A stretch of 64,000 nt of DNA from Nocardia farcinica (lineage in GTDB: Bacteria > Actinomycetota > Actinomycetes > Mycobacteriales > Mycobacteriaceae): contig NZ_LN868939.1 of NCBI RefSeq assembly GCF_001182745.1, forward strand, positions 2,108,001 through 2,172,000. The letters run 5' to 3'. Positions 1 through 64,000 of the stretch are shown here, in pieces; positions within the stretch are counted from its first letter, which is position 1; each line of letters begins with the position of its first letter. The translations under genes and the position numbers were made by a program. Below the pieces are notes generated by a model. The model was given only the letters and a program-made list of their open reading frames with translations, did not search any database and was not told where the DNA came from.

Positions 1-1
1 C

Positions 2-496
2 GCCGCGGCGCTGTTCGACCAGACCGGCGTCGTGGTCGCCGCCACCACGGCCTACCGCAGGCTGATGGCGCCGACCGGGCTGTTCGACCCCGACAACGAC
101 GGCCACCTCGCCTGGTACGTCTTCGCCGATCCGCGAGCCCGCGAGCTCTACCCCGACTGGTCGCACGTCGCCGATCAATGGGTCGCCACCCTCAAGCAGG
201 GGCCCTTCCGCGCCGATCCGGCCCTGGCCGCGCTGGCCGACCAGCTCACCGTGGTGGCGGGCGCGGAGTTCACCGACCGGGTGGCGTCGGTGCCCGGCCT
301 GCCCGCCGCGAGCGGCGTGATGCGGATGAACCATCCCGAGGTCGGCGCGTTGCGGCTGGCCTACGAGACACTCGACCTCTCCGCCGACGACGCGCAACGG
401 CTGGTCGTGCACCTGCCCGCGGACGAGGCCACCGCCGCGGCCCTGGACACCCTGGCCGGGCGGCGTCCCGGTGGCCTGCGCGCGGTCTCCGGGTGA
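2..496 (+). CDS. MmyB-like transcriptional regulator, 5'-truncated
   Basis: The frame is open to the left edge, so only the C-terminal part is present and any N-terminal helix-turn-helix domain lies outside the window. The visible part matches the MmyB-type ligand-binding domain of actinobacterial XRE regulators: FADPRARELYPDW near the start, then LRLAYETLDL and the closing block QRLVVHLPADE. The family is thought to sense a small or fatty-acid-like ligand and control nearby genes; which genes cannot be told here. An internal GTG at 32 is not the true start, because coding similarity continues upstream of it. Confidence 0.8.
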   Translation, partial: AAALFDQTGVVVAATTAYRRLMAPTGLFDPDNDGHLAWYVFADPRARELYPDWSHVADQWVATLKQGPFRADPALAALADQLTVVAGAEFTDRVASVPGLPAASGVMRMNHPEVGALRLAYETLDLSADDAQRLVVHLPADEATAAALDTLAGRRPGGLRAVSG

Positions 497-538
497 GCGG
501 TTTCACCGGCTCGCGGGGGACCGGTAGCCTTGGAGATC

Positions 539-1657
539 GTGCATCCTGACGTTTCCGCTGATCTCGCCGAACTCGACGCCACCCTCAAGACGGTCGAGTC
601 GGTCCTCGACATCGAGGAACTGCGCCGCCGCATCGATGAGCTCGAACACCAGGCCGCGGACCCGGACCTGTGGAACGACCAGGACCATGCCCAGCGCGTG
701 ACCAGCGAACTCTCCCACGCGCAGGGCGAGTTGCGCCGGGTCGAGGATCTGCGCAGGCGGCTCGAGGACCTGCCGGTGCTCTACGAACTCGCCGAGGGCG
801 AGGAGGGCGAGGCCAGGACGGCCGCGCTCGAGGAGGCCGACGCCGAGCGCGCCGCGCTGCACAGCGACGTGGAGGCGATGGAGGTCCGCACCCTGCTCTC
901 GGGCGAGTACGACAAGCGCGAGGCGCTGGTCAACATCCGTTCCGGCGCCGGTGGCGTGGACGCCGCGGACTGGGCCGAGATGCTGATGCGCATGTACATC
1001 CGCTGGGCCGACCGGCACGGCTACCCGGTGGAGGTCTACGACACCTCCTACGCCGAGGAGGCCGGGATCAAGAGCGCCACCTTCGCGGTGAAGACCCCCT
1101 ACGCCTACGGCACCCTCTCGGTCGAGATGGGCACCCACCGGCTGGTGCGGATCAGCCCGTTCGACAACCAGGGCCGCAGGCAGACCTCCTTCGCCGAGGT
1201 CGAGGTCCTGCCGGTGGTGGAGACCACCGACCACATCGAGGTGCCCGAGACCGAGATCCGCGTCGACGTCTACCGTTCGTCGGGTCCGGGCGGCCAGTCG
1301 GTCAACACCACCGACTCCGCGGTGCGCATCACCCACATCCCCACCGGCATCGTCGTGACCTGCCAGAACGAGAAATCGCAGCTGCAGAACAAGATCTCGG
1401 CCATGCGCGTGCTGCAGGCCAAGCTGCTCGAACGCAAGCGGCAGGAGGAGCGCGCCGAGATGGACGCCCTCAAGACCAACGAGGGCGCGTCCTGGGGCAA
1501 CCAGATGCGGTCGTACGTGCTGCACCCGTACCAGATGGTCAAGGACCTGCGCACCAACTACGAGGTGAACAATCCCTCGGCCGTGCTCAATGGTGACATC
1601 GACGGCTTCATCGAGAGCGGCATCCGCTGGCGCATGCGCGAGAGTCAAGCGAGTTAG
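539..1657 (+). CDS. prfB: peptide chain release factor 2 (RF2)
   Basis: Class I release factor that reads UGA/UAA and triggers peptidyl-tRNA hydrolysis on the ribosome. With a GTG start at 539 it is 372 residues, normal for RF2. The RF2 anticodon tripeptide SPF is at about residues 206-208 and the catalytic GGQ at about 251-253, inside [15 protein letters not shown]. The frame is uninterrupted, so the programmed +1 frameshift of many bacterial prfB genes is absent, as is usual in actinobacteria. The in-frame TTG at 530 is an alternative start and has a better placed G-rich ribosome site (about 515-520). The order prfB-mscS-ftsEX-smpB is typical of Nocardia and mycobacteria. Confidence 0.96.
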
Positions 1658-1800
1658 CCTGCGGCGGAGCGGCTTTCGATCGACGGGTGGATGATGTCGG
1701 TGACCTCGGATGCCCGCGTGGACGAGTCGCCGCGGCGCGAGCGGGGTAGCCTGTCTGGCGTGTTTGTTCCGGATGGTGTGACGCGGCAGCGAGGGGCGCG

Positions 1801-2649
1801 GTGACGGCGCTCGCCTCGGCCGCCGAGAACACGGCCTGGTTGCGTTCCAACGGCCTCGAGATCGTGCTGCTGATCCTCGGCGCGATGCTGTTCAGCCGGT
1901 TCGCGACGTACGTACGCGACCGGATCACCGCGAAGATCGACGCCGGGTTCCGCGGCGGCGACGCCCTGGTGCGCACCGAGGCCGCCAAGCACCGGCACGC
2001 GCTGGCGCAGGTGCTCACCTGGGTGGTGCTCACCATCGCCTACGTGCTGGTGGGCATGGAGGTGCTGCAGCGCCTCGGCTTCCAGGTGACCGGCCTGGTC
2101 GCGCCCGCGGCCGTGCTCGGCGCCGCGCTCGGCTTCGGCGCGCAGCGCATCGTGCAGGACATCCTCGCCGGGTTCTTCCTCATCACCGAGCGCCAGTACG
2201 GCTTCGGCGATGTGGTCCGGATCGCGGTCACCGGCTCGGCCGAGATGGCCGAGGGCACGGTCGAGGACGTGACCCTGCGCATCACCACGCTGCGCAACGC
2301 CGACGGCGAGGTGATCACCGTGCCGAACGGGCAGATCGTGAAAGTGACCAACCTGTCCAAGGATTGGGCGCGCGCCGCGATCGACGTGCCGGTGGCCGCC
2401 AGCGCCGACATCACCCGGGTGAACGAGATCCTGCACAAGGTAGGCGCCGAGGCCTTCCGTGATCCGCGACTCGAGCCGCTGCTGCTCGACGAGCCGACGG
2501 TGATGGGTTTGGACGACCTCTCGGTGGATCAGATGAACATCAGGATGGTCGCGCGCACATTGCCGGGCAAGCAGTTCGAGGTCGGCCGCGAGCTGCGGGT
2601 CCGGGTGGCCTCGGCACTGCGCCGGGAGGGAATCAGTGAAACTGCGTAA
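1801..2649 (+). CDS. MscS-family mechanosensitive ion channel
   Basis: Predicted small-conductance mechanosensitive channel of 282 residues that would relieve turgor on osmotic downshock. Hydrophobic segments lie near residues 20-35 and 65-90, followed by the pore-lining helix rich in Ala and Gly (AAAVLGAALGFGAQRIVQDILAG, interrupted here only by its own length). The cytoplasmic beta domain follows with NGQIVKVTNLSKDWARA. The GTG start at 1801 is preceded by a GAGG-containing ribosome site. The 3' end overlaps the next small gene by 14 bases, so the two are probably cotranscribed. Confidence 0.9.
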   Translation: MTALASAAENTAWLRSNGLEIVLLILGAMLFSRFATYVRDRITAKIDAGFRGGDALVRTEAAKHRHALAQVLTWVVLTIAYVLVGMEVLQRLGFQVTGLVAPAAVLGAALGFGAQRIVQDILAGFFLITERQYGFGDVVRIAVTGSAEMAEGTVEDVTLRITTLRNADGEVITVPNGQIVKVTNLSKDWARAAIDVPVAASADITRVNEILHKVGAEAFRDPRLEPLLLDEPTVMGLDDLSVDQMNIRMVARTLPGKQFEVGRELRVRVASALRREGISETA

Positions 2650-2854
2650 GAAGACCGAGCTTTTGGACGTGAAGCCCCGCAAGTCGACCGCGATCCTGGT
2701 CGCGGCCTGGATCGCGACCTTCGTGCTGTACGTGTTCGTCAAGCCGGACCAGCAGGTCGCGACCAAGATCTCCCCGATCAGCGGCACCACCCCGGCCGTG
2801 GTGAACAACAACACGGTGCCCGCCTCGGCGAACACCGGGCAATCGGGCCCGTAG
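2636..2854 (+). CDS. small single-span membrane protein of unknown function
   Basis: A 72-residue protein starting at GTG 2636 inside the end of the MscS gene. It has a basic N-terminus (KLRKKTELLDVKPRKS), one hydrophobic segment at about residues 22-38 and a Thr/Asn/Ser-rich tail that would lie outside the membrane. I do not recognise a named family. Overlap with mscS and the short gap before ftsE suggest a shared transcript. Confidence 0.65.
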   Translation: MKLRKKTELLDVKPRKSTAILVAAWIATFVLYVFVKPDQQVATKISPISGTTPAVVNNNTVPASANTGQSGP

Positions 2855-2905
2855 CGGCCGCGGGGCCCGGTCGGCCGCCGCGCCCGCTGGCTACACTGGC
2901 TCCCC

Positions 2906-3595
2906 GTGATCACCATGCGGAACGTCACCAAGTCGTACAAGACCTCGACGCGACCCGCGCTGGACAACATCACGGTGGATGTGGACAAGGGCGAGTTCGT
3001 CTTCATCATCGGACCGTCCGGTTCCGGGAAGTCGACCTTCATGCGGCTGCTGCTCAAGGAGGAGTCGCCGACGGCCGGAGAGATCCGGGTCGCCGATTTC
3101 CGGGTCGACCGGTTGCCCGGGCGCAAGGTTCCCAAGCTGCGTCAGCGGATGGGCTGCGTGTTCCAGGACTTCCGGTTGCTGCAGCAGAAGACGGTCCAGG
3201 AGAACGTGGCGTTCGCGCTGGAAGTGATCGGCAAGCGGCGTCAGGTCATCGAGCGCACCGTCCCCGAGGTGCTCGACATGGTGGGCCTCGGCGGCAAGGC
3301 CGACCGGCTGCCCAGCGAGCTGTCCGGTGGTGAGCAGCAGCGCGTGGCGATCGCGCGCGCGTTCGTGAACCGGCCGCTGGTGCTGCTGGCCGACGAGCCG
3401 ACCGGCAACCTCGACCCCGACACCAGCGGCGAGATCATGCTGCTGCTCGAGCGCATCAACCGCACCGGCACCACGGTGCTGATGGCCACCCACGACAACC
3501 ACATCGTCGACGCGATGCGCAGACGGGTGGTCGAACTCGATCACGGCAGGCTGGTGCGCGACGAGGCGACCGGCGTCTACGGGGTGGGGCGGTAA
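2906..3595 (+). CDS. ftsE: cell division ATP-binding protein FtsE
   Basis: ABC ATPase that partners FtsX at the septum and drives cell-wall hydrolase activation during division. It has 229 residues. Walker [10 protein letters not shown] is near residue 36, the signature [15 protein letters not shown] near 140, and Walker [13 protein letters not shown] near 160, followed by the H-loop ATHD. The GTG start at 2906 fits the family N-terminus ([10 protein letters not shown]). The stop TAA overlaps the ftsX ATG by one base, indicating translational coupling. Confidence 0.97.
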
Positions 3596-4497
3596 TGCGC
3601 GGCAGCTTCCTGCTCGGCGAGGTCGTCACCGGCCTGCGCCGCAACGTGACCATGACCGTGGCGATGATCCTCACCACCGCGGTCTCGCTGGCGATGCTCG
3701 GCGGCGGCCTGCTGTCGGTGCGGATGGCCGACAAGACCGAGCAGTACTTCACCGGCCGGCTCGAGGTGCGCTTCTACCTCGACGAGAACATCTCCGACAA
3801 CGACCCCGACTGCGCCGCCGACCCGTGCAAGACGCTGCTGGCGGACATGAAGGCCACCTCGGGCGTGGTGAGCGTGCAGTTCCTCAACCGCGCGGCCGCC
3901 CTCGAGGAGGCCAAGAAGCTGTTCGAGGACCAGCCGGAGATGGTGCAGTACATCTCCGAGACGCCGCTGCCCGCCTCGATGCGGGTGAAGATGACCGACG
4001 GCGGCCAGTACGAGCACATCTATCAGACCTTCGCCGACCGCGAGGGCGTGCGCACGGTCGCCAACGATCGCGAGTTCGTCGACCGGCTGCTGCGGTTGTT
4101 CGACGGCCTGCGCAACGCGGCCTTCGGCCTGGCGGTGGTGATGGCGCTGGCGGCGCTGCTGCTGATCGCGAACATGATGCAGATCGCGGCGTTCACCCGC
4201 CGCACCGAGGTCGGCATCATGCGCCTGGTCGGCGCGACCCGCTGGTACACCCAGCTGCCGTTCCTGCTCGAGGCCGTGGTCGCGGCGGTGATCGGGTCCC
4301 TGCTGGCGATCGCCGGACTGCTGGTCGCGCGTCCGCTGGTGATCGACCGGGCGCTGGGGCCGCTGTTCGACAGCAATGTGTTCCCCCGCATCACCGGCGA
4401 CGACATCGCCGTGGTCGCGCTGACCATCGCACCGGTCGGCGTGCTGGCCGCCGCGGTCGCGGCCTATGTCACGCTGCGCTACTACGTGCGGGAGTGA
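3595..4497 (+). CDS. ftsX: cell division permease-like protein FtsX
   Basis: Membrane partner of FtsE. The 300-residue protein has the expected FtsX layout: one transmembrane segment near residues 20-40, a large extracytoplasmic domain containing two cysteines (DPDCAADPCKT, near 65-72), then three C-terminal membrane segments from about residue 180. FtsX transmits FtsE ATP hydrolysis to periplasmic or cell-wall amidases or endopeptidases. Start ATG overlaps the ftsE stop (TAATG). Confidence 0.97.
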   Translation: MRGSFLLGEVVTGLRRNVTMTVAMILTTAVSLAMLGGGLLSVRMADKTEQYFTGRLEVRFYLDENISDNDPDCAADPCKTLLADMKATSGVVSVQFLNRAAALEEAKKLFEDQPEMVQYISETPLPASMRVKMTDGGQYEHIYQTFADREGVRTVANDREFVDRLLRLFDGLRNAAFGLAVVMALAALLLIANMMQIAAFTRRTEVGIMRLVGATRWYTQLPFLLEAVVAAVIGSLLAIAGLLVARPLVIDRALGPLFDSNVFPRITGDDIAVVALTIAPVGVLAAAVAAYVTLRYYVRE

Positions 4498-4592
4498 GCG
4501 AGTTGTCCACCTGTGGACAACTCGGGGTGTGAGCCGGGAAACGGACGCCGTCCGGGGCGCGGGTGTCGGGCGGCGCTCGTAGGATGGGCCGC

Positions 4593-6458
4593 GTGGATCA
4601 CCCCGACGCCTTCTCGCCCGCCACCGACGCCCCCTCCGGGGCCGGAATCGGTGCGGCACAAGAGGTTCTGCGGCGCGTCTTCGGGTACGACAGCTTCCGC
4701 GGCGACCAGGCGGCCATCGTCGAGCACGTCATCGGCGGTGGCGACGCCCTGGTGCTGATGCCGACCGGCGGCGGCAAGTCGCTGTGCTACCAGGTGCCCG
4801 CGCTGGTGCGGCCCGGTGTCGGGGTGGTGGTCTCGCCGCTCATCGCGTTGATGCAGGACCAGGTCGATGCCCTGTCCGCGCTGGGCGTGCGCGCCGGCTT
4901 CCTCAACTCCACCCAGTTCCCCGACGAGCGCGCCACCGTCGAGGCGCAGTTCCTGGCCGGGGAGCTCGACCTGCTCTACCTCGCCCCGGAGCGGCTGCGG
5001 CTGGAGTCCACCGCGCGGCTGCTCGACCGTGGCACGGTCGCGTTGTTCGCCATCGACGAGGCGCACTGCGTCGCGCAGTGGGGCCACGACTTCCGCCCCG
5101 ACTACCTGGCGCTGTCGATGCTGCACGAGCGCTGGCCGGACGTGCCGCGCATCGCGCTCACCGCCACCGCCACCGAGAAGACCCGCGACGAGATCATCCA
5201 CCGGCTCGACCTCGGGTCGGCGCGCCGCTTCGTCGCCAGCTTCGACCGGCCCAACATCCAGTACCGCATCGAGCCGAAGAACCGCGCCGAGCGGCAACTG
5301 CTCGATTTCATCCGCACCGAGCACCCCGGCGACGCGGGCATCGTGTACTGCCTCTCGCGCAACTCCGTGGAGAAGACCGCCGCCTTCCTGAACGAGAACG
5401 GCATCGGGGCGGTGCCGTATCACGCGGGCCTGGACAACCGCACCCGCGCGGCGAACCAGTCCCGGTTCCTGCGCGAGGACGGCCTCGTGGTGGTCGCCAC
5501 CATCGCCTTCGGCATGGGTATCGACAAGCCGGACGTCCGCTTCGTTGCCCATCTCGACCTGCCCAAATCGGTGGAGGGCTACTACCAGGAGACCGGTCGC
5601 GCGGGCCGCGACGGACTGCCCGCGACCGCGTGGATGGTCTACGGCCTCAACGACGTGGTGCAGCAGCGCAAACTCATCGACTCCTCCGAGGGCGACGCCG
5701 CGCACCGCAGGCAGTTGCAGCTGCATCTGGACGCGATGCTCGCGCTGTGTGAAACCGTGGACTGCCGCCGTGCGCAACTGCTGGCCTACTTCGGCCAGCA
5801 CGGCACCGGCTGCGGCAACTGCGACACCTGCCTGAATCCACCCGAATCCTGGGACGGCACCGTGGCCGCCCAGAAATTGCTCTCGGCGGTGCTGCGGCTC
5901 GACCGGGAACGCGGCCAGGCCTTCGGCGCGGGCCACGTGCTCGACATCCTGCTCGGCAAGAAGAACCCCAAGGTGCTGCAGTACGACCACCACGAACTGA
6001 CGGTGTTCGGTGTCGGTGCCGATCTGCGCGACACCGAGTGGCGCGGCGTGGTGCGACAACTCCTGGCACAGGGGTTGCTCGCGGTGCGCGGCGACTACGG
6101 GGTGCTGACGCTCACCCCGGCCAGCGAGGAGGTGCTCTTCGGCGGCCGCAAGGTGATGTTGCGGCGCGAACCCGAGCGCCCGGTCAAGCAGGCGCGCGGC
6201 GGTAAGGCCGCGCGCGCGGTGGTCGCCGATCTGCCCGCCGCCGACGTGCCGGTGTTCGAGAAGCTGCGCGAATGGCGGGCCGCCACGGCCAAGGAACAGG
6301 GGGTGCCCGCCTACGTCGTCTTCCACGACGCGACGCTGCGCGAGATCGCTGCGCGCAAGCCGACCACGCTGGCCGAGCTCGGCGGCGTCGGCGGGGTCGG
6401 CGAGAACAAGCTGGCCAAGTACGGTCAGCAGGTGCTCGACGTGCTCGCCGCCGCATGA
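4593..6458 (+). CDS. recQ: RecQ-family ATP-dependent DNA helicase
   Basis: Superfamily 2 3'-5' DNA helicase acting in recombination and repair of stalled forks. It shows Walker A PTGGGKS, the DEAH-type box [17 protein letters not shown], helicase C motifs including the [10 protein letters not shown] motif VI, the RQC zinc-binding cysteines ([12 protein letters not shown] and CGNCDTC), and a C-terminal HRDC-like domain ([16 protein letters not shown]). I chose GTG 4593 because AGGA lies eight bases upstream; a GTG at 4563 adds ten residues in frame. The length of about 620 residues is full for RecQ. Confidence 0.92.
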
Positions 6459-6539
6459 GGCCGGCGGCGTGCGCCCGGAGCGCGGGAAAGGCCAGGATGG
6501 GCGAGGATGTGCGGAACGTCGACGGGTGGAGGGCCGGGG

Positions 6540-7616
6540 ATGAGTGAGGCACAGGGCATCGGGCGCCGGGAACTGCTGACCGGCGCGGCCGCGCTCGCGG
6601 CGGGTGTCGGGCTAGCCGGGCTCACCCCGGCCCAGGCCGTGCCGGTCGACGCGGGCGTGCAGAAGTTCGGCTTTCCCACCGGCCGCTCGGTGCGGGTGCT
6701 CGTCACCGGCGACGCGGGCACCGGCACCCGCACCCAGTGGGCCGTCGCCGACGCCGCCCGCGCCTGGCACGCCCGCGAACCCTTCGGCATGGCGCTCGGC
6801 CTCGGCGACAACATCTACGAGACCGGCCCGAACAGCGGCGACGACATCCAGTTCGGTGCCAAGTTCGAGCAACCCAACACCGGCCTGGACTTCCCGTGGG
6901 CGATGGTGCTCGGCAACCACGACACCAGCTCGATCCTGCCCGGCGACGGTGGCTGGCTGCTGCGCGGCAATCACGAGGTCGAGTACCACGCCGTCTCACC
7001 CCGCTGGTGGATGCCGAGCCGGTACTACTCGGTGCGGGTGCCCGACCCCGACCCGGTCGTCGAGTTCTTCGTGCTCGATCTCAACCCGCTCGCCGCCTAC
7101 ATCCCGCCGATCCTCTCGCCCTACTGGTCGGTGGACGGTCAGTACATGACCGAGCAGCGCACCTGGTTCGACCGCGCGGTCGCCGAGTCGCCCGCGCGGT
7201 GGAAGGTCGTGTGCACCCATCACCCGTACCTGAGCAACGGCCCGCACGGTAACGCAGGCCGCTACGAAGGGCTCACGCTGGAGCCGATCAACGGCGTGCA
7301 CGTGCAGCGCTTCTTCGCCGAACATGTCCTCGGCGCCTGCCACTTCATCCTGTCCGGCCACGACCACTGCCTGCAGGTGCTCGACCCGGGCCCGGCGGCC
7401 AAGGGCACTCGCCAGATCGTCTCCGGCGCCGCCGCCAAGACCGTCGGCGCGCTACCGCGCCAGGTCGAGGGCGGCACCCCGGCGCTGTTCGAGAGCTACC
7501 ACCAACTCGGGTTCATGGTCATGGAATTCGGACCCGCGAGCGTGGATCTGCGTGTGGTGACCGTGGATGCGGCCACCGCCGCGGGCACCGAGGAATTCGC
7601 CCGCCGCATCGCCTGA
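6540..7616 (+). CDS. Tat-exported metallophosphoesterase
   Basis: Predicted secreted calcineurin-like phosphoesterase related to purple acid phosphatases, 358 residues. The N-terminus carries a twin-arginine signal (GRRELLTG followed by an Ala/Gly-rich core and a PAQA cleavage region). Metal-binding motifs appear in order: GDAG, GLGDN, GNHD, CTHH and GHDH. ATG 6540 is chosen over an upstream GTG at 6507 because it begins just before the signal and follows a G-rich ribosome site. Substrate is not predictable beyond phosphomonoesters. Confidence 0.88.
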   Translation: MSEAQGIGRRELLTGAAALAAGVGLAGLTPAQAVPVDAGVQKFGFPTGRSVRVLVTGDAGTGTRTQWAVADAARAWHAREPFGMALGLGDNIYETGPNSGDDIQFGAKFEQPNTGLDFPWAMVLGNHDTSSILPGDGGWLLRGNHEVEYHAVSPRWWMPSRYYSVRVPDPDPVVEFFVLDLNPLAAYIPPILSPYWSVDGQYMTEQRTWFDRAVAESPARWKVVCTHHPYLSNGPHGNAGRYEGLTLEPINGVHVQRFFAEHVLGACHFILSGHDHCLQVLDPGPAAKGTRQIVSGAAAKTVGALPRQVEGGTPALFESYHQLGFMVMEFGPASVDLRVVTVDAATAAGTEEFARRIA

Positions 7617-7698
7617 GTGGTCCGGGTTACATCACCGAATCACAACACCCGGTGTGGTGGGCAGGCGCGGTGCCCCCGCCGGGCGTTACCGTGCACGC

Positions 7699-7938
7699 AT
7701 GGCACCCGGTGACGCCCCCTCCGACGGCGGAGGTTCGGAAGCATCCAGCCCCACCGCACCGCCCGACGCCCCCGCCCCGGCACCGCACGGCCCCCTCGAC
7801 GCGGCCGTGGAGTCGGTGTGGCTCGGCCGCAGACGCGGGCCGCGCAGGCTGGGCAGGCCGCGCCTGTCGACGGTGCTGATGGTGGCCGCGTTCGCCGGCG
7901 TCCTCGTGCTCTACCTGCTGGTGCGCCCCGGCGGCTGA
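7699..7938 (+). CDS. small Pro-rich single-span membrane protein
   Basis: A 79-residue protein. The first half is Pro/Ala/Ser-rich and acidic, the middle is basic (LGRRRGPRRLGRPR) and the C-terminus has one hydrophobic segment (VLMVAAFAGVLVLYLLV). ATG 7699 is preceded by a weak ribosome site. I do not recognise a family. It lies directly before smpB; orientation and spacing permit a common transcript. Confidence 0.55.
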   Translation: MAPGDAPSDGGGSEASSPTAPPDAPAPAPHGPLDAAVESVWLGRRRGPRRLGRPRLSTVLMVAAFAGVLVLYLLVRPGG

Positions 7939-7992
7939 GCCCGGCCCGCCGGGGGAATAATTCGGTTGCCGCGTCACTTAGAGTTGACCGTT

Positions 7993-8466
7993 ATGAAGGA
8001 GAAGGGGCGAAAGGTCATCGCGACCAACCGCCGGGCGCGGCACAACTACACGATCCTGGACACCTACGAGGCCGGGATCGTGCTGGTCGGTACCGAGGTC
8101 AAGAGTCTGCGCGAGGGCAAGGCCTCGCTGGTGGACGCCTTCGCGACCGTCGACAACGGCGAGGTGTGGCTGCGCGGCCTGCACATCCCCGAGTTCAGCC
8201 ACGGCACCTGGACCAATCATTCGCCCCGCCGCGTGCGAAAGCTGCTGTTGCACAAGCGCGAGATCGAACGGCTGGTCGGTAAATCCCGCGAGGGCAACCA
8301 GACGCTGGTGCCGCTGTCGATGTACTTCTCCGACGGCAAGGTCAAGGTCGAGCTGGCGTTGGCGCGCGGTAAGCAGGACTACGACAAGCGCCAGGATCTG
8401 GCCCGCCGCACCGCCGAACGCGAGGTGACCCGTGAGCTGGGCCGTCGCGTCAAGGGCATGCGCTGA
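7993..8466 (+). CDS. smpB: SsrA-binding protein SmpB
   Basis: Binds tmRNA and delivers it to stalled ribosomes for trans-translation. The 157-residue protein shows the family N-terminus [15 protein letters not shown], the block [14 protein letters not shown], and the basic C-terminal tail ending in RRVKGMR. ATG 7993 is preferred over an upstream in-frame TTG (7966) because the conserved sequence begins there. Its RNA partner ssrA lies about 1.6 kb downstream on the same strand. Confidence 0.97.
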
Positions 8467-8469
8467 TCC

Positions 8470-9771
8470 TCAGAGCCGCGCGCACGGCCCGGAGAAGGTG
8501 ATGCGCTCGAGCGTCGGACCACGGTAGTCGGCGGCCAGCGTGCGCGAACCCAACGGTGCGTCCGGGTCCGGCACACTGATCACCGCCCGCTCCGCGGCGA
8601 GGTCGGGCCGGTCGGTGCCGTAGCGCCGCTGCGGTGCCATGCCCTCGGAGTCGACCGTCAGGCCGCTCAACGCCCGCCGCAGCGCGGCGCGGGTCAGCGG
8701 GCCCTGCGCGGCCGCCGCGGTGAGCAGTTCCTTCATCGGATACGAGGTGGCCCAGCCCAGGTTGTAGCCCCAGTTCGCGGGCGGTTCGGTGGTTGCGGCG
8801 CGGGCCTTGGCCGCACCCGCGCTGTGCCCGTCCCAGCCGTCGAACGGTGAGGTGTAGTTGTAGAGGGCGGTGATCGCCTCGGCGGCCGGAGTCCGCAGCA
8901 GGGCACTGTTCCAGGTCGGCGTCGAGCCGAGGAACCGGCCCTCGTAGCCGCCCGCGACCAGCTTGCCGATGATCTCCGCGGCCTCGACCGGGCCGGTCGC
9001 CAGTACGACCACGTCCGGTTTGCTCGCCAGGATCGTCGCCACCGGCCCGTCCTGGTTGCCGACCTCCGAGTTCGGCCCGGTGTCGATGCGGGCGGTGACC
9101 GGAATGCCGTTGGCCGCGGCCCAGCGCATCGCTCCGCTCGCGTAGTCACCGCCGTAGTTGCCGCGATAGGCGACGATGCCGATCCCGCTGGGCAGATAGT
9201 GGGCGCCGCTGAACCAGTCCAGCCCGAGCACCGCCTCCGCGCAGTAGGAGAAGCCGTAGTCCAGCACCAGGTTCCGGTCGGTGTCCGGGTACTGCCAGCC
9301 CGACCACAGCGTGCCCGCGCCGGTCACCACCCCGGCGGCTTCCATCTCCGGCAGCACCCCCATCGTCTGGGCGGTGCCGAAACTCATCGCCAGCGCCAGC
9401 ACGTGCGGCTCGATCCGCGCGTACTCGGCCCGGTGCCGCTGCGGGTCGTAGCCGGTGTTCCTGGCGTAGGTGCTGATGTCCACCTCGCGGCCCGCGATAC
9501 CGCCCGCCGCGTTGACCGCGTGCCAGAACGCCCGCTGTCCGTCGTGGATGGAGGACCCGAGCGCGGTGAACGGACCGTCCGCCAGATCCGACAGCACCCC
9601 CAGGTAGATGCAGCCCTTGGACTCGTCGAGTGCCTGGGGGCACGGCGCGTCGGTGACGCCGGGACCGGCCTGCTCGGCCGCGTCGGTACACCCGGTGACC
9701 AGCGCCAATCCCAGAACCGAACCGATCACGGCGGTGTGGAACAGACGGTGGCGCCGGCCGATGGTTCGCAT
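8470..9771 (-). CDS. ABC-type solute-binding lipoprotein (periplasmic-binding type 6)
   Basis: A 433-residue predicted lipoprotein with signal and lipobox LVTGC near residue 27, followed by a type I periplasmic-binding fold of the branched-chain amino acid or amide class (GVLSDLADGPFTALG, HDGQRAFWHAVNAAGGIAGREV, KPDVVVLATGPVEA). Start ATG 9771 has AGGAAG eight bases upstream; the longer open frame to 10029 is upstream sequence. No permease or ATPase genes are adjacent, so this may be an orphan receptor. It converges on smpB with only three bases between the stops. Confidence 0.85.
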   Translation of the reverse strand: MRTIGRRHRLFHTAVIGSVLGLALVTGCTDAAEQAGPGVTDAPCPQALDESKGCIYLGVLSDLADGPFTALGSSIHDGQRAFWHAVNAAGGIAGREVDISTYARNTGYDPQRHRAEYARIEPHVLALAMSFGTAQTMGVLPEMEAAGVVTGAGTLWSGWQYPDTDRNLVLDYGFSYCAEAVLGLDWFSGAHYLPSGIGIVAYRGNYGGDYASGAMRWAAANGIPVTARIDTGPNSEVGNQDGPVATILASKPDVVVLATGPVEAAEIIGKLVAGGYEGRFLGSTPTWNSALLRTPAAEAITALYNYTSPFDGWDGHSAGAAKARAATTEPPANWGYNLGWATSYPMKELLTAAAAQGPLTRAALRRALSGLTVDSEGMAPQRRYGTDRPDLAAERAVISVPDPDAPLGSRTLAADYRGPTLERITFSGPCARL

Positions 9772-10033
9772 CAGTCGCTTCCTACTCCGGCCGCCGGATG
9801 GCTGGGTCTCGCCGGTGGCCGATTCGAGAAGATACCCGGCGGTAGCCAGCGGTGGGTACCGGCGTGACATCTTTGTGATTCGCGCCAGGAACGGCCCTGT
9901 CCGGCCCCCGTTGCCGAGCCGTTCGCCGGCCCCGCATCGTGATCGGCACCACGCCCCGCCGCGGCGAAAAACCGGGATGATCCGGGCGGCGTACGATGTT
10001 AAAGTAACTAGCCCGCAAGGTGCGGGCACGTAC

Positions 10034-10398
10034 GGGGCTGAACGGTTTCGACTGCGTACGTTGATTCAGGGGAAGCGTGTCGGTGCAGGCAAGAGACCAC
10101 CGTAAGCGTCGTTGCAACCAATTAAGCGCCGATTCTCATCAGCGCGAGTACGCTCTCGCTGCCTAAGCGAAGCGTCTCTGTCGGCCCGGGATATGCCCTC
10201 GGTCCCGGTGCCGGCATCAGCTAGAGGGCTCACCGTCCGCCTCGGTCGCGGAGACGGACGGGACATCCAACAGCGACTGGGATCGTCATCTCGGCTTGTT
10301 CGCGTGACCGAGAGATCCGAGCAGAGACACAGCGAACTGCACACGGAGAAGCCCTGAAGACGCGGCGGAGGACCCGGGTTCGATTCCCGGCAGCTCCA
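10034..10398 (+). ncRNA. ssrA: transfer-messenger RNA (tmRNA)
   Basis: Rescues stalled ribosomes together with SmpB. The 5' end GGGGCTGAACGG pairs with the 3' acceptor strand CAGCTCC (10391-10397), followed by discriminator A. The T arm is GGGTTCGATTCCCGG. The resume codon GCC at 10128 opens a tag reading ADSHQREYALAA, closed by TAA at 10164-10166, typical of Mycobacteriales. The bases after the discriminator are CGA rather than CCA, so the CCA tail would have to be added after transcription. A relic integrase lies immediately downstream. Confidence 0.96.
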
Positions 10399-10402
10399 CG
10401 AC

Positions 10403-10439
10403 AGGCCTCTCACTTGCGCTGCAGGTGAGGGGCCTTTTT
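10403..10439 (+). terminator. intrinsic terminator of ssrA
   Basis: Fourteen-base arms at 10403-10416 (AGGCCTCTCACTTG) and 10422-10435 pair with two G-U wobbles around a five-base loop, followed by a T tract at 10435-10439. It lies directly after the tmRNA and also abuts the 3' end of the degenerate integrase on the other strand. Confidence 0.88.
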
Positions 10440-11340
10440 CATGCCCCGGCAACCCGGAGGTCGGGCCGTTTGGGCACATTTTGGGCACGGTCCTTCGCGG
10501 CCCGCAGCCCCTTGCCCATCCGATCGGCCACGCCGTTGAGGTCGTCGTCGAACAGGTGCCGTAGTTATCGAGCGTCATGGCTGCGGACTTGTGCCCGAGC
10601 TGGCGCTGAATGGTCTTCACGTGCGCGCCGCTGGCGATCATAAGAGACGCGGCGGTGTGCCGGAGCTGGTGCCCGGTCACGCGCGGGAACGTCGCCGGGC
10701 CCGGGGTGCCGTCCTCGTCGACCGGCACCGAGACGCTGCGATACACCGGCCTACCGCCTTGATGAACCAGTGGGTTGTGGTCGGCGGCCGGATCGGTGAC
10801 CCGTCGGGCCGAGACCAGAGCAGGCCCGCCGGATCGCGCTGCGCGGCGACGACCGGCGCGAGGAGTTCGGCGACTTCGGTCGGTATCGCGACCGAACGGA
10901 GCTCCCACGTCTTCGGTGTCGTGGTCACCGTCCGCGCGTTGATCGTCGACGCCGAGCTGACGACGTGGATTCGGCGCCGCCGGAGGTCGACATCACGCGG
11001 GCGCAGAGCCGCCATCTCGCCCCAGCGCAGGCCGGAGTACGCGAGCAGCATCACGATTGCGCTGCCCTTGCTGCACTCGGCGGCGACGCCGGCCATCTGG
11101 TCGTGCGTGAGGTAGACGTGATCGACGGGCACGCGTCGGGGTAGGTCGATCTTCGCGGCGGGGTTCGCCGCGATACGTTTCTCCTCGACTGCCTCGTCGA
11201 GGATCATCGAGAACACGGCGTGAATGTCGGCCACGGTCGAGGGCGCGCGGTCGATGCTGGTTATCCAGTCCTTGATTTCTCCGCGTTCGATCGAGGCGAG
11301 TTTACTTGTGCCCCAGTGTGGTTCGATGTGCAGGGTGCGG
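10439..11340 (-). pseudogene. tyrosine-type site-specific integrase, frameshifted remnant
   Basis: Reading leftward, the core-binding domain (HIEPHWGTSKLASIERGEI) begins near 11330 and continues through LAYSGLRWGEMAALRPRDVDL, which holds the first catalytic Arg. The frame shifts near 10745, after HWFIKAVGR, into PVYRSVSVPVDEDG and the catalytic block HQLRHTAASLM, then GHKSAAMTLDNYG. A second shift near 10555 (one base missing) is needed to reach HLFDDDLNGVADRMG and the stop at 10439. Two frameshifts and no clear N-terminal arm domain make this a pseudogene. Position next to ssrA fits an integrative element that used the tmRNA 3' end as attachment site. Confidence 0.85.
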
Positions 11341-11416
11341 GTGGGTTGGGCACAGGAGACGCCCTGATGTTGTGGGCGCGGGGATTGCCCGATGATCGCT
11401 TACTCCATGGGTGGTG

Positions 11417-11824
11417 TTACCGCACCTGGTCGGTCTGGCCGTTCATCTGTTGGCTGTTGTACTGGTCGACGTTCTGGAGTTGGCCGATCGCGGCGAGGTA
11501 GGCGTCGCGCATGGTTTCCACAATCTCGATGTGCTGCTGGATGCGGGCGACGGCGTTGTCGTTCGGGTCGTGCTCGGCGCCGCCGACCGCCTTCTGCTGG
11601 TACTTGCGCTGGAGGTCCTGGGCGGAGGGGAGGCCACCGTACCCGCCGAGGAATTCCAGTCCCTGAGCATCGCGTTTGGCCTGGTAGAGGTCTTGGACGA
11701 GCGTATCGCAGCGGGCCGCGAGCGCCGCGCCGATGTCGTGCTCCATCTTGAATTCGCCGCTGATGCCCTGTTGTTTGTAGGTCTGCCAGGTCTTCAGGTG
11801 ACCTGCCATGTTGTCGTCGGTCAT
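11417..11824 (-). CDS. hypothetical helical protein next to a DUF3558 lipoprotein
   Basis: A 135-residue, polar, predicted alpha-helical protein without signal peptide. It is rich in Gln, Asp and Ala and contains stretches such as YLAAIGQLQNVDQYNSQQM that suggest a coiled helical hairpin, loosely like ESX-associated WXG-type proteins, but no WXG motif is seen. Start ATG 11824 follows AAGGGG. It lies 21 bases downstream of the lipoprotein gene on the same strand, so the two likely form an operon. Confidence 0.65.
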   Translation of the reverse strand: MTDDNMAGHLKTWQTYKQQGISGEFKMEHDIGAALAARCDTLVQDLYQAKRDAQGLEFLGGYGGLPSAQDLQRKYQQKAVGGAEHDPNDNAVARIQQHIEIVETMRDAYLAAIGQLQNVDQYNSQQMNGQTDQVR

Positions 11825-11845
11825 CGTGGTCCCCTTCGTTCCTGG

Positions 11846-12388
11846 TCACTTCGGTAGGTGCGCTTCGAGATCTGTGGCGTGCTCGACCGCAATGTCGCAG
11901 ATGTTCTGCGGGGGGTCGCTGCGTAGCCACCCGACCGTCACGGTGAACGAGCCTTGTTGGGCGGGGAAGGTCACGTAGCAGGTTTCGTTGGTGGTGTCGG
12001 ATTTGACTCGCGTGAGCAGCGCGGGCCTGGCGCCGACCGTCGTGTCGCCGAGGATGTTGACGCTGGTGCTGTTGCGGGTTTCGTCGAGGGTGCGGCTGCT
12101 GGACATCAGGTCCATGCGGTAGGGCTGGTCGGCGGAGTTCCATCCGCAGTTGCGCCACGCCGATGCCTCGGTTGGGTTGACGAGGTCGCGTTCGGTGGAC
12201 GGATCGAGTCCGGTCTCGATCAGCCATTCGTCGGGGATGTCGGTGCACGGGTTGAGCAGGTTGTCCATCGCGGGCGTGGTCGGCGCGGCCGACGTGGTTT
12301 GTCCACCGATCTCGGTTCCGCATCCGGTCGTCAGCGCGAGGACCGCGGCCCCGGCGATCATGGCGCGTGCGGCGATGGTGGTGTGCAT
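11846..12388 (-). CDS. DUF3558-family lipoprotein
   Basis: A 180-residue predicted lipoprotein. The N-terminus has a signal and lipobox (AAVLALTTGCG, Cys near residue 23), then a DUF3558-type domain starting at LLNPCTDIPDEWLIETGLDP with paired cysteines (NPC, RNCGW, ETCYV, QNICDIA). These lipoproteins are abundant in Nocardia and their role is unknown. ATG 12388 is chosen because GGGAGGGAC precedes it. A near-copy of this 5' end and upstream sequence occurs at 13240-13325. Confidence 0.85.
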   Translation of the reverse strand: MHTTIAARAMIAGAAVLALTTGCGTEIGGQTTSAAPTTPAMDNLLNPCTDIPDEWLIETGLDPSTERDLVNPTEASAWRNCGWNSADQPYRMDLMSSSRTLDETRNSTSVNILGDTTVGARPALLTRVKSDTTNETCYVTFPAQQGSFTVTVGWLRSDPPQNICDIAVEHATDLEAHLPK

Positions 12389-12460
12389 GTCCCTCCCTGG
12401 CATCGACAGATGGCCGTCACGATATAGGACGCGGCGGTGGCCGATCTGGTTCCATCGAGA

Positions 12461-12600
12461 TCACAGCGCCCATTCGTCGCGGTGGCCCGTGTGGTCTGCC
12501 CACCGGTGCGCGAGGCAGCGCAGCAGCCCGTCGGCGAGGTGCTCGTTCGGGATGGCGAGCGCGAGGGCGAGCACCTGCGCGCGGCTCCCGGTCTCCGGTA
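12461..12600 (-). pseudogene. C-terminal remnant of an unidentified gene cut off at an IS end
   Basis: On the minus strand about 45 codons read ETGSRAQVLALALAIPNEH and continue to LRCLAHRWADHTGHRDEWAL before a TGA at 12461. The composition looks like real protein, but no start or N-terminal part exists because the transposase-bearing element begins near 12600. No function can be given. Confidence 0.35.
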
Positions 12601-12646
12601 GTTCGGGTTAGCGACCAAGCAAACCTGAATCAGTGCCGGAGACCTC

Positions 12647-13240
12647 GTGACCAGCGTAGCGGTGGCGGGGCGAGCGGACCTGACCGATGCCCAGTTGGCG
12701 CGGTTGGTGCCGTTGCTGCCCCGACCGAAGAAGGCGGGCCGCCCGCCGATGTGGACCAAACGGCAGCTCACCGACGGGATCCGGTCGCGGACCCGGGTCG
12801 GCTGCCCCTGGCGTGACGTGCCGCCGCAATACGGGTCCTGGTCGGCGGTCTATGGGTTGTTCAGGCGGTGGCAGCGGGGCGGGGTGTGGTGGTTGATCGT
12901 GAAAATGTTGCAGGTCTTCGCCGACGCGACGGGATCGATCGGCTGGCAGGTGAGTGTGGACTCGACGATCATGCGCGCCCACCAACACGCCGCAGGAGCC
13001 CGTCGTGACGGTGCCGCCCAGGCCGAGCCACCGGGCGGCGACGGTGAGCTCGAGCCGGCTGATCATGGTTTGGGTCGGTCGCGGGGTGGCTGGACGACGA
13101 AGCTGCATCTGGCGTGTGAACAGGGCTGCCGCGTGTTGTCGCTGCTGGTCACGCCTGGTCAAGCAGCTGATAGTCCGCAGTTCACGACCGTGCTCGACGA
13201 AATCGAGGTCGCCAAGATCGGTGGCCCCGTCGCGACCGCG
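12647..13240 (+). pseudogene. IS5-like transposase, 3'-truncated
   Basis: The reading frame begins with an N-terminal DUF4096-type domain (LTDAQLARLVPLLPRPKK, WRDVPPQYGSWSAVYGLFRRW), then a DDE-type segment (VSVDSTIMRAHQHAAG and GGWTTKLHLACE). The catalytic region ends abruptly near VLDEIEVAKIGGP, so the final Asp/Glu portion is lost. Downstream sequence in the same frame is unrelated and belongs, on the other strand, to a DUF3558 lipoprotein 5' end. Inactive on its own. The right terminal repeat is missing. Confidence 0.85.
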
Positions 13241-13290
13241 AGAGTGACCAGTCCGGCAATGGCGGTGCGAGTGGTGCGCACGATTCCCTC
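13240..13290 (-). pseudogene. 5' remnant of a second DUF3558-type lipoprotein gene
   Basis: From a GTG near 13281 the minus strand reads VRTTRTAIAGLVTLAVATG, a lipoprotein signal much like the intact gene's MHTTIAARAMIAGAAVLALTTGC. A GGGAGGG ribosome site and a stretch resembling the intact gene's upstream region (GACGGCCGTC, ATATC) extend to about 13325. The coding sequence stops at the transposase junction. The insertion or a later deletion removed the rest. Confidence 0.55.
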
Positions 13291-13325
13291 CCTGAACGTC
13301 GGCAGACGGCCGTCACCATATCCGA

Positions 13326-13761
13326 CCCACGTCGGCACCTTCCGGTTCCACACTCGCCCTCCACCGAGCTCGGGCCTGTTCTCGTGCGCGACTGAGTCTT
13401 CCTGTTCGGCCGGTGTGATCACTGCTCCGCCCAGAAGCTTCTGAGCCGGTCGATCGCCTGGGCCCTGGTCACTCCTTCGATCTCGGTGGCATCATGCCGA
13501 CCAATCGGATCGACTTCTCGACAACGCCGAGCGGGATGGGTTGTTTGCCCTTCAGGATTGACACCATATCCGGGTCCGTAGGTCGGTATAGCCCACTGGC
13601 CGTGAGGTGCGCGTGCGCAGGACGCGGCCGTCCGTCAGGGGCAGCTCCGGGGTGCGGTGGTGCCCGACCACTTTGCCGCAGGAATTGCGAACCGTTGCCG
13701 CGCTCGTCGGACCCCCGGCGGCGGAGACCACCGGATCGCAGGGGAACTGAACCGCCCATTC
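13326..13761. other. intergenic region without a confident gene
   Basis: About 430 bases between the IS/lipoprotein relics and the SMR gene. A minus-strand frame near 13469-13600 ends SILKGKQPIPLGVVEKSIRL, which may be the tail of a decayed regulator, but no start, ribosome site or full domain supports a gene. Confidence 0.4.
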
Positions 13762-14082
13762 TCATTCCGGGTTGGTGAGTCGCGCCAGCACGATCCCTCC
13801 GACGATCAGCGCCAACGCCATCATCCGGCCCGCGCTGAGCGGGTCCTTGTGCACCACCACTCCCAATCCGACGGCCCCCACCGCTCCGATCCCGGTGAAC
13901 ACCGCATACGCGGTCCCCACCGGCAGGGTGCGCATGGCCAGTGACAGCAGGTACACGGCGGTGGCGGCGAGGGCGAAGCAGAGCAGGGTCGGTAGTGGGC
14001 GGGTGAAGTTCTGGGTCGGTTTGATGCTCTGGGACCAGGCGATTTCCACGAGGCCCGCGAACGCGAGCAGCAGCCAGCTCAT
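13762..14082 (-). CDS. SMR-family multidrug efflux protein
   Basis: A 106-residue, four-helix small multidrug resistance protein that would exchange cationic drugs for protons. The essential membrane Glu lies in the first helix (LLLAFAGLVEIAWSQSIK, about residue 13). Helix four ends IVGGIVLARL. The ATG overlaps the stop of the upstream azoreductase gene by four bases (ATGA), so the two are translationally coupled and probably under the TetR encoded divergently. Confidence 0.92.
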   Translation of the reverse strand: MSWLLLAFAGLVEIAWSQSIKPTQNFTRPLPTLLCFALAATAVYLLSLAMRTLPVGTAYAVFTGIGAVGAVGLGVVVHKDPLSAGRMMALALIVGGIVLARLTNPE

Positions 14083-14729
14083 CGGTATTCCTTGCCGAGT
14101 CGACGGGCGGTGTCGAGGGCGCCGGCGTAGGAGGCGTCGTGTTCGGCGCGTCGGGCCGCCAGTGCCGGGTCCTGGCGCGCGTTGGCGAGTTCGGCGGTGA
14201 CGAACACCGTGTCGGTGACGGCGAAGTGGCCGGCGAAGAAGTCGCGCAGGTAGCGCTCCTGGTGGTCGAACGCGGCTTTGGGGGTGCCGGGGGAGTAGCT
14301 GCCGCCGCGGGCCGCGGCGACGACGAAGCGGCGCGGGGCCAGCGACATCCGCGGGAAGGTGACCTGATCCAGCCAGGCCTTGAGCGCTGCCGGGATCGAG
14401 TAGTTGTACATCGGTGTGCCGATCAGCACGACGTCGGCGGCGAGCAGTTCGGTCAGCAGTGGTTCGACGATCCGCCAGGCCGCCGCCTGGGCGGGGGTGC
14501 GGACGAGGGTCGGGAGGGCGGCGAGGTCGGTGCCGCCCGCGGCGAGCACGGCGTCGCAGATCTCGGTCCACGCTGCATCGATGAAGGGGACGGGATCGGC
14601 GGCCAGGTCGCGGTGGATGTAGTGGCCGTTCGGTGCGGTCGCGCGCCAGGAGTCGGCGAAGGCGGCGCCGATGTCGCGGCTGATCGATCGGCGACGGGGG
14701 CTGGCGTCCAGATGCAACAGGGTGGGCAT
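14079..14729 (-). CDS. FMN-dependent NADH-azoreductase / quinone reductase family protein
   Basis: A 216-residue flavodoxin-fold oxidoreductase. The N-terminal phosphate loop is LLHLDASPRRRSISRDIG and the FMN-binding segment is GTPMYNYSIPAALKAWLDQV. Members reduce azo dyes and quinones with NAD(P)H and protect against thiol or electrophile stress. Start ATG 14729 follows GAGG (revcomp of 14730-14735). First gene of a two-gene unit with the SMR pump and opposite to a TetR gene, consistent with a detoxification module induced by a toxic ligand. Confidence 0.88.
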   Translation of the reverse strand: MPTLLHLDASPRRRSISRDIGAAFADSWRATAPNGHYIHRDLAADPVPFIDAAWTEICDAVLAAGGTDLAALPTLVRTPAQAAAWRIVEPLLTELLAADVVLIGTPMYNYSIPAALKAWLDQVTFPRMSLAPRRFVVAAARGGSYSPGTPKAAFDHQERYLRDFFAGHFAVTDTVFVTAELANARQDPALAARRAEHDASYAGALDTARRLGKEYR

Positions 14730-14745
14730 GGAGGAACCTCTCGAT

Positions 14746-14803
14746 TAAGTGGACATCGCGTCCGTTTAGAGCGTAGAGCTCAACCGGACACGTCGTCCAC
14801 TTA
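14746..14803. promoter_or_regulatory. paired palindromic operator between azoreductase and tetR
   Basis: A 19-base inverted repeat is formed by 14746-14764 (TAAGTGGACATCGCGTCCG) and 14785-14803. Each arm is itself a GGAC-N5-GTCC palindrome, so two TetR-type operator sites face each other across the divergent start region. This is the expected position for autoregulation by the neighbouring TetR and repression of azoreductase-SMR. Confidence 0.75.
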
Positions 14804-14829
14804 TTCCCGGGTTCGGCTACAGTGCGGAC

Positions 14830-15435
14830 ATGGACATTCGCGCCGACCTCCTCGCCGAGCAGGCGGGGGGCATCGCCGAGCGGGCGGACGCGGCGCGCAA
14901 CCGGGCCAGGATTCTCGCCGCAGCCGCCGACCTGTTCGCCACCCGCGACCCGCGCGGCGTCACCATGGACGACATCGCCAAAGCGGCAGGCGTCGGCCGC
15001 GGCACGCTCTACCGCCGCTATCCCGATACCGGGACCATCGCGGTCGCTCTGCTGGATCGGCACGAACGCGCCCTGCAGGAACAGTTGCTGCACGGCGAGC
15101 CGCCGCTGGGCCCCGGCGCGGCACCCGCCGACCGGCTGGCCGCGTTCTATCGGGCGATGGTCGATCTGCTCGACGCGCACGCGGCGCTCGCGCTGGGCGC
15201 CGAGAGCGGCGGCGCGCGTTTCCGCACCGGCGCGTACGGGTTCTGGTCGGCCCACGTGCGGGTGTTGTTGACCGAAGCTGGTGTGCCGCAGCCGGATTCA
15301 CTCGTCGACGTGTTGCTGGCCCCGCTCGCCGCGGAGGTCTACCTGCATCAGCGTGAGCGCGGGTTGGCCTCGGAGCAGATCGCCGCGGCGTTGACCGCGC
15401 TCGCGCACGGCGTACTCGGCCCGGCGTCGGAGTGA
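14830..15435 (+). CDS. TetR/AcrR-family transcriptional regulator
   Basis: A 201-residue repressor. The helix-turn-helix is in the N-terminal third (RARILAAAADLFATRD, TMDDIAKAAGVGRGTLYRRY). The C-terminal ligand domain is Ala/Leu-rich and of unknown specificity. Transcribed divergently from azoreductase-SMR with two GGAC-N5-GTCC palindromes in the gap, so it likely controls that operon and itself. ATG 14830 is the only start near the operator. Confidence 0.9.
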   Translation: MDIRADLLAEQAGGIAERADAARNRARILAAAADLFATRDPRGVTMDDIAKAAGVGRGTLYRRYPDTGTIAVALLDRHERALQEQLLHGEPPLGPGAAPADRLAAFYRAMVDLLDAHAALALGAESGGARFRTGAYGFWSAHVRVLLTEAGVPQPDSLVDVLLAPLAAEVYLHQRERGLASEQIAAALTALAHGVLGPASE

Positions 15436-15445
15436 AATTTCGCGC

Positions 15446-16246
15446 TCAGCCGTGCTGCGGGCGCACCGTCAGGATCTGCTCGGCTCGCCCGACCGGACCG
15501 TGGATGTCGTGCAACACCGTGCTGGTCAGCCCTTGGCCGTCGGCGCCCCAGGTGACGGTGGTGTCCAGCCCGGTCCACGGTCCGCTCGGCTGCCGGTACA
15601 GGTGGATGGTGAGGTCGACGTTGGGGAACATCCATTCGCGCGGGTCGCGGCGCACGGCGATGCCGTTGGCGGTGTCGACCAGGGCGAGGAAGGAGGCCAG
15701 GTCGCTCGCCTTCTCGTCGGCCACCAGGTCGACGGGGGTCGAGACCCAGGCGGCGGTACGGCCGGGCCGCGGCGGCGTCACCGGGCGGGCGTCGAGGGCG
15801 GCGATGTATCCACCGGGCCACACCGAGGACAGTGGCCACGGCTCCAGCGTCTCCGGATGCGGCAGCGGGTCGGGCGCGCCGCCCGCCACCGCGGCCGTGT
15901 CCACCGCGGTGAGCAGCCAGACGCGGGCGGTGACGGTGGGGCGTCCGCCGATCACCGCGGTGGCCTGCACCAGCTCGATGGTGCGGCCCGGGCGGACCAC
16001 CTCGACCTCGATATCGAACTCCTCGACCCCGATCCGGCCCAGGATGTCGTAGCTGATGCGGCTCATCAGCAGGGCCGGTCGCTGCTGGTCGGCGCGCACC
16101 CGCTCGATCTCGTGCAGCAGGAGTCCGCTGATCGGGCTGAAGTGCTGCTCGTCGGCGGACCACGCCCCGCCGGTGCGGGCGGTGGGCACGAACCGGTGTG
16201 CGCCGGTGCGGCGGAAGAAGTGATCGGGCTCGGTGGTCTCGGTCAA
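15446..16246 (-). CDS. acyl-CoA thioesterase family protein (TesB-like)
   Basis: A 266-residue protein with tandem hot-dog-like halves: SADEQHFSPISGLLLHEIERV early, then SRISYDILGRIGVEEFDIEVEVVRPGRTIE split over the first fold, and PNVDLTIHLYRQPSGPWTGLDT with TSTVLHDIHGPVGRAEQIL in the second. Related proteins hydrolyse acyl-CoA thioesters. The start is TTG 16246, the first codon after a GGAAAGGG ribosome site; no ATG or GTG fits as well. Divergent from the Lrp-type regulator gene. Confidence 0.82.
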   Translation of the reverse strand: MTETTEPDHFFRRTGAHRFVPTARTGGAWSADEQHFSPISGLLLHEIERVRADQQRPALLMSRISYDILGRIGVEEFDIEVEVVRPGRTIELVQATAVIGGRPTVTARVWLLTAVDTAAVAGGAPDPLPHPETLEPWPLSSVWPGGYIAALDARPVTPPRPGRTAAWVSTPVDLVADEKASDLASFLALVDTANGIAVRRDPREWMFPNVDLTIHLYRQPSGPWTGLDTTVTWGADGQGLTSTVLHDIHGPVGRAEQILTVRPQHG

Positions 16247-16354
16247 CGGAACGCCCTTTCCGGTGAGTGGGATGCCTCTCCATCCTCTCGCACGGACCGA
16301 GCAGTTTGATTGCTGGAATTGCGCTGACGACCGGGATCGGCGCAATATTCTTCC

Positions 16355-16795
16355 GTGGACACGCTGGATCGGGCAATAGTCGAGGAGTTGGAGCGTGACG
16401 GCCGCCTCACCAACGTGGAGCTGGCCGCCCGCGTCGGTCTCACCCCCGGCCCGTGCCTGCGCCGCGTGCACCGGTTGGAGGCGGCGGGCGTCATCCGTGG
16501 CTACCGCGCCGTCGTGGATCCGGAGCGCCTCGGCCGCGCCTTCGAGGTGCTGCTCGACCTCTCGCTCGAAAGCCACGACGCCCGTACCACCGAGCATTTC
16601 GAGACCACCATGCGCGGCTTCGCGGAGGTGCGCGAATTGCGCAGGCTGTTCGGCACTCCCGACTATTTCGTGCGCGTCGCCGTCGCCGACCTCACCGCCT
16701 ACGAGCGCTTCCTCAGCAGGCATGTGATGACGATCCCGAAGGTCGAGCGGGTGGTTTCCCGTTTCACCATGAAGACCCTCAAGCAGTTGGACTGA
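16355..16795 (+). CDS. Lrp/AsnC-family transcriptional regulator
   Basis: A 146-residue protein with the AsnC helix-turn-helix (LDRAIVEELERDGRLTNVELAARVGLTP broken across two helices) and a C-terminal RAM domain (YFVRVAVADLTAYERFL, ending VERVVSRFTMKTLKQLD). It would sense an amino acid or similar ligand. Start GTG 16355. The divergent thioesterase gene begins 108 bases away. The 3' end overlaps, on the other strand, a readthrough extension of the cyclase-family gene. Confidence 0.93.
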   Translation: MDTLDRAIVEELERDGRLTNVELAARVGLTPGPCLRRVHRLEAAGVIRGYRAVVDPERLGRAFEVLLDLSLESHDARTTEHFETTMRGFAEVRELRRLFGTPDYFVRVAVADLTAYERFLSRHVMTIPKVERVVSRFTMKTLKQLD

Positions 16796-17661
16796 CCGCG
16801 ACGCCCAGCGACAGCGCGGCAAGGTATTTCGGCCCGCCGCGCGAGCACCCGGCACGGCCCCCCGGTGCCGCCGACGTGCTTCGGCGCGCCGACCACCACG
16901 GTCGCCCCGCTCGGCGGCACCGTCGCGAGGCCGGCCAGCATCTCCACCCCGTAGCGGCCCGCGCCGAGCACGACGGTGTGCGCGGCGTAGTCGCGGCTGC
17001 GGCCGTGGTCGAGACTGAGCGTGTCGACGCCGAGTCCCACCACGTCGTGCTCGGCGATCAGGTGCTCGGCCGCCTCGGGCTCGATGCCGGGTGCGCGCGG
17101 GGTGCCCGCGGCGTCGAGGTTCAGGAAGGCGGCCGGGTCGCCGAGCCGGTGCTCCCACCCCGAGTACACGGCGACGAACGCGCGCGACGGGATCGGCCCG
17201 TGCGCGCGCTGCCACCGGTCGAGGTCGGCGACGGTGAGCGCGGCGTCGGGGTCGGTGGCCGCTCGCGCGCTGATGTCGACGACGACCAGGGGCGCCACGA
17301 GGTCGCTCGCGGGCACCCGGTCGGTGCTCGCGCCATCGGGGATCCGGTGCACGGGCGCGTCCAGGTGCGTGCCGGAGTGTTCCCAGTAGGCGAGCGCGTT
17401 CTGGGCGAACCCGCCGGAGGCGTGCCAGGAGACCGGGACGACGGTGAACGGCGGCGTCCCAGGCCAGGTGGGCAGGGCTGGGCCGAGCGGATGCGTCAGA
17501 TCGACGACCCGCGCACCCGCTGGAATGCTCGGAGCGGGCTCGGCCCGCGCGGGCGCCGCCGTGACGGCCAGCGCCGCCGCACCGACGGCGCCGAGGAATC
17601 CGCGCCTGGTCGGCGCCGCGGCACGGTCGTGCGCGATCTGGACGATCTTCGGAGCACACAT
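16699..17661 (-). CDS. cyclase-family (kynurenine formamidase-like) protein with Tat signal and abnormal C-terminus
   Basis: A 320-residue frame. Residues 18-40 form a twin-arginine signal (PTRRGFLGAVGAAALAVTAA). The mature part has the cyclase family metal motif HSGTHLDAPVH and later GLGVDTLSLDHG. These metal-dependent enzymes hydrolyse formyl or cyclic amides. Family members usually end soon after GGTGGPCRVLA. Here the frame runs 55 residues on, 97 bases into the 3' end of the Lrp gene. One base less near 16850 would give GGPKYLAALSLGVAVSPTA and a stop, so a late frameshift is likely. ATG 17661 has GGAGG upstream. Confidence 0.78.
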   Translation of the reverse strand: MCAPKIVQIAHDRAAAPTRRGFLGAVGAAALAVTAAPARAEPAPSIPAGARVVDLTHPLGPALPTWPGTPPFTVVPVSWHASGGFAQNALAYWEHSGTHLDAPVHRIPDGASTDRVPASDLVAPLVVVDISARAATDPDAALTVADLDRWQRAHGPIPSRAFVAVYSGWEHRLGDPAAFLNLDAAGTPRAPGIEPEAAEHLIAEHDVVGLGVDTLSLDHGRSRDYAAHTVVLGAGRYGVEMLAGLATVPPSGATVVVGAPKHVGGTGGPCRVLARRAEIPCRAVAGRRGQSNCLRVFMVKRETTRSTFGIVITCLLRKRS

Positions 17662-17835
17662 CGGGGAATCGGCCTCCGGGAGACTACGGTGCGGGCGCAG
17701 TGACCCTACCGCCGGTGCGGCCGCGGTGGCGGCGGTACGACCGCACCGGGAGTTATCCGGCGGCAACTGCCTGAGCAGCGGGGATCGGGTGACTGCCGTC
17801 GAAGCGCGCTGGGCAGGTCGGTATAGTCGCCGCGG

Positions 17836-19128
17836 ATGAGTAGTCTCCCCCGCGAGGATGTGCCGATGCCGTCGAACCGCCGTGTCGGGCGTTCGGTGTG
17901 GCTCGTGCCCGCGCTGCTCGTCGTGTTCGCCTGGCTGTGCATGACGCTGCCGTTGTGGCCGTTCGAGGAGATCACCGGCGGGTTCATCGACCTGCAGGTC
18001 TATCGCCTCGGCGTGGAAGCGCTGCGGCACGGCGGGGACATGTACGGCCAGCTGCCGCAGACCACCATCGGCATCGGCCTGCCCTTCATCTATCCGCCGT
18101 TCGCGGCCCTGGTGCTCGCGCCCTTCGCGCTGCTGCCCTGGGACATCGCGGCGTTCTCCTTCTTCGTCACCTCCACCGCCGCGCTGGCGCTGACGCTGTA
18201 CCTGGTCGCCCGCCGGGTGTGGCCGGGGGAGACCGAGCGGCGCACCGCCCTGTTCGCCACCGCCTGCGCCCTGCCGTTGGCGATGCTGCTCGAACCGACC
18301 CGCTCGACGCTGGACTTCGGCCAGGTCAACCTGCTGCTGATGGCGCTGGTCGCGGCGGACTGCCTCACCGAGAAACCGAAGTGGCGGCGCGGCATGCTGA
18401 TCGGTCTGGCCGCCGCCATCAAACTGACCCCGGCCGCCTTCGTGCTGTACTTCCTGGTCCGCAAGGACTACAAGGCGGCCGTCACCGCCGCGATCACCGG
18501 CGCCGCCGCCACCGCGCTGAGCTTCGCGGTGCTGCCGAGCGCGTCGATGAAGTATTGGTTCGGCGGCCTGGGCAATGTGGACGGGCTCAGCGGCTCGGCC
18601 TTCCACACCAATCAGTCCATCCAGGCGGTGCTGGCGCGGCTGCGGGTGCCCGAGCCCGCGTTCACGCTGATCTGGCTGGGGTTGGGCGCGGTGGTGCTGG
18701 CGCTGGTGGTGGCGGCCATGCGCCGCGCCGCCGAGCTACCCGCGCTCGCGTTGGCGATCAACGCGGTCTTCACGCTGCTGCTCTCGCCGATCTCGTGGTC
18801 GCACCACTGGGTGTGGATCGCGCCCGCGCTGTTCGCGATCGTCGGTTACGCGGTGCGGTTGCCGCTGCGCCGGGCGCTCGGGCCGTGCGCGGTCGCGACG
18901 GTCACGGCGGCGGTGTTCGTGTACGGGCCGCAGAACTGGCTGCCGAACGGGGAGAAGCGCGAATCGCTGTGGACACCCACCCAGCACGTCGTCGGCAACA
19001 CCTACGTCTGGTTGAGCGTGCTGCTCGTCGTGCTCTATCTGTTCGCTTACCGGCGCTCCCGGCAGCCGCTCACCGCGCCCGGCGCGGCACCGGCCGAACT
19101 GCCGCAACCCCAGCCGGTCTCCTCCTGA
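17836..19128 (+). CDS. GT87-family polyprenol-phosphate-mannose mannosyltransferase-like membrane protein
   Basis: A 430-residue polytopic membrane protein with about ten hydrophobic segments. After the first helix the external loop contains DLQVYRLGVEALRHGGDMYG and LPFIYPPFAALVLAPF, the signature of the GT87/DUF2029 mannosyltransferases that elongate phosphatidylinositol mannosides, lipomannan or arabinogalactan precursors using polyprenyl-phosphate sugars. The LLSPISWSHHWVW segment near residue 320 is also typical. ATG 17836; an internal ATG at 17866 is less likely. The C-terminal tail is Pro-rich and cytoplasmic. Confidence 0.87.
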   Translation: MSSLPREDVPMPSNRRVGRSVWLVPALLVVFAWLCMTLPLWPFEEITGGFIDLQVYRLGVEALRHGGDMYGQLPQTTIGIGLPFIYPPFAALVLAPFALLPWDIAAFSFFVTSTAALALTLYLVARRVWPGETERRTALFATACALPLAMLLEPTRSTLDFGQVNLLLMALVAADCLTEKPKWRRGMLIGLAAAIKLTPAAFVLYFLVRKDYKAAVTAAITGAAATALSFAVLPSASMKYWFGGLGNVDGLSGSAFHTNQSIQAVLARLRVPEPAFTLIWLGLGAVVLALVVAAMRRAAELPALALAINAVFTLLLSPISWSHHWVWIAPALFAIVGYAVRLPLRRALGPCAVATVTAAVFVYGPQNWLPNGEKRESLWTPTQHVVGNTYVWLSVLLVVLYLFAYRRSRQPLTAPGAAPAELPQPQPVSS

Positions 19129-19164
19129 GGCGGGCCGCGCCTCGCCGAGATTGGCGCTGCCTAC

Positions 19165-19186
19165 CGCCCGGCGCGGGGGCCGGGCG
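19165..19186 (+). terminator. candidate hairpin after the GT87 gene
   Basis: Perfect eight-base arms CGCCCGGC (19165-19172) and GCCGGGCG (19179-19186) around a six-base loop, 36 bases after the stop. There is no T tract, so it would be a weak or Rho-assisted terminator. Confidence 0.4.
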
Positions 19187-19372
19187 TGGCAGCCACCGAG
19201 GATTCAACCGGGCGTTCCTGAGACCGCCGCCCCACCCCGGATGAGAGGCGGCTGAGAATCGGCGGCCCGGAAAGATCACGAAACGGATCGGCTGCGACAC
19301 GAAATGGTCGTGGTATCAGAAATTTCCGCGGGCGAGCTAGTAGCATCCTCGACGGCGGTGCGCACGATCGGT

Positions 19373-19436
19373 GACATCTCGACCCGTTCACATCTCAGCA
19401 CGGCGACATCTCGGCACGTTGACATCCCGGCACGTT
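19373..19436. repeat. four tandem 16-bp repeats upstream of a small membrane protein gene
   Basis: Four head-to-tail units at 19373, 19389, 19405 and 19421, each 16 bases, follow the pattern GACATCTCGGCACGTT with one to five differences. A further GACATCGAAG lies at 19465. The block ends about 50 bases before the GTG of the next gene, so it may be a set of protein-binding sites. Confidence 0.8.
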
Positions 19437-19486
19437 CTCGAACACGACGTATTCGGAGCACGCTGACATCGAAGAGGGGTACGGCT

Positions 19487-19783
19487 GTGAGCACGGTTCT
19501 CTCTGCGGCACAAGACTTCTACGGCACGGTTCTGGCCCAGGTCGGCAACCCGACCCCCGAGGCGCCGCCGATGTCGGACAAGATCCTGCAGATGACCCGC
19601 TATTTCACCTGGTTCGTGCTGCTCTCGGGCATCGCGGCCATCACCTTCGCCGGTGGCCGCTTCGCGTGGGAGAAGTGGAGCGGCGGCGCGTTGCAGTCAC
19701 CGAAGATGGTGGCGGGCGCGATGCTCGGCGGTGCGGTCGCCACCAGCGCGGGCACCATCATGAACGCGGTCATGGGCGGCTGA
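19487..19783 (+). CDS. small membrane protein with two hydrophobic segments
   Basis: A 98-residue protein from GTG 19487, which has GAGGGG a few bases upstream. Two hydrophobic segments lie at about residues 44-60 (FTWFVLLSGIAAITFAGG) and 76-97 (MVAGAMLGGAVATSAGTIM), leaving short polar loops. The layout resembles small TrbC/VirB2-like or holin-like actinobacterial membrane proteins, but no family is certain. The upstream region carries four tandem 16-bp repeats, suggesting specific regulation. Confidence 0.7.
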   Translation: MSTVLSAAQDFYGTVLAQVGNPTPEAPPMSDKILQMTRYFTWFVLLSGIAAITFAGGRFAWEKWSGGALQSPKMVAGAMLGGAVATSAGTIMNAVMGG

Positions 19784-19801
19784 AACCGCCCGCGCGATCC
19801 G

Positions 19802-20737
19802 TCAGCCCAGATCGGCCGGGTCGGTGTTGGCCCCGCACAACACGACACAGACGCGTTCGCCCGGCGCGGGCCGGTAGGCGCCCGATTCCAGGGCCGCGAG
19901 CGCGGTCGCGGCGGCATGCTCGACCGCGAGACGCCGTTCGGCCCACAGCCCGCGCCGCGCCGCGACGATCTGCTCGTCGGGCACCAGCACCGACACCGTG
20001 TCGGCCTGCCGGGCGGCGGCCAGCGCCAGCTCGGTGACCCGCCGGGCGCCCAGCGCGTCGGCGGCGATCGAGTTCACCTCCACGTCCACCGGTTCGCCCG
20101 CGGCCAGCGCGGCGTCGAGGGCGCGGCAGCGCTCGGGCTCCACCGCCACCGTCCGCACCCCGAGCTGCGCGGCCGCGGTGGCGATGCCGGCGAACAGCCC
20201 ACCGCCGCCGACGGCGAGCACCACCGTGTCCAGTTTCGGTATCGCCTGGTGGATTTCGGTGAGCAGCGTGCCGGCGCCGGCCGCGATCAGCGGATCGTCG
20301 TAGGCGTGGGACATCAGCGCGCCGGAGTCGGCGGCGAAGTCACGGCAGGCCGCCAGCGCGTCGGCGTATTCCGCGCCGACCAGCCGCACCTCGGCGCCGT
20401 AGCCGCGCAGCCGCTCCACCTTCACCGTGGGCGCGGTGCGCGGCAGGAACACCGTCGCGGGCACGCCCCGGCTGCCCGCCGCCCACGCGCAGGCCAGTCC
20501 GGCGTTCCCGCCCGAGGCGATGGTCACCCCGGCGGCGGGCATGGTGCCCGCGAGCCGGTGGGCCTCCACGAAATTCTGCGCGCCGCGCGCCTTGAACGAG
20601 CCGGTGTGCTGGAGGAACTCCAGCGCCAGCCAGCACTCACCCGGCGGTTCGGCCGGGGCGACGGTGACCGGACGGATCAGCCCGGCGATCCGTTCGGCGG
20701 CGGCGTCGACGTCGATAACGGTCGGTTCGATCGGCAC
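19802..20737 (-). CDS. serine/threonine dehydratase (PLP-dependent)
   Basis: A 311-residue fold-type II PLP enzyme. The lysine for the Schiff base lies in HTGSFKARGAQNF near residue 49; the phosphate-binding glycine loop is AVGGGGLFAG near 179; the substrate loop is ASGGNAGLACAWAA near 75. It would deaminate threonine or serine to the 2-oxo acid and ammonia. No ACT regulatory domain is present, so this is the catabolic or unregulated type. Twelve bases separate it from the upstream thioesterase-fold gene on the same strand. Confidence 0.9.
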   Translation of the reverse strand: MPIEPTVIDVDAAAERIAGLIRPVTVAPAEPPGECWLALEFLQHTGSFKARGAQNFVEAHRLAGTMPAAGVTIASGGNAGLACAWAAGSRGVPATVFLPRTAPTVKVERLRGYGAEVRLVGAEYADALAACRDFAADSGALMSHAYDDPLIAAGAGTLLTEIHQAIPKLDTVVLAVGGGGLFAGIATAAAQLGVRTVAVEPERCRALDAALAAGEPVDVEVNSIAADALGARRVTELALAAARQADTVSVLVPDEQIVAARRGLWAERRLAVEHAAATALAALESGAYRPAPGERVCVVLCGANTDPADLG

Positions 20738-20749
20738 CCGCCGATTCTG

Positions 20750-21223
20750 TCACCGGCCGTGCGCGCGCAATTGATAGAGCCCCTTGGTGACCGCCACCGT
20801 CTTGCCGTCGGTGTCGGTGACGACCGCCTCCAGCGTGAAATCGGCCTTGCCGTTGGCCGCGGCGTCGGCCTCGATGCGGGCGATCTCCTCCTCGGTCAAC
20901 GAGGCCTCCGCGCGCAGATCCGACTTCGCCATCCCCACGAACGCGATCTCGAAGCCCTTGACCAGCGGGTAGTAGGCGGAGCTGTCGAAGGTGACCAGCG
21001 CGATCGCACCGCCCAGGATCTCCGCGACGGTGAACTGCACGCCCGCGTAGATCACGCCGAAGTGGTTGCCGTTGCCTGCCAACGGCACGGTGGCGGCGGC
21101 GAATCCGCGCCGCGCCTCGACCGCCTTGATGCCCATCTTGGCCGCGATCGGGATCGTGTACTCGAGGGCGCCGTTGATGACGTCGGCGAACGCGGGGGCG
21201 TCCTCGGTGCTGCTGTCGGTCAT
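20750..21223 (-). CDS. DUF4442 / PaaI-like hot-dog thioesterase family protein
   Basis: A 157-residue single hot-dog domain protein. The segment PLAGNGNHFGVIYAGVQFTVAEILGG corresponds to the active-site loop and central helix, seen here as GNHFGVIYAGVQFTVAE. Later VTDTDGKTVAVTKGLYQLR closes the sheet. Likely hydrolyses or binds an acyl-CoA; substrate unknown. Start ATG 21223 has AGGACT upstream. Probably cotranscribed with the dehydratase. Confidence 0.78.
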   Translation of the reverse strand: MTDSSTEDAPAFADVINGALEYTIPIAAKMGIKAVEARRGFAAATVPLAGNGNHFGVIYAGVQFTVAEILGGAIALVTFDSSAYYPLVKGFEIAFVGMAKSDLRAEASLTEEEIARIEADAAANGKADFTLEAVVTDTDGKTVAVTKGLYQLRAHGR

Positions 21224-21431
21224 CGTGGAGTCCTTTCGATGGCGCGGTCCGCCTCACCCGGGGCGCGCGTCCCCGACAAGCCGGTCCCGCTCACGGTGCG
21301 GGCGGGCGACCTCAGATTAGGGAACCGGTCGCCCGGTCGGCAATCGCGGCGCGGTCGCCGCCGCTAGGCTCGGTCTCGCGGCCGACACCGCGGGTGCGTA
21401 TCGCGAGCGACCGTCCCGGCTGGACGGGGCG

Positions 21432-22085
21432 GTGCTGTGGACGCGCACGGTCGGGTCGGGGGAGTCCGCGCCCGTGCTGCCCGACGGCTGCATCGACCTG
21501 CTGTGGCGGGAGGGGACGGTGATGGTCGCCGGTCCCGACACCGGGCCGCACCACTCCGACAGCCCGCCCGGCACCCGGTTCGCCGGACTGCGCTTCTTCC
21601 CCGGCAGTGCGCCCGCGCTGCTCGGCGTGCCCGCCGACGAACTCCGGGACCGCCGTGTCGACCTCGTCGACCTGTGGCCCGCCGCCCGGGTGCGCGCCCT
21701 GGCGGCCGCCGTGCACGCGGCCCCCGACCCGGCCTGCGGCCTCGAAGCGCTCGCCCTGCGGCTGGCCGCCGACAGCGCCCCGCCCGATCCGCTGCTGCGT
21801 GCCGTCGTCGCCACGCTCGCGACGGGTGCCACGGTGGCCGAGACCGCCGACACGGTCGGCCTCGGCCCTCGCGCCCTGCACCGCCGCAGCCTGTCCGCCT
21901 TCGGCTACGGGCCCAAGACCCTCGCCCGCATCCTCCGCATGCACCGTGCACTGTCGGCGGCGCGGCGCGGAATGCCCTTGGCGCAGGCGGCCTTCCACGC
22001 GGGCTACGCCGACCAGGCCCATTTCTCCCGGGAGGTCACCCAGTTGGCCGGTGTGCCGCCCGCCGTCCTGCTCGGCATCCGGTAG
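21432..22085 (+). CDS. AraC-family transcriptional regulator
   Basis: A 217-residue protein with an N-terminal sensor domain of the DUF6597 kind ([32 protein letters not shown]) and a C-terminal AraC DNA-binding domain ([28 protein letters not shown] broken by helices, then [21 protein letters not shown]). Family-like sequence ([11 protein letters not shown]) is visible in frame upstream to about 21399, but I see no ATG, GTG or TTG there, so GTG 21432 is given and the real start may be non-standard or lost. Confidence 0.82.
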
Positions 22086-22103
22086 CGGGCCGGCCGATCG
22101 CGC

Positions 22104-22496
22104 TCAGGGCAGTGGCGCGTAGAGGTCGACGCCGTTCCCGTCGGGGTCGTTCACCACGGCGTAGCGCTGGCCCCACACGGCGTCCCAAGGCTTCAGCTCG
22201 CCCGCGTATCCGGCCGCGGTCAGCTCGGCATACAGCGCGTCGACCGCGGCCGGGTCGGCGCAGCGGAAGGCGAGGCCGATGCGGCCGCCCCCGCGGGTGG
22301 GCTGCCAGTCGGGGTGGAAGGAGCGGATGGTGTCCTCGGTGTCCAAGGCCAGCCGCATACCGCCCGCCAGGGTGGCCTCCACGTGCGGCTGGTCCTCGGA
22401 TCCGGCGGGGAACTCGAGGCCGAGCCTGCGGTAGAAGGCCAGGGATGCGGCCATGTCCGAGGTGATGATGCCGATGACGTCCAACTGTGCGCTCAT
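22104..22496 (-). CDS. VOC-family (glyoxalase/bleomycin resistance-type) protein
   Basis: A 130-residue vicinal oxygen chelate fold protein with paired beta-alpha-beta modules. Visible marks are IGIITSDMAASLAFYRRLGLEF at the start, the central GGRIGLAFRCADP, and the ending RYAVVNDPDGNGVDLYAPLP. Family roles range from isomerases and dioxygenases to drug-binding proteins; nothing here fixes the substrate. It converges on the AraC-type gene, with 18 bases between. Confidence 0.85.
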   Translation of the reverse strand: MSAQLDVIGIITSDMAASLAFYRRLGLEFPAGSEDQPHVEATLAGGMRLALDTEDTIRSFHPDWQPTRGGGRIGLAFRCADPAAVDALYAELTAAGYAGELKPWDAVWGQRYAVVNDPDGNGVDLYAPLP

Positions 22497-22546
22497 ACCG
22501 TCACCGTAGGGGTGAGGGCGGCCGCCGGTCTTGAACGAATCGGACG

Positions 22547-22960
22547 TCAGGGGGTGTGCGCGGGCACGAGTTCGCCGATGAGGTTCTCCACCAGGATGCG
22601 GATGCGGTCACGGATGGTGCGCACCACCTCGATGGACTCGCTGCACGGGTCGGGCAGCACCCAGTCGCGGTAGCTGATGCCGGGAAAGAACGGGCAGGCG
22701 TCGCCGCAGCCCATGGTGACCACCACGTCGGAGACGCCGACGGCCTCGTCGGTGAGGGGGCGTGGCGCGCGGCCGGAGATGTCGATCCCGACCTCGCGCA
22801 TGGCGGCCACGACGGTCGGGTGCAGGGCCTCGGCGGGCGCGCTGCCCGCCGAGTTGGCGTCGATGCGGTCACCGGCGAGGGCTTCGAGGAACCCGGCGGC
22901 CATCTGCGAGCGGCCGGCGTCGTGCACGCAGACGAACAGCACACGGGGCTTGTGGGCCAT
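22547..22960 (-). CDS. arsC: arsenate reductase ArsC, low-molecular-weight phosphatase type
   Basis: A 137-residue protein with the phosphatase loop VCVHDAGRSQM; the nucleophile is Cys11 and the loop Arg is 17. Cys85 and Cys89 in TMGCGDACPFFPG supply the relay thiols. The enzyme converts arsenate to arsenite using thioredoxin, or mycothiol and mycoredoxin in actinobacteria. No arsenite pump or ArsR gene is beside it, so it acts as a stand-alone unit or depends on distant efflux genes. Confidence 0.88.
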   Translation of the reverse strand: MAHKPRVLFVCVHDAGRSQMAAGFLEALAGDRIDANSAGSAPAEALHPTVVAAMREVGIDISGRAPRPLTDEAVGVSDVVVTMGCGDACPFFPGISYRDWVLPDPCSESIEVVRTIRDRIRILVENLIGELVPAHTP

Positions 22961-23091
22961 CGATACGCCTTTCGGTGGGGCGGGTGGTGCGTAGCCGGAC
23001 GCGTCCGCGCGGTGGACGCGGACGTGTCGCGGCGCGTGCCCGCCGAGCGGCTCGGGGGCGAAACGCTGTCGTAGCGTACGGGATACAACGA

Positions 23092-23123
23092 AAACCGCCG
23101 CGACCGAACGGCCGCGGCGGTTT
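23092..23123 (-). terminator. hairpin terminator downstream of the MpaB-like gene
   Basis: Perfect 11-base arms AAACCGCCGCG (23092-23102) and CGCGGCGGTTT (23113-23123) around a ten-base loop. It starts 18 bases past the stop of the minus-strand oxygenase gene and ends in a short A/T-rich flank, so it may stop transcription from that gene before arsC. Confidence 0.75.
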
Positions 23124-23140
23124 CCGGCGATCGATACCGC

Positions 23141-24052
23141 TCAGATCGGACGCTTCTGGATCACGGTCCGCAGCCGCGCGCGGTCCCGCTCGAGCTTGCG
23201 CGCCTCGTAGGCGATCGGGAAGTACCGCACCCGCTCCGGCAGCAGTGGCACCAGCCGGGCGATGAACCAACCGAGCACCCGCAGCTTGCGTTCGTCGGAC
23301 TCGGTCCAGGTCAGCCCCAGCTTGCGGCGGGCGGGCTCGGGTGTGGTGCCGACGGTGACGAAGTACTGCATCCGCCCGATCGGGTCCACCAGCACCTTCC
23401 ACAGCGGCCACAGGAACCGGGGCAGCTGCTTGGGCGGGGCGACCGATCGGATGGTGCGCAGGTAGTCGCGCGCGGTGCCGGTGGCCTGCAGGTGGTTCTC
23501 GACCACGTCGTCGAAGAACTTCTCGAACTCCGCGTAGTTGGCGGGGATCTCCTTGGGCGCCACCGAGAAGTTGCGCATCAGCTGCAGCGACTCCTCGTAG
23601 TACTCCTGCTTCTCGGCCTCGGTGAGCGGGCGGCGGCTGAAGTACTTGGCGTTCTTGGTGAACGCGAAGGTGCCGGTGTGCAGCACCCAGGCCCACGGGA
23701 ACGAGGCCAGCGCCTTGTGCTTGAAGCCCGAGGCGTCGGTGGTGTTGAGCGAGGCGTGCATGCTGCGCAGCCGGTCGGCCTCGGCCACGCCCTCCTCGCC
23801 GCCGTAGACCCACATCATCACCGAGGACAGGCTGCGCACGGCCCGGCCCATCGGGTCGGTCCGGAAGGTCGAGTGCTCGTCGACGACGGCCGAGATGGTC
23901 GGCTCCATGGTCTGCAGCAGGAAGGCCGAGCCCGCGGTCAGGGAGAAGGTGATCAGGCCGGTCTCGTCCCACATGCGGGTGCCGGGCTGGAACGGACGGC
24001 GGGGTGGCAGCGCGGGCCTGGGGGCGGTCTCGACTGCGGTGGACGCGGTCAT
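23141..24052 (-). CDS. MpaB/DUF2236-family oxygenase-like protein
   Basis: A 303-residue alpha-helical protein of the MpaB (latex clearing protein-related) family. Marks are MMWVYGGEEGVAEADRLRSMH and FPWAWVLHTGTFAF, with helices rich in aromatic and basic residues that in the family bind heme. The function in most members is unknown; a few are oxygenases. Start ATG 24052 is clear: AAAGGAG lies seven bases upstream. An inverted repeat occupies the upstream gap and a hairpin follows the stop. Confidence 0.82.
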   Translation of the reverse strand: MTASTAVETAPRPALPPRRPFQPGTRMWDETGLITFSLTAGSAFLLQTMEPTISAVVDEHSTFRTDPMGRAVRSLSSVMMWVYGGEEGVAEADRLRSMHASLNTTDASGFKHKALASFPWAWVLHTGTFAFTKNAKYFSRRPLTEAEKQEYYEESLQLMRNFSVAPKEIPANYAEFEKFFDDVVENHLQATGTARDYLRTIRSVAPPKQLPRFLWPLWKVLVDPIGRMQYFVTVGTTPEPARRKLGLTWTESDERKLRVLGWFIARLVPLLPERVRYFPIAYEARKLERDRARLRTVIQKRPI

Positions 24053-24080
24053 CACGATCTCCTTTGATCGACCGGGTGTC

Positions 24081-24121
24081 AGGACGATGAGATAATTAGC
24101 ATAGCAATCTCTCATCCTCTT
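24081..24121. promoter_or_regulatory. candidate operator/promoter upstream of the MpaB-like gene
   Basis: An imperfect inverted repeat, GATGAGA (24086-24092) and TCTCATC (24110-24116), sits in an AT-rich stretch that is unusual for this genome. On the minus strand it includes TATGCTAAT, a plausible -10 element for the oxygenase gene. No adjacent regulator gene is obvious. Confidence 0.45.
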
Positions 24122-24176
24122 GGCTTCCCCGAACGTGTCCGCCCACACCCCGGCCACGCCCACCTAGGCTGGCGGC

Positions 24177-24923
24177 ATGACCAGGCAATGGCGCACCCGC
24201 TCGGGCCGGATCGGTGTCCTCACCGGCGCGGGCATCTCCACCGACTCCGGCATCCCGGATTTCCGCGGCCCCCGCGGGGTGTGGACCGAGGACCCCATCG
24301 CCGAACTGATGTCGACCTACGACCAGTACCTGTCCGACCCGGACCTGCGCAGGCGCTCCTGGCTGGCCCGCCGCGCCAACCCCGCCTGGCAGGCCGAACC
24401 GAACGCCGGGCACCTCGCGCTGGTCGACCTCGAGCGGGCGGGCCGGGCGGTCACGATCATCACCCAGAACGTCGACCGGCTGCATCAGCGCGCCGGCTCC
24501 TCGCCCCAGCGGGTCGTCGAGATCCACGGCAACATGTTCGAGGTCGTCTGCGTCGGCTGCGACTACGAGACCGGCATGGCCGACGTGCTCGCCCGCGTCG
24601 AGGCGGGCGAGCCCGATCCGGCCTGCCCGGAGTGCGGCGGCATCCTCAAGGCCGCCACCATCATGTTCGGCCAGCAACTCGATCAGCGCACCATGACCAA
24701 GGCCGCGCTGACCGCCCAGACCAGCGACATCTTCCTGGCGATCGGCACCTCGTTGCAGGTGGAGCCGGCCGCCTCGATGTGCGCGCTCGCCGTCGACGCA
24801 GGCGCCGACCTGGTCATCGTCAACGCCGAACCCACCCCCTACGACAGCATCGCCACCGAGGTCGTCCACGAGCCGATCGGCACCGCCCTGCCCCGGCTGG
24901 TGAAGGAGATCCTCGACGCCTGA
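24177..24923 (+). CDS. NAD-dependent protein deacylase (sirtuin)
   Basis: A 248-residue Sir2-class enzyme that removes acyl groups from lysine using NAD. The NAD loop is TGAGISTDSGIPDFRG (residues 16-31), the ribose contact TQNVDRLHQRAG begins near 96, the catalytic His is about 117 in EIHGNMFE, and the zinc cysteines are about 125, 128, 150 and 153. Start ATG 24177. The neighbour on the other side is convergent. Confidence 0.93.
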   Translation: MTRQWRTRSGRIGVLTGAGISTDSGIPDFRGPRGVWTEDPIAELMSTYDQYLSDPDLRRRSWLARRANPAWQAEPNAGHLALVDLERAGRAVTIITQNVDRLHQRAGSSPQRVVEIHGNMFEVVCVGCDYETGMADVLARVEAGEPDPACPECGGILKAATIMFGQQLDQRTMTKAALTAQTSDIFLAIGTSLQVEPAASMCALAVDAGADLVIVNAEPTPYDSIATEVVHEPIGTALPRLVKEILDA

Positions 24924-24945
24924 ACGGTGGTCGCCGGATGCCCGG

Positions 24946-26244
24946 TCACGACGGGATCGGTCCGAGCACGCGCGTCAGATACTCGTTCGCGAACAGCCCT
25001 TCGGGGTCGAACCGCCTGCGCACCTGGGCGAATCGATCCCAGTGCGGGTAGCGCTCGCGCAGCGTGTCGGCGGTCTGGAAGTGCCGCTTGCCCCAGTGCG
25101 GGCGGCCCTGGTACCGGTCGAACACCGCCTCGCACGCGCGGAAGAACGGCTCCCACGCCATGCCCCGGTACTGGTGCACCGCGATGTAGCAGGTCGCCCG
25201 GTCGCCCGCGGGGGAGAGCAGCGCGTCGTCCGGCGCCACCCAGCGCACCTCGATCGGCATCGGCGTGTCGAAACGGGCGGCGATCTCCTTGATCGCGCGG
25301 ATCGCCTCGGCCGAATGTTCGCGCGGGATGGCGTATTCCATCTCGGTGAAGCGGATCAGCCTGGGCGAGGCGAACACCCGGTAGGAGCGATCGACCTGGC
25401 GACGGTAGCTGCCGGCGTAGGCGGCGGCCCGGTGGATCCACGGGATGGTGCGCGGCTGCGCGCGGCCGAGCCGGCACAGCGCGTCGAAGGTGTAGTTGCT
25501 CAACACGATGTCGGCCAGCCAGTCGACCGCCTTCGCGCGCGGCTGCTCGGGCAGGTCGACCCGGTTGTTGCGCTTGGTCATCGCCAGCGGGCTGTGCCCG
25601 AACATGTAGAACTCGAAGTGCTCGTTGCCGTCGACATAGGAGTCCAGCTCGGCGAGCACCTCGTCGACCGGCACCGGCCGCTCGATGCCCTCGAGCACGA
25701 ACGAGGGCACCAGCTGCAGCGTCACCGCGGTCACCACGCCGAGCGCGCCGATGCTCACCCGTGCCGCCCGCCACGCCTCGGCGTCGTTCTCGGCACTGAC
25801 CTCCACCCGGGTGCCGTCGGCGCGCACCAGCTCGATCGAGTGCAGCGCCGCGGAGATGTTCTGCAGGGTGGCGCCGGTGCCATGGGTGCCGGTGGCGGTG
25901 GCGCCCGCGATGGTCTGCACGTCGATGTCGCCCAGGTTCGGGAAGGCCAGGCCGGCCGCGTGGGCGGTCGTGCTGATCGCGTTGAGGGTGGCGCCCGCCT
26001 CCACCCGCACCAACCCGGTGCGGGCGTCGAGTTTCAGCACGCGGTCCATCCCGGACAGGTCGAGCAGCAGTCCGTCGGTGAGCACGGCGTCGGTGAAGGA
26101 ATGGCCCGCTCCCGCCACGCGCACGGTCCGGCCACGCGCGGCGGCGTCGGCGAGGAGTTCGGCCACCTCGTCAGGGTTGCGCGGAGCGGCGACCCGCGCC
26201 GGCGCGCAGTGCTGATCGCCTGCCCAGTTCACCCAATTGGTCAT
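24946..26244 (-). CDS. FAD-linked sugar-lactone oxidase (D-arabinono-1,4-lactone oxidase family)
   Basis: A 432-residue flavoprotein of the vanillyl-alcohol oxidase superfamily. The PP-loop FAD motif is VRVAGAGHSFTD near residue 42 and GATATGTHGTG lies near 112. The C-terminal ALO domain ends with HWGKRHFQTADTLRERYPHW, the substrate-site block of gulono- or arabinono-lactone oxidases. It would oxidise aldono-lactones to ascorbate-like products with oxygen. Start ATG 26244. A TetR gene lies upstream on the same strand. Confidence 0.88.
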   Translation of the reverse strand: MTNWVNWAGDQHCAPARVAAPRNPDEVAELLADAAARGRTVRVAGAGHSFTDAVLTDGLLLDLSGMDRVLKLDARTGLVRVEAGATLNAISTTAHAAGLAFPNLGDIDVQTIAGATATGTHGTGATLQNISAALHSIELVRADGTRVEVSAENDAEAWRAARVSIGALGVVTAVTLQLVPSFVLEGIERPVPVDEVLAELDSYVDGNEHFEFYMFGHSPLAMTKRNNRVDLPEQPRAKAVDWLADIVLSNYTFDALCRLGRAQPRTIPWIHRAAAYAGSYRRQVDRSYRVFASPRLIRFTEMEYAIPREHSAEAIRAIKEIAARFDTPMPIEVRWVAPDDALLSPAGDRATCYIAVHQYRGMAWEPFFRACEAVFDRYQGRPHWGKRHFQTADTLRERYPHWDRFAQVRRRFDPEGLFANEYLTRVLGPIPS

Positions 26245-26298
26245 GTGTCCAACTGTAGGGGATGGGTGTGACGCCCGCTACCCCGGGCGTACCCTCGG

Positions 26299-26982
26299 CT
26301 ATCGCCGACGGCCGACGCAGGAGTGGTCCTTGGCCCGCTCGATCTCGTCCTCGGTCATCGCCCGCACGGTCAGCGGCATCCGCGGCGCCGCGCCCGCGCG
26401 CACGCCGTTCAGCGCGATGGCCGCATATCGTTGCCACACCTCGGGATTGGCCGGCTTGGCGAAATCGGCGATGGCATCGATCATGTGCACCAGCGCGAAG
26501 AAGTCGGACGCCTCGATCTCCGGTTGCAGCATTCCGGCCGCCCGCGCGCGGTCGACCACGGCCGCGATGGTCGGCTTGATCCGGTCGCGGAACTGGGTGA
26601 AATGGTCCGGGTCGTCGTGCAGTTCCAGCATCACTTCACTGAACCCGCGGTTGTCGGCCAGGTGCCGGCACGCGTACTCGAAGAACTCCACCAGCCCCAG
26701 CCACGGGTCCTCGTGGGCGGCCGCCTGCTCGGCCGCGACGGCGAAATCGCGCATGTTCTGCTCGAACACCTCGGCGATGAGTTCGCGCTTGTTCGCGAAC
26801 CGCCGGTACACCGTGCCCACGCCGACGCCCGCCCGCTCGGCGACGTCGTCCAGGGTGATCTCGAGCCCGTGATCGGCGAACAACTCGCGCGCGGCCGCCA
26901 CGATCCGTTGCTGGTTGCGCGCTGCGTCGGCACGCAGACGCCGGGGTGGAGAGGGTGCCGCGGCCTGTTTCACGCGTCCCAT
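26299..26982 (-). CDS. TetR/AcrR-family transcriptional regulator
   Basis: A 227-residue repressor. Helix-turn-helix is at about residues 20-65 (RNQQRIVAAARELFADHG, TLDDVAERAGVGVGTVYRRF, NKRELI). The C-terminal domain includes DPWLGLVEFFEYACRHLAD and ends with a basic tail. The next gene downstream on the same strand (54 bases) is the FAD-linked oxidase, a possible target. Ligand unknown. Confidence 0.9.
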   Translation of the reverse strand: MGRVKQAAAPSPPRRLRADAARNQQRIVAAARELFADHGLEITLDDVAERAGVGVGTVYRRFANKRELIAEVFEQNMRDFAVAAEQAAAHEDPWLGLVEFFEYACRHLADNRGFSEVMLELHDDPDHFTQFRDRIKPTIAAVVDRARAAGMLQPEIEASDFFALVHMIDAIADFAKPANPEVWQRYAAIALNGVRAGAAPRMPLTVRAMTEDEIERAKDHSCVGRRR

Positions 26983-27148
26983 GCTAGCAACGGCGGGGCT
27001 TAACCGGAGGCGTTCTCTCCGGTCCGATTCGGTGCGACAGCCGGGCCCGGACGGTTGTGCCGAAGGTTTGCCGGACCGTTCCGGACGGCCCGGAAAGCGG
27101 CCGATACGATGACCCGGGCAGTGGGTAGGCGCGGGAGGAGAACAGCAG

Positions 27149-27571
27149 ATGAGCGCACCTGCGCGGGTACCGCCGCTCGATCCCGCGGTGCTGCTCGCGA
27201 TCTCGCTCGGCGGCGGCCTCGGCGCCCTGCTGCGCTACCTGATCTCGACCTGGTGGCCCACACCGCCGGGGCACGTGCCGTGGGCGACCTTCGTGGTGAA
27301 CGTCACCGGATGTTTCGCCATCGGCGTCCTGATGGTTCTGGTGACCGAGGCGTGGGTAACCCATCGACTGCTGCGCCCCTTCGCCGGCGTCGGTTTGCTG
27401 GGTGGTTTCACCACCTTTTCGACCTACGGCCTCGAGATTCGTACACTGCTCGAATCCGGTGCGGTGCTCGAAGCGCTCGGCTACCTCGCGGGCACGGTCC
27501 TGGCCGCGCTCGCCGGGGTGGTGCTCGGCACGGGTGCGGCGCGGTGGGCAACGGGCGCGGCACGACGGTGA
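27149..27571 (+). CDS. crcB: fluoride efflux channel subunit CrcB/FluC (first copy)
   Basis: A 140-residue four-helix Fluc channel subunit. The family marks are GGLGALLRYLIS in helix one, ATFVVNVTGCFAIGVLM with the pore Asn, and GGFTTFSTYGLE with the Na-binding and phenylalanine box. It would passively export fluoride. GGAGG precedes ATG 27149. The paired gene 86 bases downstream suggests a heterodimeric channel, common in Gram-positive bacteria. Confidence 0.93.
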   Translation: MSAPARVPPLDPAVLLAISLGGGLGALLRYLISTWWPTPPGHVPWATFVVNVTGCFAIGVLMVLVTEAWVTHRLLRPFAGVGLLGGFTTFSTYGLEIRTLLESGAVLEALGYLAGTVLAALAGVVLGTGAARWATGAARR

Positions 27572-27656
27572 CCCGGGCACACCGCCCGCGGTGGTTCGAC
27601 GACGGCACGACGGAAGGGGGTCGGATGACCGGCCGACGGTCCGCGGAGGTGCGCGG

Positions 27657-28019
27657 GTGAACATCGCGCTCGTCCTACTGGGCGGCATGCTCGGTGCACC
27701 GGTCAGGTACCTGATCGACCGCGCCGTCACCGCACGGATCGATTCCCCGCTGCCCCTGGGCACTTTGACCGTTAACATTGTCGGTTCGGCGGTGCTGGGC
27801 GGTCTGATCGGCGCGAGCGCGAACGGGTGGCTGCTCACCGCGGCGGGCACCGGATTCTGCGGCGCGCTGACGACCTTCAGCACGTTCGGTTACGAGACCA
27901 TCCGGCTGGTCACCGACGGCGCCTACGGATACGCGCTGGGCAACGTCGTGATCAGCGTGGCGGCCAGTGTGGGCGCGGTGTACGCCGCCGTGTCCCTGAC
28001 GAACTGGGTGACGCCATGA
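27657..28019 (+). CDS. crcB: fluoride efflux channel subunit CrcB/FluC (second copy)
   Basis: A 120-residue partner of the preceding Fluc subunit, with [29 protein letters not shown] and [14 protein letters not shown]. Start GTG 27657 is preceded by GGAGG. The two half-sized subunits in one operon are the usual arrangement when homodimers are replaced by heterodimers. No clear fluoride riboswitch was found upstream of the pair. Confidence 0.92.
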
Positions 28020-28066
28020 TCCTGATGACGAGCCGGGCGCAGCCGACCTGGAAGGGAGACCCGAGC

Positions 28067-29703
28067 ATGGCCCACGATCGAGCCGGGCGTCCCGCGCGCG
28101 CGAGCGACCTGGACGACATCGCGCACCTGGTGACCGCCTACTTCAGCCGCGTGCCCGATCCGCAGGATCCGGCACAGCGAGTGGTGTTCGGCACCTCGGG
28201 ACACCGCGGGTCCAGCCTGGACTGCGCGTTCAACGAAGCCCACATCCTCGCCATCACCCAGGCGATCGTGGAATACCGTGCCACGCGCGGCATCACGGGC
28301 CCGGTCTACCTGGCCCGCGACACCCACGCGCTGTCCGAGCCCGCCTGGACCACCGCCCTCGAGGTGCTGGCGGGCAACGGCGTCACCGCGATGATCGACG
28401 CCCGCGACCGCTACACCCCCACCCCGGCGCTGAGCCACGCCGTGCTGCGGCACAACCGCGGCGGCACCAAGCACCAGGCCGACGGCATCGTGGTGACCCC
28501 CTCGCACAACCCGCCCCGCGACGGCGGCTTCAAATACAACCCCCCGCACGGTGGTCCGGCCGACACCGGCGTCACCGACGCCATCGCCGCCCGCGCCAAC
28601 GAACTGCTGGCCGACGGGCTGACAGGGGTGCGTCGCGCCACCTACCAGCAGGCACTGGCCACCGGCGTCGAACGCTACGACTACCTCGACCACTACATCG
28701 CCGACCTGCCGAATGTGCTGAACCTGGACGCGATTCGCGGCGCGGGCATCCGGCTCGGCGCCGACCCGATGGGCGGCGCCAGCGTCGACTACTGGGAGGA
28801 GATCGGCCAGCGCTACGACCTCGAGCTCGAGGTCGTCAACCCGTTCGTCGACCCCACCTGGCGTTTCATGACCCTCGACAGCGACGGCAAGATCCGCATG
28901 GATCCCTCCTCTCGCTACGCCATGGCCGGGCTCGTCGCGATCAAGGACGACTACGACATCTCCACCGGCAACGACGCCGACGCCGACCGGCACGGCATCG
29001 TCACCCCCGACGGCGGCCTGATGAACCCCAACCACTTCCTGGCCGTCGCCATCGAATACCTGGTCGCCAACCGGATGGGCTGGGACGCGCTGACCAAGAT
29101 CGGCAAGACCGTCGTCACCTCGTCGATGGTGGACCGGGTGGTGAGCGTGCTCGGCCGCCAGGTGCACGAGGTGCCGGTCGGCTTCAAATGGTTCGTGCCC
29201 GGATTGTTCAGCGGCAGTCTCGCTTTCGGCGGCGAGGAGAGCGCGGGCGCGTCGTTCCTGCGCATGGACGGCACCGTGTGGACCACCGACAAGGACGGCA
29301 TCCTGCTGGCCCTGCTGGCCGCCGAGATCGCCGCCGTCACCGGCCAGACCCCCTCGGCCCGCTACGGCGAACTCGAGCGCCGGTACGGCAGCCCCGCCTA
29401 CGCCCGCATCGACGCACCGGCCGGCGCGGAACAGAAGAAGCTGCTTTCGCAGTTGACACCGGACATGATCACCAGCGAAGAGATCGCCGGCGAGCCGATC
29501 ACCGCCGTGCTCACCCGCGCCCCGGCAACGGCGCGCCCCTGGGCGGGTTGAAGGTGACCACCGAGAACGCCTGGTTCGCGGCCCGGCCCTCCGGCACCGA
29601 GGACAAGTACAAGATCTACGCCGAGTCGTTCCAGGGCCCCGAGCACCTCGCCCAGGTCCAGGCCGCCGCCGAGGAGATGGTGGGCAAGGCGCTCCAGCCG
29701 TGA
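28067..29703 (+). pseudogene. pgm: phosphoglucomutase (alpha-D-glucose phosphate-specific), frameshifted near the C-terminus
   Basis: Interconverts glucose 1- and 6-phosphate. From ATG 28067 the frame matches the 546-residue E. coli-type enzyme: [11 protein letters not shown], the active-site serine loop [15 protein letters not shown], the metal loop [15 protein letters not shown] [14 protein letters not shown], and the sugar loop GGEESAGAS. The main frame stops at 29551 with [11 protein letters not shown]. The true tail ([19 protein letters not shown], then [17 protein letters not shown]) is in the next frame, ending at 29703. One missing C in the run near 29521-29524 explains it. A sequencing error is possible because everything else is intact. 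Confidence 0.9.
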
Positions 29704-30986
29704 GCGGCTGTACCAGGTCGGGCGGCCGCGGGCTGCCCGGCGAGATCAAGGTACTGGTCGGCGCGGCGTTCGTCATCGCGCTCGGCTTCGGCCTCGTCGC
29801 GCCCGTGCTGCCGCAGTTCGCGCGCAGCTTCGGCGTCGGCATGGCGGCCGCGTCGGCCATCGTCAGCGCCTTCGCGCTCATGCGGCTGCTGTTCGCGCCG
29901 TTCAGCGGGCAGCTGGTGCAGAAGCTGGGGGAGCGCTGGGTCTACCTCGGCGGCCTGCTGATCGTCGCGATCTCCACCGGCGCCAGCGCGTTCTCCCAGA
30001 CCTACTGGCAGCTGCTGGTGCTGCGCTCGCTCGGCGGCATCGGCTCCACCATGTTCACGGTGTCGTCGCTGGCGCTGGTGATCCGGCTCTCGCCGGTCGA
30101 GCAGCGCGGCCGGGTGTCGGGACTGTGGTCGACCAGCTTCCTGATCGGCTCGGTCAGCGGCCCGCTCGTCGGCGGCGCACTGGCCGGACTCGGCCTGCGC
30201 GCCCCCTTCCTCATCTATGCCGCCGCCCTGCTGGTGGCCTCCGGCATCGTCTACGTGAGCCTGCGCCATTCGCAGCCCATCGCCGCCGAGAGCGGCGGCG
30301 ACCTGCCCGTGCTCACCTTCCGGCAGGGCCTGGCAAAACCCGCCTACCCCGCGCTGCTGTGGACACACTTCGCCAACGGCGCGGCCGTGTTCGGCGTGCG
30401 GATGGCGTTCGTGCCGCTCATCGTGGTCGAGGTGCTGGCCCAGCCGCCCGGCATGGCGGGCGTGGCGCTCACCGCGTTCGCCGCGGGCAACGTGGCCGTG
30501 CTGTTCGCGTCCGGCCGCTTGTCGGACCGATTCGGCCGCCGCCCGTTCCTCATCGCCGGTGCCCTGGTGTGCGGCGTCGGCACCGTCGCGATCGGCTTCG
30601 CCCCCGACCTGATCTGGCTGCTGGCCGCCTCCGTGGTGGCGGGCCTCGGTTCCGGCATGCTCACCCCCAGCGAGCAGGCGGCCCTGGCCGACATCATCGG
30701 CGCGAAGGCCCGCGGCGGCCCCATGCTGGCCGGCTTCCAGATGTCCGCCGACCTCGGCACCGTGCTCGGCCCCGTCCTCATCGGCGCCGTCGTCGAGGCC
30801 ACCTCCTACGGCGTCGGCCTGTCCATCACCGGGTCCCTGCTGTTCGTCGCCGCCGCCATCTGGCTGTTCGTCCCCGAGACCCTCGCCCGCCCGGCCACCC
30901 GCACCGAACCACCGGCCGTCCCCGACGACGACGCCGAATATCAGCTGGCTCACCGCGCCGCCGAGGACGACACCGACCGTCGCTGA
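29700..30986 (+). CDS. MFS transporter, drug-efflux type
   Basis: A 428-residue, twelve-helix major facilitator. Motif A is [17 protein letters not shown] in loop 2-3 and is repeated as [16 protein letters not shown] in loop 8-9. The central segment [21 protein letters not shown] is typical of DHA1-type antiporters. Substrate unknown. GTG 29700 overlaps the pgm stop by four bases (GTGA), so it is coupled to pgm despite having no metabolic link. The C-terminal tail is acidic. Confidence 0.87.
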
Positions 30987-31020
30987 CCGCAGGCCCCAGC
31001 ACTCGAGGCAGAGTAGGGGC

Positions 31021-31761
31021 GTGAGCGAACCGCGCCCGAACTACACCCCGCGCCCGATGTCGAACACCACGACCTTCGCCCTCGGCGGCGTGGCCCTCGC
31101 CGTCATCGTGCTGATCGTCTTCCTGGTGTTCCGCTGGGGCAAGGACGAGGAGGCCGCCATCCGCAACGACGGCTACGGCTCCGTCCACGACCCCGCCGTG
31201 CCGGTGTCCCTCGCCCCCGACGGCCTCATCACCCTCGGCAAGCCCGACGCCCGCGTCACCCTCGACGTGTTCGAAGACCCCCTGTGCCCCGCCTGCCGCA
31301 CCCTCGAGCGCATCTACGGCCAGGAGATCGCCCAGCAGATCGACGCGGGCACCCTCGCCGTCCGCTACCACTTCGTCGCCTTCCTCGACCCCAAGTCCGG
31401 CAGCGGCGACTACTCCACCCGCGCCATCGCCGCCCTCCAGTGCGTCGCCGACACCGGCGACGGCCCCCTGTACGCCCGCTTCCACGACCGCCTCCTGGTG
31501 ACCGACCAACCCACCGAAGGCGGCGACGACCACAGCAACAACGAACTCGCCGACCTCGCCCGCGCCACCGGCGCCCCGCAGCAGGCTGTTGATTGCATCA
31601 ACACCGGCGCGAAAACCCCCGCCGCCACCGCCGCCGCCACATCGGCCATCGCCGACCTCAACGCCCGCCTCGACGACCGCGCCGCCACCCCCTCCGTCTT
31701 CCACGGCGACCGCAAACTCGACCCCAACACCGAAGACTGGGTGATCCAGCTCACCAAATGA
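31021..31761 (+). CDS. membrane-anchored DsbA-like thioredoxin-fold protein
   Basis: A 246-residue protein with a single N-terminal transmembrane segment (about residues 20-40) and an extracytoplasmic DsbA-family domain. The redox site is CPAC in DVFEDPLCPACRTLERIY, and a helical insertion carries a second Cys pair (ALQC, DCINTG). It would oxidise or isomerise disulfides in exported proteins, like mycobacterial DsbA/MSMEG-type proteins. Start GTG 31021. The gene is 34 bases from the MFS gene on the same strand. Confidence 0.85.
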   Translation: MSEPRPNYTPRPMSNTTTFALGGVALAVIVLIVFLVFRWGKDEEAAIRNDGYGSVHDPAVPVSLAPDGLITLGKPDARVTLDVFEDPLCPACRTLERIYGQEIAQQIDAGTLAVRYHFVAFLDPKSGSGDYSTRAIAALQCVADTGDGPLYARFHDRLLVTDQPTEGGDDHSNNELADLARATGAPQQAVDCINTGAKTPAATAAATSAIADLNARLDDRAATPSVFHGDRKLDPNTEDWVIQLTK

Positions 31762-31901
31762 CCTGATCCCGGGCCGCCCAGCCCCCTCGAGCGCCGCCCA
31801 CGTCGCCCGATGTTCAGCCCGTTGTCCAGGCGATTTGGTTGCGGACACGCCGGTGGTGTAACTTTCATCAGGCGCGAGGGAAACCGAGCGCGACCCACCA
31901 A

Positions 31902-31974
31902 GGGGCTATGGCGCAGCTGGTAGCGCACCACACTGGCAGTGTGGGGGTCAGGGGTTCGAGTCCCCTTAGCTCCA
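31902..31974 (+). tRNA. tRNA-Ala (anticodon GGC)
   Basis: A 73-base cloverleaf. Acceptor arms GGGGCTA and TAGCTCC pair with one G-U; the D arm is GCGCAGCTGGTAGCGC. The anticodon arm is CCACA-CTGGCAG-TGTGG with anticodon GGC, reading GCC alanine codons. The T arm is AGGGGTTCGAGTCCCCT. CCA is not encoded; the discriminator A is followed by CTTTTT. Confidence 0.96.
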
Positions 31975-31987
31975 CTTTTTCTTTCTG

Positions 31988-32015
31988 AAAGCGCGTCCGA
32001 ATGGGCGCGCTTTTT
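31988..32015 (+). terminator. intrinsic terminator after tRNA-Ala
   Basis: Eleven-base arms AAAGCGCGTCC (31988-31998) and GGGCGCGCTTT (32003-32013) with one wobble, loop GAAT, followed by a T run at 32011-32015. It sits 14 bases after the tRNA. Confidence 0.9.
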
Positions 32016-32239
32016 GTTTATTTTTCGTGGGCCTTCTTCACCCCGACGACGTGCCCGTCGTCACGGCGGACGGGATGCCGGAACACCGGCGCCGCCTGGC
32101 CCTGGGCTCATCTGAATGTCACCATGCATGTCGCTCGCTAAGGTGTGGGGCACCGTTTGGGCAGGGAGCGGAGGCCCTGGTTCACCAGCTTCGATGAAGC
32201 GGGCTGATCGCGATCGGCCGACGCGACGGTGCGTTTGTT

Positions 32240-32311
32240 GGGGAGGTGAGGAACCGACTGAAAGTGAATGAAAAAAGCGGACGTTGGCTGAGGAACTGCA
32301 GGTCAGGAAGT
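32240..32311 (+). promoter_or_regulatory. leader of CRISPR array 1
   Basis: The 72 bases before the first repeat contain blocks shared with the other three arrays: GGGGAGGTGAGGA, AAAGTGAATGAAAA and CTGCAGGTCAGGAAGT. The last block touches the first repeat in every array. Shared leader sequence marks the acquisition end of the array and probably the pre-crRNA promoter. Confidence 0.8.
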
Positions 32312-32706
32312 GTGCTCCCCGCGCATGCGGGGATGAGCCCCCGCGAAGCCTTCGCCGAGGCCGAAGGAATCCGTGCTCCCCGCGCATGCGGGGATGAGCC
32401 CGGGACCGACGTGGCGCGTGCCGAGGAATTCGAGTGCTCCCCGCGCATGCGGGGATGAGCCCCCCATGACCCCCACCGAGGTCGACGCCGCGTGGTGCTC
32501 CCCGCGCATGCGGGGATGAGCCCGGCAGGGCGAAGCGGGCGATGCCCGCCGACAGGTGCTCCCCGCGCATGCGGGGATGAGCCCTACGAGAGCAAGGGGA
32601 TCGGCCTGGTCCTCATGTGCTCCCCGCGCATGCGGGGATGAGCCCGGCGGATTCGGGGTGCGCTGATGCATCCGCTGGTGCTCCCCGCCCATGCGGGAAT
32701 GAGCCC
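32312..32706 (+). CRISPR. CRISPR array 1 (7 repeats, 6 spacers), type I-E
   Basis: Repeats of 29 bases start at 32312, 32373, 32434, 32495, 32556, 32617 and 32678, with 32-base spacers. The repeat is GTGCTCCCCGC-GCAT-GCGGGGATGAGCCC, with a 6-bp stem and GCAT loop. The last copy is degenerate (CCCATGCGGGAATG), marking the old trailer end. The leader is on the left. The array is unlinked from the cas operon, about 14 kb away, but has the same repeat family. Confidence 0.98.
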
Positions 32707-32925
32707 GGTCGACGTGGCGTGGCCCACGGCTCCCGCAGAGGAGGTGTTCGGCTGCGTCGTCTGCGTGTGCGCCGCCCACTGACATGTGTGGGTTTCGGTA
32801 GTAACCGCCGAAAACCAACGGATATGGCGTAGAAGCTGGTCGGCGCCGGTTCGTGTCCGGGGCCGAGGAGCGCGGTGAGCTTTCAATCAAGCGTCCACGG
32901 TTCCTGGAGGGTTAGCCTTTCCTGC

Positions 32926-33723
32926 ATGAGCACGCCCGACACCGCACTATCAGCCGCAGCGGCCGGTCGCCGCCGCTTGTCCTTGGGTATGTTCGCGCTG
33001 GCCGTGATCGTGTATCTGGCGATCATCCAGCTCGGTGGTCTGTTGATGACCGCGTTGACCGGTGAGGACGATTTCCTGTCCACGCGCGCGGTGTTCTACG
33101 GCATGATCATCCCCCTCGGTATCGCCTTGGTATTCACCTACGGGTTGATTGCCTATCTGGGATGGCTCCACCCGGTCTTGCATGATGATCGCTCGGTCCG
33201 GTCGTGGGTGCGGGTGGTACCGATCGTGTTCCTGGTTGCGATCGTCTTCGGCATCAACTACAGCGCCCTGTCGGAGAAGGGGCTGCTGTACACACTGGTG
33301 CTGCTGATCGCAACCCAGTTCGTCGGCTGGGGCGAGGAGGGCATGTTCCGCGGGATCGGTGTGGTGGTGCTGCGTGATCACGGGCTCAGCGAGGGCAGGG
33401 TCGCGTTGTGGTCGAGCATCGTGTTCGGTGCGGTCCATCTGACCAATGGCCTCACTCACGGCGCGAACGCGATCGGGCAGGCGATCATGGTCAGCCTGGC
33501 TGGCTACTTCTTCTACCTGATTCGGCGGGTCAGCCGCAGCAACACCGTCAATTCGGTGCTGCACGGCCTATTCGACTTCACCCTGCTGACCGGCACGTCG
33601 GTCCTGGTGGATCAGAGCTTCTATCCCGGCGCGCTGCTGGCGATCCTGCTGTATCCGGTGCTGGCGATCGTGCTGCTGGTCAAGCGCCACAGCATCGAGC
33701 CCGCCACGGCGACCACGCCCTGA
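32926..33723 (+). CDS. CPBP-family intramembrane protease (Abi/CAAX-like)
   Basis: A 265-residue polytopic protein with about seven hydrophobic segments. The glutamate motif GWGEEGMFRG and the His motifs FGAVHLTNG and NSVLHGLFDF define the CPBP (Rce1/Abi) family of glutamic intramembrane proteases. Members process prenylated or bacteriocin-type peptides, and some give phage resistance. Start ATG 32926 is chosen because the alternative frame start at 32875 adds low-quality sequence. It sits between CRISPR arrays 1 and 2, as cargo of the defence island. Confidence 0.85.
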   Translation: MSTPDTALSAAAAGRRRLSLGMFALAVIVYLAIIQLGGLLMTALTGEDDFLSTRAVFYGMIIPLGIALVFTYGLIAYLGWLHPVLHDDRSVRSWVRVVPIVFLVAIVFGINYSALSEKGLLYTLVLLIATQFVGWGEEGMFRGIGVVVLRDHGLSEGRVALWSSIVFGAVHLTNGLTHGANAIGQAIMVSLAGYFFYLIRRVSRSNTVNSVLHGLFDFTLLTGTSVLVDQSFYPGALLAILLYPVLAIVLLVKRHSIEPATATTP

Positions 33724-34230
33724 ACTTCGCGGCGTAGATCGTCGGCTTAGCTCCCTATTCCTCGAGCGCCAAGCATCGACGCCGACGCCATGCCGGCCGC
33801 CCTGTCGATCGCGGTCCCCGCTTCGAGCTGACTGTTCCGTGGACTCACTTCTCCTGCAACCGCGCCCACCTGCCCTTGTTCCGATACGTTCCGATCGGTC
33901 CGGTTGGCGCGTGGAGAAGCCGCCACAAGGCCACTTCTTCGCCTGTTCTACCGGTGCGGTATCGACATCATCCGCGAACCAGTCGTCCTGCTGAAGTCGA
34001 ACTTATTGAAGCCGCCCTCGACGCCTTGGCCAGCGTCGGGCTCGGCGACATGAGCGGCATCGAAAGGCGTGCCATCGAGCGCGTCTTCTGATGGAGTGGG
34101 AGGGGATTCGAAGCCTTGGCACGCTACCGGCAGGGCTGTCCGGTCGCCGGGCTGCGTCCAGAGTCCGGGCAAGAAGCGGCGCAGTTCGGCTCCATGTCTT
34201 CCATTCCTTTCTGGTCCGGTTGGGCCGCCA
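33724..34230. other. spacer DNA between the CPBP gene and array 2, no confident gene
   Basis: About 500 bases. A plus-strand frame ending at 34091 contains EVELIEAALDALASVGLG and may be the tail of a lost gene, but it has no supported start or recognisable domain. Base composition is less GC-rich than the flanks. No repeats were seen until the leader module at 34231. Confidence 0.45.
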
Positions 34231-34410
34231 CCGTGTGCTCGGCCACATTAGGGTAGTGGCGACGTTCGGGAGGGGGCCTTGCGCGTCGAGTCAATGGCAC
34301 CGTGTGTCTGGCTGTCGACCGGTGCGATGGTGAATGTCAGGGAGGTGAGGAGCTGGCTGAAAGTGAATGAAAACTGTGGACTCGTGCTGAGGAACTGCAG
34401 GTCAGGAAGT
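34231..34410 (+). promoter_or_regulatory. leader module of CRISPR array 2 (180 bp)
   Basis: This 180-base segment is nearly the same as 45646-45825 before array 3, from CCGTGTGCTCGGCC to GCAGGTCAGGAAGT, with scattered substitutions only. Its right part also shares AAAGTGAATGAAAA and CAGGTCAGGAAGT with arrays 1 and 4. The length match shows a duplicated module rather than chance similarity. Confidence 0.85.
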
Positions 34411-34853
34411 GTGCTCCCCGCGCACGTGGGGATGAGCCCGAGCCGCTGCTGACCGAGGAGCACCTGGCCGGGTGCTCCCCGCGCACGTGGGGATGAGCCC
34501 TCTTCGACCTCCCGATCAAAAGCCCTCCACCAGTGCTCCCCGCGCACGCGGGGATGAGCCCTGATCCGGGCGATCCTCGACGCCCTCACCGGCGTGCTCC
34601 CCGCGCACGCGGGGATGAGCCCTGAGCCGCGATACCTATCGAGCTACGTAGCCAGTGCTCCCCGCGCACGCGGGAATGAGCCCGAGAGTTACTGATCGGG
34701 ATGACTTGAGGGTGGGTGCTCCCCGCGCACGCGGGGATGAGCCCCGGCCACGGCGTCGCGTGTGGACCGGCGGCTCCTGCTCCCCGCGCACGCGGGAATT
34801 AGCCCGAGAAGCTGATCGTCGCCGACCTCTTCACGCTGTGCTCCCCGCGCATG
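34411..34853 (+). CRISPR. CRISPR array 2 (7 repeats plus a truncated eighth), type I-E
   Basis: Repeats start at 34411, 34472, 34533, 34594, 34655, 34716 and 34777, all 61 bases apart. The two leader-proximal copies read CCCCGC-GCAC-GTGGGG; the rest read CCCCGC-GCAC-GCGGGG. Repeat 7 is degenerate (CTGCTCC, GGGAATTAG). An eighth copy at 34838 keeps only GTGCTCCCCGCGCATG, whose core is of array-1 type, then breaks into unrelated DNA at 34854. The array lies just upstream of the Wadjet operon. Confidence 0.97.
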
Positions 34854-35211
34854 CTGCGTCGCGGCCGAGCGGGCGATGCAGTTGCCGATGGTCTCGAACA
34901 GCATCGGTAATCCGCGCGACCGGCCGCGACCCGGAGCCCGGTCATCAGGTGGGGGTCTTGCCGGTGCCGCGTGGGTCGCGAGAGTTCAAGTCCTTGGCGT
35001 GGGACGAAGGCACTTGGTCAACATGGGTCTATGGGCTTCCGTGGCGGTTCGGAGAGGCCGCCGGAGGCCGCGGAGTGACATGCCGTGCGGCGCCACGGAT
35101 CAGGTTGAGCCGCAAGGGCAAGTCCGCACTACCGAGATCGGCCCCTTTCCGCCGCGTCAGTGGATAGCATTGTCCACGTTGCCGATGAGTCCGAGCGAAC
35201 CTGAGATATCA
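34854..35211. other. region between array 2 and jetA, probable jet promoter
   Basis: About 350 bases with no confident gene. An open plus-strand frame includes SLAWDEGTWSTWVYGLPWRF but has no supported start and no recognised family. The AT-richer stretch TGGATAGCATTGTCCACG near 35160-35177 could hold the -10 region of the Wadjet operon. Confidence 0.4.
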
Positions 35212-36678
35212 ATGGATTTCGACGAGATCGACTTCCTGCGTCGCAGCGATCCCGCATGGCGGCTGTTGCGGGCTGACCACGCGCCCCTGGTCCTCAGTTT
35301 CTTGCGGAAGGTCTTCGTCGTGGACAACGTCCGGGCGATTTCGGCCACCGAGCTGGCCGGCCGTCTCGACGATGAGCTCTACGCACTCAACGAACAGCAT
35401 GGCGAGGCAACGTATCCCAAGGCTGCGAAGGCATACCTCGACGATTGGGCGGCGCCCGCGAACGGTTGGCTTCGGAAGTACTACCCCGCGGGCTCAGACG
35501 AGGCGCACTTCGATGCGACTCCTGCCGTGGAAAAGGCGCTGACCTGGCTCGAGTCTCTCCGCGTTCGTTCGTTCGTTGGTACCGAGTCCCGCTTGAACAC
35601 CGTATTCGAGCTGCTGCGCCAGATGGCTTACGGTGCGGAAACCGATCCCGATGTCCGGCTGGCCGAGTTGTACCGGCGGCGGAGTGCGATCGACGCGGAG
35701 ATCACCCAGGTCGCGGCCGGCCGCTTCGCTGTGCTCGATGATTCGGCTCAGCGCGACCGCTATCAGCAGTTCGCCGCGACCGCGCGAGAGCTGTTGGCCG
35801 ACTTCCGTGAGGTCGAGGCCAACTTCCGGGGACTGGATCGGTCGCTTCGTGCACGCATCGCCGGGTGGGCTGGAAGCAGGGGGCAGCTGCTCGATGAGGT
35901 GGTTGGCAATCGCGCCGCTATCACCGACTCGGATCAAGGGCGCAGCTTCCAAGCGTTCTACGACTTCCTTCTTTCGCATGAGCGGCAAACCGAACTCACC
36001 GAACTACTCGAGAAAGTCCAGTCGCTGGACGCGGTGGGCGAGACGGACCCGCGAATGCGCCACATCCACTACGACTGGCTCGACGCGGCCGAACGCACTC
36101 AGGCGACTGTGCGGTTGTTGTCGGAGCAGCTGCGCCGGTTCCTGGACGACCAGGTGTGGCTGGAGAACCGTCGGGTGATGGACATTCTGCACAGCATCGA
36201 GTCGTCCGCTCTCGCGCTCCGCGAGCGGCCCATTCCGGCGCTCACCTGCGAACTCGACGGCACCGCGCCGGTAATCGGACTGCCGATGGAACGGCCTCTC
36301 TACACCCCGAAGGAGAAGGTTTCGTTGGACAGTGCGGGTATCGCTGAGGCGGACGAGAACGTCGATGCGTCGGCGCTGTTCGAGCAGGTGTTTGTGGACC
36401 GTGAGCTGTTGTGTGGCGTGGTGCGCGGTGAGCTGCGCGAACGTGCCCAGGTCGGACTGCGTGAGGTATTGGGGCGTCGTCCATTGGAGCAGGGCATGGC
36501 CGAGCTGATCGCCTACCTCTCGCTCGACGACCCCGCTTTCCAGATCGTTTTCGACGAGGCGACGCGGGAGCAGGTGCGCTGGATAGACGACGGCGGCGCG
36601 GAGCGGGTGGCGACGATACCGCGGGTGACATTCATTCGGCCCTCGCACGGCGACCGTGCTGTCAGTGGACATCTTTAG
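35212..36678 (+). CDS. jetA: Wadjet defence protein JetA (DUF3375 family)
   Basis: First gene of a complete type I Wadjet operon. The 488-residue protein begins MDFDEIDFLRRSDPAWRLLR, the usual N-terminus of the family, and is mostly helical with winged-helix-like segments. JetA is the kleisin-like subunit (MukF analogue) that bridges the JetC ATPase heads in a condensin-like complex which senses and cleaves circular plasmid DNA. ATG 35185, nine codons upstream in frame, is an alternative start; both lack a strong ribosome site. jetB starts nine bases after the stop. Confidence 0.92.
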   Translation: MDFDEIDFLRRSDPAWRLLRADHAPLVLSFLRKVFVVDNVRAISATELAGRLDDELYALNEQHGEATYPKAAKAYLDDWAAPANGWLRKYYPAGSDEAHFDATPAVEKALTWLESLRVRSFVGTESRLNTVFELLRQMAYGAETDPDVRLAELYRRRSAIDAEITQVAAGRFAVLDDSAQRDRYQQFAATARELLADFREVEANFRGLDRSLRARIAGWAGSRGQLLDEVVGNRAAITDSDQGRSFQAFYDFLLSHERQTELTELLEKVQSLDAVGETDPRMRHIHYDWLDAAERTQATVRLLSEQLRRFLDDQVWLENRRVMDILHSIESSALALRERPIPALTCELDGTAPVIGLPMERPLYTPKEKVSLDSAGIAEADENVDASALFEQVFVDRELLCGVVRGELRERAQVGLREVLGRRPLEQGMAELIAYLSLDDPAFQIVFDEATREQVRWIDDGGAERVATIPRVTFIRPSHGDRAVSGHL

Positions 36679-36687
36679 CATGGCGGG

Positions 36688-37290
36688 GTGTCCACTTCTC
36701 TGCGTCGCGACGAGCTCGACCTGCCGTTGGTCATCACGCACCTGATGAAGGGGGTGGTCTACGCGGACAGTCACGAGAAGGTTTGGCGGAATCTGTTGCC
36801 GTTGCAGCCTCAGGTGCGCGACTACGTGGGGGTGATGGGCCTGACCGTCGTTGTCGACGAGACCGAGGGGTATGCCTTCCTGCGGTCGAAGCCGGAGGCC
36901 GACGACGACGGGAAGCTGCCCCGCCTGATTCCGCGGCGTGCTCTGTCGTTTCACGTGAGTCTGATGCTGGCCCTGCTGCGGAAGAAGCTCGCGGAGTTCG
37001 ACGCCTCCGGTGCCGACACCCGGCTGATCCTCACCCGGGATCAGCTCGTGGAGATGGTGCGGATGTTCCTGCCCGAGAGCAGCAATGAAGCACGGCTGGT
37101 CGATCAGATCGACACATTGCTCGGCAAGGTCATCGATCTCGGCTTCTTGCGGCGGATCGCCGGTCAGGACGCCGCCTACGAGGTGCGGCGCATCCTCAAG
37201 GCGTTCGTGGACGGGCAGTGGCTGGCCGAATTCGACCAGCGGCTCGGCGAGTACATCGAGCAACTCGATGACGTGGAGGGGGCGCACTGA
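36688..37290 (+). CDS. jetB: Wadjet defence protein JetB (DUF4194 family)
   Basis: A 200-residue protein, the MukE-like (kite) subunit of the Wadjet complex. It begins LDLPLVITHLMKGVVYADSH and contains GFLRRIAGQDAAYEVRRILKAFVDG near the end, a winged-helix motif typical of DUF4194. It dimerises on JetA and contacts DNA. Start GTG 36688. Its stop overlaps the jetC ATG by one base (TGATG), so jetB and jetC are translationally coupled. Confidence 0.92.
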   Translation: MSTSLRRDELDLPLVITHLMKGVVYADSHEKVWRNLLPLQPQVRDYVGVMGLTVVVDETEGYAFLRSKPEADDDGKLPRLIPRRALSFHVSLMLALLRKKLAEFDASGADTRLILTRDQLVEMVRMFLPESSNEARLVDQIDTLLGKVIDLGFLRRIAGQDAAYEVRRILKAFVDGQWLAEFDQRLGEYIEQLDDVEGAH

Positions 37291-40200
37291 TGAACGGTCT
37301 GTTCAGCGCGGTCGGTCTCGACTCCGAGGAGTCCGGCCTCGCCGGGTACCGGCTGGAGCGGTTGGAGGTCTACAACTGGGGGACTTTCGACCAACGGGTG
37401 TGGCATTTCCGTCCTGAGGGGCGCAACTGCCTGCTGACCGGCGATATCGGCTCCGGAAAGTCGACCATTGTCGATGCGATCACGACATTGCTGCTACCCG
37501 CGCACCGTATTTCCTACAACAAGGCAGCGGGGGCCGACGCGAAGGAGCGGGATCTCCGCTCGTATGTACTCGGCTACTACAAGTCGGAGCGGAACGAGGC
37601 GACCGGAGCGTCCCGGCCTGTCGGGTTGCGAGATCGCCGGTCGTTTACGGTTGTCCTCGCAACCTTCACCAACGTCGGCTACGACTCGACGGTGACGCTG
37701 GCCCAGGTGTTCTGGTTCCGTGACACCTCTGTCGGTCAGCCGGACCGGTTCTATGTGACAGCGGATCGGAGCTTGACGATCGCGGAGGATTTCGCCGAGT
37801 TCGGTGGGGACATCGGCACACTTAAGCGTCGGCTGCGTAAGCAGGAGGCTCGCGTCCACGACCATTTTCCGTCCTATAGCAAGGACTTCTGCCGACGGCT
37901 CGGAATCGAGTCCGAGCAGGCAATGGAGTTGTTCCATCAGACGGTGTCGATGAAATCGGTGGGCAACCTGAACGACTTCGTCCGTTCCCACATGCTGGAG
38001 CCGTTCGACGCCGCGGACTGGACCGGTCGGCTCGTCCACCATTTCGAAGACCTGACCAAGGCACATGAAGCGGTGCTCAAAGCACGCACACAGCTCACCA
38101 TGCTCGAACCCCTGCTCGCCGAGTGCGACAGCTACGACGAGCTCGACGCGCGGATCGCCGCAGGCAAGGCCGAACGGGAAGCACTCCGGTTCTACTGTGC
38201 CGATCGCAAGGTGACGCTTCTCGTCAACCGGCTTTCGAGCCTCGATGTCGAGCTCGGTCAGCAGGAGGCGGCCGGCGCCGACGCGGAGGCCGAGCTGAAA
38301 CGGCTGCGCCGAAAGGAACGGAATCTGGAACTCGAGCGAGCGGGCTGCGGGGGTGATCGAATCAGACAGCTCGAAGCCGAGATCGTCTCCGAGGAGGCCG
38401 AACGCGCCCGGCGACGGAAACGACACGACCACTATCAGTCGCTGCTGGTGGCCGCCGAGCTGCCCGCAGTCGTGGACGCGGCACAGTTCGCCGCCCGGCG
38501 TCACGCTGTCTGCGAAAGGCAGAGCGGACTCGACCAGGAAAAGGCCGAGCTGCAGAACCGACTCACCGATCTTGCTGTCACGCGTCGCACGCTCGACGAC
38601 GAAGCCAGGGAGATCAACACTGAACTGCTGAGCTTGCAGCAGCGGCGCAGCAACATTCCTAAGAGCAGCCTGGACATGCGCGAACAACTTTGTGCTGCAA
38701 CGGGAGTGGATTCCGCCGCGCTGCCGTTCGCCGGCGAGCTCATCCGGATTCGTGCGGACAGCGCCGAATGGGAAGGGGCAGCTGAGCGGCTGCTGCGCAG
38801 CTTCGGGCTGTCGATGCTCGTCTCGAGCGAGCACTATGACGTCGTCTCCGAGTGGATCAACGAACGGCATCTCGGCATCAAGCTCGTCTACTACCGAGTG
38901 CCGGAACGGCTGAGCCGGACTCCGTCTCCAGCACTGTCGGAAGGGTCGCTATTCAGGAGATTGGAGATCAAGGACTCGCCGTTCTCGGAGTGGCTGGAAC
39001 GTGAACTGGCACACCGCGCAGACTACGAGTGCGTCCACACCATGGCGGAGTTCCGGCGCGTCGCCAAGGCTGTCACCAGGACCGGGCAGATCAAAGGCGC
39101 TCGCGGCAGGCACGAAAAAGACGACATACGCCGGATCGACGACCGCCGCCACTACGTCCTGGGCTGGGACAATCAAGCCAAGATTGACGCCCTGCTCGGC
39201 CAGGCGAGCAGATTGCACGATCAAACGCGTGACAACGACGTGCGAAGACAAAAGGTCGACGACGAGCTGACCGCGAAAGTTAGGCTCGGCACCACACTGT
39301 CCTTGCTCGAGCAGGTCGACGAGTTCGACGAAATCGACTGGCAGGCGTCGGTCAACCGAATCGCCGAACTCGCCGACGAGAAGACGCAGCTGGAACAGCA
39401 GTCTGACGAGTTGCAACGACTGACCTCCGAGCTGGCGACCATCGCTACCCGGATCAAGGAGGTCGAAGCTGTCCAGAAGCAGGCGCAGACGGAGTTCGGA
39501 AATCTCGATGGCCAGCGCAGAACCACGGCTGGGCAACTCCGCGACACGAAGGCCACGCTGGATGAACCAGCAGCCGCATCCGCCAAGGCATGGTTTGCTG
39601 CTGTGGACACGCGTGTCGGGGACAGGAACCTCGTCACCCCGGACGACTGCGATACCTGCCGCATCGAGGTGAACGACGCGATCACCACCGAAATCGATCG
39701 GCTCACCGGCCAGCAGAACAAGGCTGCGGCGCGCGCGGTCGCAAGGATGGGAGACTTCCGTAGGGAGTACCCGTTGGAAACCGTTGAGTTCGACAATTCG
39801 GTGCAGTCGGCAGGTGAATACCGGTTGTTGCACAAACGGATATCATCGGACGACCTGCCTCGATTCGAGTCCGAGTTCAAGACCTATTTGAACACCAACA
39901 CTATTCGCGACATCGCGGGTTTCCATTCTCAGCTGACGAAGCAGGCAGAGCTGATCAAGCGGCGGATCGAAACCATCAACGACTCGCTGGTCGACATCGA
40001 CTACAACCCCGGACGGTTCATCCGGCTCGAGCCACATCCGACGGTGAATGTCGAGGTCCGTGACTTCCGCAAAGCACTCCGGGAGTGCACCAGTGGATCG
40101 TTGAGCGGCGACGATTCCAACCAGTACTCCGAACAGAAGTTCCTCCAGGTAAAGGCACTGATCGAACGGTTCAAGGGGCGGGAGGGGCACACCGAATCCG

Positions 40201-40682
40201 ACCGGCAGTGGACCCGCCGGGTCACCGACGTGCGAAATTGGTTCGCTTTCTCCGCTTCCGAACGGTGGCGCGCCGATGACACCGAGCACGAGAACTACAC
40301 CGACTCCGGCGGCAAATCCGGTGGCCAGAAGGAGAAACTCGCCTACACGATTCTCGCGGCGTCGCTGGCCTACCAGTTCAAGCTCGATTGGGGGGTGAGC
40401 AGGTCGAAGACCTTCCGATTCGTGGTTATCGACGAGGCTTTCGGCCGCGGTTCCGACGAGTCGACCCGGTTTGCGCTCGATCTCTTCCGGCGGTTGGGTC
40501 TGCAACTCTTGATCGTGACCCCATTGCAGAAGATCCATGTCATCGAACCCTATGTGTCGGCGGTCGGATTCGTGGACAACAAGACGGGTGACGGCTCGCG
40601 GTTGCAGACCTTGACGATCGAGGAGTATCAGCAGCGCCAACTCGCTCACGCTATCGCCACCGCTTCGGACCAGGGTGGCTGA
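37290..40682 (+). CDS. jetC: Wadjet SMC-like ATPase JetC
   Basis: A 1130-residue condensin-like ATPase (MukB-like) that extrudes DNA loops in the Wadjet complex. Walker A GDIGSGKST is at residues 51-59, the ABC signature region SGGKSGGQKEKLAY near 1005-1018, and Walker B FRFVVIDEAFGRG with Glu1049 near the end. Between them lie two long Glu/Arg/Leu-rich coiled-coil arms (about 280-470 and 650-820) and a hinge-like globular segment around 490-620. All motor motifs are intact. It overlaps jetB by one base and jetD by eight. Confidence 0.95.
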   Translation: MNGLFSAVGLDSEESGLAGYRLERLEVYNWGTFDQRVWHFRPEGRNCLLTGDIGSGKSTIVDAITTLLLPAHRISYNKAAGADAKERDLRSYVLGYYKSERNEATGASRPVGLRDRRSFTVVLATFTNVGYDSTVTLAQVFWFRDTSVGQPDRFYVTADRSLTIAEDFAEFGGDIGTLKRRLRKQEARVHDHFPSYSKDFCRRLGIESEQAMELFHQTVSMKSVGNLNDFVRSHMLEPFDAADWTGRLVHHFEDLTKAHEAVLKARTQLTMLEPLLAECDSYDELDARIAAGKAEREALRFYCADRKVTLLVNRLSSLDVELGQQEAAGADAEAELKRLRRKERNLELERAGCGGDRIRQLEAEIVSEEAERARRRKRHDHYQSLLVAAELPAVVDAAQFAARRHAVCERQSGLDQEKAELQNRLTDLAVTRRTLDDEAREINTELLSLQQRRSNIPKSSLDMREQLCAATGVDSAALPFAGELIRIRADSAEWEGAAERLLRSFGLSMLVSSEHYDVVSEWINERHLGIKLVYYRVPERLSRTPSPALSEGSLFRRLEIKDSPFSEWLERELAHRADYECVHTMAEFRRVAKAVTRTGQIKGARGRHEKDDIRRIDDRRHYVLGWDNQAKIDALLGQASRLHDQTRDNDVRRQKVDDELTAKVRLGTTLSLLEQVDEFDEIDWQASVNRIAELADEKTQLEQQSDELQRLTSELATIATRIKEVEAVQKQAQTEFGNLDGQRRTTAGQLRDTKATLDEPAAASAKAWFAAVDTRVGDRNLVTPDDCDTCRIEVNDAITTEIDRLTGQQNKAAARAVARMGDFRREYPLETVEFDNSVQSAGEYRLLHKRISSDDLPRFESEFKTYLNTNTIRDIAGFHSQLTKQAELIKRRIETINDSLVDIDYNPGRFIRLEPHPTVNVEVRDFRKALRECTSGSLSGDDSNQYSEQKFLQVKALIERFKGREGHTESDRQWTRRVTDVRNWFAFSASERWRADDTEHENYTDSGGKSGGQKEKLAYTILAASLAYQFKLDWGVSRSKTFRFVVIDEAFGRGSDESTRFALDLFRRLGLQLLIVTPLQKIHVIEPYVSAVGFVDNKTGDGSRLQTLTIEEYQQRQLAHAIATASDQGG

Positions 40683-41847
40683 CGTGACCTCGACCAGTTG
40701 GACCGTGCCCGACGATGTGCTGGGCAAACTGCGGCGGCGATGGACTCGTGGCGAGTTCCTGTCCCAGTTCGCCACCGGAATGCCCTGGCAGCCGATGGCG
40801 ATCGGAATACGGGGGCCGAGCGTGCAGGACATCGTCACCGATCTGGACAGCGCCCGTGCCTGGGTCGAACAGTGGCGCCGTGTGCGCAAGCTTCGCGTCG
40901 AGATGAGACCGGTCGGTGGTCGAGTTGTCGGCTCGAACACGATTCCCCGCCGCGTCTGGGTCGACTCCTACGAGCAGCTGTGGAGCGTCCTCGGTGTGCA
41001 GTCGGCAGTGGAATCGTTCACGATCCTGCTCGACGCGACCCGGCGCAGGGCTCCCGCCATCGCCGAGTGGATGTCCGACAAACCGATGGAAGTACTCGAG
41101 TATCTGGACGAGTGGCCTCGGCTGGTCGACACCGCCCTGTGGATAGATGCGCACGCGCGTCCTGGCATGTACGTTCGGCAGATCGATGTGCCCGGAGTCG
41201 ACACCAAGTTCGTGGAACGCTTCCGCCCGGTGCTGGGAGCGTTGCTGGACCGTCTGCTCCCGGAGGAGCGTATCGACCGCAGCAAGTCCCCGTCCGATTT
41301 CATCGGCCGGTACGGTTTCCGCCCGAAGCCTTCCTACATCCGGTACCGGCGCTTGTCCGATGGACCTGGATTCAGCGAACTCGCCGTCCGAGTATCAGAG
41401 CTGGCCGACATGCCGCTGGCGGAGCGCACAGTGTTCGTGGTGGAGAACGAGATCACCTACCTCGCGTTCCCGCAGGTCGAGGACGCTGTCGTATTTTTCG
41501 GCGAGGGCTACGCAGCATCTCGGTTACGTACTCTGACGTGGCTGGATCAGCGGAACCTCGTCTATTGGGGAGATATCGACACCCACGGATTTGCGATCCT
41601 GAACAGCCTGCGCCGCTCATTCGCGGGTGCACGGTCCATGCTGATGGACCGCGCCATCCTCCTTGCCCACGAGATTCACTGGATCACCGAACCGGATCCC
41701 ACCAGCGAGCACCTCGAGGCGCTCACGCCAGAGGAATCGAGCCTCTACACCGACCTCGTGGAGGGGGTCATCGGCAGGTCCGTGCGGCTCGAGCAAGAAC
41801 GCATCTCCTACGCCGTAATCGAAGATGCCATCCGGCAGTTCCGCTGA
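40675..41847 (+). CDS. jetD: Wadjet nuclease subunit JetD (DUF3322/DUF2220, Toprim-like)
   Basis: A 390-residue protein and the effector that cuts extruded plasmid DNA. The N-terminal DUF3322 region spans about residues 1-190. The C-terminal Toprim-like DUF2220 domain carries VFVVENEITYLAF with Glu257 and Glu259, and YWGDIDTHGFAIL with Asp300 and Asp302 as the metal-binding acidic set. Start GTG 40675 lies inside the jetC end. With jetA-jetB-jetC directly upstream, the operon is complete and all catalytic residues are present, so the system is probably functional. Confidence 0.94.
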   Translation: MADVTSTSWTVPDDVLGKLRRRWTRGEFLSQFATGMPWQPMAIGIRGPSVQDIVTDLDSARAWVEQWRRVRKLRVEMRPVGGRVVGSNTIPRRVWVDSYEQLWSVLGVQSAVESFTILLDATRRRAPAIAEWMSDKPMEVLEYLDEWPRLVDTALWIDAHARPGMYVRQIDVPGVDTKFVERFRPVLGALLDRLLPEERIDRSKSPSDFIGRYGFRPKPSYIRYRRLSDGPGFSELAVRVSELADMPLAERTVFVVENEITYLAFPQVEDAVVFFGEGYAASRLRTLTWLDQRNLVYWGDIDTHGFAILNSLRRSFAGARSMLMDRAILLAHEIHWITEPDPTSEHLEALTPEESSLYTDLVEGVIGRSVRLEQERISYAVIEDAIRQFR

Positions 41848-42340
41848 CCGGGTATGTGCCCATGCCGCCGGGGTACCGCGGCCTGCGTGGCGACGCTGCG
41901 CTGCTGACGGGACCCCGATGATCGGTACGCCAACCGCGCACATCGCAACGACCTTGCTCCGGGGTTCGATCCAGTCGACACAGGCTTCGAAATCGTCTGA
42001 CCGTCGAGCGCGGGGCAAGCCCGCGAGCTCGAGCACGCTGTCGGCGAAACAGCAGAAGCAGTGGCAAGCGTTTGCGCGGTCGTGGTTCGCAGAGCATCCG
42101 GACCGTTCCGCTCGTGAGTGCCGCCAGGCGCGGGGTTGGAGCAGGCGTTGTTCGCGCGGATTCGGTCGGACGGGCGATGTCGACGAGATGCGCCACCGTC
42201 GACGAGGAGACGCTCCGCTGCGGATCGAATCGACGCACGGCCGGGCGGGCGACGAGCGCGGCCAGGCGCGCGGCGTCGGCATCGCGCGGCTCCTGACCGG
42301 GCCGCTCGGTCGGCGATCTTCGCTCGTCGCTCGCGGTCAC
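41848..42340 (-). pseudogene. nitroreductase-like gene remnant
   Basis: From GTG 42340, which overlaps the nucleotidyltransferase stop by four bases (GTGA), the minus strand encodes about 60 residues resembling a nitroreductase N-terminus (ALVARPAVRRFDPQRSVSS, VAHLVDIARPTESAR). After that the frame continues but the sequence stops resembling the family, with coding-like fragments in other frames. It faces the end of jetD. Probably a decayed downstream partner of the nucleotidyltransferase. Confidence 0.4.
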
Positions 42341-43125
42341 GCAACGTCGATCCCGTCAGCGAGGTGAGCCGTCGCGCTACGCAGACGCGCGCGGGCGAGG
42401 GCGCCGGCCTGGGCCACGACATTCGCGAGTGTGCCATGATCGGCCGCGGCGATCACCCCGTCGATCTCCTGCAGGCGGGCCGCATGCAGCAGCCTCTTGT
42501 CGTTCGTCGTCCATGCGCCCTCCGCGGCGAGGACAGCATGGGCGAACTGGCATGCGGCGACCGCGATCGATCCCACGCACTGGGTCACCATGCCGCGGGG
42601 GGCGTGATTGGCGGCTGCGTAGGCCAGGGTGAGTTCCGCCATCCGCTCCCACCGCGCCGACGCGAAACGGCGCAGCGCATCGGGGAACTCGTCGACGACC
42701 GGCACCTCCCCGCGCAACGTCCGCCCCAGCGCCAGCTCTGCGACGATCAGGTAGGTCGGAATCCCGGCGAGGTGGAACATCAGGGGTTCGACATCGAACT
42801 CGCCGCGCCGCGCACGGGCAATCTCCGCTTCGACCACATCGAGGTCGCGGTAGTGCACGTCGACCCTGCGCCCCCCGACGGTGAGCCAGGCTCCCCCGTT
42901 GAACACACCTCCACCCCACCCGCCGACTGCGGACACCTCGCCCTCCCATCCGACGGCGCGCAGGTGCTCGGGATCGAACGCGCCTCGGTAGTAGATCGCC
43001 AGATCCCAGTCGCTGTCCGCTGCGGCGGTGCCCTGCGCGCGCGAGCCGCCGAGTGCGACGCCCTCCACGGTCGGCAGCGCCGCGAGAGCGTCGGCGATGC
43101 CGTTCAAGAATATGTCGTCGGTCAT
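42337..43125 (-). CDS. nucleotidyltransferase-domain protein (ANT-like)
   Basis: A 262-residue protein. The polymerase-beta-type nucleotidyltransferase motif GGSRAQGTAAADSDWDLAIYY (Asp pair in SDWDLA) is near residue 30, with a later VDVHYRDLDVVE acidic segment. The C-terminal part is a helical four-helix-like domain. Relatives adenylylate aminoglycosides or small molecules; the target here is unknown. Start ATG 43125 is preferred because GAAGGAG lies seven bases upstream, while ATG 43131 abuts that site. Convergent with the Wadjet operon and in line with the MFS gene. Confidence 0.83.
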   Translation of the reverse strand: MTDDIFLNGIADALAALPTVEGVALGGSRAQGTAAADSDWDLAIYYRGAFDPEHLRAVGWEGEVSAVGGWGGGVFNGGAWLTVGGRRVDVHYRDLDVVEAEIARARRGEFDVEPLMFHLAGIPTYLIVAELALGRTLRGEVPVVDEFPDALRRFASARWERMAELTLAYAAANHAPRGMVTQCVGSIAVAACQFAHAVLAAEGAWTTNDKRLLHAARLQEIDGVIAAADHGTLANVVAQAGALARARLRSATAHLADGIDVA

Positions 43126-43165
43126 CCTCATCTCCTTCTTCCGTTCGAACCGCTCGTCCCCTGTG

Positions 43166-44689
43166 TCACGGCGCAGGAGACGGCTTGGTGTCAGCCGAGG
43201 AGCCAGCGGAACGGCACCGGAGGGTGACGGCCAGCACGACGCCGGCGAGCAGGCACACCCCGGCACCGATCAGCGAGGCGGTGACGACGCCGTCCCCGTA
43301 GGCCGCGATCACCGCCTGCAACATTTCCGCGTCGCCCCGGAAGACCTCCATGCCGCCGCCGACCGTCTCGAACGCTCGGGGCTCCGACGGCGCGAGCTCG
43401 TATATGGCGCGGGTGTACACCGTCGCCGCCGCCGTCCCGAGAATCGCGATACCCATTGCGCCGCCGAGCTCGGTGCTACTCTCCGCCAGACCGGATGCGC
43501 TTCCCGTGCGGGCCGGCGGCGCCTCTGCGAGGATGAGCGCGCTTGCCGTCGGCGTGGCCAGACCGGCCCCGGTCGTGATCACGAGGTAACCGAGCAGGAA
43601 CGTCCACAGCGTGCCCGGCGCGCCCCACCACGCCACGACGCAGAACCCGGCTCCGGCGATCGCCACACCGATGACCAGAATCGCCGCGCGGGGGAAGCGG
43701 GTTGGGATGGCCGCGGCGACACCGGCACCGACGAGCGTGCCGGCGAATGCGGGCAGGGCCCACAGAGCCGCCTGCAGCGCGCTGAGCGAGTGGGTCGTCT
43801 GCACGAACGTGAACGCGAGGGAGCCGAGGCCGGTGAGCGCCAATGCGACAGTCGCGTTGGCCGCCACCGCGGCTCTGAAGCGCCTGTTACGGAACAGCGA
43901 TGCGTCGATCAGCGGGTAGGCGATGCGTCGATGGCGCTGGACGTACGCGGTGACCCCGATCGCAGCGAGCACGACCGCGCCCGCGGATGCGGCATCGGGC
44001 CCCTCGGACACCGTGTGCTTCACCGCGAACGCCGCCGCGATGATGCTCACGGTCACAAGCGCGGCTCCTGGAAGATCGTACGGATGCGGCGTGGTGCTGC
44101 GCGACTCCGGGAGCAGCCAGGATGCTGCCACGACCAGAACCAGCATCACGGGAACGTTCACGAGAAAGACCGACCCCCACCAGAAGTGCTCCAGCAGCAC
44201 CCCGCCCACGATGGGTCCCAGTACCGACCCACCGGCGAACGCCACCGTCCACGCGGACACCGCAATGCCTCGCTCTCGCTCCGCCGCGAACATGTCTCGG
44301 ATCAGCGCCAACGTGGAGGGGGCGAGCGTGGCTCCCCCGACGGCGAGGGCTGCTCTTGCGACGATGAGGATCTCCGCCGTCGGCGCGAAGGCCAGCAAGG
44401 CGGAGGCGATGCCGAACAATACCGCGCCGATGATGAGCAGCCGCCGTCGACCGATCCGATCGCCGAGGCCACCCATCGGCAGCAGCAGTCCCGCAATCAC
44501 GAAGCCATAGATGTCCATCGCCCACACCATCTGCGAGGCGGTCGGATCCAATGCGACGGAGATCTCCGGTGCGGCCACGAACAGGATTGAAATGTCCATG
44601 GAGACCAGAAGCGCCGGCAGAAGCAGCAGCAGGAGGCCCGCCCACGTCCTCGCGGTGGCACGTGCGTGGGGCGGCGCTGTGGAGGACAT
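43166..44689 (-). CDS. MFS multidrug efflux transporter, DHA2 (14-helix) family
   Basis: A 507-residue pump with about fourteen hydrophobic segments. Family marks are LVSMDISILFVAAPEI in helix one, LGDRIGRRRLLIIGAV (motif A), and AFAGGSVLGPIVGGVLLEHFWW (motif C of drug-proton antiporters) in helix five. Start ATG 44689. The gene is transcribed away from a TetR gene, with a perfect inverted repeat in between, so drug-inducible control is likely. Substrates of relatives include quaternary ammonium compounds and dyes. Confidence 0.9.
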   Translation of the reverse strand: MSSTAPPHARATARTWAGLLLLLLPALLVSMDISILFVAAPEISVALDPTASQMVWAMDIYGFVIAGLLLPMGGLGDRIGRRRLLIIGAVLFGIASALLAFAPTAEILIVARAALAVGGATLAPSTLALIRDMFAAERERGIAVSAWTVAFAGGSVLGPIVGGVLLEHFWWGSVFLVNVPVMLVLVVAASWLLPESRSTTPHPYDLPGAALVTVSIIAAAFAVKHTVSEGPDAASAGAVVLAAIGVTAYVQRHRRIAYPLIDASLFRNRRFRAAVAANATVALALTGLGSLAFTFVQTTHSLSALQAALWALPAFAGTLVGAGVAAAIPTRFPRAAILVIGVAIAGAGFCVVAWWGAPGTLWTFLLGYLVITTGAGLATPTASALILAEAPPARTGSASGLAESSTELGGAMGIAILGTAAATVYTRAIYELAPSEPRAFETVGGGMEVFRGDAEMLQAVIAAYGDGVVTASLIGAGVCLLAGVVLAVTLRCRSAGSSADTKPSPAP

Positions 44690-44712
44690 GGTGTATGAGC
44701 CTTCCGGTCGTA

Positions 44713-44742
44713 CGTACGTACGTCAAATTAGACGTACGTACG
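44713..44742. promoter_or_regulatory. palindromic operator between DHA2 pump and tetR
   Basis: A perfect 12-base inverted repeat, CGTACGTACGTC (44713-44724) and GACGTACGTACG (44731-44742), flanks AAATTA. Built of alternating GTAC steps, it fills the short divergent gap and overlaps the likely promoters of both genes. Typical position and size for a TetR operator. Confidence 0.82.
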
Positions 44743-44752
44743 ATAGCATGCC

Positions 44753-45334
44753 GTGGTGACTCAACGAGAAGATCTGCTCGAGGCTGCGAAGCGCTGCATC
44801 GTCGACAAGGGGTACCACCGCACCACCGCGCGCGACATCGCGACGGCTGCGGGATCTCATCTCGCATCGATTGGTTACCACTTCGGGTCCAAGGACGCCC
44901 TGATGAACCTCGCCGCACTCGAGGCCCAGAGCGAATGGGGTGACCTCATCGCGGCTGCCGTGCAGAACGCACGAGCGTCCAGCTCGTCCGAGCGGCTGAC
45001 GATCGCTCTTCGTGCGCTGCTGTCGTCGATGCCGGAGCACAGGGAGCTGCTGGTCGCGAGCGCCCAGGCCTTCGCACATGCCGCATTTGCCGAGGACATC
45101 CGAGAATCGCTCGCGTACGCGACGGGCGAGGCCCGGCGTGAGTTGGCCGGACTCGTACTGGACGACCCGCCAGCGGCAGGGGAACGAGGTGAAGCGGTCG
45201 GCAGCATTGTCCACGCGCTCATCGTCGGTCTCGCCATGCAGGCGCTCCTGGACCCGGATTCGCTTCCGTCCCCGGAAGAGATCACGGCCGCGCTCGTTGC
45301 GGTCGGCAGCTCCACGACCCGAGATGAGAGCTGA
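44753..45334 (+). CDS. TetR/AcrR-family transcriptional regulator
   Basis: A 193-residue repressor with helix-turn-helix EDLLEAAKRCIVDKGYHRTT, then ARDIATAAGSHLASIGYHFG with SKDAL. The ligand domain is Ala/Leu-rich. Two successive GTG codons (44753, 44756) can start it. It lies opposite the DHA2 pump across the GTAC-rich palindrome and would repress both. The stop overlaps the ATG of the truncated reductase gene by one base (TGATG). Confidence 0.9.
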   Translation: MVTQREDLLEAAKRCIVDKGYHRTTARDIATAAGSHLASIGYHFGSKDALMNLAALEAQSEWGDLIAAAVQNARASSSSERLTIALRALLSSMPEHRELLVASAQAFAHAAFAEDIRESLAYATGEARRELAGLVLDDPPAAGERGEAVGSIVHALIVGLAMQALLDPDSLPSPEEITAALVAVGSSTTRDES

Positions 45335-45645
45335 TGACCCCTCGGTCGCACCTGGCGTGGCGTTCCTTCGTCGCCATGAGCCTCGGTGGATTCATCGCCC
45401 GACCGGATGGTGACGTGCGGTGGCTCGAAAGTCTGCCGACGGACAGAGGCCACGTCACGACGAGCGCAGCGAACCCCGCCCTGGTATGGGAGACGTTCTT
45501 CCCCGACATCGACGCGCTGGTGATGGGGCGAAGCACGTACGAGAAGGTGCTGACGTTCGGCGACTGGCCCTTCCCCGGTCTGACAACGCTGGTGCTCAGC
45601 AATGCGCTCGACACCGACGACGACAACATCGAGCCGGGGCTGTCT
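45334..45645 (+). pseudogene. dihydrofolate-reductase/RibD-C-family protein, truncated by the array-3 leader
   Basis: ATG 45334 opens a RibD C-terminal/DHFR-like domain: SFVAMSLGGFIARPDGDVRWL, then FFPDIDALVMGRSTYEKVL and GLTTLVLSNAL. Family members continue for another 80 or so residues. Here the frame crosses at 45646 into the 180-bp leader module of array 3 and stops 21 bases later. The 3' half of the gene is gone. It is translationally coupled to tetR. Confidence 0.8.
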
Positions 45646-45825
45646 CCGTGTGCTCGGCCTTATTAGGGTAGTGGTGACGTTTGGGAGGGACCTGGCCCGT
45701 CGAGTCGATGGCACCCGCGTGGCTGGCTGTTGACCGGGTGCGATGGTGAATGTCGGGGAGGTGAGGAGCTGGTTGAAAGTGAATGAAATTGTGGACTCGG
45801 GCTGAGGGACTGCAGGTCAGGAAGT
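45646..45825 (+). promoter_or_regulatory. leader module of CRISPR array 3 (180 bp)
   Basis: Nearly the same as 34231-34410 over all 180 bases, starting CCGTGTGCTCGG and ending GGTCAGGAAGT. Its left edge is exactly where the reductase gene is interrupted, so this copy arrived as a unit together with array 3, or replaced the gene's 3' half by recombination. Confidence 0.85.
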
Positions 45826-46475
45826 GTGCTCCTCGCGGACGCGGGGATGAGCCCAGGTGTCAACCGGGGCACCACACACCACAAGGGTGCTCCCCGCGGA
45901 CGCGGGGATGAGCCCCGGCCCAATCGGGGCACCCAAGCTGATGTACCGTGCTCCCCGCGGACGCGGGGATGAGCCCGGGCGCGAGACGGTGGCGGCGGTG
46001 CGGTGGCGGTGCTCCCCGCGCACGCGGGGATGAGCCTCTAGCGCGCGCGTTTCGGGTGTCTGCGCCCTCGTGCTCCCCGCGCACGCGGGGATGAGCCCGG
46101 CGCGAACGCCGCGCTCGGCGCGACTCTCATGTGCTCCCCGCGCGCGCGGGGATGAGCCCGTGAACACGGTGACCGGCCCGTACCGGCTGTTGTGCTCCCC
46201 GCGCACGCGGGGATGAGCCCGTCATCCCGCCGCCCGTGGTGTTGACCGCGTAGTGCTCCCCGCGCCCGCGGGGATGAGCCCCCTGCCCGAATCCCCATCC
46301 GATCTGCTCAGCGGTGCTCCCCCGTGCACGCGGGGATGAACTCCAAGATCTGCATGTAGGAGGACCGTCGTTCGGTGCATCGAAGTCGACATGCTCCCGG
46401 CACATGCCGGACGAGCCCGGTCCGCCGATACCGTCATCGACCGATCCGGGTGCTCCCCCGCACGGGAGCAACCCC
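45826..46475 (+). CRISPR. CRISPR array 3 (8 good repeats plus degenerate trailer copies), type I-E
   Basis: Repeats start at 45826, 45887, 45948, 46009, 46070, 46131, 46192 and 46253, 61 bases apart. Repeats 1-3 have stem loop CCCCGC-GGAC-GCGGGG (repeat 1 also CTCGC), the older ones have GCAC, GCGC or GCCC loops. The copy at 46314 has an extra C and altered end. Two worn copies follow near 46391 (TGCTCCCGGCACATGCCGG) and 46450. The decay grows with distance from the leader, so the right side is the ancestral end. Confidence 0.96.
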
Positions 46476-46578
46476 TCGGCTGACAACACGCACCGCGCCG
46501 CGTGTTGCCCGCGCCTGCGGGCGGTAGGACACACGACGACCGAGCGGCCGAGCGTTCCAAATTTTCTGGTTTAACTCC

Positions 46579-46606
46579 TGCAAAATCGGGTATCGCTTGC
46601 TATCCT
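46579..46606 (+). promoter_or_regulatory. candidate promoter of the cas operon
   Basis: In the AT-rich stretch ahead of cas3, CTGCAA (46578-46583) and TATCCT (46601-46606) are spaced 17 bases and could be -35 and -10 elements. The region between array 3 and cas3 holds no gene. Confidence 0.35.
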
Positions 46607-46708
46607 CGCTCATGTCCCGCCGCCCAGTTCGCTCGCTCAATCAAGGTTGTCGGTGGGGTTCGTTACCGTGATCCGTGACAGGGGTGGAACGATTCGAGGG
46701 GGAATTCG

Positions 46709-49453
46709 GTGCTCGGTACCGCGACCTTGTCTGCGTGGGCGAAGAGTGATCGCGAGGGTGGAAGCCTCTCTCTCGTAAGACATCTCGCTGATTCCGGTGA
46801 GGTCGCGAAGTTGGTCTGGGACCGTTGGCTGCCGGCCCATACACGGCAGCGGATCTCGGTCGGCCTCCCTGGCGGCGAAGCGGATGGACGGACGCTGCTC
46901 GTCTGGCTGGCGGCTACGCACGACATCGGGAAGCTCACGCCGGCATTCGCGTGCCAGGTTCCCGAGCTGGCCGACGCGATGCACGACCGAGGGCTGCGAA
47001 TGCCGGATGCGCTCGGTGACCGAAAGGCATTGCCGCACAGTCTGGCCGGCGAGGTAACGGTGCTCGAGTTCCTGACCGGCCTGGGGTGGGACCGTGAGGT
47101 GGCCAAGACGTACGCCGTGGTCGCCGGTAGTCATCACGGTGTCCCGCCGACCGTCCGCGAGGTGCGGAACGCTCCGGCTCGGACCACACTGTTCGGCGAG
47201 GGCCAGTGGTCGCGGTCTCGCGACGAGCTGCTGCGGTTCGTCACCGAGCGGACGGGCGCGTGGGAGCTGCTGGAGCGTTTGCGCCGAATCCCCTTGACCG
47301 TGACTCAACAAAGTCTGCTCACGGCCGCCGTCATCGTCACGGATTGGATCGCAAGCAATCAAGATCTCTTTCCGCTGGATGAGGCGCGTGTGTCGAGCAC
47401 TGCCGCGCCGGCGGTGTGGGAGCTGCTCGGCCTGCCGCACCCGTGGCAACCGTCCGCGTCCGAGCTGCACGACGACCCATCGCAGCGGCGGTTCTTCTGC
47501 GACCGGTTCGGCTGGCCGCCGTCCATTCATCCGCGTCCGCTACAGCTCGAATGTCTACGAGTCGCTGACGTAACGCCCGTTCCCGGACTGATGGTCGTGG
47601 AAGCGCCGATGGGCGAGGGGAAGACGGAGGCCGCGCTCGCCGCCGCCGAGATACTCGCGCAGCGGTTCGGTCTCGGTGGCATATTCGTCGCACTGCCGAC
47701 GATGGCGACCTCCGACGCGATGTTCGCGCGCGTTCGGAAGTGGGCAGAGAACCTGCCCGTCCCGCCCGCGGCGATGTTCCTCGCGCACGGGAAAGCAGCG
47801 TTGAATGCGGAATTCACCTCGCTGCATCGCCGGGGCTTCGACAGCATCGGCACCGATTGCGCAGACAGCGGCGTTGTCGCGCACGCCTGGTTCGTCGGCA
47901 AGAAGGGCCCTCTGGCGAACGTGGTGGTAGGCACGATCGACCAGATCCTACGGGCGGCCTTGAAGACCCGGCATCTGATGTTGCGCCATCTTGCGCTGGC
48001 CAACAAAGTGGTTGTCATCGACGAGGTGCATGCCGCGGACAGTTACATGTCGACGTACCTGTGCCGGAGTTTGGAATGGCTGGCTGCCTACCGGGTGCCC
48101 GTCATCCTGCTGTCGGCGACACTGCCGCCGAGCCAGCGAGAAGCACTGGTACTGGCCTACGCACGTGGATACGGAACCGGCGACGACGAGGTCTGCCTTA
48201 CCGACCACGGCTACCCGGCCATCACGCATTGGCCGAATCCCGAGCTGAGTACGACGGTGGCCGCGTCGGGCCGCTCGATCGCCGGCATCGAGATCGCCCA
48301 CGTGGCAGACGATCTCGACGTATTGGCCGAACGAGTCCGTGAAGCCCTGGCGGACGGCGGCATCGCCGGGGTGGTATGCAATACCGTCGCACGAGCGCAG
48401 GAAACCTACCTGGCCCTGGAGCAGGCTGGCTTTCCCGAAGACGAATTGCTGCTGATCCATTCACGGTTCGTCGCCAGCCACCGCGCCGAGCTGGAGGCAC
48501 GCCTGCGAGCGATGCTGGGACCGCCGGACGGTGGAACGGTGCGGCCCGATCGTCTCGTCGTGGTGGGCACGCAGGTGATCGAACAGTCACTGGACATTGA
48601 TCTGGACCTGCTCATCACCGATTTGGCGCCGATGGACTTGCTGTTGCAACGCATCGGTCGCCTACACCGGCATGACCGGCAGGCACGTCCGCCGAAACTC
48701 GTGCGCCCGAGCTGTTGGGTGCGGGGCGCGGACTGGAACGAGGAGCCGCCCCAACCGGTGCGGGGCTCGCAGGCGGTTTACGGCCTGGCCCGCCTGCTGC
48801 GCTGTGCCGCGGTGCTGCGCCGGCGCGCCGCCCTGACCGTGCCCGACGATGTGCCGGGACTGGTAGCCGACGCCTACCGCGAACAGCTCGAGGTGCCCAC
48901 CGACTGGCTCGCCGCCTACCACCTGGCGGAGAAGCAGTGGCACGAACACGTCGACCGCCAGCGAGAGAAAGCGCGAACCTATCTGTTGTCAGCTCCCTAC
49001 GGCGACAATCGAACCCTCCACGGCTGGGTGGCTACGGGAATCCCGGACGACGCCGACGGCGTTGGCGGCCAAGCCCAAGTTCGCGACGCGGAGGACACCA
49101 TCGAAGCGATCGTCGTCCAACGGTGCGGTGACCATGTGCGGGCGCTCCCGCAAGTGCCGGAAATCGGAGGAACGACGGTGCCGACCGATGCGGAACCGCC
49201 GGTGTGGCTCGCCAAGAAGCTTGCCGCCTGCACCATCCGGCTGCCCGCCATGCTCACTCGCTACGGACGCAGCGGCACCGTCATCCGTGCACTCGAAGAC
49301 ACGTGGTATCCGGGATGGCAGCGGGTGCATTGGCTGGCAGGCGAATTGGTCCTGGAACTGGATGAGCAGTGCACTGCCGAGCTCGCCGGGCACCATCTCG
49401 AGTACGACACCCGGCTCGGACTTCTGGTGGCCCCCGTAAAGGAGGGGAAATGA
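46709..49453 (+). CDS. cas3: CRISPR-associated helicase-nuclease Cas3 (type I-E)
   Basis: Recruited by Cascade to unwind and degrade target DNA. The 914-residue protein has an N-terminal HD nuclease domain (ATHDIGK, His71-Asp72; later VVAGSHHGVPP), then a superfamily 2 helicase with Walker A MGEGKT (Lys305), DEVH at 438-441, SAT motif LLSATLPP, and the C-terminal motif QRIGRLHRHDR. All nuclease and ATPase residues are present. Start GTG 46709. Its stop overlaps the cse1 ATG by four bases. Confidence 0.97.
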   Translation: MLGTATLSAWAKSDREGGSLSLVRHLADSGEVAKLVWDRWLPAHTRQRISVGLPGGEADGRTLLVWLAATHDIGKLTPAFACQVPELADAMHDRGLRMPDALGDRKALPHSLAGEVTVLEFLTGLGWDREVAKTYAVVAGSHHGVPPTVREVRNAPARTTLFGEGQWSRSRDELLRFVTERTGAWELLERLRRIPLTVTQQSLLTAAVIVTDWIASNQDLFPLDEARVSSTAAPAVWELLGLPHPWQPSASELHDDPSQRRFFCDRFGWPPSIHPRPLQLECLRVADVTPVPGLMVVEAPMGEGKTEAALAAAEILAQRFGLGGIFVALPTMATSDAMFARVRKWAENLPVPPAAMFLAHGKAALNAEFTSLHRRGFDSIGTDCADSGVVAHAWFVGKKGPLANVVVGTIDQILRAALKTRHLMLRHLALANKVVVIDEVHAADSYMSTYLCRSLEWLAAYRVPVILLSATLPPSQREALVLAYARGYGTGDDEVCLTDHGYPAITHWPNPELSTTVAASGRSIAGIEIAHVADDLDVLAERVREALADGGIAGVVCNTVARAQETYLALEQAGFPEDELLLIHSRFVASHRAELEARLRAMLGPPDGGTVRPDRLVVVGTQVIEQSLDIDLDLLITDLAPMDLLLQRIGRLHRHDRQARPPKLVRPSCWVRGADWNEEPPQPVRGSQAVYGLARLLRCAAVLRRRAALTVPDDVPGLVADAYREQLEVPTDWLAAYHLAEKQWHEHVDRQREKARTYLLSAPYGDNRTLHGWVATGIPDDADGVGGQAQVRDAEDTIEAIVVQRCGDHVRALPQVPEIGGTTVPTDAEPPVWLAKKLAACTIRLPAMLTRYGRSGTVIRALEDTWYPGWQRVHWLAGELVLELDEQCTAELAGHHLEYDTRLGLLVAPVKEGK

Positions 49454-51108
49454 GTGACGCAGCAGCAGAATTCGATCTGCTGGACGAACCCTGGATCATC
49501 GTCACCGACGCCTCGGGGAAAGCCTCGGAAGTGTCGCTGCGACAAGTGTTCCGGCAGCCGGAGGAGTACGTTGCCATCGGTGGCGAGGTGCCGACGCAGC
49601 AATTCGCAATCCTTCGGCTGCTTTTGGCAATCCTCCATCGAACAGTCGCCGATCGGCCGGGCACCGCGATCGATGTCTGGTCGCAGTTGTGGCAGGAATG
49701 GCCGGCCGACGACATCGACCGGTACCTGCTCGCGCACCGCGATCGATTCGACCTGTTCCACCCGAGCACCCCCTTCTTCCAGGTCGCTGATCTCCGGTCG
49801 GCCAAGGACGGGGTGAGTTCATTGGACAAACTCATCGCGGATGTGCCGAACGGCGACAAGTACTTCACCACCCGTGCCGGACGTAGTCTCGACCGCATCG
49901 ACTTCGGCGAGGCTGCCCGGTGGCTGGTGCACGCGCACGCCTTCGATCCCTCGGGGATCAAGACCGGCGCCGAGGGGGACATGCGGGTGAAAGGCGGCAA
50001 GGGGTATCCGATCGGCGTCGCCTGGGCAGGGTCCCTCGGCGGTGTGTACCTCGAAGGTGGCGACCTGCGCCGGACCCTGCTGCTCAATCTGGTGCTCGCC
50101 GATCCCGACGGTGATCGGTACCCCGACCATGACCGGCCGCCCTGGGAACGTGACCCGGACGGGCCTGCCGTGCGCGACATCACCGGGCCGAGCGGGCCGG
50201 TCGATCTGTTCACCTGGCAGAGCCGTCGCGTCCGGCTCGTGAACTCCGGCGCGCAGGTGACCGGCGTGGTGCTGTGCAACGGGGACGCGTTGGAGTCGTT
50301 CAACAAGCAGCTCCTCGAACCGATGACGGGATGGCGCTACAGCGAGAACCAGTCGAAGAAGGCGGGCGAGACGCGGCACTATCCGATGGTTCATGACCCG
50401 GAAAAGTCGCTCTGGCGTGGCTTGCGGTCGCTGCTCGGCGACGTCGCGAGCTCTGAGCCCGTGGTCGGTCGCGCCATCGCCCCGGGTGTCGTCGAATGGG
50501 CCGGGACGCTCCTCGATGCCGGGGCGTTGCCACCAGACCAGCCGATTCGCCTGCACGCGGTCGGCATGCACTACATCAACAATCTGTCGATCGTCGGGGA
50601 CATCGTCGACGATGCCATCGGATTCCGTGCCGCGATGCTCGCCTCGGATCCGCGTTTGCGGATCTGCGCGGTCGCCGCGGTGCAGATCGCCGAGGAGGCG
50701 GTCGACGCACTGGCGAATCTGGCGGCAGACCTGGCCGCCGCGGCGGGCGGTGAACCCACCGGTGCGCGAATGCGAGCGCGCGAGGAGGGCTTCTTCGCCC
50801 TCGAAGCGCCCTACCGGCGATGGCTCGCTGGACTCGTCCCGCAATCCACCGGCTACGCCCGGCAAGCAGCCGAGTGGGAGCAGACGGCATTCGTGATCGT
50901 TCGCCGTCTCGGCACCGAATACATTGCCGCGGCCGGAGATGTGGCGTGGGTCGGGCGGCCGGTGCGCGAGAAGTGGCTGGACTCCAGTATCGCCGAGCGC
51001 TGGTTCTACAAGAAACTGCGTGCCGTGCTGCCGTCGGCATTCACCGAACACCGTGACACTCAGGAAAAGGAGCCAACGGATGGGGAACGTGTCGCTGTCG
51101 TTTGGTGA
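49450..51108 (+). CDS. casA: Cascade large subunit Cse1/Cas8e
   Basis: PAM-recognising large subunit of the type I-E Cascade complex. It has 552 residues and opens with EFDLLDEPWIIVTDASGK, followed by EVSLRQVFRQPEEY, the standard Cse1 N-terminus. A helical C-terminal bundle follows. ATG 49450 overlaps the cas3 stop (ATGA), so the effector operon begins translationally coupled. Confidence 0.95.
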   Translation: MSDAAAEFDLLDEPWIIVTDASGKASEVSLRQVFRQPEEYVAIGGEVPTQQFAILRLLLAILHRTVADRPGTAIDVWSQLWQEWPADDIDRYLLAHRDRFDLFHPSTPFFQVADLRSAKDGVSSLDKLIADVPNGDKYFTTRAGRSLDRIDFGEAARWLVHAHAFDPSGIKTGAEGDMRVKGGKGYPIGVAWAGSLGGVYLEGGDLRRTLLLNLVLADPDGDRYPDHDRPPWERDPDGPAVRDITGPSGPVDLFTWQSRRVRLVNSGAQVTGVVLCNGDALESFNKQLLEPMTGWRYSENQSKKAGETRHYPMVHDPEKSLWRGLRSLLGDVASSEPVVGRAIAPGVVEWAGTLLDAGALPPDQPIRLHAVGMHYINNLSIVGDIVDDAIGFRAAMLASDPRLRICAVAAVQIAEEAVDALANLAADLAAAAGGEPTGARMRAREEGFFALEAPYRRWLAGLVPQSTGYARQAAEWEQTAFVIVRRLGTEYIAAAGDVAWVGRPVREKWLDSSIAERWFYKKLRAVLPSAFTEHRDTQEKEPTDGERVAVVW

Positions 51109-51730
51109 GCGCGAGAAGGCGCTGGCCGAGTACGTCGGTAAGCAGGTCACCACGCTCCAAGAAGCGTATCGGCGCAAGGACGGCAACGGACTCGCGGCCA
51201 TGGCCAAACTTCGTCGCGGCGTCGGCCGCGCGGCGGGTGCCGACCCCGCACTCTGGGAATTCACCCTGGCCGAGTTCCCGGAGGCGATCACCGACCAGCT
51301 GTCATGGGATGAGCGCGACGGGGTGGCGACCGTATGGGAGCGCGCAGCCTACGACGCCATCACCCTGCACGCGGTCCATCAACAGTCGCGCACCGGCCGC
51401 ATGCACCAGAAAGGACGCTCCGTCGGCGCGGCTGCCGCGTTGCTCGGCAGACAGGCGGACGCCGAGAACGCCGTGCGCGCCCGGTTTCACGCACTGGGCA
51501 CCGCGCTCGATCACGACGCGCGCTTGGTGCATCTCCGCGGCCTGATCTCGCAGCTGCGCAATCACGAAATTTCGCTCGACTACGCCCGCCTCGCCGTCGA
51601 CCTCCGCCGCCTGGACGACGGCACCTACGCAGATCGAGTGCTACTCGCGTGGGGCCGCGACTACCACCGCTCGCCCAAGGCGGACCCGACTTCCGACGAT
51701 GACACCCCTGCGACAGGAGACCAGCAGTGA
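51080..51730 (+). CDS. casB: Cascade small subunit Cse2/Cas11
   Basis: A 216-residue helical protein that stabilises the crRNA and target strand within Cascade. Typical blocks are GLAAMAKLRRGVGRAAGADP near the start and LVHLRGLISQLRNHEISLDY near the end. ATG 51080 has AGGAG eight bases upstream and overlaps the end of cse1 by 29 bases. Confidence 0.93.
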   Translation: MGNVSLSFGEREKALAEYVGKQVTTLQEAYRRKDGNGLAAMAKLRRGVGRAAGADPALWEFTLAEFPEAITDQLSWDERDGVATVWERAAYDAITLHAVHQQSRTGRMHQKGRSVGAAAALLGRQADAENAVRARFHALGTALDHDARLVHLRGLISQLRNHEISLDYARLAVDLRRLDDGTYADRVLLAWGRDYHRSPKADPTSDDDTPATGDQQ

Positions 51731-52866
51731 CCAGGCTTTTCATCGATGTCCACATCCTGCAGACCGTGCCTCCCAGCAACGTGAACCGCGACGACACGGG
51801 TAGTCCGAAAACCGCCGTCTACGGGGGAGTGCGCCGCGCCCGGGTGTCCAGTCAGGCATGGAAGCGGGCCACCAGGACCGAGTTCCGCAGCCTCGTCGAT
51901 CCCGCCAGCCTCGGCGTTCGCACGAAGCGAGTCGTCGAACTCATCGCCGAACGGATCGGCGAGATCGACCACGACTCCGAGGAGCTTCGCGAGCCCGACA
52001 ATCGGGTGGCGGCCGCCGTTCAGGTTCTCAAGGGCGCCGGAATCGTGCTGGAAAAGCCGAAGAAGAAAAAGGACGAAGTAATCGATCCGGTGGAGCAGTC
52101 GAAGTACCTGCTCTTTCTCAGCGCCAACCAGATCGACCGACTCGCCCACCTGGCCATCGCCGCTGCCAAGGGCGCCACGCTGGACAAAAGCGCGGCCAAA
52201 GCCGCGGCGAATGGAGCCGACAGTATCGACGTCGCGCTGTTCGGGCGTATGGTCGCCGACTCCACCGACCTCAACGTCGACGCCGCTGCTCAAGTCGCCC
52301 ATGCGATCAGCGTGCACGGCGTGAACAACGAATTCGATTACTACACTGCCGTCGACGACCGATCTCCGGAGGACAACGCCGGCGCAGGCATGATCGGTGT
52401 CGTCGAATTCAACTCCTCCACCCTGTACCGCTACGCCACCGTCGATCTCGGGATGCTCGAGAAGAACCTTGGCAGCGCCGAGGCCACTGTGCTCGCTGTC
52501 GAGGCGTTCGCGAAGGCGTTCGTCCGCAGCATGCCCAGCGGCAAGCAGAACACCTTCGCCCATCGCACGCTGCCCGATGCGGTCGTGTTCAGCCTCCGCG
52601 AGGATCAACCGGTGAACCTGGTCACCGCATTCGAAGAACCCGTCAACGCGGTGGGGGCGGCCCGGTCGGTCGCCGCCGCCAAGGCACTCGTCACCCGGTA
52701 CTCGGCGATCGAGTCCTCCTTCGGCGACGGTGCGACTCGGAATTTCGTCGTCGCCACCGGCGAGGGAGCCGACACGCTCAGCGCCATCGCCGAACCGGTG
52801 TCCTTCGCCGATGCTGTCGAAGGGGTGGTCGACAGCGTGCGGGCCGAACTGGGTGTGTCGTCGTGA
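51727..52866 (+). CDS. casC: Cascade backbone subunit Cas7/Cse4
   Basis: Six copies line the crRNA in Cascade. The 379-residue protein starts LFIDVHILQTVPPSNVNRDD, carries GGVRRARVSSQAWKRATR near residue 30, and ends with a conserved beta segment. All elements of the Cas7e RRM-like fold can be seen. GTG 51727 overlaps the cse2 stop (GTGA). Confidence 0.96.
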   Translation: MTRLFIDVHILQTVPPSNVNRDDTGSPKTAVYGGVRRARVSSQAWKRATRTEFRSLVDPASLGVRTKRVVELIAERIGEIDHDSEELREPDNRVAAAVQVLKGAGIVLEKPKKKKDEVIDPVEQSKYLLFLSANQIDRLAHLAIAAAKGATLDKSAAKAAANGADSIDVALFGRMVADSTDLNVDAAAQVAHAISVHGVNNEFDYYTAVDDRSPEDNAGAGMIGVVEFNSSTLYRYATVDLGMLEKNLGSAEATVLAVEAFAKAFVRSMPSGKQNTFAHRTLPDAVVFSLREDQPVNLVTAFEEPVNAVGAARSVAAAKALVTRYSAIESSFGDGATRNFVVATGEGADTLSAIAEPVSFADAVEGVVDSVRAELGVSS

Positions 52867-53570
52867 CGGTGCTGTTGATGCGACTGGCCGCCCCCTTGCA
52901 ATCCTGGGGCGTCGCCAGCCGGTTCGCACGCAGGGAAACCCAGCAGTATCCGTCGAAGAGCGGCATTCTCGGACTCATCGCCGCGGCGCGCGGACACCGT
53001 CGCACCGATCCGATCGAAGAAGCGCTGCAGAACCTGGCCTTCGGAGTGCGGGTGGATCAGCCGGGCCGGTTGATCCGCGATTTTCAGGTCGCCCTGAACA
53101 TCGACAAGACCAAGCCGTTTCCGCTGTCTCAGCGCTACTACCTGGCCGACGCGGTGTTTCTCGCCGCGATTCAAGGTGAGCGCGGTCTGATCGAAGGAAT
53201 CGGAAATGCCCTGCGGCGCCCGGAGTTTCCGCTGTACCTGGGTAGGCGCTCCTGTCCGGTGACAGGGCCGCTCGTTCTCGGCGAGCCCCGCGACATCACG
53301 TTGGAACACGCCCTGCACGAAACCGAATGGCAGGCCGCGACGTGGTATCGACGTTCGCAGCACCGACGCGTCCGGCTGCCGATCTACCGCGACCTCCTGC
53401 CCGGCGATCCCGCAGAACTCCTGCGTGAGCAGGTTCGCGACATGCCACTCAGCTTCGATCCAATCCGTCGCGAGTACGGCTGGCGCACTGTCGTGGAGGA
53501 CTACACCACGATGCTCAACGCGGAGGGCCGCACCGGACACGAGCCGCTCGCGGCCCTGGGAGGTGACTGA
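52863..53570 (+). CDS. casD: Cascade subunit Cas5e
   Basis: Caps the 5' handle of the crRNA. The 235-residue protein shows the Cas5 N-terminus TVLLMRLAAPLQSWGVASRF and PSKSGILGLIAAARG, then the YLGRRSCPVTGPL glycine loop. GTG 52863 overlaps the cas7 stop by four bases and the cas5 stop overlaps cas6e by one. Confidence 0.95.
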   Translation: MTVLLMRLAAPLQSWGVASRFARRETQQYPSKSGILGLIAAARGHRRTDPIEEALQNLAFGVRVDQPGRLIRDFQVALNIDKTKPFPLSQRYYLADAVFLAAIQGERGLIEGIGNALRRPEFPLYLGRRSCPVTGPLVLGEPRDITLEHALHETEWQAATWYRRSQHRRVRLPIYRDLLPGDPAELLREQVRDMPLSFDPIRREYGWRTVVEDYTTMLNAEGRTGHEPLAALGGD

Positions 53571-54244
53571 TGTTCCTGTCCCGCGTCCCGCTGAACCCTG
53601 CCCGGCAGGGGACCAGGAAACTCCTGTCCTCGCCCCAGGCAGCGCATGCCGCCGTGCTGGCCGCGTTCCCGCCGCAGCCCAGCGCACCCGGGACCGGCCG
53701 GGTGCTGTGGCGGGTCGATCGCCGCGACCACGCTGTCGACCTCTACGTGGTGAGTCCGTCCGAGCCCGACTTCACCCATGTCGTCGAACAGGCCGGATGG
53801 CCTACGACGACCGCGTGGACCACTCGCAAATACCGGCCGCTGCTCGACCGGCTGGCGGTGGACCAGCAATGGCATTTCCGACTCACCGCCAACCCGGTCC
53901 GAGCCGCCATGAACCGAGACGTGGCGGCACCGCTGACCCGCGGCAAGCGGAGGGGCCTCACCGTGGAGGGCCAAATGGGGTGGTTGCAGGACAAAGCCGC
54001 ATCCAGCGGCTTTCGGCTCGGCACGTGTCGAGCTCCCGAAGGGGATGTGCCGGATGCGGTGATCACCGAACGCACCACGAAGCGTTTTCGCCGCGGCTCC
54101 GCGACGGTCACCTTGTCGGTCGTCACCTATGAAGGCGTGCTCGCGGTGAGCGACCCGGAGAAACTCCGGACCGCATTGGTGAATGGAATCGGACGTGCCA
54201 AAGGGTACGGCTGCGGCCTGCTGACTCTTGCCCCGATCGCGTGA
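53570..54244 (+). CDS. cas6e: crRNA endonuclease Cas6e
   Basis: Cleaves pre-crRNA at the base of the repeat hairpin and stays bound to the crRNA 3' end. The 224-residue protein begins FLSRVPLNPARQ and has His26, the position of the catalytic His in characterised Cas6e. The C-terminal glycine-rich loop is GIGRAKGYGCGLLTL. Its substrate hairpin CCCCGC/GCGGGG is kept intact in all four arrays here. ATG overlaps the cas5 stop. Confidence 0.95.
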   Translation: MFLSRVPLNPARQGTRKLLSSPQAAHAAVLAAFPPQPSAPGTGRVLWRVDRRDHAVDLYVVSPSEPDFTHVVEQAGWPTTTAWTTRKYRPLLDRLAVDQQWHFRLTANPVRAAMNRDVAAPLTRGKRRGLTVEGQMGWLQDKAASSGFRLGTCRAPEGDVPDAVITERTTKRFRRGSATVTLSVVTYEGVLAVSDPEKLRTALVNGIGRAKGYGCGLLTLAPIA

Positions 54245-55191
54245 GCGATCAGCCGAGCGCACGACCGGTCCGGATCGGCGAATTGGTCCGAGCGCGTGAT
54301 CGGCTGTCGTTCATCTATCTGGAACGCGCGACCGTCCATCGGGACGGGAATGCCATCACCGCCACGGACGAACGGGGCGTCGTCCACATTCCGGCCGCCA
54401 CGGTAGGTGCGCTGTTGCTCGGGCCGGGAACCCGGGTCACCCATCAGGCGATGATGCTGCTCGCCGAAAGCGGATCCACGGCCGTGTGGGTGGGCGAGCG
54501 CGGCGTGCGCTACTACGCACACGGCCGGAGCCTGGCTCGCAGTACACGTCTGCTCGAAGCACAGGCGGTCGCTGTCACCAATCAGACCAGCCGGTTGCGG
54601 GTCGCTCGAGCGATGTATGAGATGCGGTTTCCCGGCGAAGATGTCAGTGGATTGACGATGCAGCAATTACGCGGACGTGAAGGCGCCCGAATCCGCCGAC
54701 TCTATCGTCTGCACGCCGAACGCGTCGGAATCGAATGGGAGCGCCGCCAATACAACCCGGACGATTTCGCATCCGGCGACGCCATCAACCAAGCGCTTTC
54801 CGCTGCGACAACCTGCCTGTACGGGATCGTGCACGCAGTCGTGGTCGCCCTCGGTTGCGCGCCCGGACTGGGTTTCGTCCACACCGGCCACGAGCGATCC
54901 TTCGTCTTCGACCTGGCCGACCTCCACAAGGCGGAGTTCGCGATTCCGCCCGCCTTCGATGCCGTAGCCGAAGGCGGTGACGACATCCCCGCGGCAACCC
55001 GACGAGCCGTCCGCGACGCCATCCACGCCGGGCATCTCCTCGAACGGTGCTGCTCGGACATCTACGCTCTCCTGCTGCCCGACGAACCCGACGGCGCCGC
55101 CGAGTGGGACACCGACATCGTCGAGCTGTGGGACCGCAAGGGAAACGTCGCGGGCGGAACCTCCTACAGCGACGAGGATGTCCCGTGGTAG
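54241..55191 (+). CDS. cas1: CRISPR integrase Cas1 (type I-E)
   Basis: A 316-residue metal-dependent integrase that inserts new spacers with Cas2. The N-terminal beta domain begins RDRLSFIYLERATVHRDGNA. The helical domain carries the catalytic residues: Glu in QLRGREGARIRRLYR, His in FVHTGHERSFVFDL and the following Asp. GTG 54241 overlaps the cas6e stop (GTGA). Confidence 0.96.
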   Translation: MSDQPSARPVRIGELVRARDRLSFIYLERATVHRDGNAITATDERGVVHIPAATVGALLLGPGTRVTHQAMMLLAESGSTAVWVGERGVRYYAHGRSLARSTRLLEAQAVAVTNQTSRLRVARAMYEMRFPGEDVSGLTMQQLRGREGARIRRLYRLHAERVGIEWERRQYNPDDFASGDAINQALSAATTCLYGIVHAVVVALGCAPGLGFVHTGHERSFVFDLADLHKAEFAIPPAFDAVAEGGDDIPAATRRAVRDAIHAGHLLERCCSDIYALLLPDEPDGAAEWDTDIVELWDRKGNVAGGTSYSDEDVPW

Positions 55192-55562
55192 TTCTCGTAC
55201 TCAGCGCATGCCCCGCCGGCCTCCGCGGCCACCTCACCCGGTGGTTCCTCGAAATCAGCCCGGGCGTATTCGTCGGGATCGTCAGCGCGCGCGTGCGCGA
55301 ACTCGCATGGCAGCGAGTCGTCGAACTCGCCAAGGACGGCCGCGCCATCATGATCCACTCCACGAAAGGAGAACAGCGCCTCGCGTTCACAGTCCACCGA
55401 CACGACTGGGAGCCGGTCGACTTCGACGGCCTCCACTTGATGCGCCGGCCGCACACCAGCGCCGTCAGTTCAGGAGGCGCACGGGCCGGCTGGAGCAAGG
55501 CCAGCCGGTACCACCGAGCCGCCCGGAAACGCGCGGCCGGTGGGGGTGCGGAAAGTGAATGA
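55185..55562 (+). CDS. cas2: CRISPR-associated protein Cas2 (type I-E)
   Basis: Structural partner of Cas1 in spacer acquisition. The 125-residue protein begins VVLVLSACPAGLRGHLTRWF and EISPGVFVG, the Cas2e signature, and has a basic C-terminal tail. GTG 55185 overlaps the cas1 stop by seven bases. The stop TGA at 55560 lies inside the AAAGTGAATGAAAA block shared by all four leaders, so the gene runs directly into array 4's leader. Confidence 0.94.
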   Translation: MVVLVLSACPAGLRGHLTRWFLEISPGVFVGIVSARVRELAWQRVVELAKDGRAIMIHSTKGEQRLAFTVHRHDWEPVDFDGLHLMRRPHTSAVSSGGARAGWSKASRYHRAARKRAAGGGAESE

Positions 55563-55602
55563 AAAATGGGTGATCGGCTTGGAAACGTGCAGGTCAGGAA
55601 GT
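55550..55602 (+). promoter_or_regulatory. leader of CRISPR array 4
   Basis: Short leader (about 50 bases) overlapping the end of cas2. It contains AAAGTGAATGAAAAA and GTGCAGGTCAGGAAGT, both shared with the other arrays. It lacks the upstream half present before arrays 2 and 3. Confidence 0.75.
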
Positions 55603-56668
55603 GTGCTCCCCGCGCGTGCGGGGATGAGCCCCGCGAGATGCTGGAGCGGCTGATGAAGACCCGGTGCTCCCCGCGCGTGCGGGGATGAGCCGGCAATTTT
55701 GGTGGCGTGCTCGTAGTAGACCGGGTGCTCCCCGCGCGTGCGGGGATGAGCCACTGTGATTGACAGTGTGGAAATCTACGTATGCGTGCTCCCCGCGCGT
55801 GCGGGGATGAGCCCGACACGACCCTGCAGCGGATCGTGATCGCCTGGTGCTCCCCGCGCGTGCGGGGATGAGCCCCAGCCGCCGCTCATGATCGGCGAGG
55901 AACATCAGTGCTCCCCGCGCGTGCGGGGATGAGCCCAGCCCAGCGCAGCGACCACCCGACCAGGTGGGGTGCTCCCCGCGCGTGCGGGGATGAGCCCACG
56001 GTCGCCCGAGCGATCAACGAGCTACAGAAGTGCTCCCCGCGCGTGCGGGGATGAGCCCGCCTTCGACCCGGCCGACATGACCGCCGCGTCGTGCTCCCCG
56101 CGCGTGCGGGGATGAGCCCGCAGGCGCGAGCGCAGCTCGCGAACGACGGCGGTGCTCCCCGCGCGTGCGGGGATGAGAAACCGGCGTGCGGGAAAAGGTG
56201 CAGGCCGTGGTAGTGCTCCCCGCGCGTGCGGGGATGAGCCGGCGAGACCCACGGCCGCACCATCGGCATCGGCGTGCTCCCCGCGCGTGCGGGGATGAGC
56301 CCGGCGGCATCACCCGCACCGTCACCATCCAGCTGTGCTCCCCGCGCGTGCGGGGATGAGCCCCTTGACCGGGGTGTTCGCGCGTTCGGCTTCCCGTGCT
56401 CCCCGCGCGTGCGGGGATGAGCCCCCGATGACCGCCATCCCGCCACCCAAGCGGACGTGCTCCCCGCGCGTGCGGGGATGAGCCCCGGTCCTCACCCGTG
56501 TCGGGCCCGCGGTACTGGTGCTCCCGGCGCGTGCGGGGATGAGCCCTCGAACGGCAGCGTCCAGAGGTCGCCCTCGGTGTGCTCCCCGCGCGTGCGGGGA
56601 TGAGCCCCAGCCAGCAGCGAATGCGTTGGCGGTCAGCATGTGCTCCCCGCGCGTGCGGGAATGAGCCC
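55603..56668 (+). CRISPR. CRISPR array 4 (18 repeats, 17 spacers), type I-E, cas-linked
   Basis: Repeats begin at 55603 and recur every 61 bases up to 56640. The repeat is GTGCTCCCCGC-GCGT-GCGGGGATGAGCC plus a variable 29th base. That base is usually C, but G after repeats 2 and 11 and A after repeat 3, as expected if it comes from the incoming spacer. Repeat 10 ends GAGAA. Repeats are near-uniform except repeat 16 (CCCGGCGCG) and the last (GGGAATG). The longest and most uniform array, next to cas1-cas2, and so probably the main site of acquisition. Confidence 0.98.
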
Positions 56669-56684
56669 TCGGAGGTAGTCACCC

Positions 56685-56885
56685 GTGAGCGGGACGGACA
56701 CGGGCAACGAGCACGCGGTTGAAGGACATCGTGACCCGAGGCGATACGTTGTCATCCACAACGGCGGCGAGACGCGAAAGGACTTGGTTGATGCGGACGG
56801 ACAGCTGATCGGGCTGCAGGACCATCCGCGAGCAAGGATTTCGCGGATGGGCCTGGCGCAGCTCCACGTGCCGAGAATGGGGTGA
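56685..56885 (+). CDS. hypothetical small protein
   Basis: A 66-residue frame from GTG 56685, just after the last repeat. It contains RRYVVIHNGGETRKDLVDAD and GQLIGLQDHPRARISRMG, which look like protein, but I recognise no family and the ribosome site is weak. It may be a fragment. Confidence 0.35.
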   Translation: MSGTDTGNEHAVEGHRDPRRYVVIHNGGETRKDLVDADGQLIGLQDHPRARISRMGLAQLHVPRMG

Positions 56886-57062
56886 GACGTTGCGCGCCGA
56901 CCTGCACCGGCTCGGGGAGGCGGCCGCGTCGACGTTAGGTAACGACTGCATACACCTCACCCCCCGGAGATAGCTATCTGATTGCGGCGGGGTCGTGTCG
57001 AGCCCGGCGGCGTTAGCCTTGGTACTTCGCCAGAGCAGGAGCCTCGAGCAAGGAGGGCCGCC

Positions 57063-57431
57063 ATGCGCGGACGGTTTACCGGATTCGCCGCTGCTTCGGC
57101 CTGCGCGGCGTTGTTGGTTCTTCCCGGCCTGGGTGCGGCGTTCTCGGCGCCCGGTCTCCCGGTCGAGCGTGCTGTCCTCGCCCAGCCGGATCAGTATCCG
57201 CCGCCCGACACGGGGCCGTATGTGCTGCAGTGCCTTCCGGGTGGGATGGCCATGTGGAGCAACGGGGTCACCGGGTTCTCCGAATGGTGCTTGAACGGCA
57301 ACGGAAGCCCGCACGGTCCGGACGGCTACGGGCCGTTGGGGCCGGTGGAGCCGGGTACGCCCGGTGGGCCGGCGATGCCGGGAGAACCGCAGATGCCGGA
57401 TGGGCCGATAGGGCCGGAACGGCCGATGTAG
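57063..57431 (+). CDS. secreted Pro/Gly-rich protein
   Basis: A 122-residue protein with a clear signal peptide (RGRFTGFAAASACAALLVL, cleavage near FSAPG). The mature part has a short folded region with two cysteines (LQCLPGG, EWCLNGNG) and a collagen-like Gly-Pro tail of GPLGPVEPGTPGGPAMPGE type repeats. AAGGAGGG lies upstream of ATG 57063. Function unknown; probably a cell-surface or secreted protein. Confidence 0.75.
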   Translation: MRGRFTGFAAASACAALLVLPGLGAAFSAPGLPVERAVLAQPDQYPPPDTGPYVLQCLPGGMAMWSNGVTGFSEWCLNGNGSPHGPDGYGPLGPVEPGTPGGPAMPGEPQMPDGPIGPERPM

Positions 57432-57511
57432 GAGGTGCGTCGCCCGTGTGAGCGCCCGCGATCAGGCGAAATCGGGCACAGCCGGCGGGGCACGCCGCGC
57501 TTCACCCCGGG

Positions 57512-57537
57512 CCGTAGCCGACACACGTCGGCTACGG
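57512..57537. terminator. strong hairpin between convergent genes
   Basis: Perfect 11-base arms CCGTAGCCGAC (57512-57522) and GTCGGCTACGG (57527-57537) with loop ACAC. It lies between the secreted protein gene and the convergent helR gene and may act as a bidirectional terminator, though no T tract follows. The rest of 57432-57781 shows no gene. Confidence 0.6.
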
Positions 57538-57781
57538 GGCTCAGCTGAGCGGTTGCCGGGGTGGGTGACGCGTCGGCGTGTGGCGGTCTGGCAGTCGTCC
57601 ACCCAGCCCCTGTTTGCGGGATGATCCGGGGCCTGTCCAGCCCGGCGCCGGTGGATCGGGGCGCGTCGCCAGGAGGGCGCCTGTTGTCAGGCGGAGCACT
57701 CGCATCGTTCGCCGACCGGTCGCCGATGCCGACGGTTCATCGCGCGTACGGACGTGCCCTACCTCCCGCCACGGGGTCGCG

Positions 57782-59962
57782 TCACCTCACGGCCGAGTCG
57801 ACGACCTCTGTCAACCCACCGAGAACCGCCGGCAACTGTCCCGTATACACCACCCCCAATCGCTGGGTCGCCCGCGTCAACGCCACGTACAACTCCGCCG
57901 CTCCCCGTGGTCCGTCGGCGAGTATCCGTTCGGGCTCCACGACGAGCACGGCGTCGAACTCCAACCCCTTGGTCTCCGACGGTGGCACCGCCCCCGGCAC
58001 TCCCGGCGGCCCGATGACAACGCTCGTCCCCTCCTCGTTCGCCTCGGAACGCACGAATTCGTCGACAGCAGAGCGGAGTTCGGCATCCGAAACCCGTCGT
58101 GCCCACGGCCGCACCCCGCACGCCCGGACCGATTCCGCCGCCTGCACCCCAGGCGCCAGCTCGGCCAGCACTCCCGCCGCGACGTCCATGATCTCGGCGG
58201 GCGTCCGGTAGTTCACCGTCAACTGCCGATACACCCACCGTCCGGGCACGTACCGGTCCAGCATGGCCGCCCACGACGTCGCCCCGGCCGGTGACCGCCG
58301 CTGCACCAGGTCGCCGACGATGGTGAACGACCGGCTCGGGCACCGCCGCATCAGTACCCGCCAGTCCATCTCCGACAACTCCTGGGCCTCGTCGACGACG
58401 ACGTGCCGGTAGGTCCAGTCCCGGTCGGCGGCGGCGCGTTCGGCCAGCTCCCGGTTGTCGCGTTCGAGGAAGCGTTCGGCCAGGTCTTCGCCGTAGAGCA
58501 TGTCCTGGGCGAGCAGGTGGTCCTCGTCGTCCATGAGGTCGGCGCGGTCGACGAGGATGTCCAGGACGCCCGCGGCGTAGGCGGCTTCGGCTTTACGGCG
58601 GCGTTCGTCGTCGTCGGTGCGGGTGGGGTCGGGGCCGAGGAGGTCGACGAGTTCGTCGAGGAGGGGGACGTCGGAGATGGTCCAGGCGTCGCCTTCGGGA
58701 CGGAACAGGGCGGGGTCGGCGCCCGCGGCGCGCAGGCGTTCCTCGGATGAATACAGTTGGGCGAGTAGCTGTTCGGGGGTGAGGATGGGCCACAGCTGGT
58801 CCAGGGCGGCGCGGAACGCTTCGTTCTCGGCGAGTTCGGCGGTGAGGTCCTCGCGCAGTTGCTCCCAGGCTTCGCGGTCGTCGCGGGTGAGCCAGCCGTT
58901 GCCGATGCGGGCGATCGCGCGTTCGGTGAGCACGTAGGTGACGATCTCGCGGAAGGTCGCCCTGGCCTCGTTGTGCGGCCGGCCGGTGGCGCGGGCCTCC
59001 TCCCTGGCCCATTCGGCGGTGGGGGCGTCGATGCGGACGGTGACGTCGTTCAGTTCGATCGGCAGCGGCTGGTCGGGGAGGCGCTGGCGGTCGGCGACGG
59101 CGGCGGCGAGCACCTCGAGGATCGACAGCGCACCCTTGAGGCGGGCGGCGTCGGGGGTGTCCTCGGCGGTGACGTGCAGACCCGGGACGAAGGAGCCGGG
59201 CGTGGCGAAGACGACGTTGGATTCGCCGAGGGAGGGGAGCACGCGGTCGATGTGGTGGAGGAAGGCCGGGTTGGGGCCGACGACCAGCACGCCGTTGCGT
59301 TCCATCTGCGCGCGCTGGGTGTAAAGCAGGTAGGCGACGCGGTGCAGGGCGACGACGGTCTTGCCGGTGCCGGGACCGCCTTCGATCACCAGGACGCCGG
59401 GGTGGTCCAGGCGGATGATCTCGTCCTGTTCGGCCTGGATGGTGGCGACGATGTCGCGCATACCCGCGCCGCGCGGGGCGTTCACCGCGGCGAGCAGGGC
59501 CGCGTCGGCGCTCTCGTCGCCGCCCGGGCGGCCGAGGACCTCGTCGGTGAAGGAGACGATCTGCCTGCCGCGGGTGTGGAACTGGCGGCGGCGGCGCATG
59601 TTCTCCGGGTTGGCGGCGGTGGCGACGTAGAAGGGGCGGGCGGCGGGGGCTCGCCAGTCGAGCAGCAGGGGTTCGAACTCGTCGTCCTCGTCGTAGAGGC
59701 CGATGCGGCCGATGTAGTGGCGTTCGCCGGTGACGGCGTCCAGGCGGCCGAAGCACAGGCCGTCGTCGGCCACGCCGAGGCGCTTGACCTCCCTGGCGAG
59801 GGTGCGGACTTCCACGTCCCGCTCCATCGGTGAGTTGCCGGTGCCGCGCAGGGCGGCCCGGTAACGGCGTTCGGCCCGGGCGCGCTCAGCGTCCAGGCGG
59901 GTGTGGAGCCCGGCGACGTAGTCGCGCTCGGACCGCAATTCCTCGTCGTATCCCTGATGCAT
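57782..59962 (-). CDS. helR: RNA polymerase-associated ATPase HelR (HelD/UvrD-like)
   Basis: A 726-residue UvrD-like motor protein that removes RNA polymerase from stalled complexes and, in characterised actinobacterial relatives, displaces rifamycins. The N-terminus is a coiled coil (RSERDYVAGLHTRLDAERAR) as in HelD. Walker A GGPGTGKTVVALHR is near residue 210. The motor continues with VVVDEAQELSEMDW, NYRTPAEIMD and the C-terminal ELYVALTRATQRLGVVY. Start ATG 59962 follows GAGGGG. A palindrome resembling the rifamycin-associated element lies 124 bases upstream. Confidence 0.88.
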   Translation of the reverse strand: MHQGYDEELRSERDYVAGLHTRLDAERARAERRYRAALRGTGNSPMERDVEVRTLAREVKRLGVADDGLCFGRLDAVTGERHYIGRIGLYDEDDEFEPLLLDWRAPAARPFYVATAANPENMRRRRQFHTRGRQIVSFTDEVLGRPGGDESADAALLAAVNAPRGAGMRDIVATIQAEQDEIIRLDHPGVLVIEGGPGTGKTVVALHRVAYLLYTQRAQMERNGVLVVGPNPAFLHHIDRVLPSLGESNVVFATPGSFVPGLHVTAEDTPDAARLKGALSILEVLAAAVADRQRLPDQPLPIELNDVTVRIDAPTAEWAREEARATGRPHNEARATFREIVTYVLTERAIARIGNGWLTRDDREAWEQLREDLTAELAENEAFRAALDQLWPILTPEQLLAQLYSSEERLRAAGADPALFRPEGDAWTISDVPLLDELVDLLGPDPTRTDDDERRRKAEAAYAAGVLDILVDRADLMDDEDHLLAQDMLYGEDLAERFLERDNRELAERAAADRDWTYRHVVVDEAQELSEMDWRVLMRRCPSRSFTIVGDLVQRRSPAGATSWAAMLDRYVPGRWVYRQLTVNYRTPAEIMDVAAGVLAELAPGVQAAESVRACGVRPWARRVSDAELRSAVDEFVRSEANEEGTSVVIGPPGVPGAVPPSETKGLEFDAVLVVEPERILADGPRGAAELYVALTRATQRLGVVYTGQLPAVLGGLTEVVDSAVR

Positions 59963-60085
59963 ACGCCCCTCACTTTCCCGGTGGTGACTCCGGCTGGACT
60001 TCGTCGTGCAGCGGCGTCGCGGCCTCGTGCCGCATCTCCCATTCCCGCAGGTTCTGACCTCGGCCAGCGATTGTGCGGCATGACC

Positions 60086-60106
60086 GGGGTCTTGCCGCAA
60101 GGCCCC
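60086..60106 (-). promoter_or_regulatory. rifamycin-associated-element-like palindrome upstream of helR
   Basis: A 21-base inverted repeat with arms GGGGTCTTGC and GCAAGGCCCC around a central C, one mismatched pair. On the helR strand the core reads TTGCGGCAA flanked by G and C runs, the form described for rifamycin-associated elements found before rifamycin resistance genes in actinomycetes. It stands 124 bases before helR. Confidence 0.75.
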
Positions 60107-60259
60107 CGGTGCGCTATATGTTGAAAGTGGAAAGGAGTCGATCGCTCTCCTTCCCTTCTCGATTCCCCCTCTCGATTCCCCTCTTCTCGATTTCCCGCTG
60201 ATTCCGCCAGGTTTTCTGGGCCCGGGTCGGTGCGTGCTCGGACGGCTATCCTGCACTGC

Positions 60260-60694
60260 ATGAGCGACCTGCGCTGCATGAGCGACGCGAGCGGGTTCGA
60301 TCCGCGGGCGGAAGTCGAGGCGGTGCACCGCCTGCTGGCCACCTGGCTGGGGACCGACGCGGACCCGCAGGTGCTGGACGATTTCCTCGCCACCCAGCAC
60401 GAGGATTTCTCGATGGTGACCGTCGACGGCGCGGTGCTGGGCAAGAAGGAGTTACGGAACGGGCTGCGCGGCGCGCGGAACAGTCTGCCCGGCTTGGTGA
60501 TCGAGATCTCCGATGTCGAAATGGTCTGGCGGGCGGGCGGTCTGGTGGTTGTCCGGTTCGTGGAGGGGCATCGGAGCGGTGGCGCGGTGGAGTTCCGGCG
60601 CACCACCGCTGTCCTGGCCGCCGATCCGGGACGGCGGGATCGGTGGCTGGCACTGCAGGAGACCGCGATCGCGCCGCGGGCGGAACGCGCATGA
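60260..60694 (+). CDS. NTF2-like / DUF4440-family protein
   Basis: A 144-residue protein with a cone-shaped NTF2-like fold: EAVHRLLATWLGTDADPQVLD, DFLATQHEDFSMVTVDGAVLG, then VEMVWRAGGLVVVRFVEGH. Family members bind or isomerise small ligands; the function is not predictable. ATG 60260 is followed after six codons by a second ATGAGCGAC repeat (60278) that could also start. The stop overlaps the next ATG (ATGA). Confidence 0.72.
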   Translation: MSDLRCMSDASGFDPRAEVEAVHRLLATWLGTDADPQVLDDFLATQHEDFSMVTVDGAVLGKKELRNGLRGARNSLPGLVIEISDVEMVWRAGGLVVVRFVEGHRSGGAVEFRRTTAVLAADPGRRDRWLALQETAIAPRAERA

Positions 60695-62112
60695 TCGGCG
60701 GGGGATCGGTTCGCGTGAGACAGGCTGCGCGCCTCGGTATTCCGGTACTCGTCGCGACGATGATCGCCGCCGGCCCCGGCCTCGCGACCGCCGCACCGGC
60801 TACTCCCGACGTGGGACCGGCGGGCACCGCACTGATCCACGGTGACCTCGCCTCCACCGACTCCACCCCGCACCCCGGCCCCGGGCCGAGCGGTCGGCTG
60901 ACGGCGTCCTCGGTGCCGGGCGGGGCGTGCAGTGCGGTGTTCGTCGGGTCCGACGGGATGCCGGTGGCGTTGTGCACCGCGTTCGTGAACCTCGCGCCGC
61001 CCGACGTCGCCGTGCCCACCGTGCAACTGTTCGATCCCGCGACCGCCGCGCCGCTCGCGTCACTGCCGCTGACGAAGGGGGGACTGCTCGGCGGCGTCTA
61101 CGGCTACCTCGACAGCCGCGACCGCGTGGTGGTCGCCGACGGATCGGGCTCGATCACCAAGGTCGCGCATCGACGCGACGCGGACGGCCGGTGGACGCTG
61201 TTCGCCGACGAGAGAATCGACGTGGCCCGGCACATTCCGGAGGGCGACGCCATCACGTCGGTGGCCCCGGACTTCCAGGGCCGGATCTGGTTCGCCACCA
61301 CCGAGGGTGTGGTCGGCACGGTGGACACGGCCGGACGTGTCGGCGTCACCCGGCTGCCCGACGGCGAGAAGCTCACCAACGGGCTCAGCATCCGCCGCGA
61401 CGGCGCCTCGGTTCTCACCGCCCGCGCCCTCTACGAGATGCGCGCCGACGACACCGGCACCCCGGTGGTGCGATGGCGTCGCGACTACGCCGCGGGCGCC
61501 GCGCGCAAACCCGGCCAGCTCGCGCCCGGCTCCGGCACCACCCCCACCTACTTCGGGCCGGACGACTCCTGGGTGGCGATCGTCGACGACGCCGAACGGC
61601 CCGAGTTGCTGGTCTTCCGCGCCGACGACGGAGCGCCGGTGTGCCGGATGCCCGCCTTCGAGACCTCCGGCCAGGGCACCGAGAACTCGCCGATGGCGTG
61701 GGGCACGTCGCTGGTCGTTCCCAGCACCTACGGATTCGCCTACCCGCCGATGGCGACCTCCGGTCCGAGCGATCCGCCGAACGCCACCTTCGTCGGTGGG
61801 ATGACCCGCATCGACGTCACCGAGTCCGGCTGCCATCGCGTCTGGGAGAGCACCGACCGGATGGCGTCGCTGCCGCGGCTCTCCCGCGCCGACGGACTCA
61901 TCCACGGCCTCGCCTACGGCCCGGCCGGGCCCGTCCAGCAGCTCGGCCCGGTCTATTACACCGCCGTCGACTTCCACACCGGCGAGCGCCGCGCCCACCG
62001 ACAGGTCGGCTTCGCCCCGCTCGACGAGCCGCTGCAACTCACCGGCACCATCGCCCCCGACGGGTCGTACTGGCAGGCGACGATCGGACGCATGCTGAAG
62101 ATCACGGGCTGA
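60691..62112 (+). CDS. secreted beta-propeller-like protein of unknown function
   Basis: A 473-residue predicted exported protein. The signal covers about residues 1-35 (VRQAARLGIPVLVATMIAAG). The rest is beta-rich with repeated short motifs such as VVADGSGSITKV, DFQGRIWFATTEGVVGTVD and LIHGLAYGPAG, in the manner of YncE/SMP-30-type propellers. Cysteines (GGACSAVF, VCRMP, SGCHRVWE) suggest disulfides. Coupled by a four-base overlap to the NTF2-like gene. Role unknown. Confidence 0.7.
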   Translation: MIGGGSVRVRQAARLGIPVLVATMIAAGPGLATAAPATPDVGPAGTALIHGDLASTDSTPHPGPGPSGRLTASSVPGGACSAVFVGSDGMPVALCTAFVNLAPPDVAVPTVQLFDPATAAPLASLPLTKGGLLGGVYGYLDSRDRVVVADGSGSITKVAHRRDADGRWTLFADERIDVARHIPEGDAITSVAPDFQGRIWFATTEGVVGTVDTAGRVGVTRLPDGEKLTNGLSIRRDGASVLTARALYEMRADDTGTPVVRWRRDYAAGAARKPGQLAPGSGTTPTYFGPDDSWVAIVDDAERPELLVFRADDGAPVCRMPAFETSGQGTENSPMAWGTSLVVPSTYGFAYPPMATSGPSDPPNATFVGGMTRIDVTESGCHRVWESTDRMASLPRLSRADGLIHGLAYGPAGPVQQLGPVYYTAVDFHTGERRAHRQVGFAPLDEPLQLTGTIAPDGSYWQATIGRMLKITG

Positions 62113-62238
62113 CCGAAAGGCCGTCCGCGATCGCCGAGCGCTTGTTCCCGTCGATCAGCGGATGGCCGCGCGCTCGTCAGGTCGTTGGTCGCTCGGGTAC
62201 GCGGCTGCCGTAGTGGGAGACGAGCGAAGGAGGCGACC

Positions 62239-62634
62239 GTGACGCAGGCGATGGAGATGCTGGAGACCTTTCCCGCCGACCTCGGTCCGGACAAGCAGGC
62301 GCTGGCGGACTGCATCGAGGAGTGTTTCAGCTGTGCTCAGGCGTGCACGGCGTGCGCGGACGCGTGTGTGAGCGAGCCGGACGCGGGGGAGTTGGTGCGC
62401 TGCATCGGGGTGACCATGAACTGCGCGGAGGTGTGTGATGCGACCGGGCGGGTGCTGTCACGGCATTCGGGGCGGGATCGGTCGCTGGTGACGGCGTTGC
62501 TGCGTGCCTGCGTGCAGGCGTGCGCGACCTGCGCCGACGAGTGCGCCAAGCACAGCGAGCACCACGAGCACTGCCGGGTGTGCGCGCAGACCTGTCGCCG
62601 GTGCCGTCGCGCCTGTGCCGCGTTGCTGAACTAG
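62239..62634 (+). CDS. Cys-rich four-helix bundle copper-binding protein
   Basis: A 131-residue protein with cysteines spaced along helices: CIEECFSCAQACTACADAC, CIGVTMNCAEVC, then CVQACATCADECAKH and CRVCAQTCRRCRRAC. This is the layout of Csp-type copper storage proteins (DUF326), which bind many Cu(I) ions in the core of a tetramer. GTG 62239 has AAGGAGG upstream. No copper pump or CsoR gene is adjacent. Confidence 0.85.
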   Translation: MTQAMEMLETFPADLGPDKQALADCIEECFSCAQACTACADACVSEPDAGELVRCIGVTMNCAEVCDATGRVLSRHSGRDRSLVTALLRACVQACATCADECAKHSEHHEHCRVCAQTCRRCRRACAALLN

Positions 62635-62757
62635 GCCCCACCCGGGGTGGGGTTTCCCGCCACCTCGGGGGAGGGGAAACCAGCACCGGAGGGTCTGCCG
62701 GGGCGGGCGCGGGTCCGGGAGAGTGGGACATCTCCCCTTCAGGAACCGGAGCCCGCC

Positions 62758-63702
62758 ATGAGTCAGCCTCGCATCCTCGCCGCCGCGGCGGAGCGGCGCG
62801 TCACGGTCACCACCGACGACGGGGTGGCGCTGGCCGTCCGCGAGTACGGGCCGCGCGACGCCGAACTGACCGTCGTCCTCGTGCACGGGCACTGCCTGCG
62901 TTCTGAGTCGTGGACCGCGGTGCGCGACGAGCTGCTGCGCCGCCACCCGCACGCCCGCGTGCTCTGCTACGACCATCGCGGCCACGGTGACTCCGCCGCC
63001 GCGCCCCGTCACACCTACCAGCTCGACCGGCTCGCCCGCGATCTGCGCGCGGTGCTCGACACGCTGGTGCCGGTCGGCCCGGTCGTGCTGGCCGGCCACT
63101 CGATGGGCGGGATGACGGTGCTGACCTACGCCGGCCGGTATCCGCGCGAGATCGGCACCCGGGTGGTGGGTGTCGCGCTGCTGGCGACGGCGGCGAGCGG
63201 GATCGCCGACGCGGGGTTCGGGCGGCTGCTGCGCAACCCGGTGGTGTCGGCGTTCCAGTGGGCGGTGCGGCGCGCGCCGCGGCTGATGCAGCGGGCGAAA
63301 CTGCTGGCCTGCAAGCTTTTCGCGCCGGTGATCCGTACCGCCGAGTTCGGTGATCGCGCGGTCAGCCCGCAGGTGCTCGCCCTGGCGAACGCGATGCACA
63401 ACGAGACCTCGATCGTCACGATGGCGAGCTTCCTCAGCGCGTTCATGAGCTACGACCGCACCGACGCGCTGCCGGTGCTCTCCGCGGTGCCGACGGTGGT
63501 GCTGTGCGGTTCGGCGGATCTGATGACCCCGCCCGCGCATTCGGTGGCGATGGCGGCGGCGGTCGAATACTCGGACCTGGTCATCGTCGACGGCGCCGGG
63601 CATTCGGTGATCCTCGAGGAGCCGGGTCAGGTGGCCGAGGTGCTCGGGCGCCTGCTGGTCCGCGCGGGCAACCGGTCGGCCGCCTACTCGCTCGCGGCCT
63701 GA
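62758..63702 (+). CDS. alpha/beta hydrolase
   Basis: A 314-residue serine hydrolase fold. The oxyanion region is LVHGHCLRSESW, the nucleophile Ser lies in LAGHSMGGMTVL near residue 119, the acid in GSADLMTPP near 247 and the His in DGAGHSVILEEP near 283. Substrate cannot be told. Start ATG 62758 follows a GGAG-containing site. Stands alone between the copper protein and the next operon. Confidence 0.88.
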   Translation: MSQPRILAAAAERRVTVTTDDGVALAVREYGPRDAELTVVLVHGHCLRSESWTAVRDELLRRHPHARVLCYDHRGHGDSAAAPRHTYQLDRLARDLRAVLDTLVPVGPVVLAGHSMGGMTVLTYAGRYPREIGTRVVGVALLATAASGIADAGFGRLLRNPVVSAFQWAVRRAPRLMQRAKLLACKLFAPVIRTAEFGDRAVSPQVLALANAMHNETSIVTMASFLSAFMSYDRTDALPVLSAVPTVVLCGSADLMTPPAHSVAMAAAVEYSDLVIVDGAGHSVILEEPGQVAEVLGRLLVRAGNRSAAYSLAA

Positions 63703-63905
63703 GCGACGGCGGCGGCACGCGGGCTCGTCCGGCTGAATTGGCATCGGGCACGGTCCCGGACCGGTTGGGCGCTGCCGGAGGGGTCGATGGGCACATCCGC
63801 CCTCGTTCCTCGGCCGTCCTGCACAGGTCGAGTTCGCGACGGGTGAACAGCCCCGCTGCCCGCTTCGCGTCGACCGCGCGGCGAAACAGTCGTAGTTTCG
63901 ATGGG

Positions 63906-64000
63906 GTGACTGTTCCGACAGATCTGCCCACCACCGCCGGTGAACTGCGCGCGGCGGGCTACCAGCCCCGCGGGGTGAAGACCGAGATCCGCGAGAACCT
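63906..64000 (+). CDS. magnesium chelatase-like AAA ATPase, start only (3' cut by window)
   Basis: From GTG 63906 the frame reads TVPTDLPTTAGELRAAGYQP and KTEIRENL before the edge. This opening matches the N-terminus of the actinobacterial magnesium chelatase/MoxR-type ATPases, such as the M. tuberculosis Rv0958 type. The catalytic region is outside the window, so the call rests on about 30 residues. Confidence 0.55.
   Translation, partial: MTVPTDLPTTAGELRAAGYQPRGVKTEIREN

Follow-up and report, generated by a model that had tools for sequence, protein, structure and literature searches.

A truncated reductase gene stands directly upstream of a CRISPR array (array 3) in the stretch of Nocardia farcinica DNA analysed here (64,000 nucleotides, hereafter the window), and we consider it likely that this arrangement arose when a foreign segment of about 3.5 kb became joined to the upstream flank of the array, which was already resident next to cas3. 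We infer that the segment, and not the array, arrived last. The truncated gene is most likely a scar of gene transfer in a defence island, ordinary and well kept, and what looks like a gene severed by a CRISPR leader becomes explicable through an uninterrupted relative, according to which the foreign part is the gene and not the array. In addition, the comparisons set a sequence-based limit of ~55 bp to the leader shared across the genus and document two sister arrays that kept their leaders and have no spacer in common.

The truncated reductase and the segment that carries it

The reductase fragment (45334..45633, + strand) comprises codons 1-100 of a DHFR/RibD_C-type gene whose 3′ half is missing; the open reading frame itself encodes 110 amino acids. 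Database proteins matching it were 173-193 amino acids long in 57 out of 59 cases, in a search that admitted only proteins up to 1.75 times the query length. When 20 of these 59 matches were aligned (P0001-P0019, of 175-193 amino acids, and P0024), the C-terminal half with its Y(V/I)DGG motif was conserved in all 19 of the former, while P0024, a short homologue of 105 amino acids on a 510-bp contig, perhaps owes its length to the end of the contig. P0001, an intact relative of 185 amino acids, matched the RibD_C family (PF01872); the fragment of the window had no Pfam match at E 0.001, and the full-length RibD_C domain is absent from it. P0001 was also the closest protein, being identical at 86 out of 91 residues (residues 10-100), and it diverged directly after E100 (45631-45633). 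The DNA match to L111, a 19.9-kb stretch of genome G502, likewise stopped at this GAG codon (45633), the blastn local alignment reaching 45637. Since the relatives go on past the break, the gene of the window is truly truncated. The preliminary description had recognised the truncation and kept the gene intact to about codon 104; the alignments to P0001 and L111 moved the last matching codon to 100, and homologues do not naturally end at this point, as it had conceded they might. Where SLDG stands in the 20 other aligned sequences, the fragment has SLGG; its first codons give PLGRTWRG, near the P0001 start, in the next frame only, which suggests two compensating indels around residues ~3-9. 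Altogether, the gene remnant is decaying.

The fragment forms the right end of a segment (42150..45633) that is collinear with L111:6605-10091 and has a severed gene at either end. On the - strand the segment holds the N-terminal ~63 codons of a nitroreductase (42150..42340), cut by its left end, a nucleotidyltransferase-like gene (42337..43266; PF01909/PF18765) and an MFS transporter gene (43166..44689). These are followed on the + strand by a gene for a TetR-family regulator (44753..45334), whose stop overlaps the reductase start. L111 carries nitroreductase, nucleotidyltransferase, MFS, TetR and an intact reductase in the same order, and blastn aligned it with positions 42153-45637 of the window in one piece, at 86.9% identity over 3496 columns. 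Its reductase is complete (185 amino acids), lies directly after tetR and is 91% identical to P0001, and no I-E-like repeat (8 or fewer mismatches) was found in the 19.9 kb. The search for an uninterrupted reductase gene suggested in the preliminary description thus succeeded, in another actinomycete and in a CRISPR-free stretch. At the right edge, 11 out of 12 bases agreed between window and L111 in the last full step and 2-5 out of 12 beyond it. At the left edge, agreement started at about 42150, within the nitroreductase frame, which in L111 continues with PF00881 support and of which the window keeps only the beginning. Broken inside a gene on both sides, the segment looks like a captured piece of DNA. 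By-eye inspection of the joins at 42150 and 45633 revealed neither a target-site duplication nor terminal inverted repeats, and no transposase is present among its five genes.

The closest relatives of the segment's proteins lie outside the genus. Among 150 genomes of the genus, the TetR of the window was found as its own copy, the next best match being at most 47% identical, whereas outside the genus it was 95% identical to a metagenome protein and 86% identical to a protein of Saccharomonospora cyanea (P0062). P0061, a relative of this TetR, was searched against 397 genomes of the order and had matches at E up to 1e-60 in four of them (the own genome, G502 at 89% and two others at 56-57%). 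The MFS transporter had a 96% identical counterpart in Streptomonospora nanhaiensis, placed by NCBI in the Streptosporangiales, very probably a different order from that of the host. For reductase, TetR and MFS alike, relatives 95-96% identical were found outside the genus, and the foreign element is the ~3.5-kb segment with its gene rather than the array. The dN/dS ratios between window and L111 were 0.16 for MFS, 0.11 for TetR and 0.08 for reductase codons 10-100, the nucleotidyltransferase being left outside this test because its L111 reading held a stop. These low values indicate constraint for most of the divergence, and hence a fairly recent truncation, and they leave the order of events unsettled. 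Between MFS and tetR, at 44709-44743, a long palindrome (CGTACGTACGTACGT...ACGTACGTACG) was seen by eye; it is a predicted, and likely, TetR operator.

Searches for the missing 3′ half returned nothing resembling it. In the window, five full-length homologues (L002, L018-L021) gave only chance-level matches to the 3′ half (best E 0.059), and with the L018 homologue the matches in the whole genome, outside the window copy, were at most 38% identical. Searching the own genome with the C-terminal half of P0001 (E up to 0.001) brought up paralogue-like matches and nothing else, none above 42% identity, and a weaker match to P0001 reached 51% over 44 residues at E 1.15; the lost half, if present, would be expected near ~90% identity or more. 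It was not found beyond array 3 or beyond array 4 either. For an intact reductase, the viral contigs searched contained four pattern stretches, none of them a relative, and the plasmid search returned 103 records, of which none reached 60% identity. Since the 3′ half is missing, a plain insertion of the array into the reductase is disfavoured, while models that add a deletion can accommodate the absence of this half.

The junction, the leader and the four arrays

The junction (45634..45636, with an uncertainty of 0 to about 12 bp) separates the segment from a block upstream of array 3 (45637..45825, + strand) that has a paralogue upstream of array 2 (34222..34410, + strand). The two blocks were identical at 168 out of 191 alignment columns (88% by whole-genome search) and, stretch by stretch from the repeat outward, at 50/55, 43/46, 42/51 and 33/39 positions. 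The preliminary description had paired two 180-bp blocks (34231-34410 and 45646-45825), and these matched well, with a local score of 256, whereas 300 shuffles reached at most 30. The switch into an array-2-like module that it placed at 45646 was borne out, with the shared block beginning 9 bp further left, and the foreign gene does meet the array-3 upstream block at a precise junction. It had also taken the 180-bp block for a complete leader, a reading that could not be kept, as the core common across the genus is only ~55 bp long (45771-45825 at array 3, 34356-34410 at array 2).

Specifically, when the array-2 block was compared with 25 leaders of relatives, 19 exceeded the best of 20 shuffles, and 17 of these 19 matches were confined to the final 68 bp (GAAAGTGAATGAAAA...GGTCAGGAAGT); of the other two, a weak one (29 vs 27) reached -91 and one fell at a non-matching place. 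The remaining 6 out of 25 leaders showed no similarity above shuffles, so that the term shared leader rests on the others. Inside the window, array 1 shared ~96 bp and array 4 ~55 bp with the array-2 upstream block, and upstream of these ~55 bp in array 4 the Cas2 frame begins. The leader block was found in the own genome only among 60 genomes, and across 150 genomes of the genus in three, of which one is the own and the other two match over 37 and 50 query bases. The extra ~130 bp common to arrays 2 and 3 reflects descent and not leader. The junction lies ~135 bp outside the genus-wide leader core, and array 3 would consequently keep the sequence expected for spacer uptake and transcription.

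The nine bases that follow the break in the L111 reductase (CTGGTCCGG) are also found, identical, at 34211-34219, just outside the array-2 block, their only occurrence on the + strand of the window. A match of nine or more was obtained in 1.2% of 4000 random draws, a figure calculated post hoc. We considered CTGGTCCGG as a microhomology used at the joining, and the present junction does not keep it. Simple end-joining does not explain this match near array 2.

The four arrays, all on the + strand, have repeats of 29 nt and spacers of 32 nt, with one spacer of 33 in array 3. Array 1 (32312..32706) has 7 repeats; array 2 (34411..34853) has 7, then an eighth broken off after 16 nt (34838-34853), and its distal end was therefore probably lost in some rearrangement. 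Array 3 (45826..46343) has 8 repeats, the first with 2 mismatches to the consensus used, plus a degenerate one at 46315, and array 4 (55603..56668) has 18 and lies directly after cas2. The commonest repeat type is GCACGC in arrays 2 and 3, GCATGC in array 1 and GCGTGC in array 4. At their leader ends, the first two repeats of array 2 (GCACGT) and the first three of array 3 (GGACGC) carry private changes, and both arrays also have a few single repeat variants. No spacer was common to arrays 1-4, the best pairwise scores being 11, and for arrays 2 and 3 this points to an old duplication. By their sequences these two arrays are old sisters derived from one leader-array. The preliminary description had read the junction as direct evidence that a leader-array unit moved as a block; the 189-bp block and the GCACGC repeats agree with the origin of arrays 2 and 3 from one such unit, and it is the landing in the gene that the junction does not bear out. 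The leader-end repeat of array 3 (45826-45854) has a further private change, CCTC for CCCC, suggesting that probably no spacer has been added after this change came about. Elsewhere in the genome, two more arrays of the same repeat family (L095 and L096, with 21 and 6 repeats found) carry the same leader core.

Genomic setting of array 3

Array 3 is followed by a type I-E locus in which cas3 (46709..49453, + strand) precedes cas8e ... cas1, cas2. Cas3 contained both HD and helicase domains, and the PADLOC models for Cas8e, Cas5e, Cas6e, Cas1e and Cas2e were matched; the single open reading frame examined between cas8e and cas5 (51102-51545) had no PADLOC match. At E up to 1e-50, 30 out of 150 genomes of the genus (the own one among them) had a relative of cas3, and the neighbourhoods of the best-scoring 15 of the 29 other genomes were compared, with distances between array and cas3 derived from array coordinates. 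A same-strand array was located upstream of cas3 within 440 bp in 11 out of 15 and within 1.4 kb in two more (L081 and L091), L091 having a small opposite-strand repeat group in between. The two exceptions were L094, with two repeats 1.7 kb away, and L085, with an array on the opposite strand. In a comparison of 25 proteins of the window, some of them from unproven open reading frames, with 11 of these 15 loci, matches were confined to cas3, cas8e and cas1, indicating that no gene of the segment or of the Wadjet system described below is nearby in those 11 loci. Nine regions upstream of the cas3-proximal array were read by eye as open reading frames, and they contained what we take to be IS3-like (L086) and IS110-like (L088) transposases and, in L092, presumably a WXG100-like cluster. 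The conserved position of the array together with the differing upstream content indicates that array 3 belongs to a conserved unit whose upstream side is variable, and this side looks insertion-prone.

On a larger scale, the region is an island site of the genus, marked by a tRNA-Ala(GGC) gene (31902..31975, + strand), and holds a defence island with Wadjet and type I-E CRISPR. The tRNA gene is the last part of a left block conserved with eight relatives, and variable content starts there. Three open reading frames of the left flank (27827-29551, 29700-30986 and 31021-31761) and the tRNA-Ala were conserved in 8 out of 8 relatives fetched, which were the best matches of the 29700 gene, itself present in 143 out of 150 genomes. 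No I-E-like repeat (7 or fewer mismatches) was found in the fetched 16-20 kb of any of the eight, and right of the tRNA-Ala their content differed from that of the window in all of them, bar a Wadjet system in one (L102). The Wadjet system of the window (JetABCD, 35203..41852, + strand) is of type I, with jetA, jetB, jetC and jetD all found by PADLOC models. It is 86.6% identical in nucleotides to the L102 block, which in another species of the genus follows the same tRNA-Ala (8959-15611 with the tRNA turned to +) in a fetched stretch free of I-E repeats. A second copy of the tRNA-Ala 3′ end was not found in the window, giving no sign of an integrase-type insertion; the genome has one other copy, which differs by one mismatch and lies on the same contig at a distance of 554 kb. 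The ~300 bp between Wadjet and the segment (41853-42149) matched neither L102 nor L111, and the one frame tried there had no Pfam match. The insert between arrays 2 and 3 consists of at least two pieces, the Wadjet block and the segment.

Origin of the junction and comparison with known systems

These observations fit best with a joining in which the segment, running from the broken nitroreductase through nucleotidyltransferase, MFS and TetR to the broken reductase, would have met the flank of an array 3 that was already in place. Both edge genes would have been severed at the joining, the 3′ half of the reductase would never have been brought in or would have been lost, and the ~55-bp leader of array 3 would have been left untouched. 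As the joins showed neither a target-site duplication nor a terminal inverted repeat, and the segment no transposase, we infer that the joining was illegitimate and end-joining-like. The right edge could also stem from a later deletion and not mark where the captured piece originally ended. The preliminary description favoured the reverse, in which array 3, a copy of array 2, would have entered the reductase as a block. Such an insertion would account for the precise join, the 189-bp block common to array 2 and the same commonest repeat type, but it is very unlikely given that array 3 already occupies its conserved cas3-proximal place, that the segment is of foreign origin and is broken at both ends, including a second, unrelated edge at about 42150, and that the 3′ half of the gene was found neither beyond array 3 nor in the genome. 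The junction moreover lies outside the leader, and the arrays have no spacers in common and blocks that diverge by 12%.

The same join would result if the whole locus from array 3 through the cas genes to array 4 had moved to a segment that was part of the island before it, landing beside or within the reductase, and the 3′ half had been lost; in this respect the direction is unproved. That the cas3-proximal array and the cas genes occur together in the genus, and that their neighbours in the window are absent beside them in 11 relatives, would suit such a move. We nevertheless judge it improbable, if somewhat less so than a block insertion, considering that the left end of the segment is broken too, that arrays 1-2, related to array 3, are already on the left in the same island, and that the 3′ half is missing beyond array 4 as well. 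There is also little chance, in our estimation, that a circle with a leader-array and cargo entered by a single crossover and placed Wadjet and the segment between arrays 2 and 3, the join of gene and leader having pre-existed on the donor. Arrays 2 and 3 do lie as direct repeats on either side of 34854-45633, the last repeat of array 2 is cut short at 34853, and leaders 12% apart are what two lineages might have; however, the Wadjet system after the same tRNA-Ala in L102, where I-E-like repeats are lacking, implies cargo of at least two pieces of different origin.

The joining of the segment to the flank of resident array 3 also bears on transcription. The TetR-controlled operon continues directly into array 3, which has the same orientation, and no terminator-like site separates the two; the only such site in 44650-46720 was at 46542, beyond array 3 (0.5 expected by chance). 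Read-through from tetR may thus be possible. That array 3 is in fact transcribed by read-through from the tetR promoter, under a drug- or metabolite-sensing repressor, seems a long shot from the sequence; if true, crRNA production would be regulated in an unusual way.

According to PMC12814883, multiple arrays can originate through duplication, through transfer or when insertions split an array, and array pairs of type I-E are almost always in one orientation. Like the pairs presented there, arrays 2 and 3 share a leader block and the commonest repeat type, but they share no spacers and have a truncated foreign gene between the copies. The surroundings resemble tRNA-anchored islands, in that core genes and tRNA-Ala recur at the left side of 8 out of 8 relatives fetched and the content on the right differs, and depart from the integrase type in the window's lack of a second tRNA 3′ end. 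As in type I Wadjet systems (JetABCD), all four genes are present, here as an island neighbour of the truncated gene. In the type I-E locus of Streptomyces avermitilis, as described in PMC4762764, the upstream array is split by four transposase genes. Both loci have cas3...cas2 between an upstream and a downstream array and foreign DNA at the upstream array. They differ, by that description, in that the upstream array runs with the cas genes here and against them in S. avermitilis, and in that the foreign DNA ends outside the leader here, whereas there it splits the array.
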